The translations under genes were made by a program, and so were the position numbers. Positions 1 through 64,000 of a DNA stretch of 64,000 bases are shown here, piece by piece. Under the pieces are notes generated by a model. That model searched no databases and had not been told where the DNA came from. It saw nothing but the letters and a program-made list of their open reading frames with translations. Origin of the DNA: Solirubrobacter pauli (lineage in GTDB: Bacteria; Actinomycetota; Thermoleophilia; Solirubrobacterales; Solirubrobacteraceae); the NCBI RefSeq assembly GCF_003633755.1, contig NZ_RBIL01000002.1, positions 806,001 to 870,000 of the forward strand. Reading direction: 5' to 3'. Each line of letters begins with the position of its first letter. Position 1 is the first letter of the stretch.

Positions 1-1
1 C

Positions 2-1003
2 CGCGTGCTGCAGGTCAACGCGACCGCGGTCGTGCGCTACGTCGGCGACGGCACGGCGGAGATGGTCGGCCGGCACAACCGCGACAGCTCCGCGGTGCTG
101 CCCCTCGGCACGCGCCTGCCGCTCGACGACGGCTCCGCGCTCGCGCAGGTGGCGCGCACGGCCGCGCCCGCCCGGATCGACGACTGGGGCGGGAGCACCG
201 CCGCGGAGCGCTTCCGCTACGGCTACCGGTCCACCGCCGCGGCGCCGATCGTGGTCGGCGGCGCGCTCTGGGGCGCGGTCGCGATCGCGAGCGAGGAGGC
301 CCTGCCCGCCGAGGCCGAGAGCCGCCTGGGCGAGTTCGCCGAGCTCGTGTCGCTCGCCGTGGCCTCGGCGCAGGCCCGCACCGACCTGATCGCCTCGCGC
401 GCACGCCTGGTGAAGGCCGGCGACGACCAGCGCCGCCGGCTCGAGCGCAACCTGCACGACGGCGCGCAGGCCCGGCTCGTCTCGGTCGCGCTGCAGCTGC
501 GCGTCGCCCGCGCGTCGCTCCAGCGCAACCCGGACGCGGTGCCGAAGCTGCTGGAGGACGCGGCCCGCGAGCTGGACGCCGGCCTCGCCGAGCTGCGGGA
601 GATCGCCCGCGGCCTGCACCCGGCGCTGCTCGTCGACCACGGGCTGCGTCGCGCGCTCGAGGTGCTCGCCGAGCGCCTCCCGCTGCCGATCGCGCTGAGC
701 GTGATCGAGGAGCGCCTGCCGGAGCTGCTCGAGGCCACCGTCTACTACATCGTCGCCGAGGCGCTCACCAACGCCGCCAAGCACGCCGACGCCGACGGTG
801 CGTCCGTGACCATCGCGCGGGACGGCGCCGTCTTGCGCTGCACGATCGCCGACGACGGCATCGGCGGGGCCGACCCGGCCGGCGGCACCGGCCTGCTCGG
901 CCTGCGCGACCGCGCGGAGGCGGTCGGCGGCACCCTGTCGTTCACCAGCCCGCCCGGCCAGGGCACGACGATCGTCGCCGCGCTCCCGCTCGACGTGACA
1001 TGA
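2..1003 (+). CDS. GAF-domain sensor histidine kinase, NarX/DegS type (5' truncated)
   Basis: Two-component histidine kinase whose reading frame is open to the left edge of the window, so the true start lies upstream. Residues are numbered here from the GTG at 5. A GAF-like sensor domain covers about residues 1-125. It is followed by a HisKA_3 dimerisation helix with the phospho-acceptor His151 in the motif RNLHDGAQ, then an HATPase_c domain with the N-box EALTNAAKH and the G-box DDGIGG. Kinases of this class phosphorylate NarL/LuxR-type response regulators. No such regulator is adjacent on the right, so the partner may be in the missing left flank. The orphan NarL-type regulator at 17608-18288 is only a speculative alternative. 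No membrane segment is visible in the part seen, so it is probably cytosolic. Family assignment is firm; the signal is unknown. Confidence 0.9.
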   Translation, partial: RVLQVNATAVVRYVGDGTAEMVGRHNRDSSAVLPLGTRLPLDDGSALAQVARTAAPARIDDWGGSTAAERFRYGYRSTAAAPIVVGGALWGAVAIASEEALPAEAESRLGEFAELVSLAVASAQARTDLIASRARLVKAGDDQRRRLERNLHDGAQARLVSVALQLRVARASLQRNPDAVPKLLEDAARELDAGLAELREIARGLHPALLVDHGLRRALEVLAERLPLPIALSVIEERLPELLEATVYYIVAEALTNAAKHADADGASVTIARDGAVLRCTIADDGIGGADPAGGTGLLGLRDRAEAVGGTLSFTSPPGQGTTIVAALPLDVT

Positions 1004-1044
1004 ATCGAACACGCCAAGGCGGGGTCACGGCGGTCAGAACTCGC

Positions 1045-1050
1045 TAGGGT
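1045..1050 (+). promoter_or_regulatory. candidate -10 box (TAGGGT) of the phytochrome operon
   Basis: TAGGGT lies 10 nt before the ATG at 1061. This spacing would place the transcription start at or next to the start codon, giving a leaderless mRNA. No purine-rich ribosome binding site precedes the ATG, which fits. No convincing -35 hexamer was found. Confidence 0.4.
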
Positions 1051-1060
1051 CGCGCGGGTC

Positions 1061-1579
1061 ATGACCTCCGCCATGGGCGCCCTCAAGGCCGCGACGGCCG
1101 CCCACCACGAGCGGCTGGAGCGGCGCGTGGACATCGAGCACGCGCTCGGCTCGCGCGAGCGGTACCGCACGCTGCTCGAGCGCTTCTACGGCTTCTACCG
1201 CCCGCTCGAGGACGTGCTCGCGCCGATCACCATCCCGGGGCTCGACTACACCCGCAAGCTGCCCCTGATCGAGGCCGACCTGCAGGCGCTGCGCAGCCGG
1301 CCGGACGCGCTGCCGCTGGCCCCGCAGGTGCCGGACGTCGCCACGGTCGGCGAGGCACTCGGGGTCGCGTACGTGATCGAGGGCTCCGCGCTCGGCGGCG
1401 CGCTGATCGGCACCCTCGTCCGCCGCCGGCTCGGCCTCGACAGCGCGTTCTTCGCGGGTGGGCCGGGCATCGCGCCGCGCTGGCGCGCGTTCGGCGAGGT
1501 CGTCGAGCGTCATGCGCCCGTCAGCACCTCCGCGGCGATCGCGACCTTCGAGGACATGGAACGCTGGTTATGTCGGTAG
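1061..1579 (+). CDS. bphO: Biliverdin-producing heme oxygenase
   Basis: A 172-residue HemeO-superfamily protein that opens heme to biliverdin, iron and CO. The proximal heme ligand is expected among the histidines of TAAHHERLE near residues 12-20. The conserved distal-helix region YVIEGSALGGALIG is present. Length is normal for bacterial BphO/HmuO enzymes. It overlaps the bacteriophytochrome gene by 10 bp. That arrangement is typical of bphO-bphP pairs, in which the oxygenase supplies the phytochrome's chromophore, so chromophore synthesis rather than iron scavenging is the likely role. The ATG at 1061 was chosen because it is the first start after the previous gene and lies 10 nt from a TAGGGT -10-like box; a second in-frame ATG lies five codons downstream (M5). 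Confidence 0.92.
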   Translation: MTSAMGALKAATAAHHERLERRVDIEHALGSRERYRTLLERFYGFYRPLEDVLAPITIPGLDYTRKLPLIEADLQALRSRPDALPLAPQVPDVATVGEALGVAYVIEGSALGGALIGTLVRRRLGLDSAFFAGGPGIAPRWRAFGEVVERHAPVSTSAAIATFEDMERWLCR

Positions 1580-3711
1580 AGCCGCTGCTGGAGCCGGGCA
1601 CGCCGGTCGACCTGACCAACTGCCATCGCGAGCCGATCCGCACGCCCGGTGGCATCCAGGCCCACGGCGCGCTGCTCGCCGCCGACGAGACGACGCTCGA
1701 GGTCGTCCAGGCGTCGGCCAACGCCGACCAGGTCTTCGACCGCGCGGTGCTGGGCGCCACGCTGCCGGAGCTGCTGGGCGCCGACATCGTGGAGCAGCTG
1801 CGCGCCGGCGCGGCCGAGGCCACGCCCAACCTGCGCCCGCTGCGCACCCGCGGCCTGGACGCCTACGCGTACCGCGCCGCGGACCGCGTGCTCGTGATCG
1901 AGCTCGAGCCGGTCGGCAGCGGCCCCGCGAGCCTCACGCGCTATCAGGACGAGATCGCCCGCGCGCTCGGCCTGCTGCAGGACGCGCCGACGATCCAGGA
2001 CCTGCTCAGCCGTGCCGCCCGCGTCGTGCGCGAGCTCACGGGCTCGGACCGCGTGTGGGCGTACCGCTTCGAGCCCGACGACCACGGCGTCATCCTCGCC
2101 GAGGAGAAGCGCGAGGACCTTGACGCGTTCCTCGGCCTGCACTACCCCGCCAGCGACATCCCGCCGCAGGCGCGCGCGCTGTTCCTGCAGAACCGCCTCC
2201 GGTTCATCCACGACGTCGAGACGCCGGCGACGCCGCTGGAGCCGGTCGTCAACCCGCTCACGGGCGAGTGGCTGGACCTCTCCAAGGGCGTGCTGCGCGC
2301 GGTCTCGCCGATCCACATCCAGTACCTCAAGAACATGGGCGCGACCGCGTCGATGTCGATCGCGCTGTCGGTCGGCGGGCGCCTGTGGGGCCTCATCTCC
2401 GGTCATCACTACAGCGGCCCACTGTTCGTCCCGCACGAGGTCCGCGCCACCTGCGAGCTGATCGGGATCGTCTGCTCGATGCAGCTCGAGGCGCTGGAGG
2501 CGCTGGAGGTCAGCCGCCGCCAGGGCGCGCTGGCGAACCGCCGCTCCGCCGTGATCGACCGCGTCGCCGCCTCGTCGAGCATCCTCGACGGCCTGGCCGC
2601 CGCCGGCGAGGACCTGCTGGGCGTCTGCGGGGCGGACGGCGCCGCGATCCGGATCGACGACGAGCTGCGCCTGATCGGCGAGACGCCGGCCGACGTCACC
2701 GCGCTCCTGGACGGCCTCACCAGCGCGGACGTGGTCGCGACCGCCGACGCGCCGGGTGAGCTGCCGGGCGTGCTCGCCGCCCCGCTCGCCGTCGCACGCG
2801 GCAACCACATCGTCTGGTTCCGGCGTGAGTACGTCCGCACGATCGAGTGGGCGCACGCGCCGAAGAGCCTGGCCGTCAAGGAGCCCGACCGCCTGAATCC
2901 CGACGGCTCGTTCCGCACGTGGGCGGAGTCGGTCAAGGGCGAGAGCAAGCCGTGGGACCCGGTCGAGGTCGAGTCCGCGGGCGAGCTGCGCAGCGCGCTG
3001 GGCACGTTCCTGATCACCCGTGCCGAGCAGCTCGCCGCGCTCAACGCCGAGCTCGCGCGCTCCAACGAGGAGCTGGACGCGTTCGCCTACGTGGCGGCGC
3101 ACGACCTCAAGGAGCCGCTGCGCGGCATCTCGAACTTCGCGACGTTCCTGGTCGAGGACTACGAGGACGCGCTCGACGACGAGGCGCGCGAGCGGCTGGC
3201 GACGATCACCCGGCTCTCGCACCGGATGGCGGCCCTGCTGGACTCCCTGCTCGAGTACTCGCGGATCGGCCGTGCCGACCTCGACATGACCGACTTCACC
3301 GTCGACGAGGTGGTCGCGGACGCGCTCGAGCTGCTGTCGAGCCGGCCGACCGTCCGCGTCGAGGGCGGCGACATGCCCCTGCACGGCGACCGCATCCGCG
3401 TGCGCCAGATCCTCGTGAACCTGATCGGCAACGCGGTCAAGTACACGTCGGACGAGCCCGACATCGCGATCACCGCCGCGGACGGCCGGGTCTGCGTCGA
3501 GGACAATGGCATCGGCGTCACGCCCGAGCACCACGACGCCATCTTCCACGTGTTCCGCCGCTTGCACCCGCGGGAGGCCTATGGTGGGGGGACCGGCGCG
3601 GGCCTGACGATCGCGCGCCGGATCGCCGAGCGCCACGGCGGCGAGCTGTGGCTGGAGCGCTCCACCCCCGGAGCGGGATCGGCGTTCTGCTTTACCCTCG
3701 GAGGACCGTGA
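1570..3711 (+). CDS. bphP: Bacteriophytochrome sensor histidine kinase (PAS-GAF-PHY-HisKA-HATPase)
   Basis: A 713-residue red/far-red light sensor kinase. The N-terminal PAS extension carries Cys18 in the motif NCHREPI, the expected thioether attachment site for biliverdin. The GAF domain has the PASDIP chromophore-pocket motif near residue 193, followed by QARALFLQNRLRFIHDVE. The PHY domain follows (WFRREYVRTIEW), but its tongue reads NPDGSF where most phytochromes have PRxSF. The transmitter has phospho-acceptor His511 in AHDLKEPL, N-box NLIGNAVKY, DNGIG, and GTGAGLTIA. Length is close to that of canonical BphPs. It overlaps the heme oxygenase by 10 bp, and its TGA shares one base with the ATG of the next response regulator, which is therefore the likely phosphotransfer partner. 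Confidence 0.97.
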   Translation: MSVEPLLEPGTPVDLTNCHREPIRTPGGIQAHGALLAADETTLEVVQASANADQVFDRAVLGATLPELLGADIVEQLRAGAAEATPNLRPLRTRGLDAYAYRAADRVLVIELEPVGSGPASLTRYQDEIARALGLLQDAPTIQDLLSRAARVVRELTGSDRVWAYRFEPDDHGVILAEEKREDLDAFLGLHYPASDIPPQARALFLQNRLRFIHDVETPATPLEPVVNPLTGEWLDLSKGVLRAVSPIHIQYLKNMGATASMSIALSVGGRLWGLISGHHYSGPLFVPHEVRATCELIGIVCSMQLEALEALEVSRRQGALANRRSAVIDRVAASSSILDGLAAAGEDLLGVCGADGAAIRIDDELRLIGETPADVTALLDGLTSADVVATADAPGELPGVLAAPLAVARGNHIVWFRREYVRTIEWAHAPKSLAVKEPDRLNPDGSFRTWAESVKGESKPWDPVEVESAGELRSALGTFLITRAEQLAALNAELARSNEELDAFAYVAAHDLKEPLRGISNFATFLVEDYEDALDDEARERLATITRLSHRMAALLDSLLEYSRIGRADLDMTDFTVDEVVADALELLSSRPTVRVEGGDMPLHGDRIRVRQILVNLIGNAVKYTSDEPDIAITAADGRVCVEDNGIGVTPEHHDAIFHVFRRLHPREAYGGGTGAGLTIARRIAERHGGELWLERSTPGAGSAFCFTLGGP

Positions 3712-4142
3712 TGGAAGCCGCCCGCACCCTGCAGCCCCTGGCGGTCGTGGAAGACAGCGACGAGGACTTCGAGGCGCTCTCGCGCGTGCTGCGCGAGACG
3801 GCGTCCGAGCAGGGCGTCAGGCGCTACATCAACGGCGAGGACGCGATCTCCGGCCTGATCGGCGGCGACGACGCGCGCCCCGCGCTGATCATCCTGGACC
3901 TCAACCTGCCGGGCATCCGCGGCATGGAGGTGCTCGCGAAGCTCAAGGGCGACGCGCGCCTGCGCGTGGTGCCGGTGGTCGTGCTGTCGGGCTCCTCGCG
4001 CGAGGAGGACATCGACGCCGCGTACGAGGCGGGCGCGAACGCCTACCTGAGCAAGCCGCTCGACTTCACCGAGCTGCGCCGGATCGTGCTCAGCCTCCAC
4101 GACTTCTGGCAGATCGCGACGCTCCCGGGGCGCGGGCAGTGA
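3711..4142 (+). CDS. Rcp1-like single-domain response regulator
   Basis: A 143-residue CheY-like receiver with no output domain. Landmarks are the acidic pair VVEDSDED, the phospho-Asp in LIILDLNLPG, the switch Ser/Thr region VVVLSGSS and the conserved Lys in YLSKPLD. The ending (IVLSLHDFW) resembles the Rcp1 family that pairs with phytochromes. The ATG shares one base with the bphP stop codon, and the gene's stop overlaps the next GTG by 4 bp, so translation is probably coupled in both directions. It most likely receives phosphate from the phytochrome and passes the signal by protein contact, perhaps to the phosphatase downstream. That last link is inference. Confidence 0.93.
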   Translation: MEAARTLQPLAVVEDSDEDFEALSRVLRETASEQGVRRYINGEDAISGLIGGDDARPALIILDLNLPGIRGMEVLAKLKGDARLRVVPVVVLSGSSREEDIDAAYEAGANAYLSKPLDFTELRRIVLSLHDFWQIATLPGRGQ

Positions 4143-5734
4143 CCGACGCCGCGGCGACGGTCCTCGTCGTCGACGACAGCCCGGAGAACCGCTACGCGAT
4201 CCGCCGCTACCTGCGCGGCGACTTCGACGTGTGGGAGGCGGAGACCGGCACCGAGGGCCTGGAGCTCGCGTTGCGCGACCCGGACCTGATCCTGCTCGAC
4301 GTCCACCTGCCCGACATCAACGGCTTCGACGTCTGCCGCCGGCTCAAGCAGGACGAGCGCACGCGCCACATCCCGGTGCTCCAGCGCTCGCAGTCGCACG
4401 TGGACGACGCCGCGCGCGTGTACGGGCTCGAGAGCGGCGCCGACGCCTACCTGACCGAGCCCGTCGACCCCTCCGTGCTCGTCGCCACCGCGCGGGCGCT
4501 GCTGCGTGTCCGCCAGGCGGAGGACCGGCTGCGGCTGCTCAACGACGTCGGCGTCGCGCTGGCCACGGCGCTGACCCGCGCGCAGGTCGTGCGGGTGGTC
4601 ACGGAGACGCTGCGCGGCCAGCTCGGCGCGCGCGACGGCACGATCTACCTGTTCGACGAGACCCACCGCCACCTCCTGCTCGCGCACACGACGCTTGAGC
4701 CCGTCGACCCGCGGATGGTGCGCCTGCCGTACGCGGCCGACACGCCGATCTCGCAGGTGGCGCGGACCGGGGAGGCGATGTTCGGCGACGAGGCGACGCT
4801 CGAGGCCGCGTATCCCGATCTCGTCGAGGCGTACCGCGGCAACGGCGGTGGCAGCTGGGCGGCGGTGCCGCTCGTGGCCTACGGGACCCGTCTGGGCGCG
4901 CTGGGCGTGTCCTTCCCGGGCGAGGCCGCGCTGCCGGACGCCCAGCGCAGCCTGCTGCTCGCGCTCGCCGGCCAGTGCGCGCAGGCGCTCGAGCGCGCCG
5001 GTCTCTACGAGCACCAGCACCACATCGCCACGACGCTGCAGGACGGCCTGCTCCCGCGCGAGCTGCCCGAGATCCCCGGCGCCGAGCTCGCGGCCCGCTA
5101 CAACGCCGGCGCCCGGGCGATGGACGTCGGCGGCGACTTCTACGACGTCATCCCGCGCGGCGACGGCTGGGTGATGGTGATCGGCGACGTGTGCGGCCGC
5201 GGCGCCGAGGCGGCGGCGCTCACCGGGCTCGCCCGCCACACCATCCGTGCCCAGGCCCAGCACCTCGAGCACCCGTCCGAGATCATGCTCGCCCTGCACG
5301 ACGCGATCGTCGCCGAGGTCGGCACCGAGTCCGCGCGCTTCGTCACCGCGGGCTGCGTGGTGTTCGGCGCGGACGGGACGGTGCGCGCCGCGTTCGCCGG
5401 CCACCCGCCCGGGCTGATCGCCCGACGCGCCGGCGGAGTGGAGGAGGTGCCGGTCACCGGGCCGCTGCTCGGCCTGCTCGACAGCCCGAAGATCACCGAT
5501 GCCGAGGCCCGCCTGGAGCCCGGGGACGCGCTCGTGCTCTACACCGACGGCGTGATCGAGGCCCGTCGCGGGCAGGAGCTGTTCGGCGAGGAGCGGCTGT
5601 CCGCGCTGCTGGAGACGGTCGGCCCGCGGGGCCTGTCGGCCGACGCGATCGCGGACGCGATCCACGAGGCCACGGTCCAGCACGCCGGCTCCACCGAGGA
5701 CGATCTGGCGATCCTCGTGCTGCGCCGCGTGTGA
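4139..5734 (+). CDS. REC-GAF-PP2C (SpoIIE/RsbU-type) response-regulator phosphatase
   Basis: A 531-residue protein with an N-terminal receiver (about 5-125), a GAF domain (about 140-290) and a PP2C/SpoIIE phosphatase domain (about 300-531). The receiver keeps its phospho-Asp in LILLDVHLPD, but the usual Lys is Glu (YLTEPVDP) and the switch strand reads VLQRSQS. The phosphatase domain has the metal-binding motifs MDVGGDFYD and GDVCGRG and ends with DDLAILVL. Enzymes of this class dephosphorylate anti-sigma-factor antagonists in partner-switching pathways. Here that would turn red/far-red light perception into a stress or sigma-factor response. It starts with a GTG overlapping the preceding stop by 4 bp and is the last gene of the bphO-bphP operon. 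No anti-sigma antagonist gene is in the window. Confidence 0.93.
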   Translation: MTDAAATVLVVDDSPENRYAIRRYLRGDFDVWEAETGTEGLELALRDPDLILLDVHLPDINGFDVCRRLKQDERTRHIPVLQRSQSHVDDAARVYGLESGADAYLTEPVDPSVLVATARALLRVRQAEDRLRLLNDVGVALATALTRAQVVRVVTETLRGQLGARDGTIYLFDETHRHLLLAHTTLEPVDPRMVRLPYAADTPISQVARTGEAMFGDEATLEAAYPDLVEAYRGNGGGSWAAVPLVAYGTRLGALGVSFPGEAALPDAQRSLLLALAGQCAQALERAGLYEHQHHIATTLQDGLLPRELPEIPGAELAARYNAGARAMDVGGDFYDVIPRGDGWVMVIGDVCGRGAEAAALTGLARHTIRAQAQHLEHPSEIMLALHDAIVAEVGTESARFVTAGCVVFGADGTVRAAFAGHPPGLIARRAGGVEEVPVTGPLLGLLDSPKITDAEARLEPGDALVLYTDGVIEARRGQELFGEERLSALLETVGPRGLSADAIADAIHEATVQHAGSTEDDLAILVLRRV

Positions 5735-5789
5735 GCACGGCAGAGTGCTCGGCGGGACCTGAGTGTATGGTTCCTGCTGGAGCCGGAGG

Positions 5790-6209
5790 GTGCACGTTGA
5801 GCGTGGGCACATCCAGGAGTGGGTGCAGACCCATGAGGCGACGGTCCTGGACGCGGGCTACGCCGCCCGCTTCGACGAGTCGCTCGGCACGTTGCCGTGG
5901 CGCGTGGCCGCGCCGGACTGGTCGGCGATCGGGTCCGTGCGGATCCACCTCGACAGCGCGGATCTGTGGGACCGGGTGCAGCGCACGCCGGTCGGCGCGT
6001 TCGAGTCGGCGTTCTTCATCTGGGCGGCCGACCAGCCGGGGATCGTCGCGCCGCTGCGCTACATCGTGCGTGACCTGGACGTGCTGAACTGGCGCGCCGC
6101 CGGCTGGCGGTTCTTCTGCGGCGCGCGCCGCGAGCCGCTGGGCTGGCAGATCGAGCCGGACCACTTCGGCGCCTACGCCGGCAAGGACCACGTGACGCTG
6201 CGGCTGTAG
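5790..6209 (+). CDS. Protein of unknown function (139 aa)
   Basis: An open frame with normal codon use lying 55 bp after the phosphatase gene on the same strand. I do not recognise the family. The protein is soluble-looking, rich in Trp and Asp, with no signal peptide, membrane segment or catalytic motif. The start is uncertain: the GTG at 5790 follows GGAGG with no spacing, the frame is open back to a GTG at 5763, and a GTG at 5823 is another option. It could be a late member of the phytochrome operon, but nothing in its sequence shows this. Confidence 0.6.
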   Translation: MHVERGHIQEWVQTHEATVLDAGYAARFDESLGTLPWRVAAPDWSAIGSVRIHLDSADLWDRVQRTPVGAFESAFFIWAADQPGIVAPLRYIVRDLDVLNWRAAGWRFFCGARREPLGWQIEPDHFGAYAGKDHVTLRL

Positions 6210-6246
6210 TTCAGCGTTTCGGCCGCGTGTGCCGATACAGGGTCAC

Positions 6247-6870
6247 ATGCTGGTCCGTCTTTCCGCGCTCGTCGTGGGTCTCACCCTGTCCGTCTCCGCC
6301 GTCGCGCACGCCTACGAGTCGCCCGTCGCATACACCGCCGTGGCCAAGAACCCGGCCGACGCGCTCGCCGAGCTGCCGCTCGAGGAGTCCACTTACGACC
6401 CGGCCACCAAGTGCTCCAAGCGCGCGAAGCCCGGGATGACCGCGCTGGTGCAGTGGCTCGGGACCAACGCCCGCGGGGCGTTCTGGGGCACGTACCGGTG
6501 CGAGAAGTGGGGCAAGCACTCGGCGTCGCTGCACGCCGAGGGCCGCGCGGTGGACTGGGCGCTGGACGTCGACGACCGCGCGCAGCGCCGTGAGGCCGAG
6601 CGGCTGATCGCGCTCCTGCTCGCCCCGGACAAGCTCGGCCAGCCACAGGCGCTCGCGCGCCGGATGGGCGTCGAGGAGATCATCTGGGACTGCAGCTACT
6701 GGGGTGCGGGCATGCCGCAGTTCCGACCGTACTCGCCGTGCCTGTCCAAGCGCGGCAAGCTCAAGCGCAAGGTGGACAAGACGATCGCGCACCGCGACCA
6801 CCTGCACATCGGCATGACCAAGCGGGGCGCGGCCAAGCAGACGTCGTTCTGGACGCGCCGCGCCGCTTAG
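6247..6870 (+). CDS. Secreted LAS/M15-like (D-Ala-D-Ala peptidase fold) protein
   Basis: A 207-residue protein with a signal peptide (about 1-21, ending in VAHA). The mature part has the spaced metal-ligand pattern of LAS zinc enzymes: His and Asp in LHAEGRAVDWALD, then His-x-His in HRDHLHIGM near the C-terminus. That pattern suggests a cell-wall peptidase fold, although I cannot rule out a non-enzymatic relative. Several cysteines (KCSKR, RCEKW, WDCSYW, SPCLSK) may form disulfides outside the cell. The ATG at 6247 was chosen because it starts the signal peptide directly and follows an AGGG; a GTG at 6229 is in frame. The gene is convergent with the next one, and their stop codons overlap within TTAG. 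Confidence 0.7.
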   Translation: MLVRLSALVVGLTLSVSAVAHAYESPVAYTAVAKNPADALAELPLEESTYDPATKCSKRAKPGMTALVQWLGTNARGAFWGTYRCEKWGKHSASLHAEGRAVDWALDVDDRAQRREAERLIALLLAPDKLGQPQALARRMGVEEIIWDCSYWGAGMPQFRPYSPCLSKRGKLKRKVDKTIAHRDHLHIGMTKRGAAKQTSFWTRRAA

Positions 6871-8096
6871 GGCAGCGGTGCCCGCAGCCAGCGGATCGGG
6901 TCGGTCGTGTACAGCGGCCGGCTGGCGACGAGGACCGGCCCCTGGGGGCCGACGGTGATCGCCGGTCCCTGCGTCCACCCGCGCACCCGCGTGATCGTCT
7001 CGCCCCTGAGGATGCGGCCGCCCGCCGTCGTGTAGGCGATCCGCAGCGTCCCGACGCCCGGGTCGCGGTCGGCCCACGCGATCGCGCCGCGGCCGGCCGT
7101 CAGCGGGAACAGCTCGGAGTTCTGCTCGAGGTCCTCGGTGAACTTGCGCACCGGGCCGAGCGTGCCGTTCGCGAGCCGTACGCGGCCCTCGGCACGGCGG
7201 TGGGTGTGGTCGGTCCAGCCGAGGACGATCCGGCCGTCGTCCGTCACGGCCGCGTACGGCCCGGCCATGTCGCGGGTGCGGTTGAGCTTGACCGCGGGGG
7301 CGAACCCGGTGCCGGGGCGACGGAAACGCGCGTGGACGGAGAAGATCCGCTCGTCGTGAAGCTGGCTCCAGCCGATCACCGCGTCGCCGCGGTCGTTGGC
7401 GGCCACGTTCGGCTCGGAGGGATCCTGCTGGTACCCGACGACCCGGGTCACCGGCCCGAACGACGCCGCTCCGGCCGGGCGGGTGGCCATGACGATCTCG
7501 TTGGCGTTCTCGCGCCTGGTCGGTCCATGCTGGCGCCAGGCGAGCACCGCGGAGCCGTTCGGGGTGACCGCCAGCGAGGGCGCGAAGACGTCCTCGCCCC
7601 CGAGGTCCTGCGGTGCGCTCCAGACGCCGGCCTCCGTGCGGGTGCGGACCTTCAACCCGGACGCGGGGCGGCCGCCCTGGTCGATGTAGGTGAGCGTCGC
7701 CGTGCCGGCGGCGTCGATGCCCATCGCCCACGCGTAGCCGAGGAAGTCGGCCTTCTCCGTGACCAGCTCGGGTGGGCCGAGCACGCCCGCGACCGACCGG
7801 TAGCGCACCCACAGCCGCTCGTCGTTGTCGTACCAGAGCACGAGCACGTCACCGCGCGGGCCGACGGTCGCGACGGGGCTCGGGGAGCCGTCGGCGATGA
7901 CCTCCCACGGCGACGGTCGGCCGTCGGGGCCGATCACCTGCAGCGCGGCGCGGTGCTGGCCCTTCTCGAGGGTGATGAGCGCGATGTGGCCACCCGTCCC
8001 GACGGCGTGCTCGCCGGGCGAGTCGCCCTGGGCGGCAGCGGCGGCCGGGAAGGCGAGCAGCGCGGCGACCGCGAGGCCGGCGAGGCGTGCGTGCAT
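6867..8096 (-). CDS. Secreted beta-propeller-like protein of unknown function
   Basis: A 409-residue protein with a clear signal peptide (about 1-23, ending AAAAAQ). The rest is a series of similar 45-55-residue units with phrases such as VTPNGSAVLAWRQH, NDRGDAVIGWSQ, TDDGRIVLGWTDH and AGRGAIAWADRD. Each pairs a Gly-Asp turn with an aromatic strand, as in bacterial beta-propellers. No catalytic motif is visible, so it may bind a surface ligand or be structural. The ATG at 8096 puts the signal peptide at the N-terminus; an in-frame ATG 11 codons upstream is possible but would spoil it. It is divergent from the ankyrin gene, with 45 bp between the starts. Confidence 0.75.
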   Translation of the reverse strand: MHARLAGLAVAALLAFPAAAAAQGDSPGEHAVGTGGHIALITLEKGQHRAALQVIGPDGRPSPWEVIADGSPSPVATVGPRGDVLVLWYDNDERLWVRYRSVAGVLGPPELVTEKADFLGYAWAMGIDAAGTATLTYIDQGGRPASGLKVRTRTEAGVWSAPQDLGGEDVFAPSLAVTPNGSAVLAWRQHGPTRRENANEIVMATRPAGAASFGPVTRVVGYQQDPSEPNVAANDRGDAVIGWSQLHDERIFSVHARFRRPGTGFAPAVKLNRTRDMAGPYAAVTDDGRIVLGWTDHTHRRAEGRVRLANGTLGPVRKFTEDLEQNSELFPLTAGRGAIAWADRDPGVGTLRIAYTTAGGRILRGETITRVRGWTQGPAITVGPQGPVLVASRPLYTTDPIRWLRAPLP

Positions 8097-8128
8097 GCGG
8101 TCGAGATGCCCTGAGCCGGGCGGTTTCA

Positions 8129-8134
8129 TACCCT
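8129..8134 (+). promoter_or_regulatory. candidate -10 box (TACCCT) of the ankyrin gene
   Basis: TACCCT lies 7 nt before the GTG at 8142, and there is no ribosome binding site. This is consistent with a leaderless transcript but is weak evidence taken alone. Confidence 0.25.
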
Positions 8135-8141
8135 CTCGCGC

Positions 8142-8747
8142 GTGAACGACGAGGAGACGCCGCTCTACGTGGCCGCGGTCGACGGGCAGGTCGACGAGGT
8201 GGCGGCGCTGCTCGCCGCCGGTGCCGACGCCGACGAGGAGAGCGCCCAGGGCACGCCGCTCTGCGCCGCGGCCTGCTGGGGCCACGCCGACGTCGTCCGC
8301 GCGCTGCTCGCCGCCGGGGCCGACCCGCAGCGCGCGGCCGAGGACGACTTCACGCCGCTCGAGTGGGCCGTGCTCGGGCTTCATGAGGAGGCCGCGGTCG
8401 CGCTGGTGGAGGGCGGGGCGGACCCGAACGGGCCCGGCGCCCCGCTCGTGCTGGCCGCCGACCGCGGTGCGCTGGGCGTCGTGCGCGCGTTGCTCGCCCA
8501 CGGAGCCGACCCGTCGCAGCGCGACGAGGAGGGGCAGACCGCGCGCGAAGCCGCCGCGGGCTGGGTGGGCGCGGACGTCGAGCAGGAGCTGATCGCGTCC
8601 CTGTCGGGCGATGGGCCGGTCGAGCTCACGCGCACCCCGCGAGCGGGCGGCACGGAGCGGATCGAGGCCTTCCGCCCCAGCGCGGGTGTGGGCGCGGCGA
8701 TCGAGACCGGCCACGCGCAGATCGTCGCGTTGCTCGGAAACGGGTAG
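8142..8747 (+). CDS. Ankyrin-repeat protein
   Basis: A 201-residue cytosolic protein with about four ankyrin repeats, recognisable as TPLYVAAVDGQVDEVAALLAAG, TPLCAAACWGHADVVRALL, TPLEWAVLGLHEEAAVALV and PLVLAADRGALGVVRALL. The last third (after residue 150) is not obviously ankyrin, although it ends with a repeat-like phrase, GAAIETGHAQIVALL. Such proteins mediate protein-protein contacts; the partner is unknown. It starts with GTG, has no Shine-Dalgarno sequence, and lies 9 bp upstream of the PASTA gene, so the two may be co-transcribed. Confidence 0.85.
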   Translation: MNDEETPLYVAAVDGQVDEVAALLAAGADADEESAQGTPLCAAACWGHADVVRALLAAGADPQRAAEDDFTPLEWAVLGLHEEAAVALVEGGADPNGPGAPLVLAADRGALGVVRALLAHGADPSQRDEEGQTAREAAAGWVGADVEQELIASLSGDGPVELTRTPRAGGTERIEAFRPSAGVGAAIETGHAQIVALLGNG

Positions 8748-8756
8748 ACGGGGCGC

Positions 8757-9416
8757 ATGCGGATCGCGCTGGTGCTGCTCGTCGCCGCGCTCGCCGCCTT
8801 CGCGGCGGTGCTCGTCTTCGCCCGCACGAGCGACAACGAGGAGGCGACGCTGCCCCAGGCGACGCCGACGCCCGGCTACGAGCAGCGCACGCGGCTCGTC
8901 GAGCGCATCACCCGCGACCAGGACGCGCTCGTCGACGACGGGCTGTACGTGACCCGGGCGAGCGTGGGGGAGGACTGCGTGAACGTCGCGCTGGCCAACC
9001 CGACCGGGCCGAACATCGCCTTCCTCGAGCGCCGTTACCCCGGCACGTGCGTCGCGTCCGAGCCCGCCGCCCGCCAGAAGACCTGCAGCGAAGGCGAGCG
9101 CACGCTCGCGCGCACCGGCTCGATCGAGGTCCCGGACCTGCGCGACCTCACGCTCGCCGAGGCGTCCCGCGCGGCGCTCGCCGCCGACCTCACCTACACC
9201 GCCGACTGCCTGGGGACGGCCGCCACCGAGCCCTGGACCCCGACCGCACCGCCCGACGAGCTCGCCCGCGTCGTCGAGCAGTGCCCGCGCCCCGGCGAGC
9301 GGGTCCGCCGCGGCACCGAGGTCGCGCTCGACGCCGTCGTCGTGCTCCCCGGCGCCTTCCGCCACCGGGTCAGCGCGCTCGACGAGGGCGCCTGCCGCGA
9401 CGGGCGCAACCCCTAG
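8757..9416 (+). CDS. Membrane-anchored or secreted protein with a PASTA-like domain
   Basis: A 219-residue protein with an N-terminal hydrophobic segment (about 3-23) that is either a signal anchor or an uncleaved signal peptide. A short Thr/Pro linker and a helical part with paired cysteines follow. The C-terminal 75 residues look like a PASTA repeat: IEVPDLRDLTLAEASRAAL, then VVEQCPRPGERVRRGTEVAL. PASTA domains bind muropeptides or beta-lactams in kinases and penicillin-binding proteins. Here there is no kinase or transpeptidase domain, so the role is open. It lies 9 bp after the ankyrin gene. Confidence 0.72.
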   Translation: MRIALVLLVAALAAFAAVLVFARTSDNEEATLPQATPTPGYEQRTRLVERITRDQDALVDDGLYVTRASVGEDCVNVALANPTGPNIAFLERRYPGTCVASEPAARQKTCSEGERTLARTGSIEVPDLRDLTLAEASRAALAADLTYTADCLGTAATEPWTPTAPPDELARVVEQCPRPGERVRRGTEVALDAVVVLPGAFRHRVSALDEGACRDGRNP

Positions 9417-9490
9417 CCAGGCACACGTCCCATCCGTGTGACGACCGCAGCGCTGGACGATGGTCCAGGGCGGCGAGCCGGTGAAGCACT

Positions 9491-9513
9491 TAGCGTTCCC
9501 GCACAGAACGCTA
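9491..9513 (+). promoter_or_regulatory. 8-bp perfect inverted repeat overlapping the RTX-gene promoter
   Basis: TAGCGTTC at 9491-9498 and GAACGCTA at 9506-9513 are perfect inverted repeats with a 7-nt spacer. The right arm runs into TATGTT (9512-9517), a good -10 candidate, and the left arm falls where the -35 would sit. A repressor site is the simplest reading; an mRNA hairpin is less likely because the repeat lies upstream of the predicted transcription start. Confidence 0.5.
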
Positions 9514-9560
9514 TGTTCGCCGTGTCAACAGCTACGGCGGACCCAATGAGAGGACGAGCC

Positions 9561-10583
9561 GTGACTGTCAGCAGGGTTGTTCGAAGCACGCCGGTTGCCA
9601 CCGCCCTCGGAGTCGGATTCATCTTCGCCGCGGCGGCTCCAGCGCACGCGGCCAAGATCGCCGTGGTAGGCGGCACCGCCGTGTTCACGGCGGCCAACAA
9701 CGAGACCAACGTCATCCAGGCCGGCGGCGACGGCGTCGTGTTGACCGTGACCGACTCGGGCGCGAAGCTGACCGCGGGCGCCGGTTGTGTCCAGGTCACG
9801 CTCAACCGCGCCACCTGCGCCGAGCCCGCGGGAGGCGGCCCGCGGCCGCTGACCATCGACGCGGGCAACCTGGGCGACTCGATAACCGTGTCCGAGCTCG
9901 CGTCGCGCTCGGTCACGATCCTGGGCAAGAGCGGCAACGACACCGCGCTCGTGAGCAGCCAGCTGGGCAGCTCGCCGACGATCGACGGCGGGTCCGGGGA
10001 CGACACGCTCACCGCGAACATGAACAGCAACGAGGCGCCGACGCTGATCGGCGGGACGGGCGACGACGAGCTGTACCTGAGCCGCACCGACGGCGGGCAG
10101 GCGATCGGCGGGGACGGCGACGACCGGATCCGGTACCTCGGCTCGAACTTCTTCCAGCCGCTGTCGCTCGACGGCGGCTCCGGCGACGACACCTACGTCT
10201 TCGAGCAGGACTTCCGCCCGGCCAAGATCGTGCCCGGGTCCGGGCAGGACACGCTCGACCAGAGCGCGTGGTCCGGGCCGTTCGGCGGCCTGTACTTCGA
10301 CATGTCGACGTGCCCGGGCTGCGTCGAGGTCGTGATCGGCTCGGCGCTCGACGACCAGATCGACGGTGACGACCTCGCCCAGACGATCTTCGGCGGCGAC
10401 GGCAACGACATCATCAGCGGTGGCGGCGGCCGCGACCGGCTGTCGGGCGACGGCGGCGACGACACGATCACCGCCGCCGACAACAAGGCGGACGTCGTCA
10501 ACTGCGGTGCCGGGCTCGACAGCGTGTTCAAGGACCGGCTCGACGTGATCAACGCCGACTGCGAGACCGTCACCCGCTCCTGA
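9561..10583 (+). CDS. Secreted RTX-like (hemolysin-type Ca-binding repeat) protein
   Basis: A 340-residue protein with a signal peptide (about 1-31, ending APAHA) followed by aspartate/glycine-rich nonapeptide-like repeats such as IDGGSGDDTL, IGGTGDDEL, IGGDGDDRI, LDGGSGDDTY and FGGDGNDIISGGGG. These form calcium-loaded beta-rolls in the hemolysin family. No enzyme domain is present, so it is probably a structural surface or matrix protein. The Sec-type signal argues against type I secretion. The GTG at 9561 was chosen because AGAGGA precedes it at good spacing; an ATG at 9546 is in frame. A long hairpin terminator follows 6 bp after the stop. Confidence 0.82.
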   Translation: MTVSRVVRSTPVATALGVGFIFAAAAPAHAAKIAVVGGTAVFTAANNETNVIQAGGDGVVLTVTDSGAKLTAGAGCVQVTLNRATCAEPAGGGPRPLTIDAGNLGDSITVSELASRSVTILGKSGNDTALVSSQLGSSPTIDGGSGDDTLTANMNSNEAPTLIGGTGDDELYLSRTDGGQAIGGDGDDRIRYLGSNFFQPLSLDGGSGDDTYVFEQDFRPAKIVPGSGQDTLDQSAWSGPFGGLYFDMSTCPGCVEVVIGSALDDQIDGDDLAQTIFGGDGNDIISGGGGRDRLSGDGGDDTITAADNKADVVNCGAGLDSVFKDRLDVINADCETVTRS

Positions 10584-10589
10584 CGTGCG

Positions 10590-10625
10590 GGGTGGGGCGG
10601 CGCCCGGCCGGGCGCCGCCCCACCC
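10590..10625. terminator. 18-bp perfect palindrome, bidirectional terminator
   Basis: Bases 10590-10607 pair perfectly with 10608-10625, as a GC-only stem apart from one A/T pair. It lies exactly between the convergent stops at 10583 (+) and 10628 (-). There is no T-tract, as for the other terminator-like hairpins in this window. Confidence 0.75.
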
Positions 10626-10627
10626 GC

Positions 10628-13600
10628 CTAACGCCGCCGCTGCTTCTTCAGCGGCTTCTTGACCGTCAGGGTGCGCGTGCTCGTGACGGTCTTGCCGGTC
10701 GGCACCTTGACCGTGGTCAGGATCCGGAGCTTGAGCTTGCCCCGCTTGGCCAGCTCCTTCCGGGCCTTGGCGTTGAGCCGCAGCTTGATGGTCTTCGCCT
10801 GGCCGACCGGGATCGAGAAGCGAACCCTGCCGAGCGAGCCCTTGAGCTTCGCCGCCGCCGCGCTGGCCCTGGTCCCACCGGCACGCTTCGAGCAGCCCGA
10901 GGGCGTGCACGCCTCGAGCGTGCCGCTGCAGCTTCCCGGCGTCTGCGTCGGCGAGCCGTTGCAGCGCATCGGGAACGGCAGCTCGCCGTTGCCGGAGGGG
11001 CGGCACGAGGAGCCCGAGCACCCGTTGTTCGCGCCACCACGGTCGTTCTCGAGCGAGACGCTGCCGAACTCGATGATGTCCGGGCCCGGCGGCGGAGCGA
11101 GCACGGTCACGGTGATCGTGGCGACGTTCGAGCGCACGCCGGTGTCCGGGTCGTACGCCGCGTACTTGACGTACTCGACGCCGTCATGGCCCTGCGGGCT
11201 GGCGTTGAACGTCGTGCCGACCACGCCGCCGTGCGCGGGGTGCTCGACGATCTCGATCGTGCCGCGGTCGCAGCTGAGCGGCAGCGCGACGGAACCGCGG
11301 CGCATGACGCTGACGGCGCCGTCGGCGCAGGCCGGCGGGTTCCCGACCGTCACGCGCACCTCGGCCTCTTCGGACTCCAGGCCGCCGTCGCCGGCGCGGA
11401 ACCCGACCGTCTCGACGCCCGCGGCCGTTCCCGCCGTGTAGCGCAGGCGCGTGCCGGTCAGCTCACCGCCGCCGCGCGTCTTGCGCAGCGTCACCGGGTC
11501 GCCGTCGGGGTCGGCGCAGCGCAGCGTCACCTCCGTCGTCTCGCCCGGGCGCACGGAGGCGTCCGCGTTCGAGCACAGCGGTGCCCGGTTCTGCCCGCCC
11601 GGCGGCCGCGTGGCGCGCAGGAAGCGCGCGACCGCGTACTTCGAGTAGGTGTGGCCCGGCAGCGTGTCGGTCGTGTACAGGTCGCGGCCGGTCGGGTCGA
11701 ACACCAGGTTGCCGGACGAGCCGGCCGGGACCGCGTTGCCGCCCACGCTGGCCGGGCAGGAGGCGGTGCCGCCCGAGGTCAGCTCGCACCGTGGGCCCGA
11801 CAGCGCGCCCGTTCGCCGGTCCGCGCTGAAGGAGAGCACGCCACCCGCCTGGCTGGTCATGTAGACGTCGCCGCCGTCGGGCGACGTGACGATCTCGGTC
11901 GCCGCGTCGACGAGCGGGACGTCCAGGGCGCAGCCGGTGCCGGCCCGCCCGACGCACATCGCGCCGTCCGCCGACCACGTGCGGTCCGCGACGCGCGGCA
12001 GAGCCGTCACCCGGTCGCTGATCTGCGCGCCGACGTACAGCGCGCGGCCGTCCGGCGCGAACCGCACCGGTCCCCAGCCCGAGAGGTAGTCCGGTTCCTT
12101 CGGGCAGATGAACTCCTTGTCGCCGTTGAGGTGGCAGTCGGCGTCGGTGCGGCACCCGGCGCCCTCCCGCAGGCAGCCGCCGCCGGAGGCGAGCGTGCCG
12201 GCCGTCTCGTCCCAGCCGAGCAACGCCAGGTGGTGCTTCGAGCGGATCGCGAGCGTCTTGCCGTCGGGGGAGAAGTCCATCCACGGGCTCCCGTCGAGGA
12301 TCACCGTCAGCGGCTCACACGGCCGCTTCTCCTCAGGGTGCGCGTAGCAGCGCGCGGACGGCTCGATCTTGCCGCTGGAGAGCGGGTAGACGTTGATCTC
12401 GCCATAGGAGCGCTTCTGCCCGGACGGGACCGTGATCAGGAAGCGCCCACCCGGCGAGAGGATCGCGTTGTCGCTGCGGATCGGCACGGCGCAGCCGGGC
12501 GCGCCCATGCCGATGCATCCGGTCAGCGTCGGCTCGCCCGCGGCGTCGAGCGCGAGCGAGACGATGCTCATGCGCGGGTTGCCGCCGTCCTCCCAGTTGG
12601 TGCCCCGCACGATCAGCTGCTTGCCGTCCGGCGTCAGATGGACGGCGGATGGCTCGAAGTTGACCTCGCCCAACGACGCGCAGTCGCGCGCCGGGCCGGC
12701 GGTGACCCAGCACTTCGCGTGGCTCAGCCCGCCCGTCGCAGGGTCGCGCTCGAGCCGCACGAGCGAGGTCTCGTCGGCGACCCAGAGGAAGCGGCCGTCC
12801 GCCGTCATCGCCTTCGTGCCGGCCGGAGCGGCGAGCTTGCTCTCACGTTGACCGCAGGACTTGCCCGGGCCGTAGTCGCGTGAGAGGCAGCCGAGGTAGG
12901 TGAGCTCGCCCGGCTTGCGGGGGTCATCGTCGTCGCTGATCGTGAAGGTGCCGCGGACGCTCTCCGGCTGCGCGCCGTCGACGCCGCTCAGCTCGAGCTC
13001 GATCGTCTCGTCGGGCTCGTCGAGCGTGTCGCCGAAGAGCTTGAGGTCGACCTGCGCCCGGTCGGATCCCGCGATCGAGATCGGCGTGTCCACCGGCTCG
13101 TAGTCCACGCCCGGCGTCGCCGTCCCGCCCACCGACCGCAGGCGGCCCTCCACGGTCATGCCGGTGTGGCCGTCGAGGTCGATCCGCACGTACGCGGCCT
13201 CGGTGCCGTCGTCGGCCTCGCGCGCCGAGCCGGGCCGGATCGACACGGTCGGGACCTTCCCGGGCTGGAACGTCGTCAGGCGCTTCGCCGCCTGGTCGTC
13301 CTCGGTGGCGTCGTGGTTGTCCGGGGTCGAGTCGAAGTCCGGCTCGGCCGCGGCCACCACTTCGGCCTTCAGCTCGCCGCGCCCGACCGCGGTGCCCGTC
13401 ACCTTCAGCTCGAGCTGCCTGGTGCCGCGCGCGGGGATCTCACCGACCTCCCACCGCGGCGTGTCGACGGTCACGCCCGCGGGGGCCGTGATCGCGACCA
13501 CGACGCCCGTCGCGGGCTTGGGGTAGGCGTTGGCCAGCTCGAGCGTGACGGTCCGGGTCTCGCCGACGGGCACGTTCGCCGAGGCGGCGGTCATCGTCAG

Positions 13601-16600
13601 CGACACGTCGCGCTGGGTGATGAAGGGCAGGCAGGCGTCGCCGAGCCCGTCCTCGTCGGCGTCCTCCTGGCCGGGGTCGGCGGCCGCCGGGCAGACGTCC
13701 TTGGCGTCGCTGACGCCGTCTTCGTCGGTGTCGACGGCGGCGGCGAGATCGGTCGCCTTGGGCAGGTCGGCGGTCTCGACGGCGCTCTCGTACGTGCCTT
13801 CGTCCCAGCCGGTCAGGCCGTGGCGCGAGTAGCGCAGGCGCGACCAGTCGTCGACGCCGGTCAACCAGGTCTGGTTCTCCGGCTTCTGGCACTCCTCAGG
13901 CCCCTCGGGGTCGCTGTCGAGATCCTTGTCGTTGAGCCCCATCCGGCGGATCTCGTGCTGTCCGTCGAGGTCGAGGTCGATCGGCAGGTCGAGCCGCACG
14001 CGCTCGATCAGGCAGCGGTCCGACTGCTTGTCGTAGATGGAGACCGCCGCCTCCGTCCACGGGTGCTCCGCGCGCTGCGGATACGCCTCGTAGAGCGGCA
14101 GGGCCTCGTCGAACGCGGCCTCGTTGCGGGCGAGCGGGGTCTTGCGCGAGAAGTCGAGCGGCCGGCTGTTGAGCGGCACCCGCGTGAGGTACCAGTAGTT
14201 CATCACCGACAGGTAGGTGGGCTCGTTGTTCTCGGCCTTCTCGTCCCCGCCGTGGAGCAGGCCGAGCGTGTGGCCGAGCTCGTGCATGAACACGGCCGAC
14301 TCGAGCTGCGCGACGCAGGCGTCGTACTGGCGGTTGCAGCCCTCGGGACCGGAGCCGCCGCCGAGCATGATGTCCTCGCGCAGGGCGTCGCCGAGCGACA
14401 CCAGGAAGGCGTCGCGGCCCGGGTCGGCCGCGCCGGCGTGTCCACCGGACACGTGGTTGGCGAAGATCGCGTAGCGGTAGGCGAGCTTGCGCGCGCCGAG
14501 GACGCGGAAGCAGTCCTGGTCGGCGCGGTCGTCGGCGGACCCGAAGGCGCCTTCGCACGGATCGGTCCCGCTCACGCCGCCCAGGTAGTCCTGCACGTCG
14601 TTGTTGAAGCCGATCGAGCGGCCGCCGGCGTTGATCGCGCCCGTGCCCGGGACCTCTTCGCCCATCACGGTGTGCAGCGCGATCGGCTTGGGCGCGAGCT
14701 CGAACGCCTGCTTGACGTCGTAGAGCGCCTTCATGTGGGGCTTGCGGCCCTGCTGCCAGTCGACCTCGACGAAGAGGTCGGGCTTGACCGGGCTGGCGCC
14801 TTCGTCCTGCAGACGCAGGTCGGCGGTGCCGTCGGCGTCGTAGTCGATGCCGCTGGTCTCCCAGTTGTCGCAGAGGGCGTCGCCGTCCTGGTCGCCGGTG
14901 CAGATCGGCGACATCTCGCTGGTGTTGCCGAGGCGGTCGGTCATCACGGCGCCGTAGGCGGCGTACGTCTTGGCCGTGGCGAGCTCCCACTCGCCGCGCG
15001 CGTTCGGGAACGCCGTCCCGATCAGCTCGCCACCCCGGGGGCGGCCCTTGAGCGCCTCAGTGGAGTTGAACCCGTACACGTCGATCAGGGTCTCGGCCGC
15101 GTCGAAGCGGTCGAGCTGGCCGACGATCTTGCCGCCGTCGGCCGTGAGCGGCAGCACGCCGACGGGCGTGTTCGCCCAGTCGTCGCCGTCATTGTCGTCG
15201 TTGGCCGTCGCGCCCGCTTCCGCGAGGTCGACGTCCAGACCGGTGTTGCCACGCATGCGGTTGCCGCGCACGGTGATCTGCGACTTCGCGAGCACGTGCA
15301 CGCCGGGACCCTGGTTGCCCTCGATCCGGTTGCAGCGGGTCTCGCGGCAGTTGATGTCCTCGGGCTTGCCGTCGGCCTCGACCGTGTAGCCGATCACCGC
15401 GTCTCCGCCCTTGGCGTCGGCGAGCACGCCGGCGCCGCGGTTGTCGGTGATGTAGTTGCCCATGATCACGGACTTCTTGGCGCCGTTGATGCGGATGCCG
15501 GGCCCGTAGTTGCGCGAGATGTAGTTGCGCGCGTCGATGCCGAGCGCGCCGCCGACGACGGTGTTGCGCCCGCCGGCGAGGTAGATGCCGACGTCGTTCG
15601 GGATCGGGGCGTCGGCCGTGGTGTTGAGGCCGATGACGTTCTGCCGGAGCGTCGTGCCGTTGGCGTCGCCGGCGACGTGGACGCCGCGGCCGTTGCCGGA
15701 GATGATGTTCGCGTCCGTGCTGCTGGAGCCGCCGACGCGCGTGTTGGTCGCGGTGCCGAGGATCAGCACGCCCGCGCCGGCGTTGCCGAAGTCCTGGCTC
15801 GGTGACGGCTCGCCGTCGGTCCCCGTGCCGATGCGGTTGGCGCGGATGATCACGTCGTCGGTCGGTCCGTTGACGGCGATGCCCTGGGCGTTCGCGGAGA
15901 CGGTGTTGCTCTCCACGAGCGCGCCGTCGGCCTGGACGTTGAGGCCGACCGTCCCGTTGCCGAGCGGCTTGGCGTCGGCGCTGACGCCGATCCGGTTGCC
16001 GCGGACGACCACGTTCGTGCCGTCGAGCACCTGGACGCCGTCGGTCGAGTTGCCCGCCGCGACGTTGCCGGGGCCGAAGGTGAGGTCGGACGGCGCGTCG
16101 CCGCCGCCGGCCGGGCGCCCGGTCGCGAAGCCGATCTTGTTCGGGAGCTTGCCGACGCCGTCGAGGTCGGTGCCGAAGCGGTTGCTCGTGACCGTGACGC
16201 GCTTGGCGGCGCCCGTCACGTACATGCCCTGCTCGCTCGTGTTGGCGACCGTGTTCTCGTTGATGGTGATGTCGGCCGGCGCTTCCTGCAGGCCGTCGGC
16301 GACGACGCCGACGCCGAAGCGGTTGCGGGAGGCGGCGGTCGCGGTCTTGCCGCCGTACTCGGTGCCGACGAGGTTGCCCGCGATCGTCGAGCGGTCCGAG
16401 CCGCCGTTGAGCTCGATGCCGAGGTCGTTGCCGGCGACGAGGTTGAACTCGGCCGGGCCGGTCCCGCCGATCGCGGTCTCGGGCGAGTCGTGGACGTAGA
16501 TGCCGATGTCGTGGCCGAGCGGCTCGCCCGTCGGCGACTCGGCGAGGCCGGAGGCGCTCAGGCCGACGAAGTTGCCCCAGATGTCGGTCTCCTTCGCCGC

Positions 16601-17530
16601 CAGGACGCTGATCCCGTAGGAGTCCTCGCGCTTGCCGAGCACGACGTTGCCGACGATCCGGTTCTGCTCGGTGCCGCGGCCGGCGAGGTTGGCGGGCTCG
16701 GTGAGCAGGATCCCGGTCTCGGTGTTGGCGCGCTCGCCGCGGCCGTCGGTGGTCGTGCCGATGTAGTTCCCATAGATCAGGTTCCCGCTTGCGCCCCGGT
16801 CCATCAGGACGAGGCCGATCTCGGTGCCGGAGATGATGTTCTTGTCGGCGTTGGGGCCGCCGATCAGGTTGACCGCGCTGTTGATCAGCGCGAGGCCGAG
16901 CATCCGGTCCTCGGTCGACCGGCGCGCGGAGGCGCTGCCGTCGGGCTTGAGGCCGATCCAGTTGCCCTTGACGGTCATGCGGTCGGCGCCGTCGAAGCCG
17001 ATCTGGGCGTAGGGGAAGGAGTGAATGATCAGGCCGCGGATCGTCGACTCGTCGGCGTCCCGGAAGTCGAGACCCCACGGGCGCAGGAAGCGGATCACGC
17101 CGTCGTTGCCCGACCGCGTGGCCTTGGCCTTGGGCTGCTCGAGCGGCTCGGCGAGGGCGCCCTTGAGCGCTGCCGGGCGGACGTCCTCCGGGATCAGGCT
17201 GCCGTCGATCTCGATCTGCGGGGCGCCGGTCGGGCCGGAGCCGTCGATCGTGACGGTCTGGGTGATCGGGGGGAGCGGGGTGGCGGGCGTGAACTTCGCG
17301 CCGCCGATCAGGTCGAAGGTGATCGTGTCTTCACCGGCACGGAGGTTCGCGGTGTGGATCGCGCCGCGCAGCGTGCAGACGGTGGTGGTGGGTTGGTCGC
17401 AGCGTTCGCCGGTGTCGGCGGTCGAGTTGACGACGATCGTCCCGGCCGGCGTGAACGGGCTGGCCTGGGCGGAAGTGGGGAGGAGGATCGCCAGCAGGAG
17501 CGCGATCGCGGGAGCAAGTATGCGGACCAT
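10628..17530 (-). CDS. Giant secreted beta-helix / metzincin / Calx-beta / propeller protein (2300 aa)
   Basis: A very large exported protein with a signal peptide (about 1-23). It opens with a CSLREA-like motif (CTLRGAIHTAN) and about 700 residues of right-handed beta-helix repeats rich in phrases like NRIGTGTDG and GNYITDNRGAG. A metzincin-type protease centre lies near residue 1083: HELGHTLGLLHGG, with the Met-turn SVMNY about 20 residues later. Then come thrombospondin type-3 repeats (about 1263-1305, DTDEDGVSDAKDVCP), a CARDB/DUF11-like domain, a Calx-beta domain (about 1427-1537), a propeller-like region (about 1543-1990), cadherin-like Ig domains and a basic C-terminus. It is probably a surface-anchored or secreted adhesin with its own peptidase. 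The ATG at 17530 starts the signal peptide; the open frame further upstream overlaps the LuxR gene and is not coding. Confidence 0.85.
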   Translation of the reverse strand: MVRILAPAIALLLAILLPTSAQASPFTPAGTIVVNSTADTGERCDQPTTTVCTLRGAIHTANLRAGEDTITFDLIGGAKFTPATPLPPITQTVTIDGSGPTGAPQIEIDGSLIPEDVRPAALKGALAEPLEQPKAKATRSGNDGVIRFLRPWGLDFRDADESTIRGLIIHSFPYAQIGFDGADRMTVKGNWIGLKPDGSASARRSTEDRMLGLALINSAVNLIGGPNADKNIISGTEIGLVLMDRGASGNLIYGNYIGTTTDGRGERANTETGILLTEPANLAGRGTEQNRIVGNVVLGKREDSYGISVLAAKETDIWGNFVGLSASGLAESPTGEPLGHDIGIYVHDSPETAIGGTGPAEFNLVAGNDLGIELNGGSDRSTIAGNLVGTEYGGKTATAASRNRFGVGVVADGLQEAPADITINENTVANTSEQGMYVTGAAKRVTVTSNRFGTDLDGVGKLPNKIGFATGRPAGGGDAPSDLTFGPGNVAAGNSTDGVQVLDGTNVVVRGNRIGVSADAKPLGNGTVGLNVQADGALVESNTVSANAQGIAVNGPTDDVIIRANRIGTGTDGEPSPSQDFGNAGAGVLILGTATNTRVGGSSSTDANIISGNGRGVHVAGDANGTTLRQNVIGLNTTADAPIPNDVGIYLAGGRNTVVGGALGIDARNYISRNYGPGIRINGAKKSVIMGNYITDNRGAGVLADAKGGDAVIGYTVEADGKPEDINCRETRCNRIEGNQGPGVHVLAKSQITVRGNRMRGNTGLDVDLAEAGATANDDNDGDDWANTPVGVLPLTADGGKIVGQLDRFDAAETLIDVYGFNSTEALKGRPRGGELIGTAFPNARGEWELATAKTYAAYGAVMTDRLGNTSEMSPICTGDQDGDALCDNWETSGIDYDADGTADLRLQDEGASPVKPDLFVEVDWQQGRKPHMKALYDVKQAFELAPKPIALHTVMGEEVPGTGAINAGGRSIGFNNDVQDYLGGVSGTDPCEGAFGSADDRADQDCFRVLGARKLAYRYAIFANHVSGGHAGAADPGRDAFLVSLGDALREDIMLGGGSGPEGCNRQYDACVAQLESAVFMHELGHTLGLLHGGDEKAENNEPTYLSVMNYWYLTRVPLNSRPLDFSRKTPLARNEAAFDEALPLYEAYPQRAEHPWTEAAVSIYDKQSDRCLIERVRLDLPIDLDLDGQHEIRRMGLNDKDLDSDPEGPEECQKPENQTWLTGVDDWSRLRYSRHGLTGWDEGTYESAVETADLPKATDLAAAVDTDEDGVSDAKDVCPAAADPGQEDADEDGLGDACLPFITQRDVSLTMTAASANVPVGETRTVTLELANAYPKPATGVVVAITAPAGVTVDTPRWEVGEIPARGTRQLELKVTGTAVGRGELKAEVVAAAEPDFDSTPDNHDATEDDQAAKRLTTFQPGKVPTVSIRPGSAREADDGTEAAYVRIDLDGHTGMTVEGRLRSVGGTATPGVDYEPVDTPISIAGSDRAQVDLKLFGDTLDEPDETIELELSGVDGAQPESVRGTFTISDDDDPRKPGELTYLGCLSRDYGPGKSCGQRESKLAAPAGTKAMTADGRFLWVADETSLVRLERDPATGGLSHAKCWVTAGPARDCASLGEVNFEPSAVHLTPDGKQLIVRGTNWEDGGNPRMSIVSLALDAAGEPTLTGCIGMGAPGCAVPIRSDNAILSPGGRFLITVPSGQKRSYGEINVYPLSSGKIEPSARCYAHPEEKRPCEPLTVILDGSPWMDFSPDGKTLAIRSKHHLALLGWDETAGTLASGGGCLREGAGCRTDADCHLNGDKEFICPKEPDYLSGWGPVRFAPDGRALYVGAQISDRVTALPRVADRTWSADGAMCVGRAGTGCALDVPLVDAATEIVTSPDGGDVYMTSQAGGVLSFSADRRTGALSGPRCELTSGGTASCPASVGGNAVPAGSSGNLVFDPTGRDLYTTDTLPGHTYSKYAVARFLRATRPPGGQNRAPLCSNADASVRPGETTEVTLRCADPDGDPVTLRKTRGGGELTGTRLRYTAGTAAGVETVGFRAGDGGLESEEAEVRVTVGNPPACADGAVSVMRRGSVALPLSCDRGTIEIVEHPAHGGVVGTTFNASPQGHDGVEYVKYAAYDPDTGVRSNVATITVTVLAPPPGPDIIEFGSVSLENDRGGANNGCSGSSCRPSGNGELPFPMRCNGSPTQTPGSCSGTLEACTPSGCSKRAGGTRASAAAAKLKGSLGRVRFSIPVGQAKTIKLRLNAKARKELAKRGKLKLRILTTVKVPTGKTVTSTRTLTVKKPLKKQRRR

Positions 17531-17540
17531 CAGGTCCGCG

Positions 17541-17546
17541 AACGTA
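17541..17546 (-). promoter_or_regulatory. candidate -10 box (TACGTT) of the giant protein gene
   Basis: Read on the minus strand, TACGTT ends 10 nt before the ATG at 17530. This is the same spacing as at the phytochrome operon and the sigma-factor gene, so a leaderless start is plausible. Confidence 0.35.
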
Positions 17547-17607
17547 CGGCCGCGCGTCGGCGCTGCAATCCACCGAACGGTGTCGTCGTGGGGTCCGGAG
17601 GGATGAT

Positions 17608-18288
17608 TCACAGCTCGAGCCCCTCCGTATGGCCAGGCTTGACGAAGCCGCTCTCGTAGGCGAGCACGACGGCCTGGACGCGGCTCGTCACGCTCAGCTT
17701 GGTCAGCACGCGGTTGACGTGCGTCTTCACGGTCGCCTCGCTGAGCTCGAGCTCCGCCGCGAGCGTGGCGTTCGAGAAGCCGCGCGCCAGCTGGCGGACG
17801 ATGTCGCGTTCCCGCGCGGTGAGCGTCTCGAAGCGGTGCAGCAGCGCGCCACGCGCGTTCCCGAGCTGCAGCTCGACGAGCCGCTTGGTGATCGGCGCGG
17901 CCAGCAGCGTCTCGCCCGCCGCCACCGCGCGGACCGCGTCCGCGAGCCGCGCGGGCGGCGCGTCCTTGAGGAAGTAGCCCGTCGCGCCGGCCCGGATCGC
18001 CCGCAACGCGAGCTGATGGTCGTCGTGGCTGGTGAGCACCAGCACGGCGGCGCGCGAGCCCGCGGCCTTGATCCGCTTGGTCGCCTCGATCCCGTCGATG
18101 CCCGGCATCCACACGTCCATCAGCACCACGTCGGGGTGCCGCTCGAGCGTGAGCTCGACGCCCGCCGCGCCGTCCGCGGCCTCCCCGGTCACCTCCAGGT
18201 CCGGCTCGGCGTCGAGCAGCGCCTTGATCCCGCTGCGGACGAGCACGTGGTCGTCGACCAGCACCACCCGCGTGCGCCGCCCCGTCAT
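17608..18288 (-). CDS. NarL/FixJ-type response regulator (REC-LuxR HTH)
   Basis: A 226-residue DNA-binding response regulator. The receiver (about 6-125) has the acidic pocket VDDH, the phospho-Asp in VVLMDVWMPG, the switch VLVLTSHDD and the Lys in YFLKDA. The C-terminal LuxR helix-turn-helix spans about 150-210 (LTARERDIVRQLARGFSN, then LSEATVKTHVNRVLTKL). No kinase gene is adjacent; the cupin gene overlaps it by 4 bp upstream. The kinase partner could be the truncated HisKA_3 kinase at the left edge, which is the right class, but this is speculation. Confidence 0.93.
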   Translation of the reverse strand: MTGRRTRVVLVDDHVLVRSGIKALLDAEPDLEVTGEAADGAAGVELTLERHPDVVLMDVWMPGIDGIEATKRIKAAGSRAAVLVLTSHDDHQLALRAIRAGATGYFLKDAPPARLADAVRAVAAGETLLAAPITKRLVELQLGNARGALLHRFETLTARERDIVRQLARGFSNATLAAELELSEATVKTHVNRVLTKLSVTSRVQAVVLAYESGFVKPGHTEGLEL

Positions 18289-18677
18289 GCCGCGGGCACG
18301 GTCTGGACGCCACCGACCGCGAGCAGCGCCGCCCGGTCGTCCGGGTCCGTCGCCGGGTCCGCGATCACCGTGAGCAGCTGCTCGAGCCCCGCGGGCGTGA
18401 TCAGCGCCAGCACCCGCGTCGGCCGCGTGGCCGTCAGCCGCCGCGGCACGCCCCGCTCGAGCACGACCGTCGCCCCCGTGCCGAGCGTGCTCGGCTCGCG
18501 GTCGACGACCAGCGCCAGCTCACCGTGCAGCACGTGCAGGATTACGTCCTCGAGCTGCGCGACGTGCGGTGGGATCTCGGTGCCGTCGGCCACGACCGCC
18601 TCGACGAGCGCGTACTCGCCTTGCGTCGCATGACCGGCGACGGTCACATTCAGGTTGATGCCGGGGAGGAGGTTCAT
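18285..18677 (-). CDS. Small cupin-domain protein
   Basis: A 130-residue single-domain cupin. Strand motifs include GTEIPPHVAQLEDVILHVLHGELALVVDR, with His and Glu at the positions of the usual metal ligands (IPPH, LEDV), and a second half containing GVPRRLTATRP. Most small cupins bind a metal or small ligand; the function here is unknown. Its stop overlaps the start of the NarL-type regulator by 4 bp, so it may sense a ligand or modulate that regulator. The ATG at 18677 was preferred to one at 18734 because the extra 19 residues look non-coding. No ribosome binding site is visible at either. Confidence 0.75.
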   Translation of the reverse strand: MNLLPGINLNVTVAGHATQGEYALVEAVVADGTEIPPHVAQLEDVILHVLHGELALVVDREPSTLGTGATVVLERGVPRRLTATRPTRVLALITPAGLEQLLTVIADPATDPDDRAALLAVGGVQTVPAA

Positions 18678-19124
18678 ACGCCGCCGATGCTGCGCGTGCG
18701 GCGCGCGGGCTTCATCAGCGGAGCACCCGAACATGTACCCCTACTGCTCGGCGTGGCGCTCAGCTCGAGTGGCGCGCGGCCGACGTTGCCGCGTCCGGGG
18801 AGCACACCGTCGGGCGTCGCGTCAAGCAACTCGGTCGCTTCGCGGGCGAGCCGCTTGACCCGCCGCACGCCGGCGTGCTCTGGGCTGGTCAGGCCGGCTG
18901 GGGCCGGCGAGCCCCCGCGCGGGGCCAACCCGCGCTCGAGGCACGCGAGCGTCCGGTTATCCGCGCCAGAGGGGCGCCAACTGACCACTCGCCGCGGCCA
19001 TCGGTCACTTTGCTGGGCAGAGCCCAGCAAACCCACCACGCCCACTGCGGACGAGCGTGCAGGCCCCCGACGGTGTGCTCCCGAACCACGCAGCGCGCCC
19101 CGGCGCGCCACGTGAGCTGTGCTC
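18678..19124. other. 447-bp stretch without a supported gene
   Basis: Lies upstream of the cupin gene and downstream of the LAL regulator gene. An open frame on the minus strand (18674-19111) has low-quality codon use and no recognisable domain. The region is GC-rich with many short inverted repeats. It should contain the cupin promoter and the LAL terminator; the hairpin at 19009-19031 is the only clear element. Confidence 0.5.
19009..19031 (-). terminator. 10-bp perfect hairpin downstream of the LAL regulator
   Basis: TTTGCTGGGC (19009-19018) and GCCCAGCAAA (19022-19031) pair perfectly around a 3-nt loop. It lies about 95 bp after the stop of the minus-strand LAL gene and stands out from the background. 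A terminator is the likeliest role, although the tight loop and A/T end pairs would also fit a regulatory RNA hairpin. Confidence 0.5.
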
Positions 19125-21836
19125 CTAGGCGAGAGCGTCGGCGAGCTGCGAGCGGCCCTTGATGCCCAGCTTCGTGTAGGCCCGCCCGAGGTGCACCTCG
19201 ACCGTCTTCAAGGACACGAACAGCGCCTCGGCGATCTCGCGGTTGCGCAGGCCGCGCACCGCGAGCTCGGCGACTCGGCGTTCCTGGGCGGTCAGGGCGT
19301 CCACGCCGCTGAAGGCGAGGCGTTGCGGGCGGGCGCCGGCGACGACGAGCTCCTCGTGCACGCGGGCTTCGAGGGCGACAGCGCCGCAGCGGTGGGCCAG
19401 GTCGCGGGCCTCGCGGAGCGGCGGGCGGGCGTCGGCGCGGCGGCCGTCGCGGCGCAGCGCGAAGCCCAGCTCGGCCAACGCGGTCGCGCGCACGAGTGGG
19501 AGCGGGGCTCGCTGGGCCGCGTCGACCGCGCGTTGGGCGTCGCCGAGGGCGAGGTGCAGGACGGCCTCGGCGCCCGCCGCCTCGCGGGCCTGGGCGCGGT
19601 CGATCTCGGTGCGCGCGAAGGCCTCGGCCTCGTCGGCGCGGCCGAGCGCCAGCAGGATGCGCACGCGCAGGGCGTGGGAGTCCTCGCGCAGGCCGATCAG
19701 CCAGCGGCGCGCCGCGTCGGCGGACTCCTGACGCTCGAGGGAGGTCAGCGCGGCCTCGGGGTCGCCCTCCTCGAGCTGCAGGCGGGCGCGCGTGGCCCAG
19801 AGGCCGAAGATCGAGGCGGTCGGGCCCGGTTCGGGGATCGCGGCGAGGGCGTCGCGCGCACCTGGGAGGTCGCCGCGGTCGAGCAGGATGCCGCCGAGGG
19901 TCGTGCCGATCGCGGTCTCCGGCACGTGCGCGCCGCGCCCGAGGTCGAGGCCGTGGCGGGCGAGGTCCTCCGCGCGGCGCAGGTGGCCGAACCGGCGCTC
20001 CCAGCGCGCCTCCAGCCAGGCGGCGGCGCCGGCCGACGAGCGCGAGCCGGCGCGGTCGGTCAGGTCGGTCATCGCGCGGATGGCCTCCTTGGCCTCGTCC
20101 GCGGCCTCGACGGCGAGCAGCGCCTCGATCGCCCACAGCGCGGCGAAGCGCTCCACGCCGAGGCGCGCGAACACGCGGGTGTCCGCGAACGCCCGCCGCC
20201 ACGCGGGCAGCACCTCCGAGCGTGGGGCGCCCGCCATCGCCCGGGCGTGCGCGAGGTGGCAGAGCAGCGTCGGCCGGTCGCTGTCCCGGTGCCGCTCGAC
20301 GGTGGCGAGGTACTCCTCGGCGTCGTCGTCGCGGTAGGACAGCGCTTCGACGAGCTGATCCTCGAGCTCGCCCCGGCGGGCCTCCGGTGCTCGCGGGATG
20401 GCCGCCCGCAGGCGGGCGGCGGCACGGCGCGGCTCGCTCGCCAGCACGAGCGCCGCGGCGGCGATCGCGGCCGCGTCGGCCGCCAGGTCGGGTGAGACGT
20501 CGCCGGCGAGCGCCTCGTCGAGTGGCGGCAGCGGGTCCTCGCCCAGCCGGAAGCGTGCGAGCCCGAGCGCGACGAGGCTCTCCGGCGTCGCGGGCGAGCA
20601 GCGCGACAGCAGCGTCAGCGCCACGTCCGGCGCGCCTTCCGCGAGCGCGCGGCGACCGGCGCGCGCCAGGATCTCCGACGCCCACGGGTCGTTCGCGGGC
20701 TCGGCGGCCAGCAGGTGGGTGGCCACCACGCCGTCCAGCGCGCCGTCCGCGTGCAGCCGCCGGGCCGCCTCGCGGTGCAGCCGGGCGCGCTGCGCGCCGA
20801 GGTCCGCCTCGACCACCTCACGCACCATCGGATGCGTGAAGCGCGCGTCCGCCGGGTCGATCAGGTCGGCCTGCGCGAGCTGGTCGAGCTCTGACGCCGC
20901 CTCGGCCGGCGTCAGCCCGGACAGGGCGGCGACCCGCTCCAGGCTCGTGGCGTCGCCGAGCACGGCGATCGCCCGCGCCACGGCCAGCGCATGGTCCGAG
21001 AGCCGCCGGATCCGGGCGGTGACGGTGCGGGCGACCGTGCCCGGAACGGTGGTCCGCACCGCTTCGGCCTCGTCCGCGCGGCCCGCGAAGGGCGCCGACT
21101 TGAGCAACTCGGTCAGCAGCAGCGGGTTTCCCCGGGTGGTTTCGAAGCACGCCGCGATGAACCCGGGCTCGGCGTCGAGCTTCGCGCTCACGAGCGCCCG
21201 CACCGCCGCCTCCGACAACGCGCCCGGCCGGTGCAGCCGCGTGGCCGGGGCGGTCGCGAGCCCGTCCAGCAGCTCCTGCTCGGCGCCCGGCTCCGCGGGC
21301 CGCGCGCCGATCGCGAGCAGCACCGGCAGGTCTTCGACGCGCCGCGCGAGCGCGTCCAGGAACCGCAGGCTCGGCGCGTCCGCCCAGTGCGCGTCGTCGA
21401 TCACCAGCAGCAGCGGCTGCTCCGCGGCGAGGTTGACCGCCAGCCAGTAGAGCCCGTAGAGCGTGCTGTGCGCCGGGTCCTGCTGGTCCGCGGCGGGGAC
21501 CGTCGCGAACACCGGCTCGGCGAGCGCGGCCGCGCCCGCGAACAGGTGCTCGCGCCGCGCCGCGTCGGCGCCGTGCAGCTCGGCGTCGAACAGCTGACGC
21601 ACGATCCCGAAGGCGAAGTCGCGCTCCAGCGGCGCGCCCGTCGCGGCCAGCACGCGCAGCCCGTTGTCCGCCGCCTCCGCCCGCAGCACGCGCAGCAGCG
21701 ACGTCTTGCCGTGGCCGGCCGGCGCCTCCAGCAGCGCGACCGATCCGCGGGCCGCGCGCGCCCCGCTCAGCTGGCTCGCGAGGCCCTCCAGCTCGGCCCC
21801 GCGCTCGAGCAGCGTGTTGGGGCCGGCGTCGATCAC
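19125..21836 (-). CDS. LAL-family (large ATP-binding LuxR) transcriptional regulator
   Basis: A 903-residue MalT/LAL-type STAND regulator. The Walker A motif is APAGHGKTS at about 40-48 and Walker B is LLLVIDDAHWAD. A long helical TPR-like sensor region occupies about 350-830, and the C-terminus is a LuxR helix-turn-helix (LTAQERRVAELAVRGLRNREIAEAL, with SLKTVEVHL). Such proteins bind an inducer, oligomerise with ATP and activate transcription. It starts at a GTG that sits inside a perfect 16-bp palindrome, with no Shine-Dalgarno sequence. It begins 15 bp after the stop of the upstream gene of the metzincin operon, so it may be co-transcribed with it and regulate it. Confidence 0.93.
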   Translation of the reverse strand: MIDAGPNTLLERGAELEGLASQLSGARAARGSVALLEAPAGHGKTSLLRVLRAEAADNGLRVLAATGAPLERDFAFGIVRQLFDAELHGADAARREHLFAGAAALAEPVFATVPAADQQDPAHSTLYGLYWLAVNLAAEQPLLLVIDDAHWADAPSLRFLDALARRVEDLPVLLAIGARPAEPGAEQELLDGLATAPATRLHRPGALSEAAVRALVSAKLDAEPGFIAACFETTRGNPLLLTELLKSAPFAGRADEAEAVRTTVPGTVARTVTARIRRLSDHALAVARAIAVLGDATSLERVAALSGLTPAEAASELDQLAQADLIDPADARFTHPMVREVVEADLGAQRARLHREAARRLHADGALDGVVATHLLAAEPANDPWASEILARAGRRALAEGAPDVALTLLSRCSPATPESLVALGLARFRLGEDPLPPLDEALAGDVSPDLAADAAAIAAAALVLASEPRRAAARLRAAIPRAPEARRGELEDQLVEALSYRDDDAEEYLATVERHRDSDRPTLLCHLAHARAMAGAPRSEVLPAWRRAFADTRVFARLGVERFAALWAIEALLAVEAADEAKEAIRAMTDLTDRAGSRSSAGAAAWLEARWERRFGHLRRAEDLARHGLDLGRGAHVPETAIGTTLGGILLDRGDLPGARDALAAIPEPGPTASIFGLWATRARLQLEEGDPEAALTSLERQESADAARRWLIGLREDSHALRVRILLALGRADEAEAFARTEIDRAQAREAAGAEAVLHLALGDAQRAVDAAQRAPLPLVRATALAELGFALRRDGRRADARPPLREARDLAHRCGAVALEARVHEELVVAGARPQRLAFSGVDALTAQERRVAELAVRGLRNREIAEALFVSLKTVEVHLGRAYTKLGIKGRSQLADALA

Positions 21837-21847
21837 TGGCCAGTGAT
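21832..21847. promoter_or_regulatory. 16-bp perfect palindrome over the LAL start codon
   Basis: ATCACTGGCCAGTGAT is fully self-complementary. It covers the GTG start of the LAL gene (21836-21834) and the place where a ribosome binding site would lie. It could be an operator for autoregulation or an mRNA structure that limits translation. Confidence 0.5.
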
Positions 21848-21851
21848 TGTG

Positions 21852-22325
21852 TCAGCGGAACGGCACGACCAACCCCGCTGAGAGCGTCAGGCGGGGGACA
21901 CGTCGGACGAGGCCGGCCACCTCCGCGGCCTGGTTGAACCGCCCGAGCCAGTCCGCGTCGCTCGGGCTCTCGGTCGAGAGCTCGAGCCGGTACCGGTAGT
22001 CGCCGGGCTCGGCCGGAGCGAACAGCGCGAACGTGGCCAGCCGCCCGGCCGCGAACGTCTCGCCGGCGGCCAGGCGGTGGAAGTCCTCCGCGCGCAGCGG
22101 GCCGACGAGCGGGTCCTCGGCCGGCCCGGGCGCGGCGACGACCACGCCGTCGCGCTCCACCGTCGGCCGCCAGAGCGGGTAGCGCGTGCCGGTCTCGGAG
22201 CCGTCGAGCACGCCGACGACCCAGACCTCGTCCGGGCCGTCGTTGCGCAGCTGCGCGTGCACGCCGGCAGGACGGCCCACCGGGACGGTGCCCGGCGGGC
22301 CGAGGAGCGCGAGCGAGAGCGTCAC
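21852..22325 (-). CDS. Unknown protein (157 aa) coupled to the metzincin gene
   Basis: A beta-rich protein with no signal peptide. The first part (LLGPPGTVPVGRPAGVHAQLRNDGPDEV split around a turn) looks like an immunoglobulin-like fold, and later phrases such as ATFALFAPAEPGDYRYRLEL also suggest a beta-sandwich. No family is recognised. It starts at a GTG overlapping the metzincin stop by 4 bp, so the two proteins are probably made together in a fixed ratio and may interact. The codon-consistent frame further upstream overlaps the metzincin gene and was rejected. Confidence 0.65.
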   Translation of the reverse strand: MTLSLALLGPPGTVPVGRPAGVHAQLRNDGPDEVWVVGVLDGSETGTRYPLWRPTVERDGVVVAAPGPAEDPLVGPLRAEDFHRLAAGETFAAGRLATFALFAPAEPGDYRYRLELSTESPSDADWLGRFNQAAEVAGLVRRVPRLTLSAGLVVPFR

Positions 22326-24499
22326 CCGAGCAGGTTCGCCTTCGCCGTCTCCGCCTGCAAGCGGATCGTGTCCAGCACCGCCGGCTTGACGCCCTTGGCG
22401 GCGAACACCTCCGGCAGGCTCTCCAGCGTCTGCGCCGCCTGCTCGACGTCGCCGGCCTTGGCCTCCGCCGCCGCCCGCCGGCGGATCGCGAAGTTCAGCG
22501 TGATGTTGTCGACGCCGCCCTCGCCCTTGGAAGCCTCGGCGACGTCCTTGAGCAACGCGATGCTCTCGCTCGGCCGGGCCGGGATGACCTCGACGGTCTT
22601 CTCGTCGGTCACGCACTTGAAGTCGCGCGCCGCCGTGACGCCCTTCGCCAGCCGCGCGAACGTCGCCAGCGGATGCGAGCCGTGGCGCTCGAGCAGCTCG
22701 TCGAGCGCCGCGTTGCCCGCGCTCAGGTGCGAGGACTCCGAGCCCAGGAGCGTGAGCAGCTGGCCCTGCTGGTCGCCCATCAGCAGCTCGCCCGCTTCCG
22801 CGTCGGCCGCCGTCAGCGGCCGCTGGACGCGCAACTCGGCGACCGGCGACACGACCCGCGAGCCGTCGGCCGCGCGGTACACGCCGCGCAGCGCGTAGCG
22901 GCCGGGCTGCTCGAAGTAGGCCCCGTCGCGCCCATGCCCGATGTACGCGCTCGCGTAGATCGCCGGCCGGGTGGCGTCGAGGCGCTCCGTGCGGTCCTCG
23001 TCCGCGCAGTGGCGGAGCATCGGCCGGAACAGCACCGTGCGCCCGGACGGCTGGCGGATCGCGATCGCCACGAAGTCGTCGTTCGGGTGCAGGAAGCCGT
23101 GGGCGGAGGTTCCGCGGGTGTCGGTGGTGGACAGCTTCAGCTCGACCACGACCGGCTCGCCGTACGCGTACGACGGCTTGGGTCGGAGCTCGAGCGCGAG
23201 CCCCGAGCGGTCCTCCGCCGGTGCGTCGAACTCGTTCGGGTCGACCTCGGCCGCGCCCTTGCCGAACGGGTTGGCACCCATCACGACGTTCGCGTAGAAG
23301 CCGTGGCGCAGGTGCGCCAGCTCGTTGGCGGTGAACTGGAAGGGGAACGCCGCCCAGTACGCCGCGTCACCGCCGGGCGCGGGCGGCGTCGGCTGGTACT
23401 GCCACGTGTAGTTCATCCACGACAGGTCGCCGAAGCCGCCGTTGGGGCCGAGCGGCGCGGGCGGGTCCGCCAGGTTCTTCTGCCACGAGTGCAACAGGTT
23501 GAACGCGTGCCCGAGCTCGTGCACGTAGGTGCGGAGCTGGGCGCGCTGGTCGGCGGCCCCCGGGCCGGCGATCTCGTTGTGGAACACCGCGGCGCCCTGG
23601 CGCTGGTGGGCGTCGGTGGCGTCGAACATGATCCCGCGGTAGCCGCTCACGTGCTCGGTCGCGACGAGCAGCCACACCCGCCACTGCGGCGCGGCCGCGT
23701 AGCCCGAGAAGTGCGTGACCATCGCGGCGTGCAGCTCCGCGTCCGTCCACTTGAGGTCGGCGCCCGCGGCGTTGACCGGGATCACGTTGCCGCCGCCGCT
23801 GGGGATCACCTGCAGGCCCGCGAGCCCGAACGCGCGCTGGACGTCGAGCACGCCGGTCGGGCTGCCGACGGGCACCGGCAGCGCGGCCGTGTCGTAGGTG
23901 CTGAACGGCACCGTGCCGGCCACCCGGTCCTGCTCCCAGACGATCGTGCGGAAGAACGGCGAGGCGTACGCGCACACGTACTTCGCGCCGAGGGTGCTCG
24001 GCGGTGTGATGAACTGGACGGTCGCGTCCCCGGCTGGCTGCAGCACCGTCACCCGCGGGATCGTCACCCGGACGCGCTTCGCGCTCGTCGCCCGCGTGAA
24101 CGTGCCGGTGCCTTCGATGACGATCTGCGTCGGCGTCGACGTGACGGTCGGCGCGTTGACGGCGAACGACCCGTAGTAGCTGGTGCTCGCCCCGCTGACC
24201 GTGAAGAAGTCGCCGCTCACGCGCTTGAGCGGCCGTGGGCCGTCGACGTCGACCCGCAGCTCGAGCTGGAATCCGGTCCCGGCGCTGCGGTAGCGCCCGT
24301 GGACGAGCCGCTTGGCGATCACGACGGGCGCCGGCGCGGCGAGGCCTGATGCTCCTTCCGCCGTCGACGGTGGCGACGGTTCCGCGGCCGCGAGGGAGCC
24401 GTTGCCCTCGTGCTCCTCGGTGTCCGCGTCCGCCACCCACTGGGTGACGGTGAAGTCCACGCCGCTCGCGGCTGTGGGGTCGTCAGAGAGAGCAGCCAT
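22322..24499 (-). CDS. Metzincin-like zinc metallopeptidase domain protein
   Basis: A 725-residue protein with the zinc site HELGHAFNLLH beginning at His327 and a Met-turn-like SWMNY about 30 residues later; together these define metzincins. No signal peptide is visible at the N-terminus, which is acidic and low-complexity (about 1-60). A beta-rich domain precedes the catalytic centre, a beta-sandwich follows it (about 430-600), and the last 110 residues are helical. It may be cytosolic or exported by a non-Sec route. The ATG at 24499 has AGGAGG at ideal distance. The downstream gene overlaps by 4 bp and the LAL regulator follows, suggesting an operon. It is divergent from the multicopper oxidase. 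Confidence 0.78.
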   Translation of the reverse strand: MAALSDDPTAASGVDFTVTQWVADADTEEHEGNGSLAAAEPSPPSTAEGASGLAAPAPVVIAKRLVHGRYRSAGTGFQLELRVDVDGPRPLKRVSGDFFTVSGASTSYYGSFAVNAPTVTSTPTQIVIEGTGTFTRATSAKRVRVTIPRVTVLQPAGDATVQFITPPSTLGAKYVCAYASPFFRTIVWEQDRVAGTVPFSTYDTAALPVPVGSPTGVLDVQRAFGLAGLQVIPSGGGNVIPVNAAGADLKWTDAELHAAMVTHFSGYAAAPQWRVWLLVATEHVSGYRGIMFDATDAHQRQGAAVFHNEIAGPGAADQRAQLRTYVHELGHAFNLLHSWQKNLADPPAPLGPNGGFGDLSWMNYTWQYQPTPPAPGGDAAYWAAFPFQFTANELAHLRHGFYANVVMGANPFGKGAAEVDPNEFDAPAEDRSGLALELRPKPSYAYGEPVVVELKLSTTDTRGTSAHGFLHPNDDFVAIAIRQPSGRTVLFRPMLRHCADEDRTERLDATRPAIYASAYIGHGRDGAYFEQPGRYALRGVYRAADGSRVVSPVAELRVQRPLTAADAEAGELLMGDQQGQLLTLLGSESSHLSAGNAALDELLERHGSHPLATFARLAKGVTAARDFKCVTDEKTVEVIPARPSESIALLKDVAEASKGEGGVDNITLNFAIRRRAAAEAKAGDVEQAAQTLESLPEVFAAKGVKPAVLDTIRLQAETAKANLLG

Positions 24500-24647
24500 G
24501 GCGTCCTCCTGGATCGGGTGCCGACGCCTCACCGCGACGCTAACCGCAATGGACCGGGCCGTGGGAAAACCGACCACCGGGGGTTCTGTTCGGCGGGGCG
24601 GGCAACTAACCTGGCCGCCGGGTCTGAGCCGCACCGAGGGGAGAGCA

Positions 24648-26126
24648 GTGGGAACGTCGGGGTCTATCGAGCGCCTGTCGCGGCGCGGGTTCATGGGCGT
24701 CGCCGCGGGTGCGGCCGCGCTCGCGGGCGGCGTCAAGCCGCCGCGCGGGCCGCAGCCGAAGCCCGCCCCGCCGGTCGTGCCGCCCGACGCGTGGCTGCGC
24801 GAGCCCGAGCGCATCTACAGCCACCGCGGGCGCCTGGCGGTCACGCTCGTGGCCGAGGAGCGCGAGGCGTTCGTGGCGGGCGCGCGCCGCGCCGCGGCCA
24901 CCTACAACGGCGGCGTGCCCGGGCCGACGCTGATCGCCGACCCGGGCGACCGCCTCGACGTGCGCCTGGTCAACCGCCTGTCGCGGCCGACCAACCTGCA
25001 TACGCACGGGTTCCACGTCTCACCGGGCGGCAACTCGGACAACGTGATGCTCGACGTGCCGGCGGGCGCGACGTTCGACTACCGCTTCGACATCCCGCGC
25101 GACCACGCGCCCGGGCTCAACTGGTACCACCCGCATCCGCACGGCGACGGCGCGCGGCAGCTCTTCGGCGGCATGGCGGGCACGGTGATCTTCCGGTCCG
25201 AGGCCGAGCGCCGCGGGGCGAGCGCCGCCGTCCGCGACCGGGTGCTCGTCCTGCAGGCGCCCGAGTGGGACACGGCCGGGCAGCTGAAGGTGTGGTCGGC
25301 GGGGCTGCTGGCGAGCCAGGTGCGCCTCGTCAACGGCCAGCTGAACCCGCACATCGCGCTCCGGCCGGGGGAGACCGAGCGCTGGCGGATCGTGAACGCC
25401 TCGGTCAGCGACTTCTTCGACCTGCGCCTGGACGGCCATCAGCTGACGCAGATCGCCGCCGACGGCAACCCGTACTCGCGCCCGGTGACGACCGACGTCG
25501 TGAGCCTGCCGCCCGGCGGGCGCGCCGAGGTCCTCGTCCGCTCGGACACGCCCGGCACGTTCGCGCTGCACGCCCTGCCGGCCGACCACGGCGCGGGCTT
25601 CGTCTCACCCGACCTCGTGCTCGCGACCGTGCACGTCGAGCCCGGCCTGCGCGGCGTCGGCGGCCGGCGTCCGTTCCGGCCGGAGCCGCTGCTCGCGCCG
25701 CTGTGCGACCTGCGCACCCGCCCGGTCGACAAGCGGCGCACGATCACCATGTCGATGACCGGCGGCTTCACGATCGACGGCAAGAAGTTCGACCACGACC
25801 GCGTCGACCAGGTGGTCGAGCTGAACGCGCTGGAGGAGTGGACGATCGTCAACGACAGCGTCCTCATCCACCCGTTCCACATCCACATCAACCCGTTCCA
25901 GGTCACGCACATCGACGGCGTGCCGGTGGACGAGCCCGGCTACCGCGACACCGTGACGGTCCGGCCGAGGAGCAGCGTGACGTTCCGGACCGTGTTCGAG
26001 GACTTCACCGGCACGTCGCTGTTCCACTGCCACATCGTCCCGCACTCCGACCTCGGGATGATGGGCGTCTTCCAGGTCGTGGACCCGACCTCGCCGGGAT
26101 CGCCGCTGCTCTGCCGGTTGACCTAG
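24648..26126 (+). CDS. Tat-exported multicopper oxidase (laccase/CueO/CotA type)
   Basis: A 492-residue three-cupredoxin oxidase that couples four one-electron oxidations to reduction of O2 to water. The N-terminus has a twin-arginine signal (SRRGFMGVAAGAAALAGG). All four copper-binding motifs are present: NLHTHGFH (about 115-122), WYHPHPHG, HPFHIHINPF, and LFHCHIVPHSDLGMM (about 458-472), which contains the type 1 Cys, His and axial Met. The substrate cannot be read from the sequence; phenolics, metals or bilin-like compounds are all possible. It starts at GTG after GAGGGGAGAG. It lies 51 bp upstream of the heme peroxidase on the same strand. Confidence 0.93.
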   Translation: MGTSGSIERLSRRGFMGVAAGAAALAGGVKPPRGPQPKPAPPVVPPDAWLREPERIYSHRGRLAVTLVAEEREAFVAGARRAAATYNGGVPGPTLIADPGDRLDVRLVNRLSRPTNLHTHGFHVSPGGNSDNVMLDVPAGATFDYRFDIPRDHAPGLNWYHPHPHGDGARQLFGGMAGTVIFRSEAERRGASAAVRDRVLVLQAPEWDTAGQLKVWSAGLLASQVRLVNGQLNPHIALRPGETERWRIVNASVSDFFDLRLDGHQLTQIAADGNPYSRPVTTDVVSLPPGGRAEVLVRSDTPGTFALHALPADHGAGFVSPDLVLATVHVEPGLRGVGGRRPFRPEPLLAPLCDLRTRPVDKRRTITMSMTGGFTIDGKKFDHDRVDQVVELNALEEWTIVNDSVLIHPFHIHINPFQVTHIDGVPVDEPGYRDTVTVRPRSSVTFRTVFEDFTGTSLFHCHIVPHSDLGMMGVFQVVDPTSPGSPLLCRLT

Positions 26127-26177
26127 CGCGCCGGAGGCGCATACGGTCGGACGAACCCGACCGCAAGGAGCGCGTCC

Positions 26178-27656
26178 ATGGCGATCGTCGAGCACGAACC
26201 CGTCACCCCGACCACGACCGAGGAGCCGGAGACCCACCACGGCACGCTGATCCCGCGCGGCCAGGACGCGGTGCCACGCTCACCGCTCTTCGAGGGTCGC
26301 TTCGGACGGATGTTCCGCTCGCTGCCCGCCCCGCGTCACGACCGCGAGGCGCTGATCGCGCTCGGCAAGGCGATGGCCGACCGCGAGGCGCCGAGCGGTG
26401 ACAACCCGAAGATCCCGTCGGCGTACACGTACTTCGGGCAGTTCGTCGACCACGACATCACGTTCGACCCGCTCTCGGAGCTGAGCAAGTTCAACGACCC
26501 GGACGCGCTGACGAACTTCCGCTCGCCGCGCTTCGACCTGGACTCGCTGTACGGCTCCGGGCCGAGCGGCAGCCCGTTCCTGTACGAGAGCAAGAAGGCG
26601 GACCGGCGCGGCGTGCGGCTGCTCGAGGGCCGCAACACGGACCCCGAGCTCGAGCGCCGCGACCTGATGCGCAACGCCCAGGGCCGCGCGATCATCCCGG
26701 ACCCGCGCAACGACGAGAACATCATCGTCTCGCAGCTGCACCACGCGTTCATCCGCTTCCACAACAACGTGGTCGAGCACGTCGCCAAGGCGCAGCCCAC
26801 GCTCGCCGGTCCGGCGCTGTTCGCCGAGGCGCGGCGCGTCGTCACCTGGCACTACCAGTGGGTCGTCGTCCACGACTTCCTCCCGCGGATCATCGGAGAC
26901 GACCTCGCGAACGAGCTGCTGCCGGACTCCGGCGAGCCGAACCTGCGCTTCTTCGACCCGCGCGAGGGGCCGTTCATCCCGGTCGAGTTCTCGGGCGCCG
27001 CGTACCGCTACGGGCACAGCCAGGTGCGGCCGAGCTACGACCTCAACGACATCGTGGTCGGCGTGCCGCTGTTCTCGGCCGCCAAGACGGCCGACCGGGA
27101 CATCCTCGCGCACCTGAACGGCTTCCGGCCGCTGCCGGCGCTGTGGACGATCGACTGGCGCCACTTCGTCGAGATCGACGGCTCCCAGCCGCAGCTCACG
27201 CGTGAGATCGACACCCAGCTCGCGAAGCCGCTGCTCAAGCTGCCGACCGGGATCGACGCCGCGCACACGGGGCTGCCGGTGCTCAACCTGCGCCGCGGCA
27301 AGGCGCTCCAGCTGCCGTCCGGGCAGGCGGTCGCGCAAGCGATCGGCGCCCCGCCGGTGAGCAACCTCGGGCTGGACCGCTTCAACCTGTCGGCGGAGCA
27401 TCGCGCGGCGCTGGAGGCCGAGACCCCGCTCTGGTACTACGTGCTGCGCGAGGCCGAGAACGCGCCGCGCAACGGCCAGCGGCTCGGGCCGGTCGGCGGG
27501 CGGATCGTCGGCGAGGTGCTCGTCGGCCTGCTCGCCCACGACCCGCAGAGCTTCCTGCGCCAGCAGCCGACGTGGAAGCCGACCGGGCTCAAGGCGGTCA
27601 AGGCCGGGCACTTCACGCTCGGCGACCTGTTGCGGTTCGCCACCATCGGCCAGTGA
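26178..27656 (+). CDS. Animal-type heme peroxidase (peroxinectin-like)
   Basis: A 492-residue protein of the peroxidase-cyclooxygenase superfamily. The distal region reads TYFGQFVDHDITFDP (about 84-98) with the catalytic His. The heme-binding helix motif is NENIIVSQLHHAFIRFHN-like (DENIIVSQLHHAF), and the proximal His is in AYRYGHSQVRP. It uses H2O2 to oxidise halides, phenols or other donors. Unlike most secreted relatives it has no signal peptide, so it may be cytosolic or released by lysis. The ATG at 26178 is preceded by AAGGAG. The adjacent multicopper oxidase suggests a joint oxidative role. Confidence 0.93.
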   Translation: MAIVEHEPVTPTTTEEPETHHGTLIPRGQDAVPRSPLFEGRFGRMFRSLPAPRHDREALIALGKAMADREAPSGDNPKIPSAYTYFGQFVDHDITFDPLSELSKFNDPDALTNFRSPRFDLDSLYGSGPSGSPFLYESKKADRRGVRLLEGRNTDPELERRDLMRNAQGRAIIPDPRNDENIIVSQLHHAFIRFHNNVVEHVAKAQPTLAGPALFAEARRVVTWHYQWVVVHDFLPRIIGDDLANELLPDSGEPNLRFFDPREGPFIPVEFSGAAYRYGHSQVRPSYDLNDIVVGVPLFSAAKTADRDILAHLNGFRPLPALWTIDWRHFVEIDGSQPQLTREIDTQLAKPLLKLPTGIDAAHTGLPVLNLRRGKALQLPSGQAVAQAIGAPPVSNLGLDRFNLSAEHRAALEAETPLWYYVLREAENAPRNGQRLGPVGGRIVGEVLVGLLAHDPQSFLRQQPTWKPTGLKAVKAGHFTLGDLLRFATIGQ

Positions 27657-27676
27657 TTTCGGTCAGCACGACGACA

Positions 27677-27691
27677 GACCGCTAAGCGGTC
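27677..27691. promoter_or_regulatory. 7-bp perfect inverted repeat upstream of the LmbU-family gene
   Basis: GACCGCT-A-AGCGGTC is a perfect inverted repeat with a 1-nt centre. It lies 20 bp after the peroxidase stop and about 72 bp before the LmbU-type start. It could be an operator for that regulator, or a small part of the terminator region. Confidence 0.4.
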
Positions 27692-27702
27692 CGAAGGTCT
27701 CC

Positions 27703-27723
27703 GGGCGCGGTTTCGCCGCGCCC
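27703..27723 (+). terminator. 8-bp GC hairpin after the peroxidase gene
   Basis: GGGCGCGG (27703-27710) pairs with CCGCGCCC (27716-27723) around the loop TTTCG. It lies 46 bp after the peroxidase stop, with no T-tract. Confidence 0.5.
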
Positions 27724-27763
27724 GTTGACAGCACGAAACGGCGTCGGCCACCATCGGGACCTG

Positions 27764-28327
27764 ATGCACGCGGATGTCATGACGCCGCCGCGGGCGGCGA
27801 GCCTCGAGCTCCGCTCCTCGATGACGTTCGACGAATGGGCCGGCGTGGGCGAGCGGATCGCCCGCATCGCGAGCGGCGCCGCATGGGCGCTGGGGGAGTG
27901 GCTGCTGTTCGGCGAGCGCCGGTTCGGCGCCCGCTACCGCTCCGCGATCGAGGCCACGGACCTCGACTACCAAACCCTGCGCAACTACGCGTGGGTCGCG
28001 CGCAGCGTCGACGCCGGCCGCCGGCGCGAGGAGCTGAGCTTCCAGCACCACGCGGAGGTCGCGTCGCTGCCCGGCCCGGAGCAGGACCTGTGGCTGCATC
28101 GTGCCCAGATGCACGGCTGGTCGCGCAACGAGCTGCGCCGGCGGATGCGGGCCGACCGGCACGGCGAGCGCGTCCAGCCGGCGACCGTGGTGCGCGTCGA
28201 GGTCAGCTCGGACGTCGCCGACCGCTGGCGGCGCGCGGCCGAGGCGGCCGACCAGGCGCTGTCCGAGTGGGTGCGCGCGGTCACCACCGCCGCGGCCGAC
28301 GCGACGCTGCCGCCGCCCGGCCGCTGA
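27764..28327 (+). CDS. LmbU-family transcriptional regulator
   Basis: A 187-residue protein matching the LmbU family, named for the lincomycin cluster activator. Diagnostic phrases are MTFDEWAGVGERIARIASGAAW split around ALGEWLLFGE, then DYQTLRNYAWVARSV, LSFQHHAEVASLPGPEQ and GWSRNELRRRMR. These regulators bind DNA through a helix-turn-helix and normally control secondary-metabolite genes, often as cluster-situated activators. No biosynthetic cluster is present here, so its targets are unknown; the oxidase/peroxidase pair or the lysis cassette are neighbours only. The ATG at 27764 was chosen as the first after the terminator; an ATG at 27779 is possible. Confidence 0.9.
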   Translation: MHADVMTPPRAASLELRSSMTFDEWAGVGERIARIASGAAWALGEWLLFGERRFGARYRSAIEATDLDYQTLRNYAWVARSVDAGRRREELSFQHHAEVASLPGPEQDLWLHRAQMHGWSRNELRRRMRADRHGERVQPATVVRVEVSSDVADRWRRAAEAADQALSEWVRAVTTAAADATLPPPGR

Positions 28328-28335
28328 TCCGCAGT

Positions 28336-28363
28336 GGCGTGTCCCGCCGCGGCGGGACACGCC
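28336..28363. terminator. 28-bp perfect palindrome, bidirectional terminator
   Basis: Bases 28336-28349 pair perfectly with 28350-28363. It fills the gap between the convergent stops of the LmbU-type gene (28327) and the endolysin gene (28370). Confidence 0.75.
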
Positions 28364-28369
28364 GGCGGG

Positions 28370-30574
28370 TCAACCGCGCCAGGTGCGCCGGCCGCCCAGC
28401 GTCTTGTCGAAGTCGCAGTGGATGAAGTAGCCACGGCCCTTCGCGTAGTAGCCGACGCCGCACTCGAACGCCTGCTTGGCGTGCTCGTGATGGCGGTCGA
28501 GAGAGACCCCGGGCGGCGGCGGGACATCGACGGCGAACCCGCGCGTGTGGGCGGAGTTCGGCTCGCCGCCGACCGAGCGGTTGTAGACCTTGGTGCGGAA
28601 GGCCGAGTTGATCACCAGCCGCTTGCCGCCGTCGAGCTTGCGCAGGTGCTCCAGTCGCCGGGCCAGCCCTTTCGCCCGCTGGCGCGCCTCCTGCTTGCTG
28701 AGTCCCTGCTCGCGCATCAGCCCGCTGACGTACGACGTGTGGTCGCGGTCCTTGCACGCGAGCTCGCTCAGGTTGAAGTTCGGCGTCAGCTGGCCGGGGA
28801 TCGCGCGCCACGCCGGCGTGGCGCGCACCGCGCGCTTGGCGGTGCTGTCGGTCGGCCAGTGCGGCTGCAGCAGCTGCATGAGGTCGCCGTCGAGCTCGCC
28901 GTCGACCGGCTGCCCGGCGACCCGCTGCGCGGCGCGTACGCCCTGCTCCCACACCCCGGTCGCCAGGGTGCGGCGCCCGGGGGCGCGGGCGTCACGGCGC
29001 AGCCGCTTGCGCAGCTCGAGGTCCGGGTCGCCCTGCGCCTTCAGGTAGCGGGCCAAGGCGATCTTCGACCGGCGTACGAGCGTTGCCTTGTCGCCGCGCC
29101 GGGTCACGACGGACCGGCCGCCCTGCGCGCCGCCCGGCACCGGCTCCGGCTTGGCGCTCGGCACCGGCCGGCGGGTCGGGACGGTGCCGTTCGTCCGGGC
29201 GGGCGGGTGCCGCTGGTCGCGCACCGGCGGGACCTTCGGGTGCCGCGGGTGCCGCAGGCGGAGCGCGACGAGCTCGGCCTCGGCGTCCTCGTAGCGCTCG
29301 ATCAGCTCGGCGCGGGCGCGACGGGCCATCCGGTCCAGCAGCGCGATCCGCTGCACGAGCTCCGCGTGGTCGAGCTCGGTCAGCGCACGGCGTCTGGGAA
29401 GCGCCGGCGCGGGGGCGACGGTGGCCGCGGACACCGCCGTCGCCACGGAGGCCGCCGTGGCGCCGACGCTGATCGGCGGCGGCGCGGGCGCGACGTCGAT
29501 CACCGGTGGTGGGCTGTCGGTGAGCAGCTCGTTCTGGCGCTGCTCGAGCGTCACCAGGACGCCGAGCTTGGCCTCGATCCGCGCGAGCGCGTCGGCGAGC
29601 GTGTCAGGAGCGGCGCCGTTCGAGGATGCCGACGGCACCGCCGGCCGCGCCTGCTCTCGCTCGAGCACCTCACGCAGCCGCCCGCCGTGCGCGAGCAGCT
29701 CTGCCCACGCGCGGTCCGAGAGCGCCGCGCGGCGCTCGAAGTGGTTCACCACCTCCGCGAGCCCGGGCTTGGGCGTGGGCTTGCCGGGCGTCGGCTTGGT
29801 CGTCGGCGCCCGCTTGCGGCGGGCCTTCTCGGCGCGCGTGGCGCGGTCGAGCGTGCGCAGCGTCTCCGCGGCCGCCACGCCGGTGCCCTTGAGCCCGTGC
29901 TGGCGTTGGAAGCGCTTGAGCGCGAGCTCGGTCTCGGCGTCGAACGTGGTCCGCTTGCGGTCGAGGTAGCCCGCGCGGGTCTTCGCGTCGCGCACGAACG
30001 CGAGCCTCCGGGTGAGGACGAGGACGGCGTGGCCCGTGTCCCCGCGCCGCAGGGACGCCTCCGGCGCGGGTGGCCGGGCGCCCGACAGCGTCTGGTGCCA
30101 GCGGCGGGCGCGGGCGCGCACGTCGCGGCTGTAGACCTCGGCCGCCTCGCCGGTGCCGTTGTAACGGCGGATGCCGTCCGGCTCGCCGTGGGCGCGCATC
30201 AGCTTGACGAGGTTGCGGAAGCCGATGCGCATGTTCAAGCGCGGGTCCCAGCATCCGCCCTCGGCGTCCGCCTCGTCCTGCCACTCCCACCACGTCAGCT
30301 GCACGGGACCGACGCCCTGCATCCGGCGCCGGCCGCGCTCGGCGTCCCGCTGGCGCTTGTAGTCGAGGTACTTCTCGCGCGTCACCTTGCCGGCGCCCGC
30401 GAAGATCGTGCCCCGGTCGTGCCCGAACACGTTCTGCCCGCCGGAGCTCTCCTTCTCGAGGATCGCGCAGGCGAGCGAGAGCCGCAGCCCTTCACGCTTG
30501 GCCTCCTCGATCACGAGCTCGGGGTTGAGGATCTTGCCGGCGCGCAGCCGGTCGACCTGGGTGGCCGTCGCCAT
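28370..30574 (-). CDS. Large endolysin-like peptidoglycan hydrolase (transglycosylase-like plus M15 peptidase)
   Basis: A 734-residue cell-wall hydrolase with no signal peptide. The N-terminal domain (about 1-170) looks like a lysozyme/transglycosylase fold with the catalytic-type phrase AILEKESSGGQNVFG. A peptidoglycan-binding-like segment (about 185-245, LALKRFQRQHGLKGTG) and a long Pro/Ala-rich, partly coiled-coil linker follow. The C-terminal ~130 residues are an M15-type D-Ala-D-Ala peptidase with NSAFRTKVYN, SAHTRGFAVDV and FIHCDFD, giving the His/Asp/His zinc set. Its ATG shares one base with the holin stop. That, plus the lack of an export signal, points to holin-dependent release. 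No other phage gene is nearby. Confidence 0.85.
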   Translation of the reverse strand: MATATQVDRLRAGKILNPELVIEEAKREGLRLSLACAILEKESSGGQNVFGHDRGTIFAGAGKVTREKYLDYKRQRDAERGRRRMQGVGPVQLTWWEWQDEADAEGGCWDPRLNMRIGFRNLVKLMRAHGEPDGIRRYNGTGEAAEVYSRDVRARARRWHQTLSGARPPAPEASLRRGDTGHAVLVLTRRLAFVRDAKTRAGYLDRKRTTFDAETELALKRFQRQHGLKGTGVAAAETLRTLDRATRAEKARRKRAPTTKPTPGKPTPKPGLAEVVNHFERRAALSDRAWAELLAHGGRLREVLEREQARPAVPSASSNGAAPDTLADALARIEAKLGVLVTLEQRQNELLTDSPPPVIDVAPAPPPISVGATAASVATAVSAATVAPAPALPRRRALTELDHAELVQRIALLDRMARRARAELIERYEDAEAELVALRLRHPRHPKVPPVRDQRHPPARTNGTVPTRRPVPSAKPEPVPGGAQGGRSVVTRRGDKATLVRRSKIALARYLKAQGDPDLELRKRLRRDARAPGRRTLATGVWEQGVRAAQRVAGQPVDGELDGDLMQLLQPHWPTDSTAKRAVRATPAWRAIPGQLTPNFNLSELACKDRDHTSYVSGLMREQGLSKQEARQRAKGLARRLEHLRKLDGGKRLVINSAFRTKVYNRSVGGEPNSAHTRGFAVDVPPPPGVSLDRHHEHAKQAFECGVGYYAKGRGYFIHCDFDKTLGGRRTWRG

Positions 30575-30957
30575 CACGCCACCCCGGCCGGCTGCTCGTC
30601 GCCGGCCTCGAGCGCGAGGGTGGCGTCCTCGTCGGCGTCGTCGAAGTCGATGTCCCAGTCCTCGTCCTCGTCCTCGTCCTCGCCGAGATCCGGCTGGGGC
30701 GCGACGGCGGCCGTGGCGTCGTCGCTGGCCTGCGCCGCCACGACGGCCACGGCTTCGCGCGCCTCGAACTTCTGCCAGCCGTGCAGCCAGTGCAAGGCGG
30801 GGGCGAGCACGGCGACGGCGCCGGCGATGAAGATCTCCTGCAGCGTGTCCTCGGGGATCGTCACGCCGGGGAAGTGCTCCGCGAGCCAGGTGGCGCAGGC
30901 GCCGGCGGCGAGTGCGAAGACGGGGGTCAGCAGAGCGACGAGGCGGTTGAGCGGCAT
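30574..30957 (-). CDS. Holin-like small membrane protein
   Basis: A 127-residue protein with two hydrophobic segments (about 6-27 and 43-61) separated by a short loop, and a C-terminal tail that is extremely acidic (GEDEDEDEDWDIDFDDADED). Size, topology and direct coupling to an endolysin gene match phage holins, which open the membrane to let the lysin reach the wall. The acidic tail is unusual, since holin tails are normally basic; it could neutralise the pore or bind a regulator. GGAGGG lies 8 nt before the ATG. Confidence 0.75.
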   Translation of the reverse strand: MPLNRLVALLTPVFALAAGACATWLAEHFPGVTIPEDTLQEIFIAGAVAVLAPALHWLHGWQKFEAREAVAVVAAQASDDATAAVAPQPDLGEDEDEDEDWDIDFDDADEDATLALEAGDEQPAGVA

Positions 30958-30974
30958 TGACAGCGCCCTCCGTA

Positions 30975-31009
30975 GCGGGATGAGGTCCTGGTCGTGGGGA
31001 CCATCCCGC
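30975..31009 (-). terminator. Long hairpin after the sigma/anti-sigma operon
   Basis: Two stem blocks pair: GCGGGAT (30975-30981) with ATCCCGC (31003-31009), and GGTCC (30984-30988) with GGACC (30998-31002), with a 2-nt bulge and a 9-nt loop. It lies 20 bp downstream of the minus-strand stop at 31029 and just upstream of the holin gene. Confidence 0.6.
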
Positions 31010-31028
31010 GCACGGGAGGCGAGGGCAA

Positions 31029-31775
31029 CTACCTTCGTTCAGGTTGGTCGAGGTCGAGGTCGCTGAGCGGGGTCCGTCCGTCGAAGACGAGCAGCCAGGC
31101 GCCGCCGCGGACCGGCTTGATCGGCCGTCGCTCGCCGGTCGATCGCACGACGAACGTCCCGGCCTCGGCGGGCTTGCGGGTGCGCCCGTAGATGAGCAGC
31201 CGCGGCGGCGTGCTGTCGATCCGCATGGAGGAGCTGACCCCATCGCCGCGGAGCAGGCAGACGCCGGGGCGAAGGTCGCTGAAGCGGTGGAACACGCCGT
31301 TGCGCTCGAGCCCGAGCTGGTTGCCGCGCAGCTGGCCGGCGATGACGCAGCGGTTCCCGGCGCCCGACGTGTAGATCGCCACGCCGTAGGAGACCTTGCG
31401 CTCTCGATCGGGTGCCGTGGCCACGAGTTCGATCTGCGCTCCGTCGGCCAGGGTCATCTTCGGGTCGCCGATCTCCAGCCCGGGGTTGGGTTGGATCGGC
31501 TCCCCGGAGGAGATCAGGCCCGTGCCGTCCGCGACGGCCGCCGCGCCGAGCAGGGCGACCACCACGAACCCCGCGGTCCGTAGCCGCCGTCCACGGCGCC
31601 GGCGCTCGCGCCGCGCCACGACGGCACCGCCGTGATCGCGAATCGCGGCCGCGACCAGCGCGTCCCGCAGCGCGGTCTGCGCCGTGCGTGCGGGGTCGGG
31701 CTCGCGCTCGGCGGCGGCGACGAGCTGGTCGCGGACGCTGTGCTGCGCGGCCCGCGGATCGTCGGGCGCGCTCAC
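31029..31775 (-). CDS. Membrane protein, candidate anti-sigma factor
   Basis: A 248-residue single-pass protein: a charged N-terminal cytoplasmic part (about 1-68, ending RRERRRRGRR), one membrane helix (about 69-88) and an extracellular beta-rich domain of about 160 residues with paired cysteines. Its start overlaps the ECF sigma-factor stop by 4 bp. Position and topology suggest an anti-sigma factor or sensor for that sigma. The zinc-binding HxxxCxxC of ZAS anti-sigmas is absent, so the call rests on context. Confidence 0.6.
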   Translation of the reverse strand: MSAPDDPRAAQHSVRDQLVAAAEREPDPARTAQTALRDALVAAAIRDHGGAVVARRERRRRGRRLRTAGFVVVALLGAAAVADGTGLISSGEPIQPNPGLEIGDPKMTLADGAQIELVATAPDRERKVSYGVAIYTSGAGNRCVIAGQLRGNQLGLERNGVFHRFSDLRPGVCLLRGDGVSSSMRIDSTPPRLLIYGRTRKPAEAGTFVVRSTGERRPIKPVRGGAWLLVFDGRTPLSDLDLDQPERR

Positions 31776-32377
31776 GCGATCTCCTCCACGGCGTCGTCGT
31801 GGACCGGCGGCGGCAGCGCCACGGCCAACGCCCGCAGGCCGCGGGAGACGCGGGCGCGTGCCGTCGGCTCGGAGACGCCCAACGCCGCCGCCAAGTCCGT
31901 GTAGGAAAAGTCCTCCACTACACGAAGCTCAACTGCGCGACGCTGTTCGTCGGGAAGGCCGCGCATCGCCTCGAGCAGTGGCTCCTCGAGCGCGTTGAGG
32001 CCGGTCAGCGACTCGATCCGGTCGTGCTCGAGCGCGCTCAGCGGCGGGATGGTCACGCTGAAGCGCTCGAGCGCCGCCCGCTCGACCCGTCCGGACCGCC
32101 AGTAATGGGACAGCTCGGTGCGGGCGATCGCATACAGCCAGGCCTGCTCCTCGGCTGCGCTTGACCCGCGGAACTGCATCCGCCGCTCGAGCGCCTTGGC
32201 GAACGTCTCCGACAGCAGGTCGAACGCGACCTCGGGATCGAGCACGCGCCGGGCGATGAAGCGCAGGATCCGATCCGCGTACGCGTCGTAGAAGGCGGAG
32301 AAAGCGCTCGGGTCTTCCTGCGCGTCGACGAGCAGGCTGTCCGAGGCTCGTTTGAGGAGACGAAGCCGGGGCCGCAC
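31772..32377 (-). CDS. ECF-family RNA polymerase sigma factor
   Basis: A 201-residue sigma-70 family protein with only regions 2 and 4. Region 2 covers about 20-95 (FSAFYDAYADRILRFIARR, LLSETFAKALERR, AWLYAIARTEL). Region 4 covers about 130-190 (LPDEQRRAVELRVVEDFSY, LAAALGVSEPTARARVSRG). It directs RNA polymerase to a small regulon, probably in response to an envelope signal sensed through the coupled membrane protein. It starts at GTG, with TAGGCT ending 10 nt upstream. It is divergent from a pair of small secreted-protein genes, which are plausible targets. Confidence 0.92.
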   Translation of the reverse strand: MRPRLRLLKRASDSLLVDAQEDPSAFSAFYDAYADRILRFIARRVLDPEVAFDLLSETFAKALERRMQFRGSSAAEEQAWLYAIARTELSHYWRSGRVERAALERFSVTIPPLSALEHDRIESLTGLNALEEPLLEAMRGLPDEQRRAVELRVVEDFSYTDLAAALGVSEPTARARVSRGLRALAVALPPPVHDDAVEEIA

Positions 32378-32387
32378 TGGGCTATCG

Positions 32388-32393
32388 AGCCTA
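32388..32393 (-). promoter_or_regulatory. candidate -10 box (TAGGCT) of the ECF sigma gene
   Basis: Read on the minus strand, TAGGCT ends 10 nt before the GTG at 32377. No Shine-Dalgarno sequence is present, so the transcript may be leaderless. Confidence 0.35.
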
Positions 32394-32430
32394 GTTCATC
32401 GCCCTCGCCGCGAACGCGAAGGACTCGATT

Positions 32431-32454
32431 CCGGGCGGTCACAAAACCGCCCGG
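32431..32454. promoter_or_regulatory. 9-bp perfect inverted repeat between divergent operons
   Basis: CCGGGCGGT (32431-32439) and ACCGCCCGG (32446-32454) flank a 6-nt spacer CACAAA. It sits midway between the sigma gene and the secreted-protein pair. It could be an operator controlling both, or an attenuator in the leader of the rightward genes. Confidence 0.45.
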
Positions 32455-32516
32455 GTGCGGGTCATAACGGTCCGCCGGAGCGCGCACCGGTCCTACTCAA
32501 CGCGAAAGGACTCTCC

Positions 32517-32924
32517 ATGGACCGACGCTCTCGCAGGGCAGGCGGACGCCTGCGCGCGATGGCTCTCGCCGTGGCGCTCGCCGGCCTCGTGCTGCCGGCC
32601 GCCGCCACGGCCCAAGTGCCCTCCGACCTCACCGACTGGAATCTGACCGAGACGACCAGCACCTGGGGCAGCACCTACAGCGTCAGCTCGAGCGGAGGTG
32701 GCCCCGTGCAGTACCGCTGGCTCGACACGCCCGCCAAGGCGACCGTGATCTCGGGCAACACCTGCTCCGACCTGGCGCTCGTGGGCAGCGCGACGATCGG
32801 CGTCAACGACACGAGCTACAAGCTCCTGTTCAGCACCTGGGCCGGGTACTGCTTCCGCCTGCGCGGACGCACGACGAGCGGCTCGGGCTCGATGGTCAAC
32901 CACGACGGACGGGTGCTGCGATGA
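32517..32924 (+). CDS. Small secreted protein of unknown function (135 aa)
   Basis: Signal peptide (about 1-32, ending AAATAQ) followed by about 100 mature residues rich in Ser, Thr and Gly, with two cysteines in the pattern NTC...YCF that could form a disulfide. The phrase LTDWNLTETTSTWGSTY suggests a beta-sandwich, but I recognise no family. AAAGGA lies 6 nt before the ATG. Its stop overlaps the next start by 4 bp, so the two proteins are made together. It lies divergent from the ECF sigma gene. Confidence 0.7.
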   Translation: MDRRSRRAGGRLRAMALAVALAGLVLPAAATAQVPSDLTDWNLTETTSTWGSTYSVSSSGGGPVQYRWLDTPAKATVISGNTCSDLALVGSATIGVNDTSYKLLFSTWAGYCFRLRGRTTSGSGSMVNHDGRVLR

Positions 32925-33493
32925 AGACCGTGCTCGCCATCGGCCTGGTGCTCGTCGCCGGGCTGCTGTACCTCACCATCCCGCGCGCCGAGTCGGCGAC
33001 CGGCGCGCCGACGAGCCTGCAGAGCGCCGAGGTGCTCGAGCGCTCCTCCGAGCTGACGGCCGCCGCGGCCCCTGGCCGCTTCGGCGCCGGCACGGTCGTC
33101 GCGGCCCCTGCCGCCCGCGGCCTTGCGGACGGGCTCGCGGACGACGTCCCGCTTCCGCAGGGCGGCTCGTTCGACGGCATCCAGTGGGAAGCCGCGGGTG
33201 GCGCGTTCTCGGCGGCCGAGACCCGCGCGATCCTGCAGTACAACGCGATGTGCCAGTGGGTCCGTGCCTACCGCGACGGTCGCCAGACCGACGTGAGCGG
33301 CCGCATCCTCGGGGAGGTGCCGAGCTGGTCGGCCTGGCGCGGCGCCGAGACGGGCGCGGCCCTGGGCACGGCCATCGCGGAGCTGCTGGGTGGCGGCGGC
33401 TCGGCTTCCGCCGGGCTGCTGCGCGAGTGCGACGCCTCACACGAGCGTGAGGTGCGCTACGCCGAAGCGCGAGGGCTCGACCCGAGCCGCTGA
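32921..33493 (+). CDS. Secreted or membrane-anchored protein of unknown function (190 aa)
   Basis: An N-terminal hydrophobic segment (about 2-20) acts as a signal peptide or anchor. A low-complexity Ala-rich stretch follows, then a compact helical region containing TRAILQYNAMCQWVRAYRDGR and a C-terminal Cys. No family is recognised. It overlaps the upstream secreted-protein gene by 4 bp. A strong hairpin terminator follows directly. Confidence 0.65.
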   Translation: MKTVLAIGLVLVAGLLYLTIPRAESATGAPTSLQSAEVLERSSELTAAAAPGRFGAGTVVAAPAARGLADGLADDVPLPQGGSFDGIQWEAAGGAFSAAETRAILQYNAMCQWVRAYRDGRQTDVSGRILGEVPSWSAWRGAETGAALGTAIAELLGGGGSASAGLLRECDASHEREVRYAEARGLDPSR

Positions 33494-33501
33494 GGGACAC
33501 G

Positions 33502-33532
33502 GTGGTCCGGCGCCGTCGCGGCGCCGGACCAC
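33502..33532. terminator. 13-bp perfect hairpin, bidirectional terminator
   Basis: GTGGTCCGGCGCC (33502-33514) pairs perfectly with GGCGCCGGACCAC (33520-33532) around a 5-nt loop. It lies between the convergent stops at 33493 and 33540. Confidence 0.75.
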
Positions 33533-33539
33533 GTGCGAC

Positions 33540-36146
33540 TTACGGGTTCGTCGTGCTCAGCGTGAAGGTGAGCGTCTTCGTGTACGCGCCGGTGCGCAGC
33601 GCGTCGTTGGCCTTGATGGCCTGGGTGAACAGCACCTGCACCTCGTCGTTGGAGACCGGAGCCGTCCACGACGTCTTCGAGAGCGCCACGCGCAGCGGCT
33701 CGGGCAGCGAGAACGCCCCGTTGGTCAGGTGGCCGGGATCGGACACCGACAGCGCCGCGTCGCCGGCCGTCGAGATGACGTTGGCGGTCGTGGACGTCGT
33801 GTACTCGGCCGCCGTGCCCGGCACGAACGTGCCGAACGACGCCGGCGTGCCGAGCGTCAGGCTCAGCGTGGCCGCGACGGTGCCGCCCGGGTTGGAGGGC
33901 TGGTCGACGCCGTAGTCCGAGCAGCCGCCGCTCGAGTCGTAGAAGCCGCCGCCGGCGAGCCCGGGGCCCGTGATCTGCGGGCGGTTGCCGGCCGCGGGCG
34001 AGCCCGTGTACGACGTGTCCCACCACTGCTTGAAGAACGCGTCGAGCTTGTTCGCGCAGCCCTTGGACTGGTTCGGCATCCAACGGTGGAAGATCGCGAT
34101 CTCCTGCTCCGGCGTGATCGCGCCGTAGCGGAAGTCGGTCTGGATCTGCTGGCTGGCCTTGCTGAAGTTCTCCGGCCCGAGGATCGCGCGCAGGGCCGTG
34201 TACGAGAGGCCCGGACGCGTGTACGTGTTCGCGGTGGAGAACAGGTTGCCCGTCGTCGGGTTGTTCGGCGCGACGTTCCAGAACGACGTCGAGGTGGTCG
34301 CGTAGCGCGAGTTGAAGCGGCTGACGATGCTCGCCTCATAGGCCGCCTTGTAGGCGTCCGAGCCCTCCGGGCCGGTGGCCAGGCCGGCGTTGCGGGCGAT
34401 GAACATGTACTCCGAGAAGTCCGCGTAGCCCTCCTTGAAGAACGTGTACTTCGGCTGGGCGTAGCTGACCGCGTCGCCCCACCACTGGTGCATGTTCTCG
34501 TGGCTGAAGGTCTGCGCGTTGGACCCGATCGAGCCGCCGACGAAGACGATCTTCGTCTGCATCTCCTCCTCGAAGGAGGCGCTGGGCAGCGCGACGACGA
34601 TGCCGTTCGCGTTGAACTGGAACGGGCCGTTCACCGACTCCTGGAAGTGGGTGATGTCCTCCTGCATGTCCATGATGGCCTTGTTGGACGCCTTGCGCGT
34701 GGCCGTGATGTTGGCCGACTGGTACTGGTAGTAGATGACGTCGCCGGCGGTCGCCATGCGCTGGCTCGCGTCGAAGTGGCCGACGCTGTTCTCCACCAGG
34801 TAGGACGCGATCGGCTCGGCCGAGTGCCAGTTGAACGTGCGCGAGCCGCCGGTGGGGTAGTTCGCGTCGGGCTCGTTGACGACGGTGCTGACCAGGCGGC
34901 CCGGGCCGATGAAGACGCGGTTGGCCTCCGGTGCGAGCGCCGGGTCGTAGTTGACGGTCGAGTGCACGTCGTAGGTCGGCTTGACCGACGCCTGGTTGTT
35001 GAGCGGCATCCAGGCCATCGAGCCGGACGGCTCGTTGGTGACCATCGCGCCGTCACCGACCGGGCTGTTGTTGCGGAACCACCCCTCGCTCCCGAGCGAC
35101 GGGTTCGAGCGGATCCCCGGCTGGCCCGTGTAGTTGATGACGACCTTGAAGGTCGCTCCGCTGGCGATCGGCTGTGCGGGCGTGATCACGAGCTTGGTGT
35201 CGCCGCACTGCGCGCCCTGGCTCGCGGCCTGGTTGTTGATCGGCGCGCACGCGGGCGGGTTCGGGTTCGTCGCGCTGACCGGGTTGGTGTTCGACGCGGC
35301 GTGCGCGAGCGGGTCCGGGTCGTCCCAGCCCTTCGGGTCGCCCGCGTAGGTCGGCTGCTTGTGCGCGAACGTCGCCGGGACGCCGTCGATCGTGATCGAG
35401 GAGATCGTCATGTCCGGACCCGGCGTGGTGGCCGTGGAGGAGACGTTGTTCTTGCGGTCGAAGTCGAGGCTGAACTCCGTCAGGCACTGCGTGGCCTTCT
35501 GGGTCAGCTCGACGTGGTTGCCCGGCAGGAACTTGTTCGTGACGGCGTCGTAGACGGTGACGACGTCGGTGTGGATCGACGTGTAGCCGCCGTTGCCGAG
35601 CTCCGGCCAGACGCGGTTGCCCGGCTGGGACAGCGTGCGGGCGCCCGGCCCGCAGTCGGCGGCCTGGGACGCCTTGGCGCGCGCCGTGCCGTTCTGCTGC
35701 TCGAACGCCTTCGTGGCGGACCTGCCCTGGACAGGATCGCCGCCCTTGACCTTCAGATCGGCGGCGCTGGTGGCGCAGCCGAGCTCGCCGGCGTCCGCTC
35801 CGCCCTGCGGCGCGCAGGCGGCGACGTAGTACGTGCCCTTGGCGAGCTTGGGCAGCTTGACGCCGACCAGGAAGCGCTTGGTGGCGTGCGCGGCGACGTC
35901 CACCTTGGCCGCGCCGATCAGCGCGCCGCCCGTCCGGCGGCGCAGCACGCGCACCTTGACGTCGGCGGTGGCGGCGTGGTCGGTGTCGTTGGTCACGACA
36001 CCGGCGAGCGTGCCGGCGCTCGCACCGGCGGGCAGCGAGCTGAGCTGCGTGACCCCGACGCCGGCGGCGTGCGCGGCCGGCGCGCCGGCGAGTACCGCCA
36101 GCGTGACTAAAGACGCGCCCCCAGCGCGCCTGAAGCGTCCATTCAT
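33540..36146 (-). CDS. Secreted M1-family (gluzincin) metallopeptidase with C-terminal TFTLSTT module
   Basis: An 868-residue exported peptidase with a signal peptide (about 1-27, ending APAAHA). A CARDB-like domain (about 28-115) precedes the M1 region. The zinc site is complete: His549-Glu-x-x-His553 in HENMHQWWGD, and the third ligand Glu572 in FKEGYADF, exactly 18 residues after His553. The exopeptidase GxMEN motif is replaced by SASFEEEMQ. The last ~115 residues (33540-33890) are a beta-rich module ending TLTFTLSTTNP, shared with the GH10 and GH67 enzymes at the right end of the window. The ATG at 36146 follows GAGGGG and starts the signal peptide. Confidence 0.9.
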   Translation of the reverse strand: MNGRFRRAGGASLVTLAVLAGAPAAHAAGVGVTQLSSLPAGASAGTLAGVVTNDTDHAATADVKVRVLRRRTGGALIGAAKVDVAAHATKRFLVGVKLPKLAKGTYYVAACAPQGGADAGELGCATSAADLKVKGGDPVQGRSATKAFEQQNGTARAKASQAADCGPGARTLSQPGNRVWPELGNGGYTSIHTDVVTVYDAVTNKFLPGNHVELTQKATQCLTEFSLDFDRKNNVSSTATTPGPDMTISSITIDGVPATFAHKQPTYAGDPKGWDDPDPLAHAASNTNPVSATNPNPPACAPINNQAASQGAQCGDTKLVITPAQPIASGATFKVVINYTGQPGIRSNPSLGSEGWFRNNSPVGDGAMVTNEPSGSMAWMPLNNQASVKPTYDVHSTVNYDPALAPEANRVFIGPGRLVSTVVNEPDANYPTGGSRTFNWHSAEPIASYLVENSVGHFDASQRMATAGDVIYYQYQSANITATRKASNKAIMDMQEDITHFQESVNGPFQFNANGIVVALPSASFEEEMQTKIVFVGGSIGSNAQTFSHENMHQWWGDAVSYAQPKYTFFKEGYADFSEYMFIARNAGLATGPEGSDAYKAAYEASIVSRFNSRYATTSTSFWNVAPNNPTTGNLFSTANTYTRPGLSYTALRAILGPENFSKASQQIQTDFRYGAITPEQEIAIFHRWMPNQSKGCANKLDAFFKQWWDTSYTGSPAAGNRPQITGPGLAGGGFYDSSGGCSDYGVDQPSNPGGTVAATLSLTLGTPASFGTFVPGTAAEYTTSTTANVISTAGDAALSVSDPGHLTNGAFSLPEPLRVALSKTSWTAPVSNDEVQVLFTQAIKANDALRTGAYTKTLTFTLSTTNP

Positions 36147-36315
36147 TGGTTTGACCCCCTCGTTGCGACGCGAGTAAGCGCCGAGCGTTCCATGGCGGGC
36201 TGGGTCCGTCAATCGTCCCGCTGTGGAGCGGAATCAACAGATGAACGCTGCCTGAGTGCGCGATTGCCAACCGCTGAGGATCACGTCCGTGCGTCCGATC
36301 GGGGCGCGGCGTGGC

Positions 36316-36321
36316 TAGGCT
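36316..36321 (+). promoter_or_regulatory. candidate -10 box (TAGGCT) of the stand-alone module gene
   Basis: The same hexamer as at the ECF sigma gene, ending 6 nt before the ATG at 36328. The spacing is shorter than at the other sites, so the call is weaker. Confidence 0.3.
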
Positions 36322-36327
36322 CGTCGC

Positions 36328-36822
36328 ATGAAGGTGCGCATGCTCGTCGCCGGCTCGGTGGCCGCCGCAGGCCTGATCGCGGCGCCGATGGCGTCGGCTC
36401 AGGGGACCGTCACGCCGGAGGGCAAGGTGCCCAGCTACGTCGAGCTGGTGCTGAGCCAGCCGGCCGCCTCGTTCTCGACCTTCCGGTCGGCCAAGACGTA
36501 CTCGACGTCGTTCACGGCCGCCGTCACGATCTCCGACCAGAAGGCCACGCTCTCGCTCGCCGACGGCGACGTCACCAAGGGCTCGAAGATCGGGCGCCTC
36601 GCCAACGGGTCCAAGCTGCTGCCCGAGCCGCTGGAGGCGCGGGTCGGCAAGTCCTCGGCGTTCGCGCCGCTCGCCTCCGCCATGGACCTTCCGCTCGCCC
36701 GCTTCACGACGGTCCAGGCGAACGCCGACGTCAAGGTCGACCTGCGCCAGCAAGTGGACAAGAAGACCTCCGGGAGCTACCGCAAGCTCCTGCTCGTCAC
36801 GCTCTCATCCGACACGCCGTAG
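36328..36822 (+). CDS. Small secreted protein, stand-alone version of the TFTLSTT module
   Basis: A 164-residue protein with a signal peptide (about 1-24, ending MASA). The mature part aligns along its whole length with the C-terminal module of the M1, GH10 and GH67 enzymes. It opens GKVPSYVELVLSQPAASFSTF, has ATLSLADGD and GRLANGSKLLPEPL in the middle, and ends SGSYRKLLLVTLSSDTP. It has no enzyme domain. It is divergent from the M1 peptidase, with 181 bp between the starts. It may be a surface partner, competitor or assembly factor for the module-bearing enzymes; that role is inference. Confidence 0.75.
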   Translation: MKVRMLVAGSVAAAGLIAAPMASAQGTVTPEGKVPSYVELVLSQPAASFSTFRSAKTYSTSFTAAVTISDQKATLSLADGDVTKGSKIGRLANGSKLLPEPLEARVGKSSAFAPLASAMDLPLARFTTVQANADVKVDLRQQVDKKTSGSYRKLLLVTLSSDTP

Positions 36823-36885
36823 CGACGCATTGCCCTGCACTCTCGCGGGTATGGCAAGGCCATCAACCACGAGAAGGAGCACACC

Positions 36886-37059
36886 ATGGGCGACGGTGCC
36901 GCAGACGATGCCAAGGGCCGCGCGAAGGAAGCCGCCGGTGCGCTGACGGGCGATGACGACCTCAAGCGCGAGGGCAAGGTCGACCAGGCGACCGGCACGG
37001 TGAAGGACAAGGTCGGCGACGCGAGCGACAAGCTCAAGGACGCCGTCAACCGCGACTGA
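36886..37059 (+). CDS. CsbD-family stress protein
   Basis: A 57-residue, highly charged helical protein. It has the CsbD signature: DDAKGRAKEAAGALTGDDDL, then GKVDQATGTVKDKVGDASDK split across a repeated amphipathic pattern. CsbD-like proteins accumulate under general stress in many bacteria, but their biochemical role is not settled. GAGAAGGAG lies 5-10 nt before the ATG. A hairpin terminator follows about 9 bp after the stop. Confidence 0.88.
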   Translation: MGDGAADDAKGRAKEAAGALTGDDDLKREGKVDQATGTVKDKVGDASDKLKDAVNRD

Positions 37060-37067
37060 CGCTTGCG

Positions 37068-37097
37068 CTGCGCCGGGTGCCCCGGCTCCCGGCGCAG
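37068..37097 (+). terminator. 10-bp hairpin after csbD
   Basis: CTGCGCCGGG (37068-37077) pairs perfectly with CCCGGCGCAG (37088-37097) around a 10-nt loop. Confidence 0.6.
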
Positions 37098-37184
37098 TCA
37101 CACCCGCACCTCACGCTCGTCACACCAGGACTCGTTCGCGGGTCTATGGTCGGTAAGCCGTTGCCGGCCGGGGCGAGGGAAAGG

Positions 37185-37198
37185 GAGAGCGGGTACGA
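37185..37198 (+). repeat. 14-bp direct repeat, copy 1
   Basis: GAGAGCGGGTACGA, identical to the copy at 37554-37567 and 369 bp upstream of it. The flanking GG/AA context is also similar. Confidence 0.55.
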
Positions 37199-37553
37199 AT
37201 CGTCAACCTTTGCCCAGCACGCCCGGCCGGCGGCCGAGTGTGGCGCTTGAACTGCTGTGACCCGTTGAGTAGACGCGCCACAGCGCGTCACGACTCGACT
37301 TCGACAACGTAGCCGATCACCCCGCGATCGGGCTGCGCGTTTCGTCCTGGACGCGACGTTCGGGCTGGAAACGCACACCCCTCACGTGTCCGCGCGAATA
37401 CCCAGGACCCGGCAGTTCAAACCGGCGTGGCGCGTCGTGTTCCAGTGCGGACACTTTCAAGGTGAGACGTCGCTGAGCGGTTGACAGAACCCCGACCCGG
37501 GTGTTGGGTTCCGGCGGAGTCGCCGCGGGGGAGCCTGCGGCGGGCCCCAAGAA

Positions 37554-37567
37554 GAGAGCGGGTACGA
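37554..37567 (+). repeat. 14-bp direct repeat, copy 2, abutting the RHS start
   Basis: Ends one base before the ATG at 37569, so it includes the likely ribosome-contact region (AAGAGAG) of the RHS gene. Confidence 0.55.
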
Positions 37568-37568
37568 G

Positions 37569-40500
37569 ATGGTCGCTTCTACGGCGCGTCGGGTCGTTCG
37601 CTGGTGGCTGCCCGGATACGGGTCAGTCGACGAGAGTCCTTCCCGCGTTGCCGTGGTGGCTACCGGTTTGGTCGCCGCGTTGTGCGCGGCGGTCGCTGTA
37701 GGCCTCCCGCTCGGCTCGCTGCTCGGCGAGGCCGGCACAAGCTCCACCGCGGCCGACACGTCGGCACCGCCGTTGAGAGCATCCTCGGCGAGCGCCTTCG
37801 CGGATCTTGCTCCTTCGGCCGCGGTGACCGCGGTACAGGCGGACTTCGGAGCGGCCATGAGCGCACGGGCCACGACCGCGGCGCCGCTCGCGATCGGGCG
37901 TCCGGCGACCACCGAGGCCGGCGACGGGCGCGCGCTGCCGGTCGTCAAGAGCGCTCCGGCCACCTCGGCGGTCGCGACGGGCAAGGCGGCGCCGATCGAC
38001 CTGCGCTGGCGCGGCGGCTCGCGGGGTGGCTTCGCGCTCGCCAACCCGCCGGCCGAGGTGCGCGTCGGAGCGACCGCAACGGACGGCGCCACGTTCGTCG
38101 GCACGGGCGTCGCCTTCGCACCGCATGGCGCCGCCGACGTCCGCGGCCGGCACGTCGACGCGACCGTCTTCTTCGCCAACGTGCAGCGCGACACGGACTA
38201 CCTCGTCGCGCCGCGCGGCGGCGGCCTCGAGGCCATGTGGGCGCTGCGCAGCTCCGCGAGCCCGGAGCGGCTGGTGTTGGACTACCGGCTCGGCGCGGGG
38301 TCTTCGCTGCGCACTTCGCAGGACCCGGATCTCGCCGCGGTCGTCGTCCGCGGCGGCAAGACCGTCGCGATGACGAGCGCCGTGGTCGCGTTCGATGCGG
38401 ACCGCCGGCCCGTGCCGGTCACGACCTCGGTCGTGGGGGACCGGCTGGTGGTCGAGGTCGACCACCGTGGCCGTGACCTGCGCTACCCGCTGCTGGTCGA
38501 CCCGACGACGTACACCTGGGCGTCCGGGACGTCCAGCGAGCACTGGGCGTTCGCTTCGGTCGGCGAGTGGGGGTCCGGGCCCATCTCCACGACCCTCGAG
38601 ATCGCCACGATCAATGAGACGGCGACCGGCGACTGGGCCGAGTGGACCTACACGGCTCCAGGGACCGGATACGTCATCTCGCTCGACGGTGGCGTCGTCT
38701 CGGACTACATGCTCCCCGGCGTGTCCGACAGCTCGGTCGGGCTGCGGCGCAGCAACGGTGTGTGGGCGGTGCCGCCGGTGCAGACAGACGGCATCTACGG
38801 GGAGTACGACGCGGTGCAGGTCTGCCTGGTCTCCTCCTGCGGCGAGCCGGCCGCGGGCGACTCCCCGACCAACGCGCTGAGCTACTTCTCCGGCACGCAG
38901 GCCGTCTTCCGCGTCGATCAGCAGCAGGACAACTCCGACACCCTCAACGACGGTTGGGAGACGGGCGACGCCACGCTCGTCCTCGACGACCCCGAAGTGC
39001 CGACGCTCTCGAACGTCATCACCGGCGCGTCCGGCACGGGCACGACGCGCACGGCGTCGGCGACCGTGACCGACCCCGGGTTGGGGCCGGTCAGGCTCGA
39101 GGTGCTCAAGGACAACGTCGTCGTCAGCACCGTCAACCGCTCGTGCGTGCCCGAGGCCGGCGCCTGCACGGGCACCTGGTCGCCGTCGATCAACTACAGC
39201 CTGAGCGGCACGTCCCAGGGCTCGACCGCGACGTTCGGGCTCCGGGCCTACGACGCCGCCGGCCACGTGTCGACGACCACGTCCTGGACGGTCAACACCG
39301 ACACCGAGGCTCCGACCCTGACCCTCGGCGGTTCGGTCAACAACCCGGTGAGCGGCGGTTGGGACCTGGCCATCAGCGGCAACGACGGCTCCGGCAGCGG
39401 CGTCAAGCGCGTGCACATCAGCGTGGACGGCGTCGCCCAGACGCCGACGGTCGTGTCCTGCCCGAGCAGCTGCCCCCAGTTCTACTCGACGTCCTTCGTG
39501 CTGGATCGGCAGCTGTACTCGGAGGGCCTGCACGCGATCTCGGTGCGCCTCGAGGACGCGGTCGGCAACCTCTCGGCGCCGCAGACGCGGAACGTCTACC
39601 TGATCCACGAGGACGGCTTCGACCGCGCCCAGCTCGGCCTGGAGAACTACTTCGCGTACGAGAGCACGCCGACGGGCGCCGGCACCGCCGCGCACGTCAA
39701 CGCCGCCAACGGCAACCTCGTCTGGCACTCGACGCCGATCGTCAACCCCGGTCGGGGCCTGTCGAGCGTGGTCAACCTGACCTACAACTCGCTCGACCGT
39801 GGCGGGTACGTCAACTCGCTGATCCGCGACGGCGGCACCGCGGTCGTGGGGCAGACGACCAACCAGAGCCGTTGGCTCGGTGGGCTGGCCTACGGCGAGG
39901 TCGGCGTCGGGTTCTCGCTGGGCATCTCCGGCCTGACGCGCCTGAACGAGCCGCTGCGCCGGATCTCCGGCGGGAGCCTGGACGAGCCGCAGCTGATCAT
40001 GCTCACCGACGTCGACGGCACCGTGCACACCTTCAGCCGCGACGGCACGACGTCCCGCTACAACCCCCCGGCCGGCGTCGAGCTGGCGTTCCGCCTGCAC
40101 TCGACGAGCGACCCCGCCCGCCGGTACGCGGCCACCCGCCCGGACGGCGTGACGTTCTACTTCGACACCGACGGCTACCAGACGTTCATCACGGATCGCA
40201 ACGGCAACTCGATCCGCTTCGACTACGAGAAGTACTCCAAGGTCACGGGCAACGTCTCGGACTGCAACGGCAGCCCGTCCGCGAACCTGCTGTGCAGCAA
40301 GCGCGTGATCCGCGTGGTGGACGCGTACGGCGTCCAGCACGGCGGCGCCGAGGTCGACAAGCGCTCGATCAAGATCACCTACAAGTCCGGCCCGGTGCTC
40401 CCGATCGGCTCCCTCACGCCCGACGCCGTCGCGCTCACCGGCTCGGTCGGCGGGCGCCCGGACAAGATCGCGCGGATCGTCGACCACGCCGGCCGCGTGA

Positions 40501-43500
40501 CCGACTTCGGCTACGACGGCAACGGCTACCTGACGACGCTCACCCAGGGCGAGGTGCTCAACCCGGGCGGCCCGTCGAACACCGACCACGTCCGCACCAC
40601 CACCTTCACCTACGCGGGCAGCGGCGTGAACCGCCAGCTGGCGAGCGTGGTCGACCCCCGCGGCCACGACACGACGTTCAACTACGAGACCGCGGCCGCC
40701 CCGGGCCCGACCGGCGTCAAGAGCTTCGGCCAGCGCGCGCTCGGCGCGACCAACCGCCGCGACAACGCGACCACGTTCGCCTATGGCACCAACACCTTCA
40801 CCGCGACCGCACCGGGCGCGGTGGACACCACGTACCTGACCGACTCGGTCGGCCGCGTCCAGGAGATCACGGACGAGCTGGGCACGCTCACCGAGCTCGA
40901 CTGGTCCAACGACAACTACATGACGCGGTACAAGACCGCGGCCAACTTCTCCGCCCAGGCGGCTGAGACGGAGATCACCTACACCCGCCTCGGCGACCCG
41001 CTGACGATCACCGACCCGCTGGACCGCGTCACGACGCTCTCCTACCGCTTCGGCACGGAGGCGGGACCGACGAACGGCGGCCTCGACGACGGCACCCAGT
41101 ACGTCACCGACCTCACGTCGATGCGCCGCCCGGCTCGCGGGAACATCGCGCTCTTCCCGGCGCCGACCGTGACGTTCGGCCTCGACAACGCCGGCAACGT
41201 CACCAGCCGCACCTACGCCGGCCTGGCCCCGGCCGAGACCAACTACGGCAGCTACGGCCTCGTCAACTGGGAAGAGGACGAGCACGACAACCGCACGAGC
41301 TACTCGAGCCACGACGCCAACGGCGATCCGACCGTCGTCGTCGATGCGCGCCAGAACGCGGGCGAGAGCGGCTACGACGGCACCTGGCGCTACAGCTACG
41401 ACCCGGTGGGCAACCTCCTGGCGGTCACCGACCCGCGCGGCGGGACGTCGGCCACGCCGGGGGAGCCCTACACCACCTCCTTCGTCTATGACCCGTTCGA
41501 CCGCGTCGTCGAGTCGTGGACGCCGAAGTGCACCGGTCCTCTCGCAACACCGCAGAACCCAGGAGGCTGCCAGTCCGAGCAGTGGATCCAGCGCTTGACG
41601 GAGTACGACCCCAACGGCAATCCCACGCAGAGCACGGACGGAGAAGACGAGCAGACCGACCGGGAGTTCTCGGCGATGGACGCCGTGACGGTCGAGCTGG
41701 CGCCGGCCGTCAACCACTACGGCGAGCAGGACCCGGCGCGCGAGAAGACGACGTACGACTACGACGCGCGAGAGAACATCACGCTGGTGACGTCGCCTGA
41801 GGGCAACCAGTCCGAGGGGGTCGCCGGCGACCACGCCACCGCCTACGAGTACGACCTCATCGACCGCCTCGTGGTCGAGCAGCGCCAGGAGCGCGGTAGC
41901 GCGACGAGCAACCTGATCACGTCGTACGCCTACGACCGGCGGGACAACGTCATCGGCGTGAGCGATCCGCTGTTGAACAAGAGCGGCGACCCGAAGGCGA
42001 ACGCCGCGACGAGCAGCAAGCAGCGCTGGGCGTACGCCTACGACCTCGCCGACAACCGCGTCGACGCGACGGAGAACCCTGACGGCAGCGGCGGTGTCCC
42101 CGCGCTGCGTACGCACACGACGTACGACGCGAACGACAACGTCCAGACGATGGTGTCCCCGCGCGGGATGACGGTCAGTGGCCCGAACGCCAGCGCGGCG
42201 CTCTTCACGACGAGCTATGTGCACGACGTCCACGACGACGTGATCTCGATGACCCGCGGCGGCCAGCGGACGACCGCGTACGCCCGCCGTGACGACGGTC
42301 AGATCACGGCCATAACGTCGCCGCGAGGCGTGGCCAGCACGACTGTCGTCGGGGATTTCCAGACCCAGTACACCTACGACGCCAACGGCGATGTCGCCAG
42401 CGTCACCCTGCCGCGCGCACCGGGGCAGGTCCCCAGCCGGGCCGCGAAGATCAAGTACGGCCGCAACGCCGTCGGCGATCCCGTCGACGTCAAGGACCCG
42501 CGCGGCAACGACGAGGGCGGTGCGCCCGCTCCGCCTGAGCACTACTTCTCCAACCGGTTCTACGACACGGGCGAGCTCCGCTGGACGGACCGGCCGTCCT
42601 GGTGGACGGTGGAGCTCGGGGCGGCGATGGAGGTGCGCGAGCGCACCCCGGACGAGTGGATCCTGTTCGACGGCAGCCAGCCGGCGCTCCCGACGGGGCC
42701 GGGCGACTTCGGCAAGGTGACCGGGATGCCGCTCCCGGAGTTGCTGCCGAGGTCCGGCGGCACGGACGTCCGCTACGACGAGGAAATGCGGCTCGAGAGC
42801 GTGGTCGACGTCGCGGGCAAGGTGGTCGACCTCCAACGTGACGCGCTCGGACGCGTCAAGGCCGTCGAATACCCGTACAAGGCTGACAACGCGCAGACGC
42901 CGGCGAACGACCCGGTCCGCATCACGAACCGGCTCGGCTACGACCGCAACGGAAACCTCGTGATGACCGAGGACGGCGAGGAGCACCGGACGGTCACGCA
43001 GTTCGACCAGTTCGACCGCTGGATTCAGCGCACAGCGCCCGGCGCGGCGCCCGACGGCGGAGCGCCCACGGGCTCGGGCCCCAGCACGTTCGAGGACGAG
43101 GTGACCGAGGCCACCTGGGACGAGAACGGCAACCAGACCACGTACGAGAACGCTCGGCACAAGACCACTTCGAGGACCTACGACCCGGTCGACCGCCTCC
43201 AGAGCGCGACCGATCCCCTGGGCCACGTCACCACCTACGGCTACGACGCGGACGGCAACGAGACGTGCGTGCGGACGCCACGGGGCAACACCTCCATCTC
43301 GCGCGATTGCGCGGCCGGCGACTTCGCGACGACGTCCGCATACAACGAGTTCGACGAGCTCGCGACGGTCACCCAGCAGGCCGACTACACGGGCGAGAGC
43401 GATCAGGTCATCACCACCACCTACGCGTACGACCTGGATGGCAACCAGATCACGGTGACCGCGCCGGGGGCCCGTCGCGGACCCGACGGCGACATCCGCG

Positions 43501-46500
43501 CGCAGATCACCGAACGTCGCTTCGACGGCGCCGGCCGGCCGTGGATCACGATCCAGGGCACCAAGTCGACGGTCGGCGAGTCGTTCGACGATCGCAGCGT
43601 CACGATCACCGAGTACGACCTGGCCGGAAACCTCCGCCGCGTCGTCAACCCGAAGGGCGCGCCGGACCCGGACGACATCGACCTCAACAACCCGGCGGTC
43701 GCGCTCGCCCAGCTGACGACCGACAACGGGGCGGAGATCCCGCCGACCGGCAACAACCCGCCCGGCACGTCCGCGAACTACCACGCCACGATCTTCAGCG
43801 TCGACGAGGACAACCTCCTCATCCGGACGTGGCTCCCGGTCGGTGGCCGTGACAGCGATGACGGCGAGCGCTGGCGCCAGCTGTTCAAGCGTGACGAGCG
43901 CGGTCGCGTCGAGTACATCGACGCCCCGTACAAGGACTCCACCGCCAAGCGGGCCCGCACCGGCTACTTCTACTACGACAACGGCTGGATCCGGGAGTCC
44001 AGCGACGAGCACGTCGTCAACCCCGCCGACACCACGTCCGTCAAGGACGGCGCGTTCACGTACGAGTACGACAAACGCGGCAGCCAGACCAGGTGGGACG
44101 CGTCCGGCCCGCGCAGCGTCGAACGCGCCTACTACCCGAACGGCCTGCTGCTGCGGCGCGTGGCTACGGGCGACGACACGGGTCCGCGGCGGTACAGCTA
44201 CGGCTACAACGCGAACCGCGACGTCGTCCGCATCCGCGACACCAACGCCCATCGCGAGACCCACACGACCTACGACGACGCCGATCGGCGCCTCGAGGTC
44301 AACCAGATCGACGATTCCGCCGGAGACGACTGGGAGGTCGACAAGGACACCAAGTACAGCTACGACGACGACGGCAACATCCTCACGCGCCGTACCGACG
44401 GCAACATCTCAGGCAGCAGCTACTCCGGTGGCAAGCTCGCCACCTTCGAGTACGACTCGCTCGGCCGCGAGCGCAAAGTCACGATCGACACCGACGGGCA
44501 GGCCGACCGCATCACCCGCACGACGTGGTGGGCGTCCGGCCGCAAGGCGAACGTGATCCGTCAGAACGGCGAGGTCTGCCAGCGCACGTACTTCGACACG
44601 CAGGGCCGGGTCACCGCTCGCGGGCGCACCACGAACGCCGACGAGCGCGGCTGCGAGCACGTCGAGACGCGCTACCGGCACTACGAGTACGACACCAACG
44701 GCAACCGCATCGACGAGTACCGCTGGAACACCGGCAACACCACCAAGGAGCACTACAACCGCCACGAGTACAACTCGCGGGACCAGCTCGTGTGGTGGAA
44801 GCGGGGTGTGGACGCCCGCCCGGTCGACGGCGAGAACCTCGAGAACTCGACCGTCAAGTACAAGCTCAACGGCGCGGGAGCCATCCTCGAGCAGCTCGAC
44901 GAGCGCGAGGACGACCACACGATCGAGACCAAGTTCGACGTCACGGCGTTCCGGATGACGTCGGCGACGGTCGAGGACTCCAAGACCAACCCCGACGATC
45001 CCGAGACGCGGTACGTCAAGTACGACGCCGCCGGCAACATGGGGTGCCTCGGCACGACCGACGACAGCGCGCCGAACGACGTCAGCACGTGCCCCGGCGG
45101 CGATCGCTACAAGTACGACGGCTTCAGCCGCCTGTCGTCCACGGATACGCCGGGGACGGACAAGCAGTACCGCTACGACGGCCTCGACCGCCGTGAGCAG
45201 GAATGCTCGCTGAGCGGTTCCGCCTGCGCCGCCGGCACTCAGCTGGACTACAGCTTCGTCGGCCTGGGCGAAGAGCTGTCCTGGACGCGCGAGCCGGGCG
45301 CGAGCTCCGGCAAGGTCCAGAGCTTCGACTACGACTCCGACTTCGGCCGGATCGGGCAAGCGACCGACAGCAACACCGACCACAGCTACCACAGCTACTT
45401 CACCGACCCGGCGAACGGCACGGTGATCGGCCTCGAGGACACGACGGGCGCGATCGGCACGAACGACCGCTACGACCTCGACCCGTACGGCAAGCAGGAG
45501 AACAAGGACACGCCGAGCGCGGAGGCGGGGGAGAACCCCTTCCGCTTCCAGAGCCATTACTTCGACTCGGGCCTGCAGGCCTACGACATGCAGGCGCGCT
45601 CGTACCTGCCCAACATCGGGCGCTTCCTGACCGCGGATCGCTTCGAGGATGCGCTCGGGGACTTCGCCCTGCAGTCGGACCCGTTGACGCAGGAGCGCTA
45701 CGCGTTCGGCGCCGGCAACCCGGTCAATCGCGTCGAGTTCGACGGTCACGGCCCCGGGAGCGAGGGCGGCGCACAGCCGATCATCCAGTCCAAGGACGGC
45801 ACCACCCAGCGCAAGCGCGAGGGCTGGTCGGAGACGCCCGAGCAGCAAGCGGCGCGTCACGACACGTTCAACGGACAGAGCGCGGCCGACGCGTACAACA
45901 AGAACCAGGCCAACGCGGGAGCGCAAGCCGCGGGCGGCGCCGCTGCGGCAGCCCAGCCGAAGGCCACCCCGCAACCTGAGGCCAACTGCGACCACGGCAT
46001 CGGCTGCCGCGGGCCGATCATCTACTCCCGTGAGCGCCAGCGCGAGCTTGCCGAGGGCCGCAAGGCCTTCATCGAAGGCGTGAAGTTCGTCGTCGGCGAC
46101 AACCCGGTCGAGATCGCCAGCAACTTCGCCGGTGGGCCGCTCGGCCGCGTCGTCGGCAAAGTCGGCGGGAAGGTCGTCATGAAGTACGGCGACGACGTCT
46201 GGGATGCAGGGAGCAAGGCCTTCAGCAAGAGCGACGAGGCCGTCGACGCCAACCGGGCCCGCAAGCGGTCGGACCAGGTCTCGGACTGCGCCATGTCGTT
46301 CGGAGCCGCCACGCCGGTCCTCATGGCCGACGGCACGCTTCGGGCGATCTCGGAGGTGCAGGTCGGAGACTGGGTCACTGCTACGGACCCGGTCACGGGT
46401 CAGCAAAGCCCGCGCCAGGTGCTCGCTGTGTGGCGTCACGACGACACCCTGGTCAACCTCACGATCGGCGGCGAAGCGCTCGTGACGACGGAGGACCACC

Positions 46501-47033
46501 CCTTCTGGAACCAGTCCGACCTCGAGTGGCAGGACGCGGCGGATCTGGTCTCCGGGGACTCGGCGCTGACCGCCGACGGCGGAACCGTCGCCGTGGGCGG
46601 CCTCGATCCGGCGTCGCTGCGCCAGGGGCGCGCCTACAACCTCACGGTCGAAGGCGTCCACACGTACCACGTGGGAACCGCCTCGGTGCTGGTCCACAAC
46701 GCCAACCAGTGCCGCGTGGTGCCCAACTTCAACGAAGGCATCTACGTCGTCACCAAGGCTGGGGGACCGAACAAGGGCAAGCAGTACGTCGGGCAGTCTG
46801 GAAACATCAGCCGGCGCATGCGCCAGCACGTCCGCGCGGGCAAGTTCACGCAGGCCGAAGCCAACGCCGCGGCACGGATCCCGGTTCCCGGCGGCAAGAC
46901 CAAGCGCGAAGTCGCGGAGCAGAAGCTGATCGATACGCTTGGCGGCTTGAAGGGCGGCAACCTGTTGAACAAGGTCAATCCCGTCGGCGACAAGCGCATC
47001 GGGAGCCTGATGCCTCCGGGGTACACCCGGTGA
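37569..47033 (+). CDS. Exported RHS/YD-repeat polymorphic toxin with HINT and GIY-YIG domains
   Basis: A 3154-residue contact-type toxin. The N-terminus has a hydrophobic export or anchor segment (about 27-50). Ig-like domains follow (about 470-680), then some 1900 residues of YD repeats (YDANGN, YDPVDRLQ, YDALGR-like) that build the RHS shell. The RHS core motif (ARSYLPNIGRFLTADRF ... GNPVNRVEFDGHG) lies near 2690-2730. A HINT autoprocessing domain runs from Cys2907 (CAMSFGAATPVLMADG) to Asn3044 (VLVHN). The last 110 residues are a GIY-YIG nuclease-like toxin: GIYVV at 3057, QYVGQSGNISRRMRQH, then the Glu in REVAEQKLI and Asn in LLNKVNP. HINT probably frees the nuclease. The stop overlaps the next gene by 4 bp. 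Confidence 0.93.
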   Translation: MVASTARRVVRWWLPGYGSVDESPSRVAVVATGLVAALCAAVAVGLPLGSLLGEAGTSSTAADTSAPPLRASSASAFADLAPSAAVTAVQADFGAAMSARATTAAPLAIGRPATTEAGDGRALPVVKSAPATSAVATGKAAPIDLRWRGGSRGGFALANPPAEVRVGATATDGATFVGTGVAFAPHGAADVRGRHVDATVFFANVQRDTDYLVAPRGGGLEAMWALRSSASPERLVLDYRLGAGSSLRTSQDPDLAAVVVRGGKTVAMTSAVVAFDADRRPVPVTTSVVGDRLVVEVDHRGRDLRYPLLVDPTTYTWASGTSSEHWAFASVGEWGSGPISTTLEIATINETATGDWAEWTYTAPGTGYVISLDGGVVSDYMLPGVSDSSVGLRRSNGVWAVPPVQTDGIYGEYDAVQVCLVSSCGEPAAGDSPTNALSYFSGTQAVFRVDQQQDNSDTLNDGWETGDATLVLDDPEVPTLSNVITGASGTGTTRTASATVTDPGLGPVRLEVLKDNVVVSTVNRSCVPEAGACTGTWSPSINYSLSGTSQGSTATFGLRAYDAAGHVSTTTSWTVNTDTEAPTLTLGGSVNNPVSGGWDLAISGNDGSGSGVKRVHISVDGVAQTPTVVSCPSSCPQFYSTSFVLDRQLYSEGLHAISVRLEDAVGNLSAPQTRNVYLIHEDGFDRAQLGLENYFAYESTPTGAGTAAHVNAANGNLVWHSTPIVNPGRGLSSVVNLTYNSLDRGGYVNSLIRDGGTAVVGQTTNQSRWLGGLAYGEVGVGFSLGISGLTRLNEPLRRISGGSLDEPQLIMLTDVDGTVHTFSRDGTTSRYNPPAGVELAFRLHSTSDPARRYAATRPDGVTFYFDTDGYQTFITDRNGNSIRFDYEKYSKVTGNVSDCNGSPSANLLCSKRVIRVVDAYGVQHGGAEVDKRSIKITYKSGPVLPIGSLTPDAVALTGSVGGRPDKIARIVDHAGRVTDFGYDGNGYLTTLTQGEVLNPGGPSNTDHVRTTTFTYAGSGVNRQLASVVDPRGHDTTFNYETAAAPGPTGVKSFGQRALGATNRRDNATTFAYGTNTFTATAPGAVDTTYLTDSVGRVQEITDELGTLTELDWSNDNYMTRYKTAANFSAQAAETEITYTRLGDPLTITDPLDRVTTLSYRFGTEAGPTNGGLDDGTQYVTDLTSMRRPARGNIALFPAPTVTFGLDNAGNVTSRTYAGLAPAETNYGSYGLVNWEEDEHDNRTSYSSHDANGDPTVVVDARQNAGESGYDGTWRYSYDPVGNLLAVTDPRGGTSATPGEPYTTSFVYDPFDRVVESWTPKCTGPLATPQNPGGCQSEQWIQRLTEYDPNGNPTQSTDGEDEQTDREFSAMDAVTVELAPAVNHYGEQDPAREKTTYDYDARENITLVTSPEGNQSEGVAGDHATAYEYDLIDRLVVEQRQERGSATSNLITSYAYDRRDNVIGVSDPLLNKSGDPKANAATSSKQRWAYAYDLADNRVDATENPDGSGGVPALRTHTTYDANDNVQTMVSPRGMTVSGPNASAALFTTSYVHDVHDDVISMTRGGQRTTAYARRDDGQITAITSPRGVASTTVVGDFQTQYTYDANGDVASVTLPRAPGQVPSRAAKIKYGRNAVGDPVDVKDPRGNDEGGAPAPPEHYFSNRFYDTGELRWTDRPSWWTVELGAAMEVRERTPDEWILFDGSQPALPTGPGDFGKVTGMPLPELLPRSGGTDVRYDEEMRLESVVDVAGKVVDLQRDALGRVKAVEYPYKADNAQTPANDPVRITNRLGYDRNGNLVMTEDGEEHRTVTQFDQFDRWIQRTAPGAAPDGGAPTGSGPSTFEDEVTEATWDENGNQTTYENARHKTTSRTYDPVDRLQSATDPLGHVTTYGYDADGNETCVRTPRGNTSISRDCAAGDFATTSAYNEFDELATVTQQADYTGESDQVITTTYAYDLDGNQITVTAPGARRGPDGDIRAQITERRFDGAGRPWITIQGTKSTVGESFDDRSVTITEYDLAGNLRRVVNPKGAPDPDDIDLNNPAVALAQLTTDNGAEIPPTGNNPPGTSANYHATIFSVDEDNLLIRTWLPVGGRDSDDGERWRQLFKRDERGRVEYIDAPYKDSTAKRARTGYFYYDNGWIRESSDEHVVNPADTTSVKDGAFTYEYDKRGSQTRWDASGPRSVERAYYPNGLLLRRVATGDDTGPRRYSYGYNANRDVVRIRDTNAHRETHTTYDDADRRLEVNQIDDSAGDDWEVDKDTKYSYDDDGNILTRRTDGNISGSSYSGGKLATFEYDSLGRERKVTIDTDGQADRITRTTWWASGRKANVIRQNGEVCQRTYFDTQGRVTARGRTTNADERGCEHVETRYRHYEYDTNGNRIDEYRWNTGNTTKEHYNRHEYNSRDQLVWWKRGVDARPVDGENLENSTVKYKLNGAGAILEQLDEREDDHTIETKFDVTAFRMTSATVEDSKTNPDDPETRYVKYDAAGNMGCLGTTDDSAPNDVSTCPGGDRYKYDGFSRLSSTDTPGTDKQYRYDGLDRREQECSLSGSACAAGTQLDYSFVGLGEELSWTREPGASSGKVQSFDYDSDFGRIGQATDSNTDHSYHSYFTDPANGTVIGLEDTTGAIGTNDRYDLDPYGKQENKDTPSAEAGENPFRFQSHYFDSGLQAYDMQARSYLPNIGRFLTADRFEDALGDFALQSDPLTQERYAFGAGNPVNRVEFDGHGPGSEGGAQPIIQSKDGTTQRKREGWSETPEQQAARHDTFNGQSAADAYNKNQANAGAQAAGGAAAAAQPKATPQPEANCDHGIGCRGPIIYSRERQRELAEGRKAFIEGVKFVVGDNPVEIASNFAGGPLGRVVGKVGGKVVMKYGDDVWDAGSKAFSKSDEAVDANRARKRSDQVSDCAMSFGAATPVLMADGTLRAISEVQVGDWVTATDPVTGQQSPRQVLAVWRHDDTLVNLTIGGEALVTTEDHPFWNQSDLEWQDAADLVSGDSALTADGGTVAVGGLDPASLRQGRAYNLTVEGVHTYHVGTASVLVHNANQCRVVPNFNEGIYVVTKAGGPNKGKQYVGQSGNISRRMRQHVRAGKFTQAEANAAARIPVPGGKTKREVAEQKLIDTLGGLKGGNLLNKVNPVGDKRIGSLMPPGYTR

Positions 47034-47917
47034 CGTTCAGCCTCGACAGCTCCTCCGCCGGTCCGTACGTCGTGGAGGATCGGGACCAGGGACCGACGTT
47101 GGTGGTCACCAGCCGCTGGAGCGCAGCGGCTGGGGCGGCCCTCGAGGACCCGGCGGTCGACGGTCTGGAGCTCAACTACGCCCGCGGATACGCGGCCGAG
47201 GACCTGAGCTTCCTATCGGATGACCTGGGCATCCGACGCCTTCAGGTGCTCGACCGCACCCTCACCGACCTGACACCGGTCGCCGAGATGCGGTCGCTCA
47301 CGGAGCTGCGGGTGGACTCCGCCCCTGGGACGAAGCTCGACGTGAGCGCGCTCGCTTCCCTGCGCCTGCTCGCAGCGGACTGGGAGCAGGTCGAAGGGCT
47401 GGACGGTCCCGAGCAGCTGCAGGAGCTGGTGCTCGCGGGCTATGACGCCGATGACCTGATGCCCCTGTCGAACGTCCGGGGGCTGCGGGTGCTGGAACTG
47501 CTCGGCCGCCCCAAGTTGCGGTCGGTGGCGGGGGTCGAGCAGCAACGGGACCTCACGTCGCTGAAGATGGCGAACGCGCGCCAGCTCGACGACTTCGAAC
47601 CACTCGGCGCGCTCGACGGGCTGCGGCAGATCCTGTTCGAGTCGGTTCCGGGCCTCGACCGCATCGACTACGTGCGATCGCATCCGCACCTTCGCGATCT
47701 CGGGTTCAGCGACTGCGGTTCGATCGCTTCGCTGAAGCCCCTGCAAGGGCTGGGCGAGCTGGAGTACATCGGCGCTTCAGGCTCGACGCGGATCGAGGAC
47801 GGGGACCTCTCCCCGTTGCTCCAGCTCCCAAATCTGCGGTATCTCGAGATGCAGAACCGTCGAACGTACGACCCGGCCGTCAAGGACGTGCAGCGGGCGC
47901 TCGAAGCGCGAGCGTGA
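47030..47917 (+). CDS. Leucine-rich-repeat protein, candidate immunity protein
   Basis: A 295-residue cytosolic protein built of degenerate leucine-rich repeats of about 22 residues (IRRLQVLDRTLTDLTPVAEM, SLTELRVDSAPGTKLDVSAL, LQELVLAGYDADDLMPLSNV). It starts at a GTG overlapping the RHS stop by 4 bp, the classic position of the cognate immunity gene in polymorphic toxin loci. It most likely binds and blocks the GIY-YIG nuclease. No signal peptide is present, which fits immunity to a cytoplasmic nuclease. Confidence 0.78.
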   Translation: MTFSLDSSSAGPYVVEDRDQGPTLVVTSRWSAAAGAALEDPAVDGLELNYARGYAAEDLSFLSDDLGIRRLQVLDRTLTDLTPVAEMRSLTELRVDSAPGTKLDVSALASLRLLAADWEQVEGLDGPEQLQELVLAGYDADDLMPLSNVRGLRVLELLGRPKLRSVAGVEQQRDLTSLKMANARQLDDFEPLGALDGLRQILFESVPGLDRIDYVRSHPHLRDLGFSDCGSIASLKPLQGLGELEYIGASGSTRIEDGDLSPLLQLPNLRYLEMQNRRTYDPAVKDVQRALEARA

Positions 47918-47921
47918 GGCC

Positions 47922-48380
47922 ATGCCGCTGACCGCCGCCGAGCTGCTGCGCGCGTGCTCCGAACGTGCGCCGGGCCTGGTGTCCGTGATCGGGGCGCCCC
48001 CACCGGGGGCGCCCTCTGCGGCAGAGCAGGCACTGCAGCTTCGCTTCGCGGACGAGTACCGGGCCTTCCTCGAGCAGTTCGGAGCCGCCGAGGTGGGGAC
48101 CTGCCGGATCTACGGCATCGACCTCTCCAGCGAGGCGGAGACCCTCAGCGTCGTGGCGCACACGCTCCAGGCACGAGCTGCGGGCCGGATCGGGCCCGAC
48201 GAGCTCGTGCTCGCGTCCTGGGACGATCTGACGCTCGAAGTGCAGACGGTCACCGGTGACCGGGACGGTCCGGTCCGGGAGGTGTCGCTCGACGGCTCTG
48301 GCGAGCTCTTGGGTGCGACGTTCGTCGATTGGCTCGAGTACGTCGTGCGCGAGGAGCTCGACCTCGACGAGGGCACCTGA
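47922..48380 (+). CDS. SUKH (SMI1/KNR4)-like protein, second candidate immunity protein
   Basis: A 152-residue alpha/beta protein with SUKH-like features: RFADEYRAFLEQFGAAEVGTCRIYGIDL split near the middle, an acidic C-terminus and the closing FVDWLEYVVREEL. SUKH proteins are among the commonest immunity proteins in contact-dependent toxin loci. It lies 4 bp after the LRR gene and is probably in the same operon. Whether it covers the same toxin or an unrelated one is unknown. Confidence 0.75.
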   Translation: MPLTAAELLRACSERAPGLVSVIGAPPPGAPSAAEQALQLRFADEYRAFLEQFGAAEVGTCRIYGIDLSSEAETLSVVAHTLQARAAGRIGPDELVLASWDDLTLEVQTVTGDRDGPVREVSLDGSGELLGATFVDWLEYVVREELDLDEGT

Positions 48381-48403
48381 GCTGACGAGGCCGCGGCCGG
48401 GCG

Positions 48404-50098
48404 TCAGACCGTGACCGCGCCGGCGCCCGCGCGCCGGCGCACCACGGCCAGGAGCGCGTCGGCCACAGCCGGGTCGAAGTGCGTCCCGCGCAGGCGCTCG
48501 ACCTCCTCGCACGCGCGCTCGACGCTCCAGGCCTCCTTGTAGGGGCGCTCGTGGGTGAGCGCGTCGAAGACGTCGCAGACCGCCGCGATCCGGCCTTCCA
48601 GCGGGATCGCGTCGCCGGCCAGGCCATTCGGGTAGCCGGTGCCGTCCCAGCGCTCGTGGTGGGTGTCGACGATGATCTGGGCGATCTGCAGGACGGGGGA
48701 GGGTGAGCCGTCGAGCAGCAGTGCGCCCTCGATGACGTGCCGGCGCATCGTCGTCATCTCGTCGTCGGTCAGGCGGGCGGGCTTGCGCAGGATCTCGTCG
48801 GGCACCCCGATCTTGCCGACGTCGTGCAGGACCGCCGCGTAGCGGATCGTCTCGGCGCGGGTGGGTGGCAGGCCGAGCTCGAGCGCGACCTCGCCGCACA
48901 TGCGGCTCATCCGGTCGATGTGCTCGCCGGTGTCGTCGTCGTGGAGCTCGGCGGCGCGCGCCAGGCGGGCGACCACCTCCAGCTGGGTGGCCGCCAGGTC
49001 CTTCGTGCGCGCGTGGACGGCGGCCTCCAGCTCGGCGTTGTACCGGCTCACCCGCGCGCGGGCGGAGCGCTCGGCGACGGCGCGCACGAGCAGCGAGACC
49101 GCCAGCGTCAGGGCGAGCGCCACCAGTGGCACGGCGACCGTGAGCACCGTCCCGGCGCTGAACGCGAGCTGCGCGGCGACGGCGTACAGCAGCCCGGCGC
49201 CGACGGCGACCGCGCTGCCGCGCAGCGGGCCGAGGAAGCGCACGGCCACGGCGGCGACCGCGGCGAGCGCGACCGCGAGCACGAACGCCACCCAGCCGGG
49301 GATCGCGCGCAGCGGGTTGCCGTGCAGCGCGGTCCAGATCGCGTTCGCCTGGATCTCGGCGCCCGGCATCTGGCGGCCGCCCGGCGCGGACGTCGGGTGC
49401 ACGTCCTGCAGCGCGGGGGCGGTCGCGCCGACGACGACGATCTTGCCGCGCAGCGCTGACGCGTCCCCTTCGAGCACGTCCGCGAACGAGTACGTCGGGA
49501 TCGTGCCGGTCGGCCCGCGGAAGTCGATCAGCGCGCGCTCGTCGCGCACGGGCGCGCCGAGCCGCTCGCCGACGAGCGCGGGGATGGTCGGCAGCCGCGT
49601 GTCCTCGCGCGCGTAGCGGCGGATCGCGCCGCCGGGGTCGGTCGGGAACGTGCTCGCGGCGGCGCGGGCGCCACCGGCCCGCGCCAGGTTCTCGTCGCCG
49701 CCGAGGACGCGCGTGCGCCCGTCGTCGTCGACTTCCCCGGTGGCGAGGATCACGCGCTGGGCGCGGCCGATCGCGTCGTAGAGCGCGAGGTCCTCGTCGG
49801 GATCCTCGGACGGCTCGGTGAACTGGACGTCGTAGACGATCTGGCGGGCACCGGCCTCGCGCAGGCGGTCGACCATGCGCGCGTGCAGCGAGCGCGGGAA
49901 CGGCCACTGCTCGTCGAGCTCGGTGAACGAGCGCTCGTCGATCCCGACGACCACGAGGCCGGACACCGGCTGCGTGCCGCGGACGCCGAAGCGCATGTCG
50001 ATCGTCGTCGTCTCCGCGCGTTCGAGCGCCGGCGTGAGCGCGGCGACGAGGGCGACCACCGCGACGAGGGCGCCCGCGACCTTGGCGAGCCGGGTCAT
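48404..50098 (-). CDS. CHASE2-domain membrane protein with HD-GYP c-di-GMP phosphodiesterase domain
   Basis: A 564-residue protein with an N-terminal membrane helix (about 4-24), an extracellular CHASE2 sensor domain (about 25-250, with VVGIDERSFTELDEQWPFPR and IVYDVQF), three more membrane helices (about 255-345), a short linker and an HD-GYP domain (about 365-560). The latter has the HD pair in VLHDVGKIGVPDEI and HHERWDGTGYPNGL, plus DVFDALTHERPYK. HD-GYP domains hydrolyse c-di-GMP. CHASE2 usually pairs with an adenylate cyclase or kinase; an HD-GYP output is less common. The ATG at 50098 overlaps the stop of the FecR-like gene by 4 bp, so the two are coupled. Confidence 0.92.
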   Translation of the reverse strand: MTRLAKVAGALVAVVALVAALTPALERAETTTIDMRFGVRGTQPVSGLVVVGIDERSFTELDEQWPFPRSLHARMVDRLREAGARQIVYDVQFTEPSEDPDEDLALYDAIGRAQRVILATGEVDDDGRTRVLGGDENLARAGGARAAASTFPTDPGGAIRRYAREDTRLPTIPALVGERLGAPVRDERALIDFRGPTGTIPTYSFADVLEGDASALRGKIVVVGATAPALQDVHPTSAPGGRQMPGAEIQANAIWTALHGNPLRAIPGWVAFVLAVALAAVAAVAVRFLGPLRGSAVAVGAGLLYAVAAQLAFSAGTVLTVAVPLVALALTLAVSLLVRAVAERSARARVSRYNAELEAAVHARTKDLAATQLEVVARLARAAELHDDDTGEHIDRMSRMCGEVALELGLPPTRAETIRYAAVLHDVGKIGVPDEILRKPARLTDDEMTTMRRHVIEGALLLDGSPSPVLQIAQIIVDTHHERWDGTGYPNGLAGDAIPLEGRIAAVCDVFDALTHERPYKEAWSVERACEEVERLRGTHFDPAVADALLAVVRRRAGAGAVTV

Positions 50099-51867
50099 CC
50101 GGGGCGCGGCGAGAACCGTCGTTGTCCGGCGCGGACGAGCGTCGAGCGGCCGCCGCGGCGCGGCCATACCGAGACCGCGCCCTCACGCACGTAGACGGTC
50201 GTGCCCGCGCACGTGTCCTCGGTGCGCCACTCGGTGCCGCGGACGGTCGCGACGCTGCCGTTCCCGCGCGTGCGGAACGAGCCGCCGCTGTCCTTGCCCC
50301 ACAGGCTGCGCTTCTTCTTTTTCTTCTTCGCCAGCGTGGACGCCGTCGCGCGCTCGCGCGCGCTGCAGGCGAGCGGGCCGGCGAGCGCGAGCTCGGTCAT
50401 GCCGGTGGTGGTCTGGGTGACGCTGAACTTGCCGCCGTTGAACGTCCCACGCTGCGTGGCGCCGTCGACCTGCGCGCTGACGCGGACCCGGCCGTCGGTG
50501 GTGTCCAGCAGCACGCCCAGCGGGAGCACCGCCGTGCCGGTGAGCTGCGTGTACGTCTTCGCGTCCGGCGCCCGGTAGCCGACCGTGCCGCTGACGACCT
50601 CGACCGCGACGGTCCTGCCCTCGACCGGACCGGGGGCGGGGACGTCCGGGGCGGCGGTGGGTGTGGGGCTGACGTTCGGCAGCGGCGTGGCGGTGGGGGT
50701 GGGGTCGGGGACGACGGCCCGCTCACCGACCGTGAACGGGGCGGAAGCCGTGCTGCCGGCGGCGCTGGTGGCCGTCAGCCGCACGGCGTGCTCACCCGGC
50801 GCCAGCTCGGGAAGCGCCAGGCGCACCGTCCGGGCGGAGGTGGTGCCGTACAGCTCGGTGCGCGCGTGCGCGCGCCAAGCGCCGCCGGCGTCGCGCACCT
50901 CGACGGCCACGACCGCTTCCAGGCCGTTGGTGTTGACGGTGCCGGTCAGCGCGCCGTCGGCCACCGCGACGCCGGACACGGCGGGCGGGACCGAGAGCTT
51001 GATCAGGTACGGCGCACGGTCGAGCGCGACCCACACGTGGCCGTCAGGCCCGGCCGTGAGCGCGCGTGCGCCGGCCACCAGGTCGATGACGGTGATCGGC
51101 TGCCCGGGGACGATGCGCGCGACGCCGCCGTCCACGGCCGCCCACAGCGCACCGTCCGGCCCGCTGGTCAGCGCGGTGACCGGCGTGCCCACGGCGTAGG
51201 CCTCGGGATCGTCGAGCCGGTGCACGACGGTGCCCTGCGCGTACCAGATCGCTCCGGTGGCGTCGGCCGCGAGCGCGGTGGGCGACGCGCCCGCCACCGG
51301 GCGGTACGTCAACGCCCCCGCCGTCGTGATGCGACCCAGCCGGCTGCCCTCGGCGAACCACAGCGCGCCGTCCGGCGCCGCGGTGATCGCCCGCGTCTCA
51401 CCCGCGACCGGGTAGGAGAGCTCGAGCGCGTCGGGCGTCAGCCGAGCGATCGCGGCGCCGGCGGTCATCCACAGCGCCCCGTCGGCGCCGGGGGTCAGAG
51501 ACGTCGGCCGGCCGGCCTTCGGCGCGACGGTCACGACCGGCGTGCCCGGCCGCAGACGCGCGAGCCCGTCCGCGAGCGCGAACCACAGCGCGCCGTTCAG
51601 GCTCGTCACGCCGGACGGCCGCCCGTTCGGCGGGAACCCGCCGAGCCCGCCCGCACCCGCGTAGACGACGCTCCCCGCGGTCGTGATCCGCGCGATCCGG
51701 CCGGGATCGGCCGGCAGCGAGGCCCAGATCGCGCCGTCCGGGCCGGCGACGAGCGCGTCGGGCGCGCCGCCCAGCCCGTGGATCGGCGTCACCTGCGGCT
51801 GGGCCGCAGCGGCGGGCGCCATCACGAGCAGGGCGAGGAGCGCGAGGAGGTGGCGGAGGGGGCGCAT
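50095..51867 (-). CDS. Secreted beta-propeller (Vgb/streptogramin-lyase-like) protein with C-terminal FecR-like domain
   Basis: A 590-residue exported protein with a signal peptide (about 1-22). About 300 residues of propeller repeats follow (GPDGAIWASL, GADGALWMTA, APDGALWFAEG, GPDGALWAAVDGG), of the virginiamycin-B-lyase-like fold. A Ig-like domain and a Pro/Thr linker lead to a FecR-like domain (about 430-590, SVATVRGTEWRTEDTCAGTTVYVREGAV split by a Cys). A run of six lysines sits within it. The ATG at 51867 follows AAGGA. It is co-transcribed with the CHASE2-HD-GYP gene, whose extracellular domain is its likely partner. Confidence 0.87.
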   Translation of the reverse strand: MRPLRHLLALLALLVMAPAAAAQPQVTPIHGLGGAPDALVAGPDGAIWASLPADPGRIARITTAGSVVYAGAGGLGGFPPNGRPSGVTSLNGALWFALADGLARLRPGTPVVTVAPKAGRPTSLTPGADGALWMTAGAAIARLTPDALELSYPVAGETRAITAAPDGALWFAEGSRLGRITTAGALTYRPVAGASPTALAADATGAIWYAQGTVVHRLDDPEAYAVGTPVTALTSGPDGALWAAVDGGVARIVPGQPITVIDLVAGARALTAGPDGHVWVALDRAPYLIKLSVPPAVSGVAVADGALTGTVNTNGLEAVVAVEVRDAGGAWRAHARTELYGTTSARTVRLALPELAPGEHAVRLTATSAAGSTASAPFTVGERAVVPDPTPTATPLPNVSPTPTAAPDVPAPGPVEGRTVAVEVVSGTVGYRAPDAKTYTQLTGTAVLPLGVLLDTTDGRVRVSAQVDGATQRGTFNGGKFSVTQTTTGMTELALAGPLACSARERATASTLAKKKKKKRSLWGKDSGGSFRTRGNGSVATVRGTEWRTEDTCAGTTVYVREGAVSVWPRRGGRSTLVRAGQRRFSPRPG

Positions 51868-51990
51868 GGTCGTGTCCTTGACCCCTCCGTCACACGTCTT
51901 TCCGGCCGATCGAAATCCCTGCGTGGTGGGGCGTTGACCGTACCTGACCCTCGTCGCCGGTGAGGGGTTCTGGCCGAATGTCCGGCCGCG

Positions 51991-52473
51991 CTAGGCGGTC
52001 TGGGCGCGAATCATCCAGGTCTGCTCCTCGAGCGTCGCGACCACGCCGTGGAGGAGGTCCGCGGTGACGGTGTCGACGTCCTCGAGCCGGTCCATCCGCT
52101 CGCGGATCGCGCCGATCGCCTCCGTGAGGATGCGGGTGAGGGCGACGAGCAGCTCGCGGTCGAGCTGCGGGCCCGCCTCGAGCACCGGCAGTGGCGTCTG
52201 ATCCGCGATCGTCGCGATCCGGCCGTCGGGCGCGTGGCCGAGCGCGACCGCGCGCTCGGCCACGGTGTCCGCGGCTTCCCGCCAGGCGTCGACGAGCTCG
52301 TCCAGCTGCAGGTGCAGCGCGCGGAAGCTCGGCCCCTGCACGTTCCAGTGCGCGTGCTTGCCCGTCAGCGCGAGGTCGGTGAGGATCGCGAGGACGGCCT
52401 GCAGCTCGACGCCGATCGCCTCGCGGTCGGCGTGGCGCAGCGTGGGATGGTGGTCGGTGCTCAGCGTGCTCAT
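51991..52473 (-). CDS. dps: Dps-family DNA-protecting ferritin-like protein
   Basis: A 160-residue four-helix ferritin-like protein. The inter-subunit ferroxidase site is recognisable in GKHAHWNVQGPSFRALHLQLDELV with the following DTVAERAVALGHAPDG. Dps dodecamers oxidise and store iron with H2O2 and protect DNA in stress. Length is normal. Its ATG overlaps the esterase stop by 4 bp, an unusual pairing. Confidence 0.93.
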   Translation of the reverse strand: MSTLSTDHHPTLRHADREAIGVELQAVLAILTDLALTGKHAHWNVQGPSFRALHLQLDELVDAWREAADTVAERAVALGHAPDGRIATIADQTPLPVLEAGPQLDRELLVALTRILTEAIGAIRERMDRLEDVDTVTADLLHGVVATLEEQTWMIRAQTA

Positions 52474-53429
52474 GCCAGCGCCTCCTTCAGGAACGCGACG
52501 GCCTGCGCGATCGCCGCGCCCGCGGCGTTGGTCTCGCGCAGCGCGTTGACCATCATGAAGTCGTGGATCGCGCCGCCGTAGCGGGTGGCGGTGACGTCGA
52601 CCCCGGCGGCGCGCAGGTTGCGCGCGTAGGCCTCGCCCTCGTCGCGCAGGACGTCCGCCTCGCCGTTGATCACGAGCGCCTTCGGCAGGCCCGCCAGGTC
52701 CTCGGCCGTCGCGCGCAGCGGGGACGCGGTGATCTCCGCACGCTCGTCCGGATCGGTCGTGTACTGGTCCCAGAACCAGAGCATGGCGTCGCGCCGCAGC
52801 CAGTAGCCCTCGGCGAACTGGTGGTAGGAGTCCGTGTCGAAGCTCGCGTCGGTCACCGGGTAGAAGAGCGCCTGCGCCTTGAAGTCGACGTCGCCGCGCT
52901 GCTTGGCCATCAGCGTGAGCGCCGCGGCCATGTTGCCGCCGACCGAGTCGCCGGCGATCACGAGGCGCGCGGCGTCGAGGCCCTTGGTCGCGCCGTCGCT
53001 CACGATCCACCGGGCGACCGCGTACTCCTGCTCGATCGCGACGGGATAGCGCGCTTCGGGGGAGAGGTCGTACTCGGGGAAGACGACCGCGGCGCCCGTG
53101 CCCACGGCGAGCTCGCGCACGAGCCGGTCGTGCGTGTGCGCGTTGCCGAACACCCAGCCGGCGCCGTGGATGTAGAGGATCACCGGCAGCACGCCGGTGG
53201 CGCCGGCCGGGCGCACGATCCGGGTCTTGACGCCGCTGGCGGTGATCCACTCGTCGTCGACCGCGGGCTTGTCGATCGGGCCGGCCTGCGTGTCGTCGAC
53301 GACCTTGCGGCCCTCGGCGGGGGCCAGCTCGTAGAGGTACGGCGGGTTCGCGGTCGCCTCGGCGAACGCCTGCGCGGCGGGCTCGAGGACGACCGGCGTG
53401 GAGGTCTTGTCGGCGGAGAGAGAAGCCAT
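52470..53429 (-). CDS. HSL-type alpha/beta-hydrolase (esterase/lipase)
   Basis: A 319-residue hormone-sensitive-lipase-family hydrolase with no signal peptide. The oxyanion motif is YIHGAGWVFG (normally HGGGW), and the nucleophile elbow is GDSVGGNMAAAL. The acid is expected in the ADVLRDEGEAYA region and the catalytic His in AIHDFMM. Likely substrates are short acyl esters. The ATG at 53429 is preceded by GGAAGAG. It is first in a two-gene unit with dps. Confidence 0.92.
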   Translation of the reverse strand: MASLSADKTSTPVVLEPAAQAFAEATANPPYLYELAPAEGRKVVDDTQAGPIDKPAVDDEWITASGVKTRIVRPAGATGVLPVILYIHGAGWVFGNAHTHDRLVRELAVGTGAAVVFPEYDLSPEARYPVAIEQEYAVARWIVSDGATKGLDAARLVIAGDSVGGNMAAALTLMAKQRGDVDFKAQALFYPVTDASFDTDSYHQFAEGYWLRRDAMLWFWDQYTTDPDERAEITASPLRATAEDLAGLPKALVINGEADVLRDEGEAYARNLRAAGVDVTATRYGGAIHDFMMVNALRETNAAGAAIAQAVAFLKEALA

Positions 53430-53547
53430 GGCCGGAACTCTTCCGCTCGCTCAGGGCCCCGGCCAGACGTGCGGGCCTGACAGTCGCCGCCACCAGCCGG
53501 ACACGAAGGTACGGCTAGCCGGACAGGTGGGTAGGCCCTCCGAGAAC

Positions 53548-53553
53548 TACGGT
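53548..53553 (+). promoter_or_regulatory. candidate -10 box (TACGGT) of the receiver gene
   Basis: Ends 10 nt before the ATG at 53564, matching the spacing at other starts and deciding between three nearby in-frame starts (53552, 53558, 53564). Confidence 0.35.
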
Positions 53554-53563
53554 GAACATGCGC

Positions 53564-53923
53564 ATGTCAGTACGAGTCCTCCTCATCGACGATGACGCGA
53601 GATTTCGCTCGCTGGCTCGTGCGGTGCTGGACGCGTCGGGCCTCGACGTGATCGGTGAAGCGGGCACCGCGGCCGACGGCGCCGTCTTCGCCGCCCAGCT
53701 CGAGCCGGACGCGATCCTGCTCGACTGCGGCCTCCCGGACGGCGACGGCGTGATGCTGGCGGGGCAGCTGTCGGCGCTGCCGTGCAGCCCGCGGGTGCTG
53801 CTGACCTCCTCGGACCCCGACGCCACGACCGCCGAGGACGCCGTACGTCACGGCGCCTGCGGCTTCGTCCGCAAGCACGACCTCCCGGGCGAGGGCACCG
53901 ACCTCCTCGCCGGTCTGGCCTAG
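53564..53923 (+). CDS. Single-domain response regulator receiver
   Basis: A 119-residue CheY-like receiver with the acidic pocket LIDDDARF, the phospho-Asp in ILLDCGLPDG, the switch VLLTSSD and the Lys in FVRKHDLP. No output domain or adjacent kinase is present. The ATG at 53564 gives the usual tight receiver N-terminus and lies 10 nt after a TACGGT box; starts at 53552 and 53558 are also in frame. Confidence 0.88.
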   Translation: MSVRVLLIDDDARFRSLARAVLDASGLDVIGEAGTAADGAVFAAQLEPDAILLDCGLPDGDGVMLAGQLSALPCSPRVLLTSSDPDATTAEDAVRHGACGFVRKHDLPGEGTDLLAGLA

Positions 53924-53933
53924 CGTCCCGGTA

Positions 53934-54296
53934 CTAGTCCAGCGCGCGCGGGTCCGGCAGGCCCGACGGCTCGGGTCGCGAGCGCGTCGCCCCGCGGTGG
54001 ACCTCCATGTCCGAGGGCCGCGCGAGCAGGTCGAACAGCGCCTGCTGGTAGTCCCGGAACGCGGTCGAGCGCTGGTGTGCGACCCACGCGGCCTCGTCGG
54101 CCCATTCCTGCACGTGCACGTACTCGTCGGGATCGTCGAGCATCGCGGCGAAGCGGTACGTGCGGCAGCCGGCCTCCTGCGCGACCGCGCGCTCGGTCGC
54201 CTGCATCAGCGCGCGCAGCTCGTCGCGGCGGCCGGCGAGGCCGTGGATCCGGGTGATGGCGAGGACAGACTCGGGCACCGGCGGATCGTAGGCCAC
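53934..54296 (-). CDS. Antibiotic-biosynthesis-monooxygenase (ABM) domain protein
   Basis: A 120-residue ferredoxin-like fold protein. The ABM pattern is visible in VLAITRIHGLAGRRDELRALM, the central CRTYRFAAMLDDPDEYVHVQEW and the following HQRSTAFRDYQQAL (each under one strand-helix unit). Relatives are small quinone or heme-type monooxygenases acting on aromatic or reactive substrates. It starts at GTG after GGAGG. The specific substrate is unknown. Confidence 0.85.
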   Translation of the reverse strand: MAYDPPVPESVLAITRIHGLAGRRDELRALMQATERAVAQEAGCRTYRFAAMLDDPDEYVHVQEWADEAAWVAHQRSTAFRDYQQALFDLLARPSDMEVHRGATRSRPEPSGLPDPRALD

Positions 54297-54352
54297 GGCC
54301 CTCCGGCGCGCGTCGCCGGCGAGCCGTCCGGTCCGCTTGCGACCCTTCGTGG

Positions 54353-55564
54353 ATGAGTCAGGATCGCGACTCGTACGCGCCGCGCCACCCCAGCCTCGAG
54401 CGTCGCTCGCTCGTGCTCTGGACGGGGTACCGCGGCGGGGTGGACCTCGAGGCGCTGGACCGCTCGGTCAGCAACGCGCTCGCGCTCCCGCTCAAGCACG
54501 CGGCGAACGAGGCCGGCGTCGTCGAGCGGGCGCACGCACTCGGCATGGGCGTCGTCCTGCCGGGGCAGGCCTGGCTGAACCAGCTGCCACCGGCCGACCG
54601 CGGCGGCGCGTTCGCCCGGCTGCCGTACGCGCTGCGGACGCCGCTGGACCCTGACGCCGCGCGCCTGTCGGACACGTCGATCGACGCGTACGCCGAGGCG
54701 TTCCTGGAAGCGCAGCTCCTCGGCCGCGCGACGCTCGTCACCACGCCGGCCCACGTCCTGGGCACGGAGGCCGCCGCGGGCCGCGCGCAGGAGCTCGCGT
54801 TCGCGCACGCCACCGCGGCCGCGTGGGAGCAACGGCAGGGCTGGCGGCCGCCGCCGGACCGCCCGGACGGTCCGCCGCGCACGCTGTTCGCCACCCTCGC
54901 GGTGCGCGGCCGCCATGTCGGCGCCGCCGCCGAGGCGCTCGTCGACGCCTACGCCGACCTGCCCGTGGAGGGCTACTGGGTGGTGATCGTCAACGGCGGC
55001 GCCTCGGCCCGCCAGCTCGAAGGCATCACCCGGCTGGCCCTCGGCCTGCAGGAGCGCACGGGCCGCCCGGTGGCCGTCAACGGCGCGACCGGCGCCCACG
55101 TCGCGCTGCTGGCGAGCGGCGTGGCCGCCACCTGCGCCGGCCTGCACGGCATGCGCCCGGCCTTCCCGCCGGTCCCGATCGAGCGCGCCGACGACACCGG
55201 CGTCGGCATCGCCATCTACCACCCGGCCATCCTCGGCACGCTGCCGCTCGGCCCGGCGTACGCCGCCATCCGCACCCGCCTGTTCGCGCTTCAGCCGTGC
55301 GGCTGCGGCCACCACGCCGCGGGCGCACCGCCCACCGGCCGCCGCGCGATCGTCGCCCACAACACGGCCTGCCTCACCGACGAAGCCCGCGACGCCACCT
55401 TCATGGCCCCGGCCATCGACGAGCAGCGCCTGGCCGCCCGCGTCGAACGCGCGAACCGCCTGCGCCGTCCGCTCGGCTTGAGCGACCTGCCGGTCGGCTG
55501 GACCGCCGTCGCCCGTGCGGCGCGCGCCTTCCGCGCCGGCGAAGACCTCGCAGACGAGGGCTAG
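54353..55564 (+). CDS. Protein of unknown function (403 aa) with a CGCGHH motif
   Basis: A soluble protein with alternating strands and helices. The order LVLWTGYRGGVDLEALD, GMGVVLPGQAWLNQLP, YWVVIVNGG, PVAVNGATGAHVALLASGVAATC, GIAIYHPAILGTLP suggests a TIM-barrel-like fold. Near the C-terminus is QPCGCGHHAAGAPPTGRR, a Cys/His cluster that looks like a metal site, followed by AHNTACLTDEAR. I do not recognise the family. Codon use is normal and the length suggests a real enzyme. The ATG at 54353 is divergent from the ABM gene. Confidence 0.75.
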   Translation: MSQDRDSYAPRHPSLERRSLVLWTGYRGGVDLEALDRSVSNALALPLKHAANEAGVVERAHALGMGVVLPGQAWLNQLPPADRGGAFARLPYALRTPLDPDAARLSDTSIDAYAEAFLEAQLLGRATLVTTPAHVLGTEAAAGRAQELAFAHATAAAWEQRQGWRPPPDRPDGPPRTLFATLAVRGRHVGAAAEALVDAYADLPVEGYWVVIVNGGASARQLEGITRLALGLQERTGRPVAVNGATGAHVALLASGVAATCAGLHGMRPAFPPVPIERADDTGVGIAIYHPAILGTLPLGPAYAAIRTRLFALQPCGCGHHAAGAPPTGRRAIVAHNTACLTDEARDATFMAPAIDEQRLAARVERANRLRRPLGLSDLPVGWTAVARAARAFRAGEDLADEG

Positions 55565-55701
55565 GCGCACGCCGCGCGCCGCGCCGCCAGCGGGGCGAGT
55601 GGCGTGGGTGGCGTGGGCGCGAGCGGCGCGGAGGCGCGCGGCGCGCGGGCGTTTCGCGGCGCGGGGCGTACGCGCGGCGTCGCCCGAGCGTCGTTGCCGG
55701 G

Positions 55702-56292
55702 CTAGGCGCGTAGGCGCGCCGACTGCGCGCGCAGGGCGGCGAGCGGCGCCCACTCGCTCATGGTGCGGCCGTCCGCCAGGGCGGCCAGCTCCCAGGCGCG
55801 GGCCTGCTCGACGTCCGCGTCCCGGAGCAGTGCGGGCAGGTCGGTGTCGGCGAGCTGCCCCGCGAGGCGCAGTGGGAGGCCGACGGTCGACGGCGCGGCC
55901 GGCCGCTCGGCGCGTGCGGCCGTGAGCGTCAGTCGGCGCGCGTAGGCCGCGTCGCGGTCGTCCGCGCGCTGCTCGAAGCGCTGGCCGGAGGCGAGGCCGT
56001 CGACCAGGCGCGGGTCGACGCGGACCGCGCACAGCGTCGCGCGCACCAGCGCGTGCTCGACGCAGAGACGGACGGCGAGCTCGGGGTCGAGCCCCGCGCC
56101 GGCGGCCTGCTCGAGCACGCGGGTGACTGCCGGGGAGGACGGCAGCGCCCACGGCTCGAGCCGGTCGCCGGCGCGCGTGCTCACCACGAACTCGAGCGCC
56201 TCGTCGCGGGACTCGGCGACGGCGGAGCGGCCGCCCGTGATCACGCGCATCGCGTGCGGTCGGCGGTTCGGGTCCGAAGTCGTCTGCGCCAT
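55702..56292 (-). CDS. Unknown helical protein (196 aa) divergent from a small winged-helix gene
   Basis: A mostly helical protein without signal peptide. It has a central segment rich in Val/Leu/Ala (LAVRLCVEHALVRATLCAVRVDP) and later ADDRDAAYARRLTLTAARAER. I recognise no family. Its ATG is 18 bp from the divergent ATG of the winged-helix gene, and the gap is almost wholly a palindrome, so the two genes are probably co-regulated. It could be the effector of a two-gene module, but no toxin motif is visible. Confidence 0.65.
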   Translation of the reverse strand: MAQTTSDPNRRPHAMRVITGGRSAVAESRDEALEFVVSTRAGDRLEPWALPSSPAVTRVLEQAAGAGLDPELAVRLCVEHALVRATLCAVRVDPRLVDGLASGQRFEQRADDRDAAYARRLTLTAARAERPAAPSTVGLPLRLAGQLADTDLPALLRDADVEQARAWELAALADGRTMSEWAPLAALRAQSARLRA

Positions 56293-56293
56293 G

Positions 56294-56310
56294 GTAGAAA
56301 TGAATTCTAC
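56294..56310. promoter_or_regulatory. Palindrome holding two divergent -10 boxes
   Basis: GTAGAA (56294-56299) and TTCTAC (56305-56310) flank a 5-nt spacer. On the plus strand TAGAAA (56295-56300) ends 10 nt before the ATG at 56311. On the minus strand TAGAAT (56309-56304) ends 11 nt before the ATG at 56292. Both promoters would therefore be covered by one operator. Confidence 0.55.
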
Positions 56311-56604
56311 ATGGCTCGCGGGAGAAAGGCGTTGACGGATCGCGACTGGCTGTTCGGGTCGCGTCCGCGCCGGCTCGCGCTCGAAGCGCTGTTCGCCGAG
56401 CCGGGCCGGCGCTGGTCGAAGGCGGCGCTCGCGCGGGCCGCCGAGGTGAGCCCGCACGGCGGCATCGACGAGCACGTCGCGGGCTTCACGCGGATCGGGC
56501 TGCTGACCGACGACGGCGACGGCCTGCGGCTGGCCGACCCGATGCCGGCGTACGCCGCGTCGCTCAGAGGGCTGCTGGGCGAGCTGCAGCGCGTACGCGA
56601 CTAA
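56311..56604 (+). CDS. Small winged-helix-like DNA-binding protein (97 aa)
   Basis: A 97-residue protein with a winged-helix pattern: PRRLALEALFAEPGRRWSKA, LARAAEVSPHGGIDEHVAGF as the recognition unit, and IGLLTDDGDGLRLADP as the wing. It resembles ArsR/MarR-like or transcriptional-antitoxin DNA-binding domains. It probably binds the palindrome between itself and the divergent 196-residue gene and represses both. No ribosome binding site is present; a leaderless start is likely. Confidence 0.72.
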   Translation: MARGRKALTDRDWLFGSRPRRLALEALFAEPGRRWSKAALARAAEVSPHGGIDEHVAGFTRIGLLTDDGDGLRLADPMPAYAASLRGLLGELQRVRD

Positions 56605-56672
56605 GCGGACCTCGCCGTCAGCTTGGTGACGCCGCGCTGGGAGCGTCGCGCCCGCGTGCCGAATTCACGGGC

Positions 56673-57470
56673 ATGAGCGCGAGCCGTCGCAACCACGTCC
56701 AGATCAGCGGAAACCCCGACGGCCCGCCGATGGTGCTCGTGCACGGCTTCGGCTGCGACCAGGGCATGTGGCGCCGCGTCGCGCCGGCGTTCGAGACCAC
56801 GCACCGCGTCGTGCTGCTCGACCATGTCGGCGCGGGCGGCTCGGACGCGTCCGGCTTCACCCCGGCGCGCTACGCCAACCTGACGGCCTACGCCCGCGAC
56901 ATCGTCGAGGTCTGCCTCGAGCTCGACCTCACCGACATCGTCTTCGTCGGCCACTCGGTGAGCGCGATGATCGGCGTGCTGGCGGCCAACCTCGCACCCG
57001 AGCGATTCGCCCAGCTGGTCCTGATCGGCCCGTCCCCGCGCTACATCGACGACGAGGACTACGTCGGCGGGTTCACGCGCGAGGACATCGACGGCCTGCT
57101 CGAGAACATGGAGACGGACTACCTCGGCTGGTCGAGCGTCATGGCGCCCGCGATCATGGGCCGCCCGGACGCCCCGGAGCTGGGGGAGGAGCTGACCGCG
57201 TCGTTCTGCCGCTCGGACCAGACGACCGCCCGCCACTTCGCGCGCGTGACGTTCACGTCCGACAACCGCGCCGACCTCCCGCGATCGACCACACCCGCCC
57301 TGATCCTGCAGTGCCGGGACGACGTCATCGCCCCGATCCCGGTCGGTGAGTACGTGCACGCGCACCTGCCGCAGAGCACGTTCGTGCTGCTCGACGCCTC
57401 CGGCCACTGCCCGCACCTGAGCGCTCCGCAGGAGACGATCGCCGCGATCCGCGCCTACCTGGACGCGTGA
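56673..57470 (+). CDS. rsbQ: RsbQ-like alpha/beta-hydrolase
   Basis: A 265-residue alpha/beta-hydrolase of the RsbQ/KAI2/D14 group. The N-terminus reads NPDGPPMVLVHGFGCDQGMW, with the oxyanion HGFG. The nucleophile Ser95 is in GHSVSAMIG, the Asp in CRDDVIAP, and the His in SGHCPHLSAP (about 243-251). In Bacillus, RsbQ makes or handles a small ligand needed by the PAS domain of the RsbP phosphatase. Here the coupled downstream gene encodes a PAS domain fused to GGDEF-EAL, so the ligand may feed c-di-GMP signalling. The stop overlaps the next start. Confidence 0.9.
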   Translation: MSASRRNHVQISGNPDGPPMVLVHGFGCDQGMWRRVAPAFETTHRVVLLDHVGAGGSDASGFTPARYANLTAYARDIVEVCLELDLTDIVFVGHSVSAMIGVLAANLAPERFAQLVLIGPSPRYIDDEDYVGGFTREDIDGLLENMETDYLGWSSVMAPAIMGRPDAPELGEELTASFCRSDQTTARHFARVTFTSDNRADLPRSTTPALILQCRDDVIAPIPVGEYVHAHLPQSTFVLLDASGHCPHLSAPQETIAAIRAYLDA

Positions 57471-59527
57471 TGCCGACCGACGAGCCGTCACTCGAGGAGC
57501 TCTACGAGGACGCTCCCTGCGGTTACGTCTCGATGACCGCCGACGGGACGATCACCCGCGCCAACCGGACGTTCGTGCGCTCGCTCGGCCGCAGCGGCGA
57601 GGAGGTCGTCGGCCAGCGCCTGCAATCCCTGATGACGCCCGGCTCGCGGCTGTACGCGGAGACGCACTGGCGGCCGCGCCTGGACCTCGCCGGCGAGCTG
57701 CGCGAGATGCCGGTCGACCTCGTGCGCGCCGACCGCAGCCGCCTGCCGGTCCTGCTCAGCGCCGTCCAGGTCGGCGACAGCGTCCGCGCGAGCGTGTTCG
57801 ACGCCAGCGACCGCCGTCGCTACGAGCGCGAGCTGCTCGCCGCCCGTGACGTCGAGCGGGAGGCCCGCGAGCGGGTCGAGCGCCTGCAGCGCCTGTCGAC
57901 CGCGCTGTCGGCGGCGGTCGGCCTGGACTCGGTCGCCGCGGCCCTGGTGGACGGCGTGTTCGACGCGGTCGCCCCCGAGCGCTGCAGCGTCAGCCTCGAC
58001 GGCACCACGCTCCACCAGCGCGAGGAGCTGATCCCAACCGCGGGGTCCACGACGGCGCACGAGCTGCCGCTCGACGTCAGCGGCCGCCGGATCGGCACGC
58101 TCACGATCACCTTCGCCGCCGACCGCGAGCTGACCGTCGACGACCGCGCGTTCCTCGACGCGTGCGCCGCCGCCGGCGCGACCGCCGTGTGGCGCGCGGA
58201 CCTGTTCGCGCAGATGCGCCACCAGGCGGTGCACGACCCGCTGACCGGCTTGCCGAACTGGCTGATGCTGTCCGAGCGGCTCGCCTACCTGATCGCCCGC
58301 GCCCGCCGGTACGACGAGCACTTCGCCGTCGTCGCCGTCGGCCTCGACAACTTCAAGACGATCAACGACACGCGCGGGCACGCGGTCGGCAACGAGGTCC
58401 TGCGGCTCGTCGCGGCGCGCCTGTCCGGCGCGATCCGCGAGACGGACCTCGTCGCCCGCGCGGGCGGCGACGAGTTCATCGTCGTCTACGCCGACCTCGC
58501 TTCCGAGGACGAGAGCGACCTCGTCGCCGGCCGGCTCCAGGCCACCTTCGCCGATCCGGTGACCGCGTCCGACGGCGAGGTCTACGTCCGCGCCAGCGTC
58601 GGGGTCGTCGCCGTCGACTCCGGCGCGGAGGACGCCGAGCGCGTGCTCAGCGACGCCGACGTGGCGCTGATGGCCGCCAAGCGCAGCGCGGCGGACCATC
58701 CGATCCGCTTCGACCACACGATGCGCGAGCGCGTCCGCGAGCGGGCCCGCGTGGAGCAGGACCTGCGCACCGCCCTCGACAACGACGAGCTGATCGTCCA
58801 CTACCAGCCGATCGTCGCCGCCGCCGACGGCACGCTGCGGTCGATGGAGGCCCTGGTCCGCTGGGAGCACCCGACGCGAGGGCTCGTCTCGCCTGGCGTG
58901 TTCGTCCCGGTCGCCGAGGACTGCGGGCTGATCCTCGAGATCGGACGGCACGTGCTCGACACGGCCTGCCGGCAGCTGGCGGCGTGGCGCGCCGCGGGCC
59001 AGGTGGCCGACCACGTCGGCGTCACGGTCAACGTGTCGGCCCGGCAGCTCGAGCAACCGGGGCTGGTCGACGAGGTCGCCGCCGCACTCGCCGCCTCCGG
59101 CCTCGACCGCACCCCCAGCCGCCTCGGGCTGGAGCTGACCGAGTCGATGCTGATGCACTCGCCCGAGGCGGCGCTCGACCGGCTGTGCGAGCTGCGCGCC
59201 CTCGGCGTCCGGCTGCTGCTCGACGACTTCGGGACGGGCGCCTCGTCGCTCGCCCGGCTGCGCCGTCTGCCGGTGGACACGCTCAAGATCGACCGCGCCT
59301 TCATCACCGGGCTCGGCGGCGAGGACCGCGACGACGACGCCTTCGTCGCGGCCATCACCTCCCTGGCCGGAGCGCTCGGCCTCGACACCGTGGCCGAGGG
59401 CGTCGAGACCGAGATCCAGCTCGCGCGGCTCCAGCAGCTCGGCGCCACGCGGATTCAGGGCTTCCTCTTCTCCCGTCCGGTGCCCGCGAACGAGTTCGTG
59501 CGGGACTGGGGCCTGGCTGCTCCCTAG
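57470..59527 (+). CDS. PAS-GAF-GGDEF-EAL c-di-GMP turnover protein, RsbQ-coupled
   Basis: A 685-residue cytosolic protein. The PAS domain (about 8-115) has the RsbP-like phrases DAPCGYVSMTADGTI, GSRLYAETHWRP and DLVRADRSRLPVLL. A coiled-coil linker and a GAF domain (about 150-240) follow, then GGDEF (intact GGDEF at 332-336) and EAL (intact EAL at 460-462, with DDFGTGASSL and KIDRAFI). Both a diguanylate cyclase and a phosphodiesterase activity are possible. The ATG at 57470 shares one base with the rsbQ stop; the GTG at 57467 is equally possible and would give a 4-bp overlap. The stop shares CTAG with the convergent GH10 gene. Confidence 0.94.
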   Translation: MPTDEPSLEELYEDAPCGYVSMTADGTITRANRTFVRSLGRSGEEVVGQRLQSLMTPGSRLYAETHWRPRLDLAGELREMPVDLVRADRSRLPVLLSAVQVGDSVRASVFDASDRRRYERELLAARDVEREARERVERLQRLSTALSAAVGLDSVAAALVDGVFDAVAPERCSVSLDGTTLHQREELIPTAGSTTAHELPLDVSGRRIGTLTITFAADRELTVDDRAFLDACAAAGATAVWRADLFAQMRHQAVHDPLTGLPNWLMLSERLAYLIARARRYDEHFAVVAVGLDNFKTINDTRGHAVGNEVLRLVAARLSGAIRETDLVARAGGDEFIVVYADLASEDESDLVAGRLQATFADPVTASDGEVYVRASVGVVAVDSGAEDAERVLSDADVALMAAKRSAADHPIRFDHTMRERVRERARVEQDLRTALDNDELIVHYQPIVAAADGTLRSMEALVRWEHPTRGLVSPGVFVPVAEDCGLILEIGRHVLDTACRQLAAWRAAGQVADHVGVTVNVSARQLEQPGLVDEVAAALAASGLDRTPSRLGLELTESMLMHSPEAALDRLCELRALGVRLLLDDFGTGASSLARLRRLPVDTLKIDRAFITGLGGEDRDDDAFVAAITSLAGALGLDTVAEGVETEIQLARLQQLGATRIQGFLFSRPVPANEFVRDWGLAAP

Positions 59528-61323
59528 GGCGTCGTGGTGGACAACGTGAACGTGAACGTCTTCGCGTAGCTGCCGGTCCGCAGCGGGTCGGACGCGTCGA
59601 TCGATTGCCGCAGGCGGATCGTCTTGACGTCCTGGCTGGCGGGACCGGAGTAGCTGTGCAGCGTCAGCGGTGCGGCACCGACCGGCGCGAACGCGCCGGC
59701 CACCGTCGCCTCGACCGGGCGGGCGAGCGCGAAGCTGCCGTTGCGCAACCGCCCGGGCGTCTCGGCGGCCGGGTCGGAGACGCTCAACGCGGCGTCGCCG
59801 GCGGTGCTGGTGACGGTCGCGTCCACGCCGCGCTCGTAGTCGCGCGTGACGCCCGGCGTGAAGGCGCCGAAGCTCACCGCGCCCGACAGCGACAGGGACA
59901 GGGTCGCCGCGACGGTGCCGCTGACCGGCTGGTCGACCACGTTGGCGAGGTCCGCGGTCGTGACCGTCACGTCCTGCTCGGCGCTCTCGTGGAAGCCGTC
60001 GCTCACGCGCACCTTGAGCGCGTACGTGGTCAGCTCGTCGAGGCGCTCCGGCTTGGCGACGGTCAGCTCACCGGTGGCGGGGGCGATAGCGAAGACGCCG
60101 GCCTCGTTGCCGCCGGTGATCCGCCACGTGAACGTGCGCAGGTTCGGGCGCCCGATCTTCGACGCCCAGTCGCTCGCCTGCACGGTGCCGACCCGGTTGG
60201 CGTTGCCGTCGGCGACGGTGAACGCCTGGCCGGCCCCGATCACCGGGGCGATCCCGCGGACGTAGTCGTAGAGCCACAGGGCGGCGGGCTTGGGCGTGTC
60301 GTTGGAGAGCACGATCGGCGCGTTCTGGGCGTTGCGCCAGTGGTTGGGCTGCCGCCAGCCCCAGAGCGTGATGCCCTCGACCCGCGGGTGGTCCCAGAAC
60401 GTCGGCACGACCCGCCGGTAGTGCGCGAGCTGCATCTCATCCCCAGGGACGCCGTTGACCGCGAACCCGTCCAGGTCGAGCTCGGTGACGTGGATCGGCA
60501 CGCCCGTCGCCGCCAGCCGGTCCAGGTTGGCCCGGTGCACCGCCATCGAGGCGTACGGGTCGTAGGGATGGCCCGGGATCGACGGCACGTTCGGGTTGTC
60601 CGGGATGAACTCGAACGCGTGCGCCTGCAACCCGATCACGTCGATCAGGTTCTCGGCCTTGAGCAGGTTGATGATCTTCAGGTACTCGTCGGTCGACGCG
60701 GTCTGGCCGGTGATCGCGACGTCGTTGAGCATCAGCTTCGTGTTCGGGAAGTACTGCTTCGCGAGCCGGAAGGCGTTCAGGATCCAGTCGTAGCCGGAGG
60801 CGCCGGCGCCGCCGAGCGCCTGCACGTAGTTGCCGCTGGACGCGAAGTTCGCGCCGGCGTTCTTCGGCGTCGAGCCGTCCGGCGGGTCCCAGGTCGGCTC
60901 GTTGACCACCTGCAGCCATTCGATCTTCGGGTAGCGCTCGGCGACCGCCGCGTACCACTTCTTGATCTCGACGAGCTGCTCGTCCGGCGGCAGCGTCGCC
61001 ATCCACGTGGGCTGCTGGTTGCCCCACAGCAGCACGTGGAAGTTGAACTTCATGCCGTTGGCCTGCGCGTAGTTGTAGGCCGTGTCGAGCTGCTGCCAGC
61101 GCATTGCGCCCGTGCGCGTCGTGTTGGCGGCCACGCCCCACTTGCCGCCGTTCTCCGGCGTGATCTGGTTGAAGTACTCGTTGAACAGCGGACGCGTGAA
61201 CTCGCTGATGCTGCCGAGCCACTTGTCCTTGCTGTAGGTGGGGAACTGCTGGGCCTGCGCGGCCGGCGCGGCGCAGGCCAAGGCCGCCGCCGCGGTTGCG
61301 GCGGCGGCCAAGGACCGGTGCAT
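59524..61323 (-). CDS. Secreted GH10 endo-beta-1,4-xylanase with cadherin-like domain and C-terminal TFTLSTT module
   Basis: A 599-residue exported xylanase with a signal peptide (about 1-24). The GH10 barrel (about 25-360) has the acid/base Glu142 in VVNEPTW and the nucleophile Glu281 in HVTELDLDG. A cadherin-like beta domain (about 370-465) follows. The last ~130 residues (59524-59920) are the module shared with the M1 and GH67 enzymes, ending TFTFTLSTTTP. GH10 enzymes cut the xylan backbone and release 4-O-methylglucuronosyl oligosaccharides, the substrate of GH67. AAGGAGG precedes the ATG. It lies 26 bp after the GH67 gene. Confidence 0.95.
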   Translation of the reverse strand: MHRSLAAAATAAAALACAAPAAQAQQFPTYSKDKWLGSISEFTRPLFNEYFNQITPENGGKWGVAANTTRTGAMRWQQLDTAYNYAQANGMKFNFHVLLWGNQQPTWMATLPPDEQLVEIKKWYAAVAERYPKIEWLQVVNEPTWDPPDGSTPKNAGANFASSGNYVQALGGAGASGYDWILNAFRLAKQYFPNTKLMLNDVAITGQTASTDEYLKIINLLKAENLIDVIGLQAHAFEFIPDNPNVPSIPGHPYDPYASMAVHRANLDRLAATGVPIHVTELDLDGFAVNGVPGDEMQLAHYRRVVPTFWDHPRVEGITLWGWRQPNHWRNAQNAPIVLSNDTPKPAALWLYDYVRGIAPVIGAGQAFTVADGNANRVGTVQASDWASKIGRPNLRTFTWRITGGNEAGVFAIAPATGELTVAKPERLDELTTYALKVRVSDGFHESAEQDVTVTTADLANVVDQPVSGTVAATLSLSLSGAVSFGAFTPGVTRDYERGVDATVTSTAGDAALSVSDPAAETPGRLRNGSFALARPVEATVAGAFAPVGAAPLTLHSYSGPASQDVKTIRLRQSIDASDPLRTGSYAKTFTFTLSTTTP

Positions 61324-61349
61324 GCCTCTCTCTCCTCCTTCGGACGGCA

Positions 61350-64000
61350 CTACGGCGCCGTCGTGGACAGCGTGAACGTGACCGCCCGCGAGTAGGTGCC
61401 GGTGCGCAGCGGCTCGTCGGCGGCGATGCGCTGCGTGAACGTCACCGCCACCGCCTCGTTGCTCGTCGGCCCGCTCCACGCGGTCTTCGCCAGCGACACC
61501 CCCAGCGGGTCCCGCAACGAGAACGCCCCGTTGGTGAGGCGTCCCGGGTCGCCGACCGAGAGCGTCGCGTCGCCGGCGCTCGAGGTGACCGTCGCCGTGG
61601 TGGTGGCCGTGTACTCGGCCGCAACGCCCGGACGCAGCGTCGGGAACGTCGCCGGAGCGCCGAGCGAGAGCCCGAGCGTCGCCGGCACCGAGCCGCCCAC
61701 GGTGCCGGGGGTCTCGGTGATCAGGCTCGGCACGACCTCGCCCGCGCTCGTGATCCGGAAGGCGTCGAACGCCGCCTGCAGGTCCGTCGAGGTGCCGGCC
61801 CGGTTGAAGGCGAACAGCCCGGCCTTGGCCGGCTCGACGTTGAGCGTCGTGGCGCCGAAGTAGCGCCAGACCGTGCCGTCGGACGAGTAGTACGCCTTGT
61901 AGGCGTTGCCGGCCTTGGCGAGCCGCAGCCAGATCGCGCCGGACGCGCCGACGATGTTCTGGGCGTCCGCACCCGTCACCTGGATCGTGGTCGCGGTGCC
62001 GTTCTGCTCCCGCAGCAGCACGACGCGCAGCTTGTTGATGGCCTGCGTCGAGCTCGCCATCTCCCAGCCGACCTTCACGTAGTTCTGGTCGTCGGCGTAG
62101 GCGAGCACGCCGGCCTGCTCGTTGTTCTGCGCGAGCGGGCGGGAGAAGACGACCTTGGTCTCGGTCGTCCAATCCCCGTTGACGTCCTGCAGCACGAGGT
62201 TGCGGGCCGTGTTCGTCGAGCCCTGCAGGTCACCGGCCTGGGAGGTGAGGACGAGCGAGCCGTTCTGGACCCGGCGACGGGCGTCGTCGGGACGCACCAC
62301 CTGCCACTGCGAGCCGAGCGCGGTGCCGTCGAACTCGTCGCTGCCACGCAGCCGCGTGTCGAGGTTGACCGTGTAGACGGCGGTCGCCGTGCCGTTGGCG
62401 ACGGTGACCTTCGCGGCGCCGGTGCGCGTCGGCGCTTGCTCGACGGTCACGGTGGCCGCCGGGTCGGCGGCGGTCGCGTCGACGACCGGCACCTGGTCGA
62501 CCCCGGTCTCGACGAGCGCGTTGTAGCTGAGCGTCTCGGGCTTGAGCGTGAGCGCGTGCCGGTTGACCCGCAGCGCGGCCAGGGTCGTGTCCGGCACGAA
62601 GTTGAGCACGTAGTTCTTGACCAGCGGACCGAAGAAGTCGGTCTTGGTGACCTTCACGACGGCCTGGTCGGCCGACTGGCTGACGATCTCGGCGCGCGCG
62701 CCGGGATCCAGCGCGCGGACCGCCGTGATCGTGCGCGACGCGCCCGCCTTGACCGGGATCGTGTACGCGGAGGCCGACAGGTCGAACCCGCGGCGCTCGA
62801 CGCCGCCGACCGTGATCGCGGCCGACAGCGGGCCACCGTCCACCGGGTTCGGGCGCCCGCTGAACTCGCGCCAGTAGTTCACGCTGGTGTCACGCCACGA
62901 GCTCGCGTCGGCCTCGTGCTGGGCGAGCTTGGCCTTGACCTCGGCGAAGCGCCGCGCGTCGACCAGCGGCTGCAACGTGTCCCACGTCTCGCGCAGCCAC
63001 GTCACGTACTGCACGCCCATCTGGTAGCGGTACACGAGCTCGTCCCAGAACGGCCGGCCGCTCTGCATGCGACGGTCCCACGGCACGTGGTGGAACCACA
63101 TCAGCAGGTTCTCGGGCGTGGTGTCGATGCTGCTGTAGCGCTCCTTGAGCGGCGAGAAGTACTGCGCGGCGAAGTTCGAGCCGGTGGGGGAGCGGTCGAA
63201 CCCGAGCCCGGCGCTGTCGGCCTTGTTGTAGTAGACGGGGCTCCAGTCGTCGCGCTGGAACCACTCGTTGGGCATCGGGCCGTAGTGGTCGCTGGAGCGG
63301 AACTGGTGCGCGACGCCGAGCGGCGTCTCGTAGCTCACGTTCGCCTCCCAGGAGCCCATCATCATCTTCACCACGGTGTCGACGACGCCGGGGTTCGTGC
63401 CCCAGGTCATCCGCACCCACTCGCGCGCGATCGCCTCCGACCCGAGCTTCCAGTCCCAGGCCAGCCGGCCGAACGCGTACAGGTTGGCCTGGCCGAAGTG
63501 GTGGCCGGTGAGGTTCTCGGAGTTGCCGAGGTTGGCGACGCCGACGAACGCGGTGTCCGCCTGGCCCTGCGAGGTGCCGTCGACGACCTCGCCGGCGAGG
63601 CCGGCGCCACCCGTGTCGGTCTTGAGGACCTCTTCCCACATCGGCGCCAGGTACGTGAGCATCCGGCTCTGGCCGGTGTACTCCTGCGTGATCTGGACCT
63701 CCATGGCCTGGTTGGTGTGCTCCATCCGGCCGAACATCGGATGCAGCGGCTCGCGCGACTGGAAGTCCAGCGGGCCGTTCTTGGTCTGCAGGAACACGTT
63801 GTCGGCGAAGCGGCCCTTGGTGCCGTCGGGCTGTGGCTCCTCGTCGATCGGATCGAACTCGAGGATCGGTCGCTTCAGCCGGTCGTTGTCGACGTTGGCG
63901 TTGTAGACGAAGGTGCGCCAGAAGACCTTCATGCCCAGCGGCGCGAGCGCGGCGCCCATCCCGTTGGCGCCGTCGCCGTGATCGTCCCCGAAGTCCTGCG
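61350..64000 (-). CDS. GH67 alpha-glucuronidase with accessory domains and C-terminal TFTLSTT module (5' truncated)
   Basis: An exo-acting enzyme that removes 4-O-methylglucuronic acid from xylo-oligosaccharides. The frame is open to the right edge, so the N-terminus is missing. GH67 signatures are clear: GPLDFQSREPLHPMFG, ITQEYTGQ, HYGPMP, GLGFDRSPTGSN, LMWFHHVPWDRRMQSGR. After the catalytic part come a cadherin-like domain, a jelly-roll domain resembling GH43 C2/DUF1349 (DEFDGTALGSQWQVV), and the shared module (61350-61700) ending VTFTLSTTAP. Intracellular GH67 enzymes are the rule, so a secreted multidomain version is unusual, but the signal peptide itself is outside the window. Confidence 0.9.
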   Translation of the reverse strand, partial: QDFGDDHGDGANGMGAALAPLGMKVFWRTFVYNANVDNDRLKRPILEFDPIDEEPQPDGTKGRFADNVFLQTKNGPLDFQSREPLHPMFGRMEHTNQAMEVQITQEYTGQSRMLTYLAPMWEEVLKTDTGGAGLAGEVVDGTSQGQADTAFVGVANLGNSENLTGHHFGQANLYAFGRLAWDWKLGSEAIAREWVRMTWGTNPGVVDTVVKMMMGSWEANVSYETPLGVAHQFRSSDHYGPMPNEWFQRDDWSPVYYNKADSAGLGFDRSPTGSNFAAQYFSPLKERYSSIDTTPENLLMWFHHVPWDRRMQSGRPFWDELVYRYQMGVQYVTWLRETWDTLQPLVDARRFAEVKAKLAQHEADASSWRDTSVNYWREFSGRPNPVDGGPLSAAITVGGVERRGFDLSASAYTIPVKAGASRTITAVRALDPGARAEIVSQSADQAVVKVTKTDFFGPLVKNYVLNFVPDTTLAALRVNRHALTLKPETLSYNALVETGVDQVPVVDATAADPAATVTVEQAPTRTGAAKVTVANGTATAVYTVNLDTRLRGSDEFDGTALGSQWQVVRPDDARRRVQNGSLVLTSQAGDLQGSTNTARNLVLQDVNGDWTTETKVVFSRPLAQNNEQAGVLAYADDQNYVKVGWEMASSTQAINKLRVVLLREQNGTATTIQVTGADAQNIVGASGAIWLRLAKAGNAYKAYYSSDGTVWRYFGATTLNVEPAKAGLFAFNRAGTSTDLQAAFDAFRITSAGEVVPSLITETPGTVGGSVPATLGLSLGAPATFPTLRPGVAAEYTATTTATVTSSAGDATLSVGDPGRLTNGAFSLRDPLGVSLAKTAWSGPTSNEAVAVTFTQRIAADEPLRTGTYSRAVTFTLSTTAP

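What the first reader, a model, noticed from the sequence alone, without database searches (positions are those of the whole stretch)
28370..30957. Holin-endolysin cassette without a prophage
A holin-like gene with a strongly acidic tail overlaps a 734-residue endolysin with two catalytic domains and a long linker. No capsid, tail, integrase or terminase gene is nearby; neighbours are an LmbU-type regulator and an ECF sigma operon. A domesticated lysis cassette could release cytosolic proteins. The adjacent peroxidase and the metzincin lack signal peptides, so lysis-mediated release is a testable idea.
Basis: partly seen in the sequence, partly recalled or inferred. Interest (0 to 1): 0.6.

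Follow-up and report, generated by a model that had tools for sequence, protein, structure and literature searches.

The report
Host-kept phage-type lysis gene pair
A soil bacterium carries an intact, phage-derived pair of genes for bursting its own cell, with no phage around it, and the membrane half of the pair has relatives inside gene clusters for syringe-like injection particles, so it may let the cell release such particles or other contents.

Summary
At 28370-30957 (-) a two-helix holin-like protein (127 aa, very acidic tail) overlaps by 1 nt a 734-aa endolysin without signal peptide (lytic-transglycosylase fold, PG-binding domain, linker, M15 peptidase). The genome is a Solirubrobacter. 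S. phytolaccae keeps the same order (lysin 79-81% identical) without phage genes; dN/dS is 0.34-0.39, so the pair is maintained. Three further Solirubrobacter genomes carry one mosaic lysin each beside a small acidic membrane or holin-like protein, at unrelated sites. Lysozyme domain and holin have relatives in uncultivated siphophages: a phage lysis cassette by origin. New here: a holin profile found two further family members, both inside contractile-injection-system (CIS) clusters next to lysins. All 7 genus genomes encode CIS sheaths; the own CIS sits on another contig. Best reading: a domesticated lysis cassette, working like type 10 secretion, downstream of an ECF sigma/putative anti-sigma pair, lysing some cells to release cytosolic cargo. 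CIS particles are the most interesting cargo candidate, unproven; release of the neighbouring peroxidase and metzincin has no specific support. New variant of a known kind.

The parts
28370..30574 (-). Endolysin, 734 aa, no signal peptide
30080..30574 (-). N-terminal lytic-transglycosylase-fold domain (residues 1-165; E40 and E42 invariant in 7 sequences)
29840..30055 (-). PG_binding_1 region of the lysin (about residues 174-245)
29105..29827 (-). Long variable linker (about residues 250-490; 72% identical to S. phytolaccae against 81-92% for the other segments)
28412..28780 (-). Peptidase M15_3 domain (residues 599-721; H676, D683, H719)
30574..30957 (-). Holin-like protein, 127 aa, two hydrophobic segments (residues 6-24, 42-60)
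30595..30684 (-). Acidic tail of the holin (residues 92-121, 18 of 30 D/E)
31029..31775 (-). 248-aa membrane protein, putative anti-sigma factor (inferred from position and overlap with the sigma gene)
31772..32377 (-). ECF sigma factor
32474..32493 (+). Conserved motif between the sigma gene and the divergent genes; not present in front of the holin gene
27764..28327 (+). LmbU-family regulator, convergent neighbour, conserved in S. phytolaccae; link to the cassette not shown

Best explanation
This is a host-maintained (domesticated) holin-endolysin lysis cassette of phage origin. SHOWN by sequence: an intact, overlapping gene pair, phage homologs, no phage structural genes in the scanned neighbourhood, conservation in place between two species under purifying selection, and relatives of the holin inside CIS gene clusters. 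INFERRED mechanism: the genes are transcribed from the ECF sigma operon or from a promoter just in front of the holin gene; the holin accumulates in the membrane, its acidic tail probably delaying or gating it; when it triggers, the signal-less lysin passes through, cuts glycan strands (N-domain) and stem peptides (M15), and the cell bursts. In a monoderm no spanin is needed. In a subset of cells this would release cytosolic contents, as type 10 lytic cassettes do. Candidate cargo, clearly less certain: the CIS particles encoded elsewhere in the same genome.
For: Intact pair. Same order and flanks in S. phytolaccae. dN/dS 0.39 lysin, 0.34 holin, within the 0.13-0.43 range of the 9 genes compared. 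Phage origin: M15-holin-lysozyme row in contig L015 and related lysozyme domains in L020 and L022, contigs that also encode tape-measure, portal or head proteins. Holin-profile hits outside the profile's own rows: 2, G005:C3 (E 6.3e-15) and G122 (E 1.5e-14), both inside CIS clusters beside GH24/GH25/M15 lysins. Sheath family in 7 of 7 genus genomes. T10SS cassettes release proteins by lysis (PMC10847048, abstract and passages); the Afp eCIS cluster has an upstream endopeptidase-holin-lysozyme cassette (PMC12961389, passages).
Against: No expression or lysis data. Only 2 of 7 genus genomes have the full-length lysin ortholog, and the holin profile is silent in G001, G002 and G004, so the cassette is not a genus core. 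Eight other loci have a related sigma gene, seven of them with the membrane-protein partner, without this cassette, so sigma control is inferred from position only; the conserved motif near the sigma gene is not in front of the holin. The own CIS cluster encodes its own CHAP + NlpC/P60 protein, and family members outside the genus have sheath genes without this lysozyme domain, so the CIS need not depend on it. dS may be underestimated at such high G+C.
Confidence: 0.62

Rival explanations
1. Prophage remnant: the last surviving piece of a decayed prophage, without function, drifting.
For: Holin and lysozyme domain are homologous to siphophage proteins; phage-like domain swapping among the lysins.
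Against: Both genes intact, catalytic residues kept, dN/dS 0.34-0.39 like the neighbours, same place in two species with no phage gene in either, no HK97-type portal in 7 of 7 genus genomes.
Confidence: 0.13
2. Non-lytic wall remodelling or stress operon: the ECF sigma operon recruits the pair for controlled peptidoglycan turnover, the small protein acting as a gated carrier or membrane anchor rather than a lethal holin.
For: Placement after an ECF sigma and membrane protein; a different signal-less CHAP hydrolase follows the related sigma pair in G002; the acidic tail is confined to the unlinked copies and could restrain the pore; non-lytic holin transport is argued for other systems (PMC9527704, passages).
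Against: Related sigma pairs mostly lack any such hydrolase nearby; two catalytic domains in one signal-less lysin, as in lysis enzymes; holin kin sit in phage and CIS lysis modules.
Confidence: 0.17
3. The cassette releases its neighbours, the peroxidase and metzincin.
For: Both lack an N-terminal hydrophobic segment; peroxidase and LmbU genes keep their place beside the cassette in S. phytolaccae.
Against: No close peroxidase ortholog in the genomes with other cassettes; opposite strands, no shared promoter sign; neighbouring M1 and Rhs proteins carry N-terminal hydrophobic segments and need no lysis.
Confidence: 0.08

Closest known systems
Type 10 secretion / lytic cassettes (Serratia ChiWXYZ, Yersinia entomophaga YenLC)
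   Same: Holin plus peptidoglycan hydrolase outside a prophage, among transcription-factor genes, apart from its cargo genes in one case and embedded in cargo operons in others (PMC10847048, passages).
   Different: Monoderm actinobacterium, no spanins recognised, a holin matching no described family, acidic tail, two catalytic domains in one lysin, cargo unknown.
Lysis cassette of the Afp eCIS and of R-tailocins
   Same: Holin and lysins that serve a contractile particle; the nearest non-phage holin relatives here lie inside CIS clusters (PMC12961389 and PMC10598620, passages).
   Different: In the window the cassette is unlinked: G000 contig C2, CIS sheath on contig C1.
Siphophage lysis genes of IMG/VR contig IMGVR_UViG_3300036851_000525 (L015)
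   Same: Holin and lysozyme genes overlap by 4 nt with an M15-type gene just upstream; holin 38% over 39 aa (E 5e-4), lysozyme 50%.
   Different: Separate single-domain enzymes without long linker, short holin tail, surrounded by phage tail genes.
Clostridioides difficile tcdR-tcdE region
   Same: An alternative sigma factor and a holin-family protein in one locus (PMC6200909 and PMC10223161, abstract starts in listings).
   Different: No sequence relation was tested; likeness of layout only; the C. difficile endolysin is a remnant (recalled).

Membership tests
Holin-endolysin lysis cassette | Adjacent small protein with 1-4 TM segments and signal-less endolysin | tested here: met
Holin-endolysin lysis cassette | Lytic activity on co-expression | not testable with these tools
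   needs bench work
Type 10 secretion system | Holin and peptidoglycan hydrolase outside a prophage, kept by the host | tested here: met
Type 10 secretion system | Spanin genes (part of the described diderm systems) | tested here: not met
   no spanin family among the proteins scanned around the cassette; not expected in a monoderm, so it may work like one but is not filed as a member
Type 10 secretion system | Release of a specific cargo | not testable with these tools
   no expression or secretome data
CIS-linked lysis module | Holin homologous to holins encoded in CIS clusters | tested here: met
CIS-linked lysis module | Located in the CIS gene cluster | tested here: not met
   cassette on G000:C2, sheath on G000:C1
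Prophage remnant | Phage structural, packaging or integration genes in the locus or in relatives' loci | tested here: not met
   20 window proteins by PHROGs, 17 by Pfam, gene order in S. phytolaccae, portal PF04860 in 0 of 7 genomes
ECF sigma/anti-sigma regulon | Cassette transcribed by or under the ECF sigma factor | tested here: inconclusive
   same strand and 71-nt gap only; conserved motif absent in front of the holin

The most novel reading that the evidence does not exclude
Solirubrobacter uses an unlinked, ECF-sigma-controlled holin-lysin cassette, with an acid-tailed holin of a family shared with CIS clusters, as the release or self-lysis module for its genus-wide contractile injection system: a type-10-like lytic route in an actinobacterium whose release genes have been separated from the particle genes and whose lysins exchange catalytic domains as phage lysins do.
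Probability: 0.22. Interest if true: 0.75.

Novelty: new variant of a known kind. Interest (0 to 1): 0.5.

Why it matters
How contractile injection systems of monoderm bacteria leave, or kill, the producing cell is open: the Streptomyces paper PMC10066040 proposes effector-driven lysis, and its text holds neither 'holin' nor 'endolysin' (term search). A host-kept holin-lysin pair whose holin family also sits inside CIS clusters gives a gene pair that can be deleted to test this. It also extends domesticated lysis cassettes to an actinobacterium and shows lysin domain shuffling among chromosomal copies.

Tried and rejected
Conserved RNA hairpin in front of the holin gene: the 79-nt stretch folds better than shuffles in the window (z -2.86), but not in S. 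phytolaccae (z -0.14) or at the G006 holin (z 0.84); rejected as a conserved feature.

A shared sigma-dependent promoter motif: the conserved 20-mer near the sigma gene is found once in the window and not in front of the holin gene. No sigma-70 promoter or intrinsic terminator pattern in 27600-33600.

CIS effector leader motif in window proteins: none; it is in two own-CIS proteins and one protein near the G002 sigma locus. The motif was recalled, not taken from a call.

Defence system: no PADLOC match to lysin or holin.

Phage and plasmid collections: the N-domain and the G122 CIS holin give no match in 50,697 phage records; P0002 none in 72,556 plasmids; the whole lysin matched 180 phage records, all under 60% identity, and the 30 listed all covered the M15 region only, and one plasmid, again in that region. 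The full-length lysin and a holin alignment gave no relative in viral contigs.

PF16945 (one phage holin family) gave nothing in the own genome, but it rang in none of the control genomes either, so it says nothing.

The first structure prediction of the N-domain, without alignment, failed (pLDDT 40) and was not used; Foldseek against PDB gave no match under E 0.001, so the fold assignment rests on the second model, its viral matches and the VIA alignment.

Full report
WHERE. The window is part of a 7.1-Mb, 4-contig genome (G000:C2:806001-870000); the nearest named relative of the lysin is Solirubrobacter phytolaccae KCTC 29190, and seven genomes of the same genus, the own one included, were searched. 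G001 and G002 look nearly identical, so the genus sample is about six independent genomes.

THE PAIR. Lysin 28370-30574 (-), 734 aa, and holin-like protein 30574-30957 (-), 127 aa, overlap by one base. The lysin has an N-terminal domain of 165 aa without a Pfam match, PG_binding_1, a linker of about 240 aa, a further stretch and Peptidase_M15_3. With seven sequences the N-domain is predicted at pLDDT 89.9; the best solved relatives are lytic transglycosylases, Z 14.1 to MltF (rmsd 4.1, 129 aligned), 13.4 (rmsd 2.8, 125 aligned) and 12.5 (rmsd 2.4, 121 aligned) to soluble ones, and the best viral one an endolysin-like protein of a siphovirus, E 8.7e-7. E40 and E42 are invariant in 7 of 7 sequences; E42 in the E-S motif is the likely acid (recalled motif). 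The M15 zinc pattern (recalled) is complete: H676, D683, H719. No signal peptide: the lysin needs a holin or lysis to reach the wall (inference).

THE HOLIN. Two hydrophobic segments, then a tail with 18 D/E and no K/R in 30 residues; net charge -24. The G003 and G006 relatives have 18 and 19 D/E in 30; the CIS-linked and phage relatives have 4-6. So the acidic tail belongs to the unlinked chromosomal copies. The small proteins beside the G004 and G005 lysins, not hit by the holin profile, have a hydrophobic segment and 8 and 13 D/E in 30. A gating role is inference.

SURROUNDINGS. Upstream on the same strand lie a 248-aa membrane protein and an ECF sigma factor that overlap by 4 nt; 71 nt separate them from the holin gene. 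Convergent is an LmbU-family regulator and beyond it a haem peroxidase. S. phytolaccae keeps peroxidase, LmbU, lysin, holin, membrane protein, sigma, two divergent genes, M1 peptidase and Rhs protein in this order. Pairwise dN/dS between the two species: lysin 0.39, holin 0.34, membrane protein 0.39, sigma 0.13, LmbU 0.22, peroxidase 0.20, the divergent genes 0.43 and 0.39, M1 0.24. The pair is thus maintained like its neighbours.

EMPTY SITES. Of the 11 best sigma hits in the genus, two are the cassette loci; eight more were read and one (G001, twin of G002) was not. None of the eight has this lysin or holin next to it; seven have a homolog of the 248-aa protein. One, in G002, has an ABM-like gene and then a different signal-less hydrolase (CHAP, 247 aa) after the pair. 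The sigma unit is therefore more widespread than its link to this cassette; two unlike hydrolases after related sigma pairs is suggestive, no more.

OTHER COPIES IN THE GENUS. P0001 matches 5 of 7 genomes: its own, G003, and partial matches in G004, G005 and G006. G004: 175-aa lysozyme-like protein, 160-aa membrane protein, 275-aa CHAP protein. G005: 536-aa lysin (lysozyme-like and M23) and a 138-aa acidic membrane protein. G006: 686-aa lysin (GH19, PG_binding_1, linker, further binding-like stretch) and a 132-aa holin 42% identical to P0002. Modules are shared crosswise: the N-domain in G000/G003/G004/G005, PG-binding plus linker in G000/G006, a second stretch in G004/G005/G006. Their neighbours are ordinary chromosomal genes and differ from site to site. 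The N-domain profile hits 4 of 101 family genomes, all in this genus.

PHAGE ORIGIN. The N-domain profile found 8 viral contigs; my gene caller recovered the domain in four of them (L015, L019, L020, L022). L015 has, in a row, an M15-type peptidase (by likeness to the CIS-linked VanY proteins; no Pfam hit of its own), a 76-aa protein homologous to P0002 (38% over 39 aa, E 5e-4) and a lysozyme-like protein 50% identical to the N-domain; L022 has a VanY domain and the lysozyme-like domain in one 301-aa protein. L015 and L022 encode tape-measure-like proteins, L020 a portal and a major head protein.

LINK TO CONTRACTILE INJECTION SYSTEMS. A profile of four holins (window, G003, G006, L015) hit 5 of 146 family genomes. 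Three hits are rows of the profile itself. The other two, G005:C3 (6.3e-15) and G122:C441 (1.5e-14), were unforeseen, and both lie in CIS clusters. In G122 a same-strand run goes from sheath, tube and ATPase through gp25 and DUF6519 to a VanY/M15-PG-binding protein, the holin (163 aa, 42% identical over 74 aa) and a GH25 lysozyme, with a DUF4280 gene on the other strand after it. In G005 two sheath genes and a baseplate region are followed, on the opposite strand, by one frame holding GH24, VanY/M15, PG-binding and the holin, then a GH25 lysozyme; that single frame may be real or an assembly artefact. Sheath PF04984 is present in 7 of 7 genus genomes and 21 of 101 family genomes, 17 over the cut-off. 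The own CIS (G000:C1) has eCIS_core, sheath, AAA, Tail_P2_I, two proteins with effector-like leaders and a large CHAP + NlpC/P60 protein, but no holin of this family. Portal PF04860 is in 0 of 7; other portal families were not tested.

READING. The pair is a phage-type lysis cassette now kept by the host. The described precedents are type 10 lytic cassettes, either standing apart among regulators or embedded in toxin operons, acting by lysis of a subset of cells (PMC10847048, abstract and passages), while others argue for non-lytic transport (PMC9527704, passages; PMC13284979, title and abstract start). eCIS release by holin and lysin, including a lysis cassette upstream of Afp, is described (PMC12961389 and PMC10598620, passages). 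What differs here is the monoderm host, the holin family, the acidic tail, the bi-catalytic mosaic lysins and the separation from the CIS. That CIS particles are the cargo is a hypothesis resting on holin kinship and co-presence; the own CIS hydrolase and the absence of this lysozyme domain in other sheath-bearing genera speak against strict dependence.

LITERATURE LIMITS. Eight searches of an open-access library (listings read) showed no paper on a Solirubrobacter lysis cassette or on this holin family; subscription papers are not covered.

Noticed in passing
G000:C1:1253000-1289000 (L066, L067, L083): A contractile injection system whose sheath is 86-95% identical in the six other genus genomes, with NfeD-like and PLD-like proteins bearing an effector-like leader, PASTA and CHAP + NlpC/P60 proteins.
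   Followed up: partly
window 37569-47033 (+): Very large Rhs-repeat protein (3154 aa) with pretoxin HINT and a weak GIY-YIG match at its end, and an N-terminal hydrophobic segment; a relative lies in the same place in S. phytolaccae.
   Followed up: no
window 33540-36146 (-) and 61350-63998 (-): About 115-150 residues are shared at 54-77% identity between these and several other, mostly signal-bearing, proteins in other Solirubrobacter loci; perhaps a surface-anchoring or sorting domain.
   Followed up: no
L051 (G002:C29) 7405-12960: A related ECF sigma/anti-sigma pair is followed by an ABM-like gene and a signal-less CHAP hydrolase; a 440-aa protein with the CIS effector-like leader lies about 2 kb away on the other side.
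   Followed up: partly
L081 4019-6046 (-), G005: Single open frame with GH24 lysozyme, VanY/M15 peptidase, PG-binding and a C-terminal holin domain: a possible lysin-holin fusion in a CIS cluster.
   Followed up: no
window 32517-32924 and 32921-33493 (+): Two small proteins with N-terminal hydrophobic segments, divergent from the sigma gene; one or both recur beside related sigma genes in G002, G005 and G006, with a conserved motif between: perhaps the true targets of this ECF sigma.
   Followed up: partly

What the first reader, a model, noticed from the sequence alone, without database searches (positions are those of the whole stretch)
37569..48380. RHS-HINT-GIY-YIG polymorphic toxin with two adjacent candidate immunity genes
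The RHS protein combines an RHS core motif and a HINT domain, two possible processing sites, before a 110-residue GIY-YIG nuclease tip. The downstream genes are an LRR protein (4-bp overlap) and a SUKH-like protein (4 bp gap). LRR immunity to GIY-YIG toxins is not one I can recall as described. Two different immunity folds in one operon suggests either double protection or a displaced older toxin tip.
Basis: partly seen in the sequence, partly recalled or inferred. Interest (0 to 1): 0.75.

Follow-up and report, generated by a model that had tools for sequence, protein, structure and literature searches.

The report
Nuclease toxin with leucine-rich-repeat immunity partner
A soil bacterium carries a giant secreted toxin whose DNA-cutting tip is followed by a leucine-rich-repeat protein that most likely protects the producer; the same tip-protector pair turns up in several distantly related bacterial phyla, whereas a second candidate protector gene is found only here.

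Summary
Window 37569-48380 (a Solirubrobacter genome) encodes a 3154-residue RHS protein with RHS core, HINT domain and a 110-residue GIY-YIG tip. It is followed by an LRR gene (4-bp overlap) and a SUKH_5 gene (4-bp gap). The tip has all GIY-YIG catalytic positions, folds like the I-TevI nuclease domain and matches the published Tox-URI1 class.

The LRR is very probably the cognate immunity protein. Scanning 84,980 species genomes for the tip returned 14 relatives: 9 have a homologous LRR gene directly 3', 1 a divergent LRR, 2 DUF5076, 2 an RraB-like gene. In the whole family (146 genomes) both genomes with the tip have the LRR beside it; of four LRR copies, two adjoin intact tips, one a decayed tip, one is an orphan. 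Toxin and LRR divergences correlate.

Compared with a congener, DNA homology stops right after the HINT C-terminal Asn codon and resumes 34 bp after SUKH: tip+LRR+SUKH is one exchanged block. SUKH was found with no other GIY-YIG tip; its role is open.

GIY-YIG RHS toxins and LRR immunity as classes are published (2012); this specific pairing is not in the tables I read. No biochemistry exists.

The parts
37569..47033 (+). RHS polymorphic toxin, 3154 aa: hydrophobic N-terminal segment consistent with export, RHS repeats, RHS core, PT-HINT, GIY-YIG tip
45480..45749 (+). RHS-associated core (aa 2638-2727), ending EFDGHG instead of DPxG
   Evidence: motif positions
46296..46700 (+). PT-HINT self-processing domain (about aa 2910-3044): Ser at position 1, TTEDHPFW, C-terminal VHN
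46701..47030 (+). 110-residue GIY-YIG (Tox-URI1-type) nuclease tip, aa 3045-3154
47030..47917 (+). LRR protein, 295 aa, GTG start with 4-bp overlap: proposed cognate immunity protein
47922..48380 (+). SUKH_5 protein, 152 aa: second immunity-type gene, partner unknown
46702..48413 (+). exchanged block: DNA homology to congener G658 stops at 46701 and resumes at 48414

Best explanation
This is a secreted RHS polymorphic toxin used against competing bacteria. The RHS shell carries a C-terminal GIY-YIG endonuclease which the HINT domain probably releases by cleavage after Asn3044; inside a target cell it would cut DNA. The overlapping downstream gene makes an LRR solenoid that binds and blocks the nuclease in the producer and its kin, in the same general way as the mammalian ribonuclease inhibitor (an LRR protein) blocks RNase A. 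The SUKH gene behind it is a separate immunity-type gene carried in the same block, more likely against another toxin than a duplicate lock on this one. Shown: the architecture, catalytic residues, predicted nuclease fold, recurrent tip-LRR linkage over several phyla, and sequence exchange at the HINT boundary. Inferred: secretion, HINT cleavage, DNA as target, direct binding by the LRR, and any role for SUKH.
For: Domains and catalytic residues. The tip model (mean pLDDT 91.5) matches the I-TevI catalytic domain, Z 8.6 over 78 residues. Scanning genome contigs with the two tips gave 14 relatives; 9 have a homologous LRR directly 3', mostly overlapping by 4-8 bp, in Actinomycetota, Planctomycetota, Bacteroidota and a Legionellaceae MAG. 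Family-wide and unconditioned: tip in 2 of 146 genomes, both beside the LRR; LRR in 4 genomes, 2 with intact tip, 1 with a decayed tip, 1 orphan. Pairwise divergences of 9 tip-LRR pairs correlate, r 0.71, permutation p 0.005. Orthologous RHS-HINT proteins in congeners carry different tips and different immunity candidates, with the homology break right after the HINT Asn codon. In the window the tip is strongly basic (+11.8) and the LRR acidic (-18).
Against: No binding, toxicity or rescue data. Two relatives have only DUF5076 and two only an RraB-like gene, so the LRR is not the sole partner of this tip class. The charge complementarity of the window pair is not seen in most other pairs. The correlation test uses 9 pairs that fall into two main groups. 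The scan that found the pairs was seeded with two tips that both have the LRR. Several relatives are MAG contigs.
Confidence: 0.83

Rival explanations
1. Double protection: LRR and SUKH both neutralise this GIY-YIG tip, for example at different sites.
For: Tight spacing of both genes; SUKH proteins act on many nuclease toxins (PMC3482391); three relatives also have a second immunity-type gene, DUF5076, behind the LRR, and DUF5076 alone follows two other tips.
Against: The SUKH gene was found beside no other GIY-YIG tip. LRR alone follows the tip in L031, L032, L033, L037 and L043, so one protector appears to suffice.
Confidence: 0.25
2. The SUKH gene is a left-over immunity gene of an earlier tip at this locus, or an acquired orphan one, kept because it still protects against kin or rivals armed with another tip.
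For: The locus exchanges tips: congeners carry unrelated tips on the orthologous RHS-HINT, and SUKH lies inside the exchanged block. LRR homologues on Bacillota plasmids also stand near SUKH genes without a GIY-YIG toxin.
Against: No remnant of an older tip lies between the LRR and SUKH genes (4-bp gap). No SUKH_5 gene follows the tips of the congeners.
Confidence: 0.45
3. SUKH is the true immunity protein and the LRR protein serves another role, such as chaperone or delivery adaptor of the tip.
For: SUKH is the better documented immunity fold (PMC3482391).
Against: The LRR recurs with the tip across phyla without SUKH, including beside an RHS protein lacking HINT (L033), and persists where the tip has decayed (L029) or is absent (L030), as expected of immunity rather than delivery.
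Confidence: 0.05
4. Chance adjacency of a common LRR protein.
For: LRR proteins are widespread in bacteria.
Against: Relatives of this LRR are rare (4 of 146 family genomes; in a 396-genome phylum sample only partial matches besides the window's own) yet sit directly 3' of the tip in 9 of 14 loci.
Confidence: 0.02

Closest known systems
Tox-URI1 polymorphic toxins (Zhang et al. 2012, PMC3482391)
   Same: GIY-YIG/URI nuclease at the C-terminus of RHS proteins, HINT sometimes present, Y/YxG/R/E/N motif set, actinobacterial members
   Different: Listed immunity partners are Imm14, Imm26, Imm44 and Imm51 (and Imm54 for Tox-URI); no LRR is listed for this toxin
Imm-LRR (Zhang et al. 2012, PMC3482391)
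   Same: LRR protein encoded beside polymorphic toxins or in polyimmunity loci
   Different: Described there only as next to T5SS toxins and in polyimmunity loci, with no toxin type assigned
TepC/TipC of Yersinia pseudotuberculosis (PMC10833071)
   Same: A DNase effector with a neighbouring immunity gene, linked by its Imm26 partner to Tox-URI1 toxins
   Different: Delivered by T6SS; immunity protein is Imm26, not LRR
LRR protein listed as 'Nuclease immunity' in a Stenotrophomonas rhizophila T6SS study (PMC13340143)
   Same: LRR protein proposed as immunity; the study's Rhs region also holds SUKH, Imm26 and LRR genes
   Different: Prediction only; toxin type not given as GIY-YIG in the passages read
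Mammalian ribonuclease inhibitor (own knowledge)
   Same: LRR solenoid that inactivates a nuclease by binding it
   Different: Eukaryotic, larger, acts on RNase A-type enzymes; only an analogy, no homology tested

Membership tests
RHS polymorphic toxin | RHS repeats and RHS-associated core followed by a variable C-terminal toxin | tested here: met
   variable tips on orthologous RHS genes in congeners
RHS polymorphic toxin | Immunity-type gene immediately downstream | tested here: met
   LRR gene overlaps by 4 bp and recurs with the tip
RHS polymorphic toxin | Secretion and killing of neighbouring cells | not testable with these tools
   Hydrophobic N-terminal segment seen only
Tox-URI1 | GIY-YIG motif set Y, YxG, R, E, N | tested here: met
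   GIY, YVG, Arg, Glu, Asn conserved in 15 aligned tips apart from one truncated tip; spacing of the [RK]xxE motif was not checked against the published alignment
Tox-URI1 | GIY-YIG fold | tested here: met
   Model pLDDT 91.5, I-TevI Z 8.6; Foldseek E-values weak
Tox-URI1 | DNase activity | not testable with these tools
   No biochemistry
Imm-LRR | LRR solenoid encoded beside a polymorphic toxin | tested here: met
   LRR families over cut-off; model pLDDT 91.8 matches internalins and SDS22
Imm-LRR | Neutralises the adjacent toxin | not testable with these tools
   Genetic linkage only
SUKH superfamily immunity | SUKH domain | tested here: met
   PF14567 8.7e-9, over cut-off
SUKH superfamily immunity | Recurrent linkage of this SUKH to the GIY-YIG tip | tested here: not met
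   No homologue beside any other GIY-YIG tip found
PT-HINT | Position-1 nucleophile, TxxH, C-terminal His-Asn | tested here: met
   Ser rather than Cys at position 1, TTEDH, VHN; shared by three orthologues

The most novel reading that the evidence does not exclude
A distinct LRR immunity family, spread over at least four phyla, is dedicated to one subgroup of GIY-YIG (Tox-URI1) toxins and inhibits the nuclease by wrapping it in an LRR solenoid, a bacterial counterpart to the ribonuclease inhibitor; unrelated proteins (DUF5076, RraB-like, possibly SUKH) serve as alternative or additional protectors against the same toxin subgroup.
Probability: 0.5. Interest if true: 0.62.

Novelty: new variant of a known kind. 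Interest (0 to 1): 0.5.

Why it matters
It would assign a specific toxin to LRR immunity proteins, which the 2012 survey listed without a toxin type, and give a bacterial case of nuclease inhibition by an LRR solenoid. It also shows a tip block exchanged precisely at a HINT cleavage site, and unrelated immunity candidates beside one toxin subgroup, which makes the question of how immunity proteins are replaced directly testable.

Tried and rejected
Tip in plasmids and viral contigs: nothing. LRR alignment in viral contigs: nothing. SUKH in plasmids: nothing. LRR hits in the phylum sample other than the window's own were partial matches and looked like generic LRR repeats (one locus read). LRR homologues on Bacillota plasmids have no GIY-YIG gene upstream and look like orphan immunity genes. 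Weak tip matches in the class sample were mostly not toxins; one (L013/L024) is an RHS protein with a GIY-YIG tip followed by a 176-aa ORF with no Pfam match. L045 and L046 from the genome scan were set aside as not tips of this kind. PDB sequence search with the tip gave nothing meaningful. Rfam: no match in 30000-56000. A toxin-LRR complex could not be modelled with the tools given.

Full report
What is there. The window lies in a Solirubrobacter genome: the same-genus genome G660 is Solirubrobacter soli DSM 22325, as the matching contig length and locus of L033 show. ORF 37569-47033 encodes a 3154-residue RHS protein with RHS repeats, an RHS core (aa 2638-2727), a PT-HINT domain (aa 2919-3045) and a GIY-YIG match (aa 3057-3123). 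GIY-YIG is below Pfam's cut-off in the full protein and above it for the tip alone. The LRR gene (47030-47917, GTG start) overlaps the toxin stop by 4 bp, and the SUKH_5 gene (47922-48380) starts 4 bp after the LRR stop.

The tip. It begins after the HINT C-terminal Asn (VHN|A, aa 3044|3045) and is 110 residues long. In an alignment of 15 tips the GIY/YVG tyrosines, the Arg, the Glu and the Asn are conserved apart from one truncated tip. The predicted structure (mean pLDDT 91.5) matches the I-TevI catalytic domain, Z 8.6 over 78 residues, with UvrC GIY-YIG domains further down. The Foldseek E-values themselves were weak (best 0.077). The motif set is that of Tox-URI1 in the 2012 survey (PMC3482391).

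The LRR partner. In the whole genus a P0002 relative was found in S. soli directly 3' of another RHS GIY-YIG tip, with a 4-bp overlap and no SUKH behind it. A scan of 84,980 species genomes seeded with the two tips returned 16 loci, of which 14 are tips of this kind. Nine have a homologous LRR gene directly 3': Nostocoides, Subtercola (two contigs), S. soli, a Tatlockia MAG, three Planctomycetota MAGs and Spirosoma. One Caldilineales MAG has a divergent LRR 194 bp away. Two have DUF5076 only and two an RraB-like gene. In three loci DUF5076 follows the LRR. The LRRs align along their length with conserved C-terminal motifs, and the window's LRR is predicted with high confidence as a solenoid.

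Unconditioned checks. The seeded scan could favour LRR-paired tips, so the whole family (146 genomes) was searched with each partner on its own. The tip occurs in 2 genomes, both beside the LRR. The LRR occurs in 4: two with intact tips, one (L029) behind a decayed tip fragment, one (L030) as an orphan beside a tRNA-Ser gene. In a 396-genome phylum sample the other LRR hits were partial. Divergences of nine tip-LRR pairs correlate, r 0.71, permutation p 0.005. The tip tree places the window tip with Nostocoides and Subtercola rather than with S. soli, as expected of an exchanged cassette.

The cassette. Orthologous RHS-HINT proteins in congeners G658 and G232/G657 carry unrelated tips, each with one downstream immunity candidate and no LRR or SUKH. 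DNA homology between the window and G658 runs from 36998 to 46701 and resumes at 48414; the G232 match also ends at 46701. The break falls right after the HINT Asn codon, so tip, LRR and SUKH lie in one exchanged block. HINT has Ser instead of Cys at position 1 in all three orthologues, with TxxH and the C-terminal His-Asn kept. The second RHS-core motif reads EFDGHG; whether the core self-cleaves is open.

The SUKH gene. Within the genus SUKH_5 was found only here; family-wide and on plasmids there were only weak matches or none. It was beside no other GIY-YIG tip. It may be a left-over immunity gene, a gene against another toxin, or a second lock on this one; the data do not decide.

Novelty. 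LRR as an immunity class and GIY-YIG RHS toxins are published. The survey lists Imm14, 26, 44 and 51 for Tox-URI1 and places LRR next to T5SS toxins without a toxin type. A 2026 study lists an LRR protein as nuclease immunity in Stenotrophomonas (PMC13340143). Searches of the open-access library found no report of this pairing; most subscription papers were not searchable.

Noticed in passing
L035, L039, L041 (behind LRR) and L038, L040 (directly 3' of the tip): DUF5076 (PF16826) genes of about 95 aa beside GIY-YIG tips, alone or behind the LRR: a candidate immunity family. A PDB relative, 3ic3, is labelled putative pyruvate dehydrogenase.
   Followed up: partly
L034 5275-5631; L042 5314-5673: RraB-like (PF06877) genes directly 3' of GIY-YIG tips: another candidate immunity family.
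   Followed up: partly
L076 9727-10354; L077 10917-11650: Orthologous RHS-HINT genes of congeners carry tips and immunity candidates without confident Pfam or NCBIfam matches.
   Followed up: partly
L030 8439-9408: Orphan LRR homologue beside a tRNA-Ser(GGA) gene.
   Followed up: partly
L055, L057: LRR homologues on Priestia plasmids near SMI1/KNR4 (SUKH) genes, without a GIY-YIG toxin upstream.
   Followed up: partly
L026 (G000:C1:218000-236000): A second RHS gene in the same genome (2100-residue frame) whose tail shows no recognisable nuclease tip.
   Followed up: no
window 37187-37200 and 37553-37567: The stretch gagagcgggtacga occurs twice upstream of the RHS start; no Rfam match in the region.
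   Followed up: no
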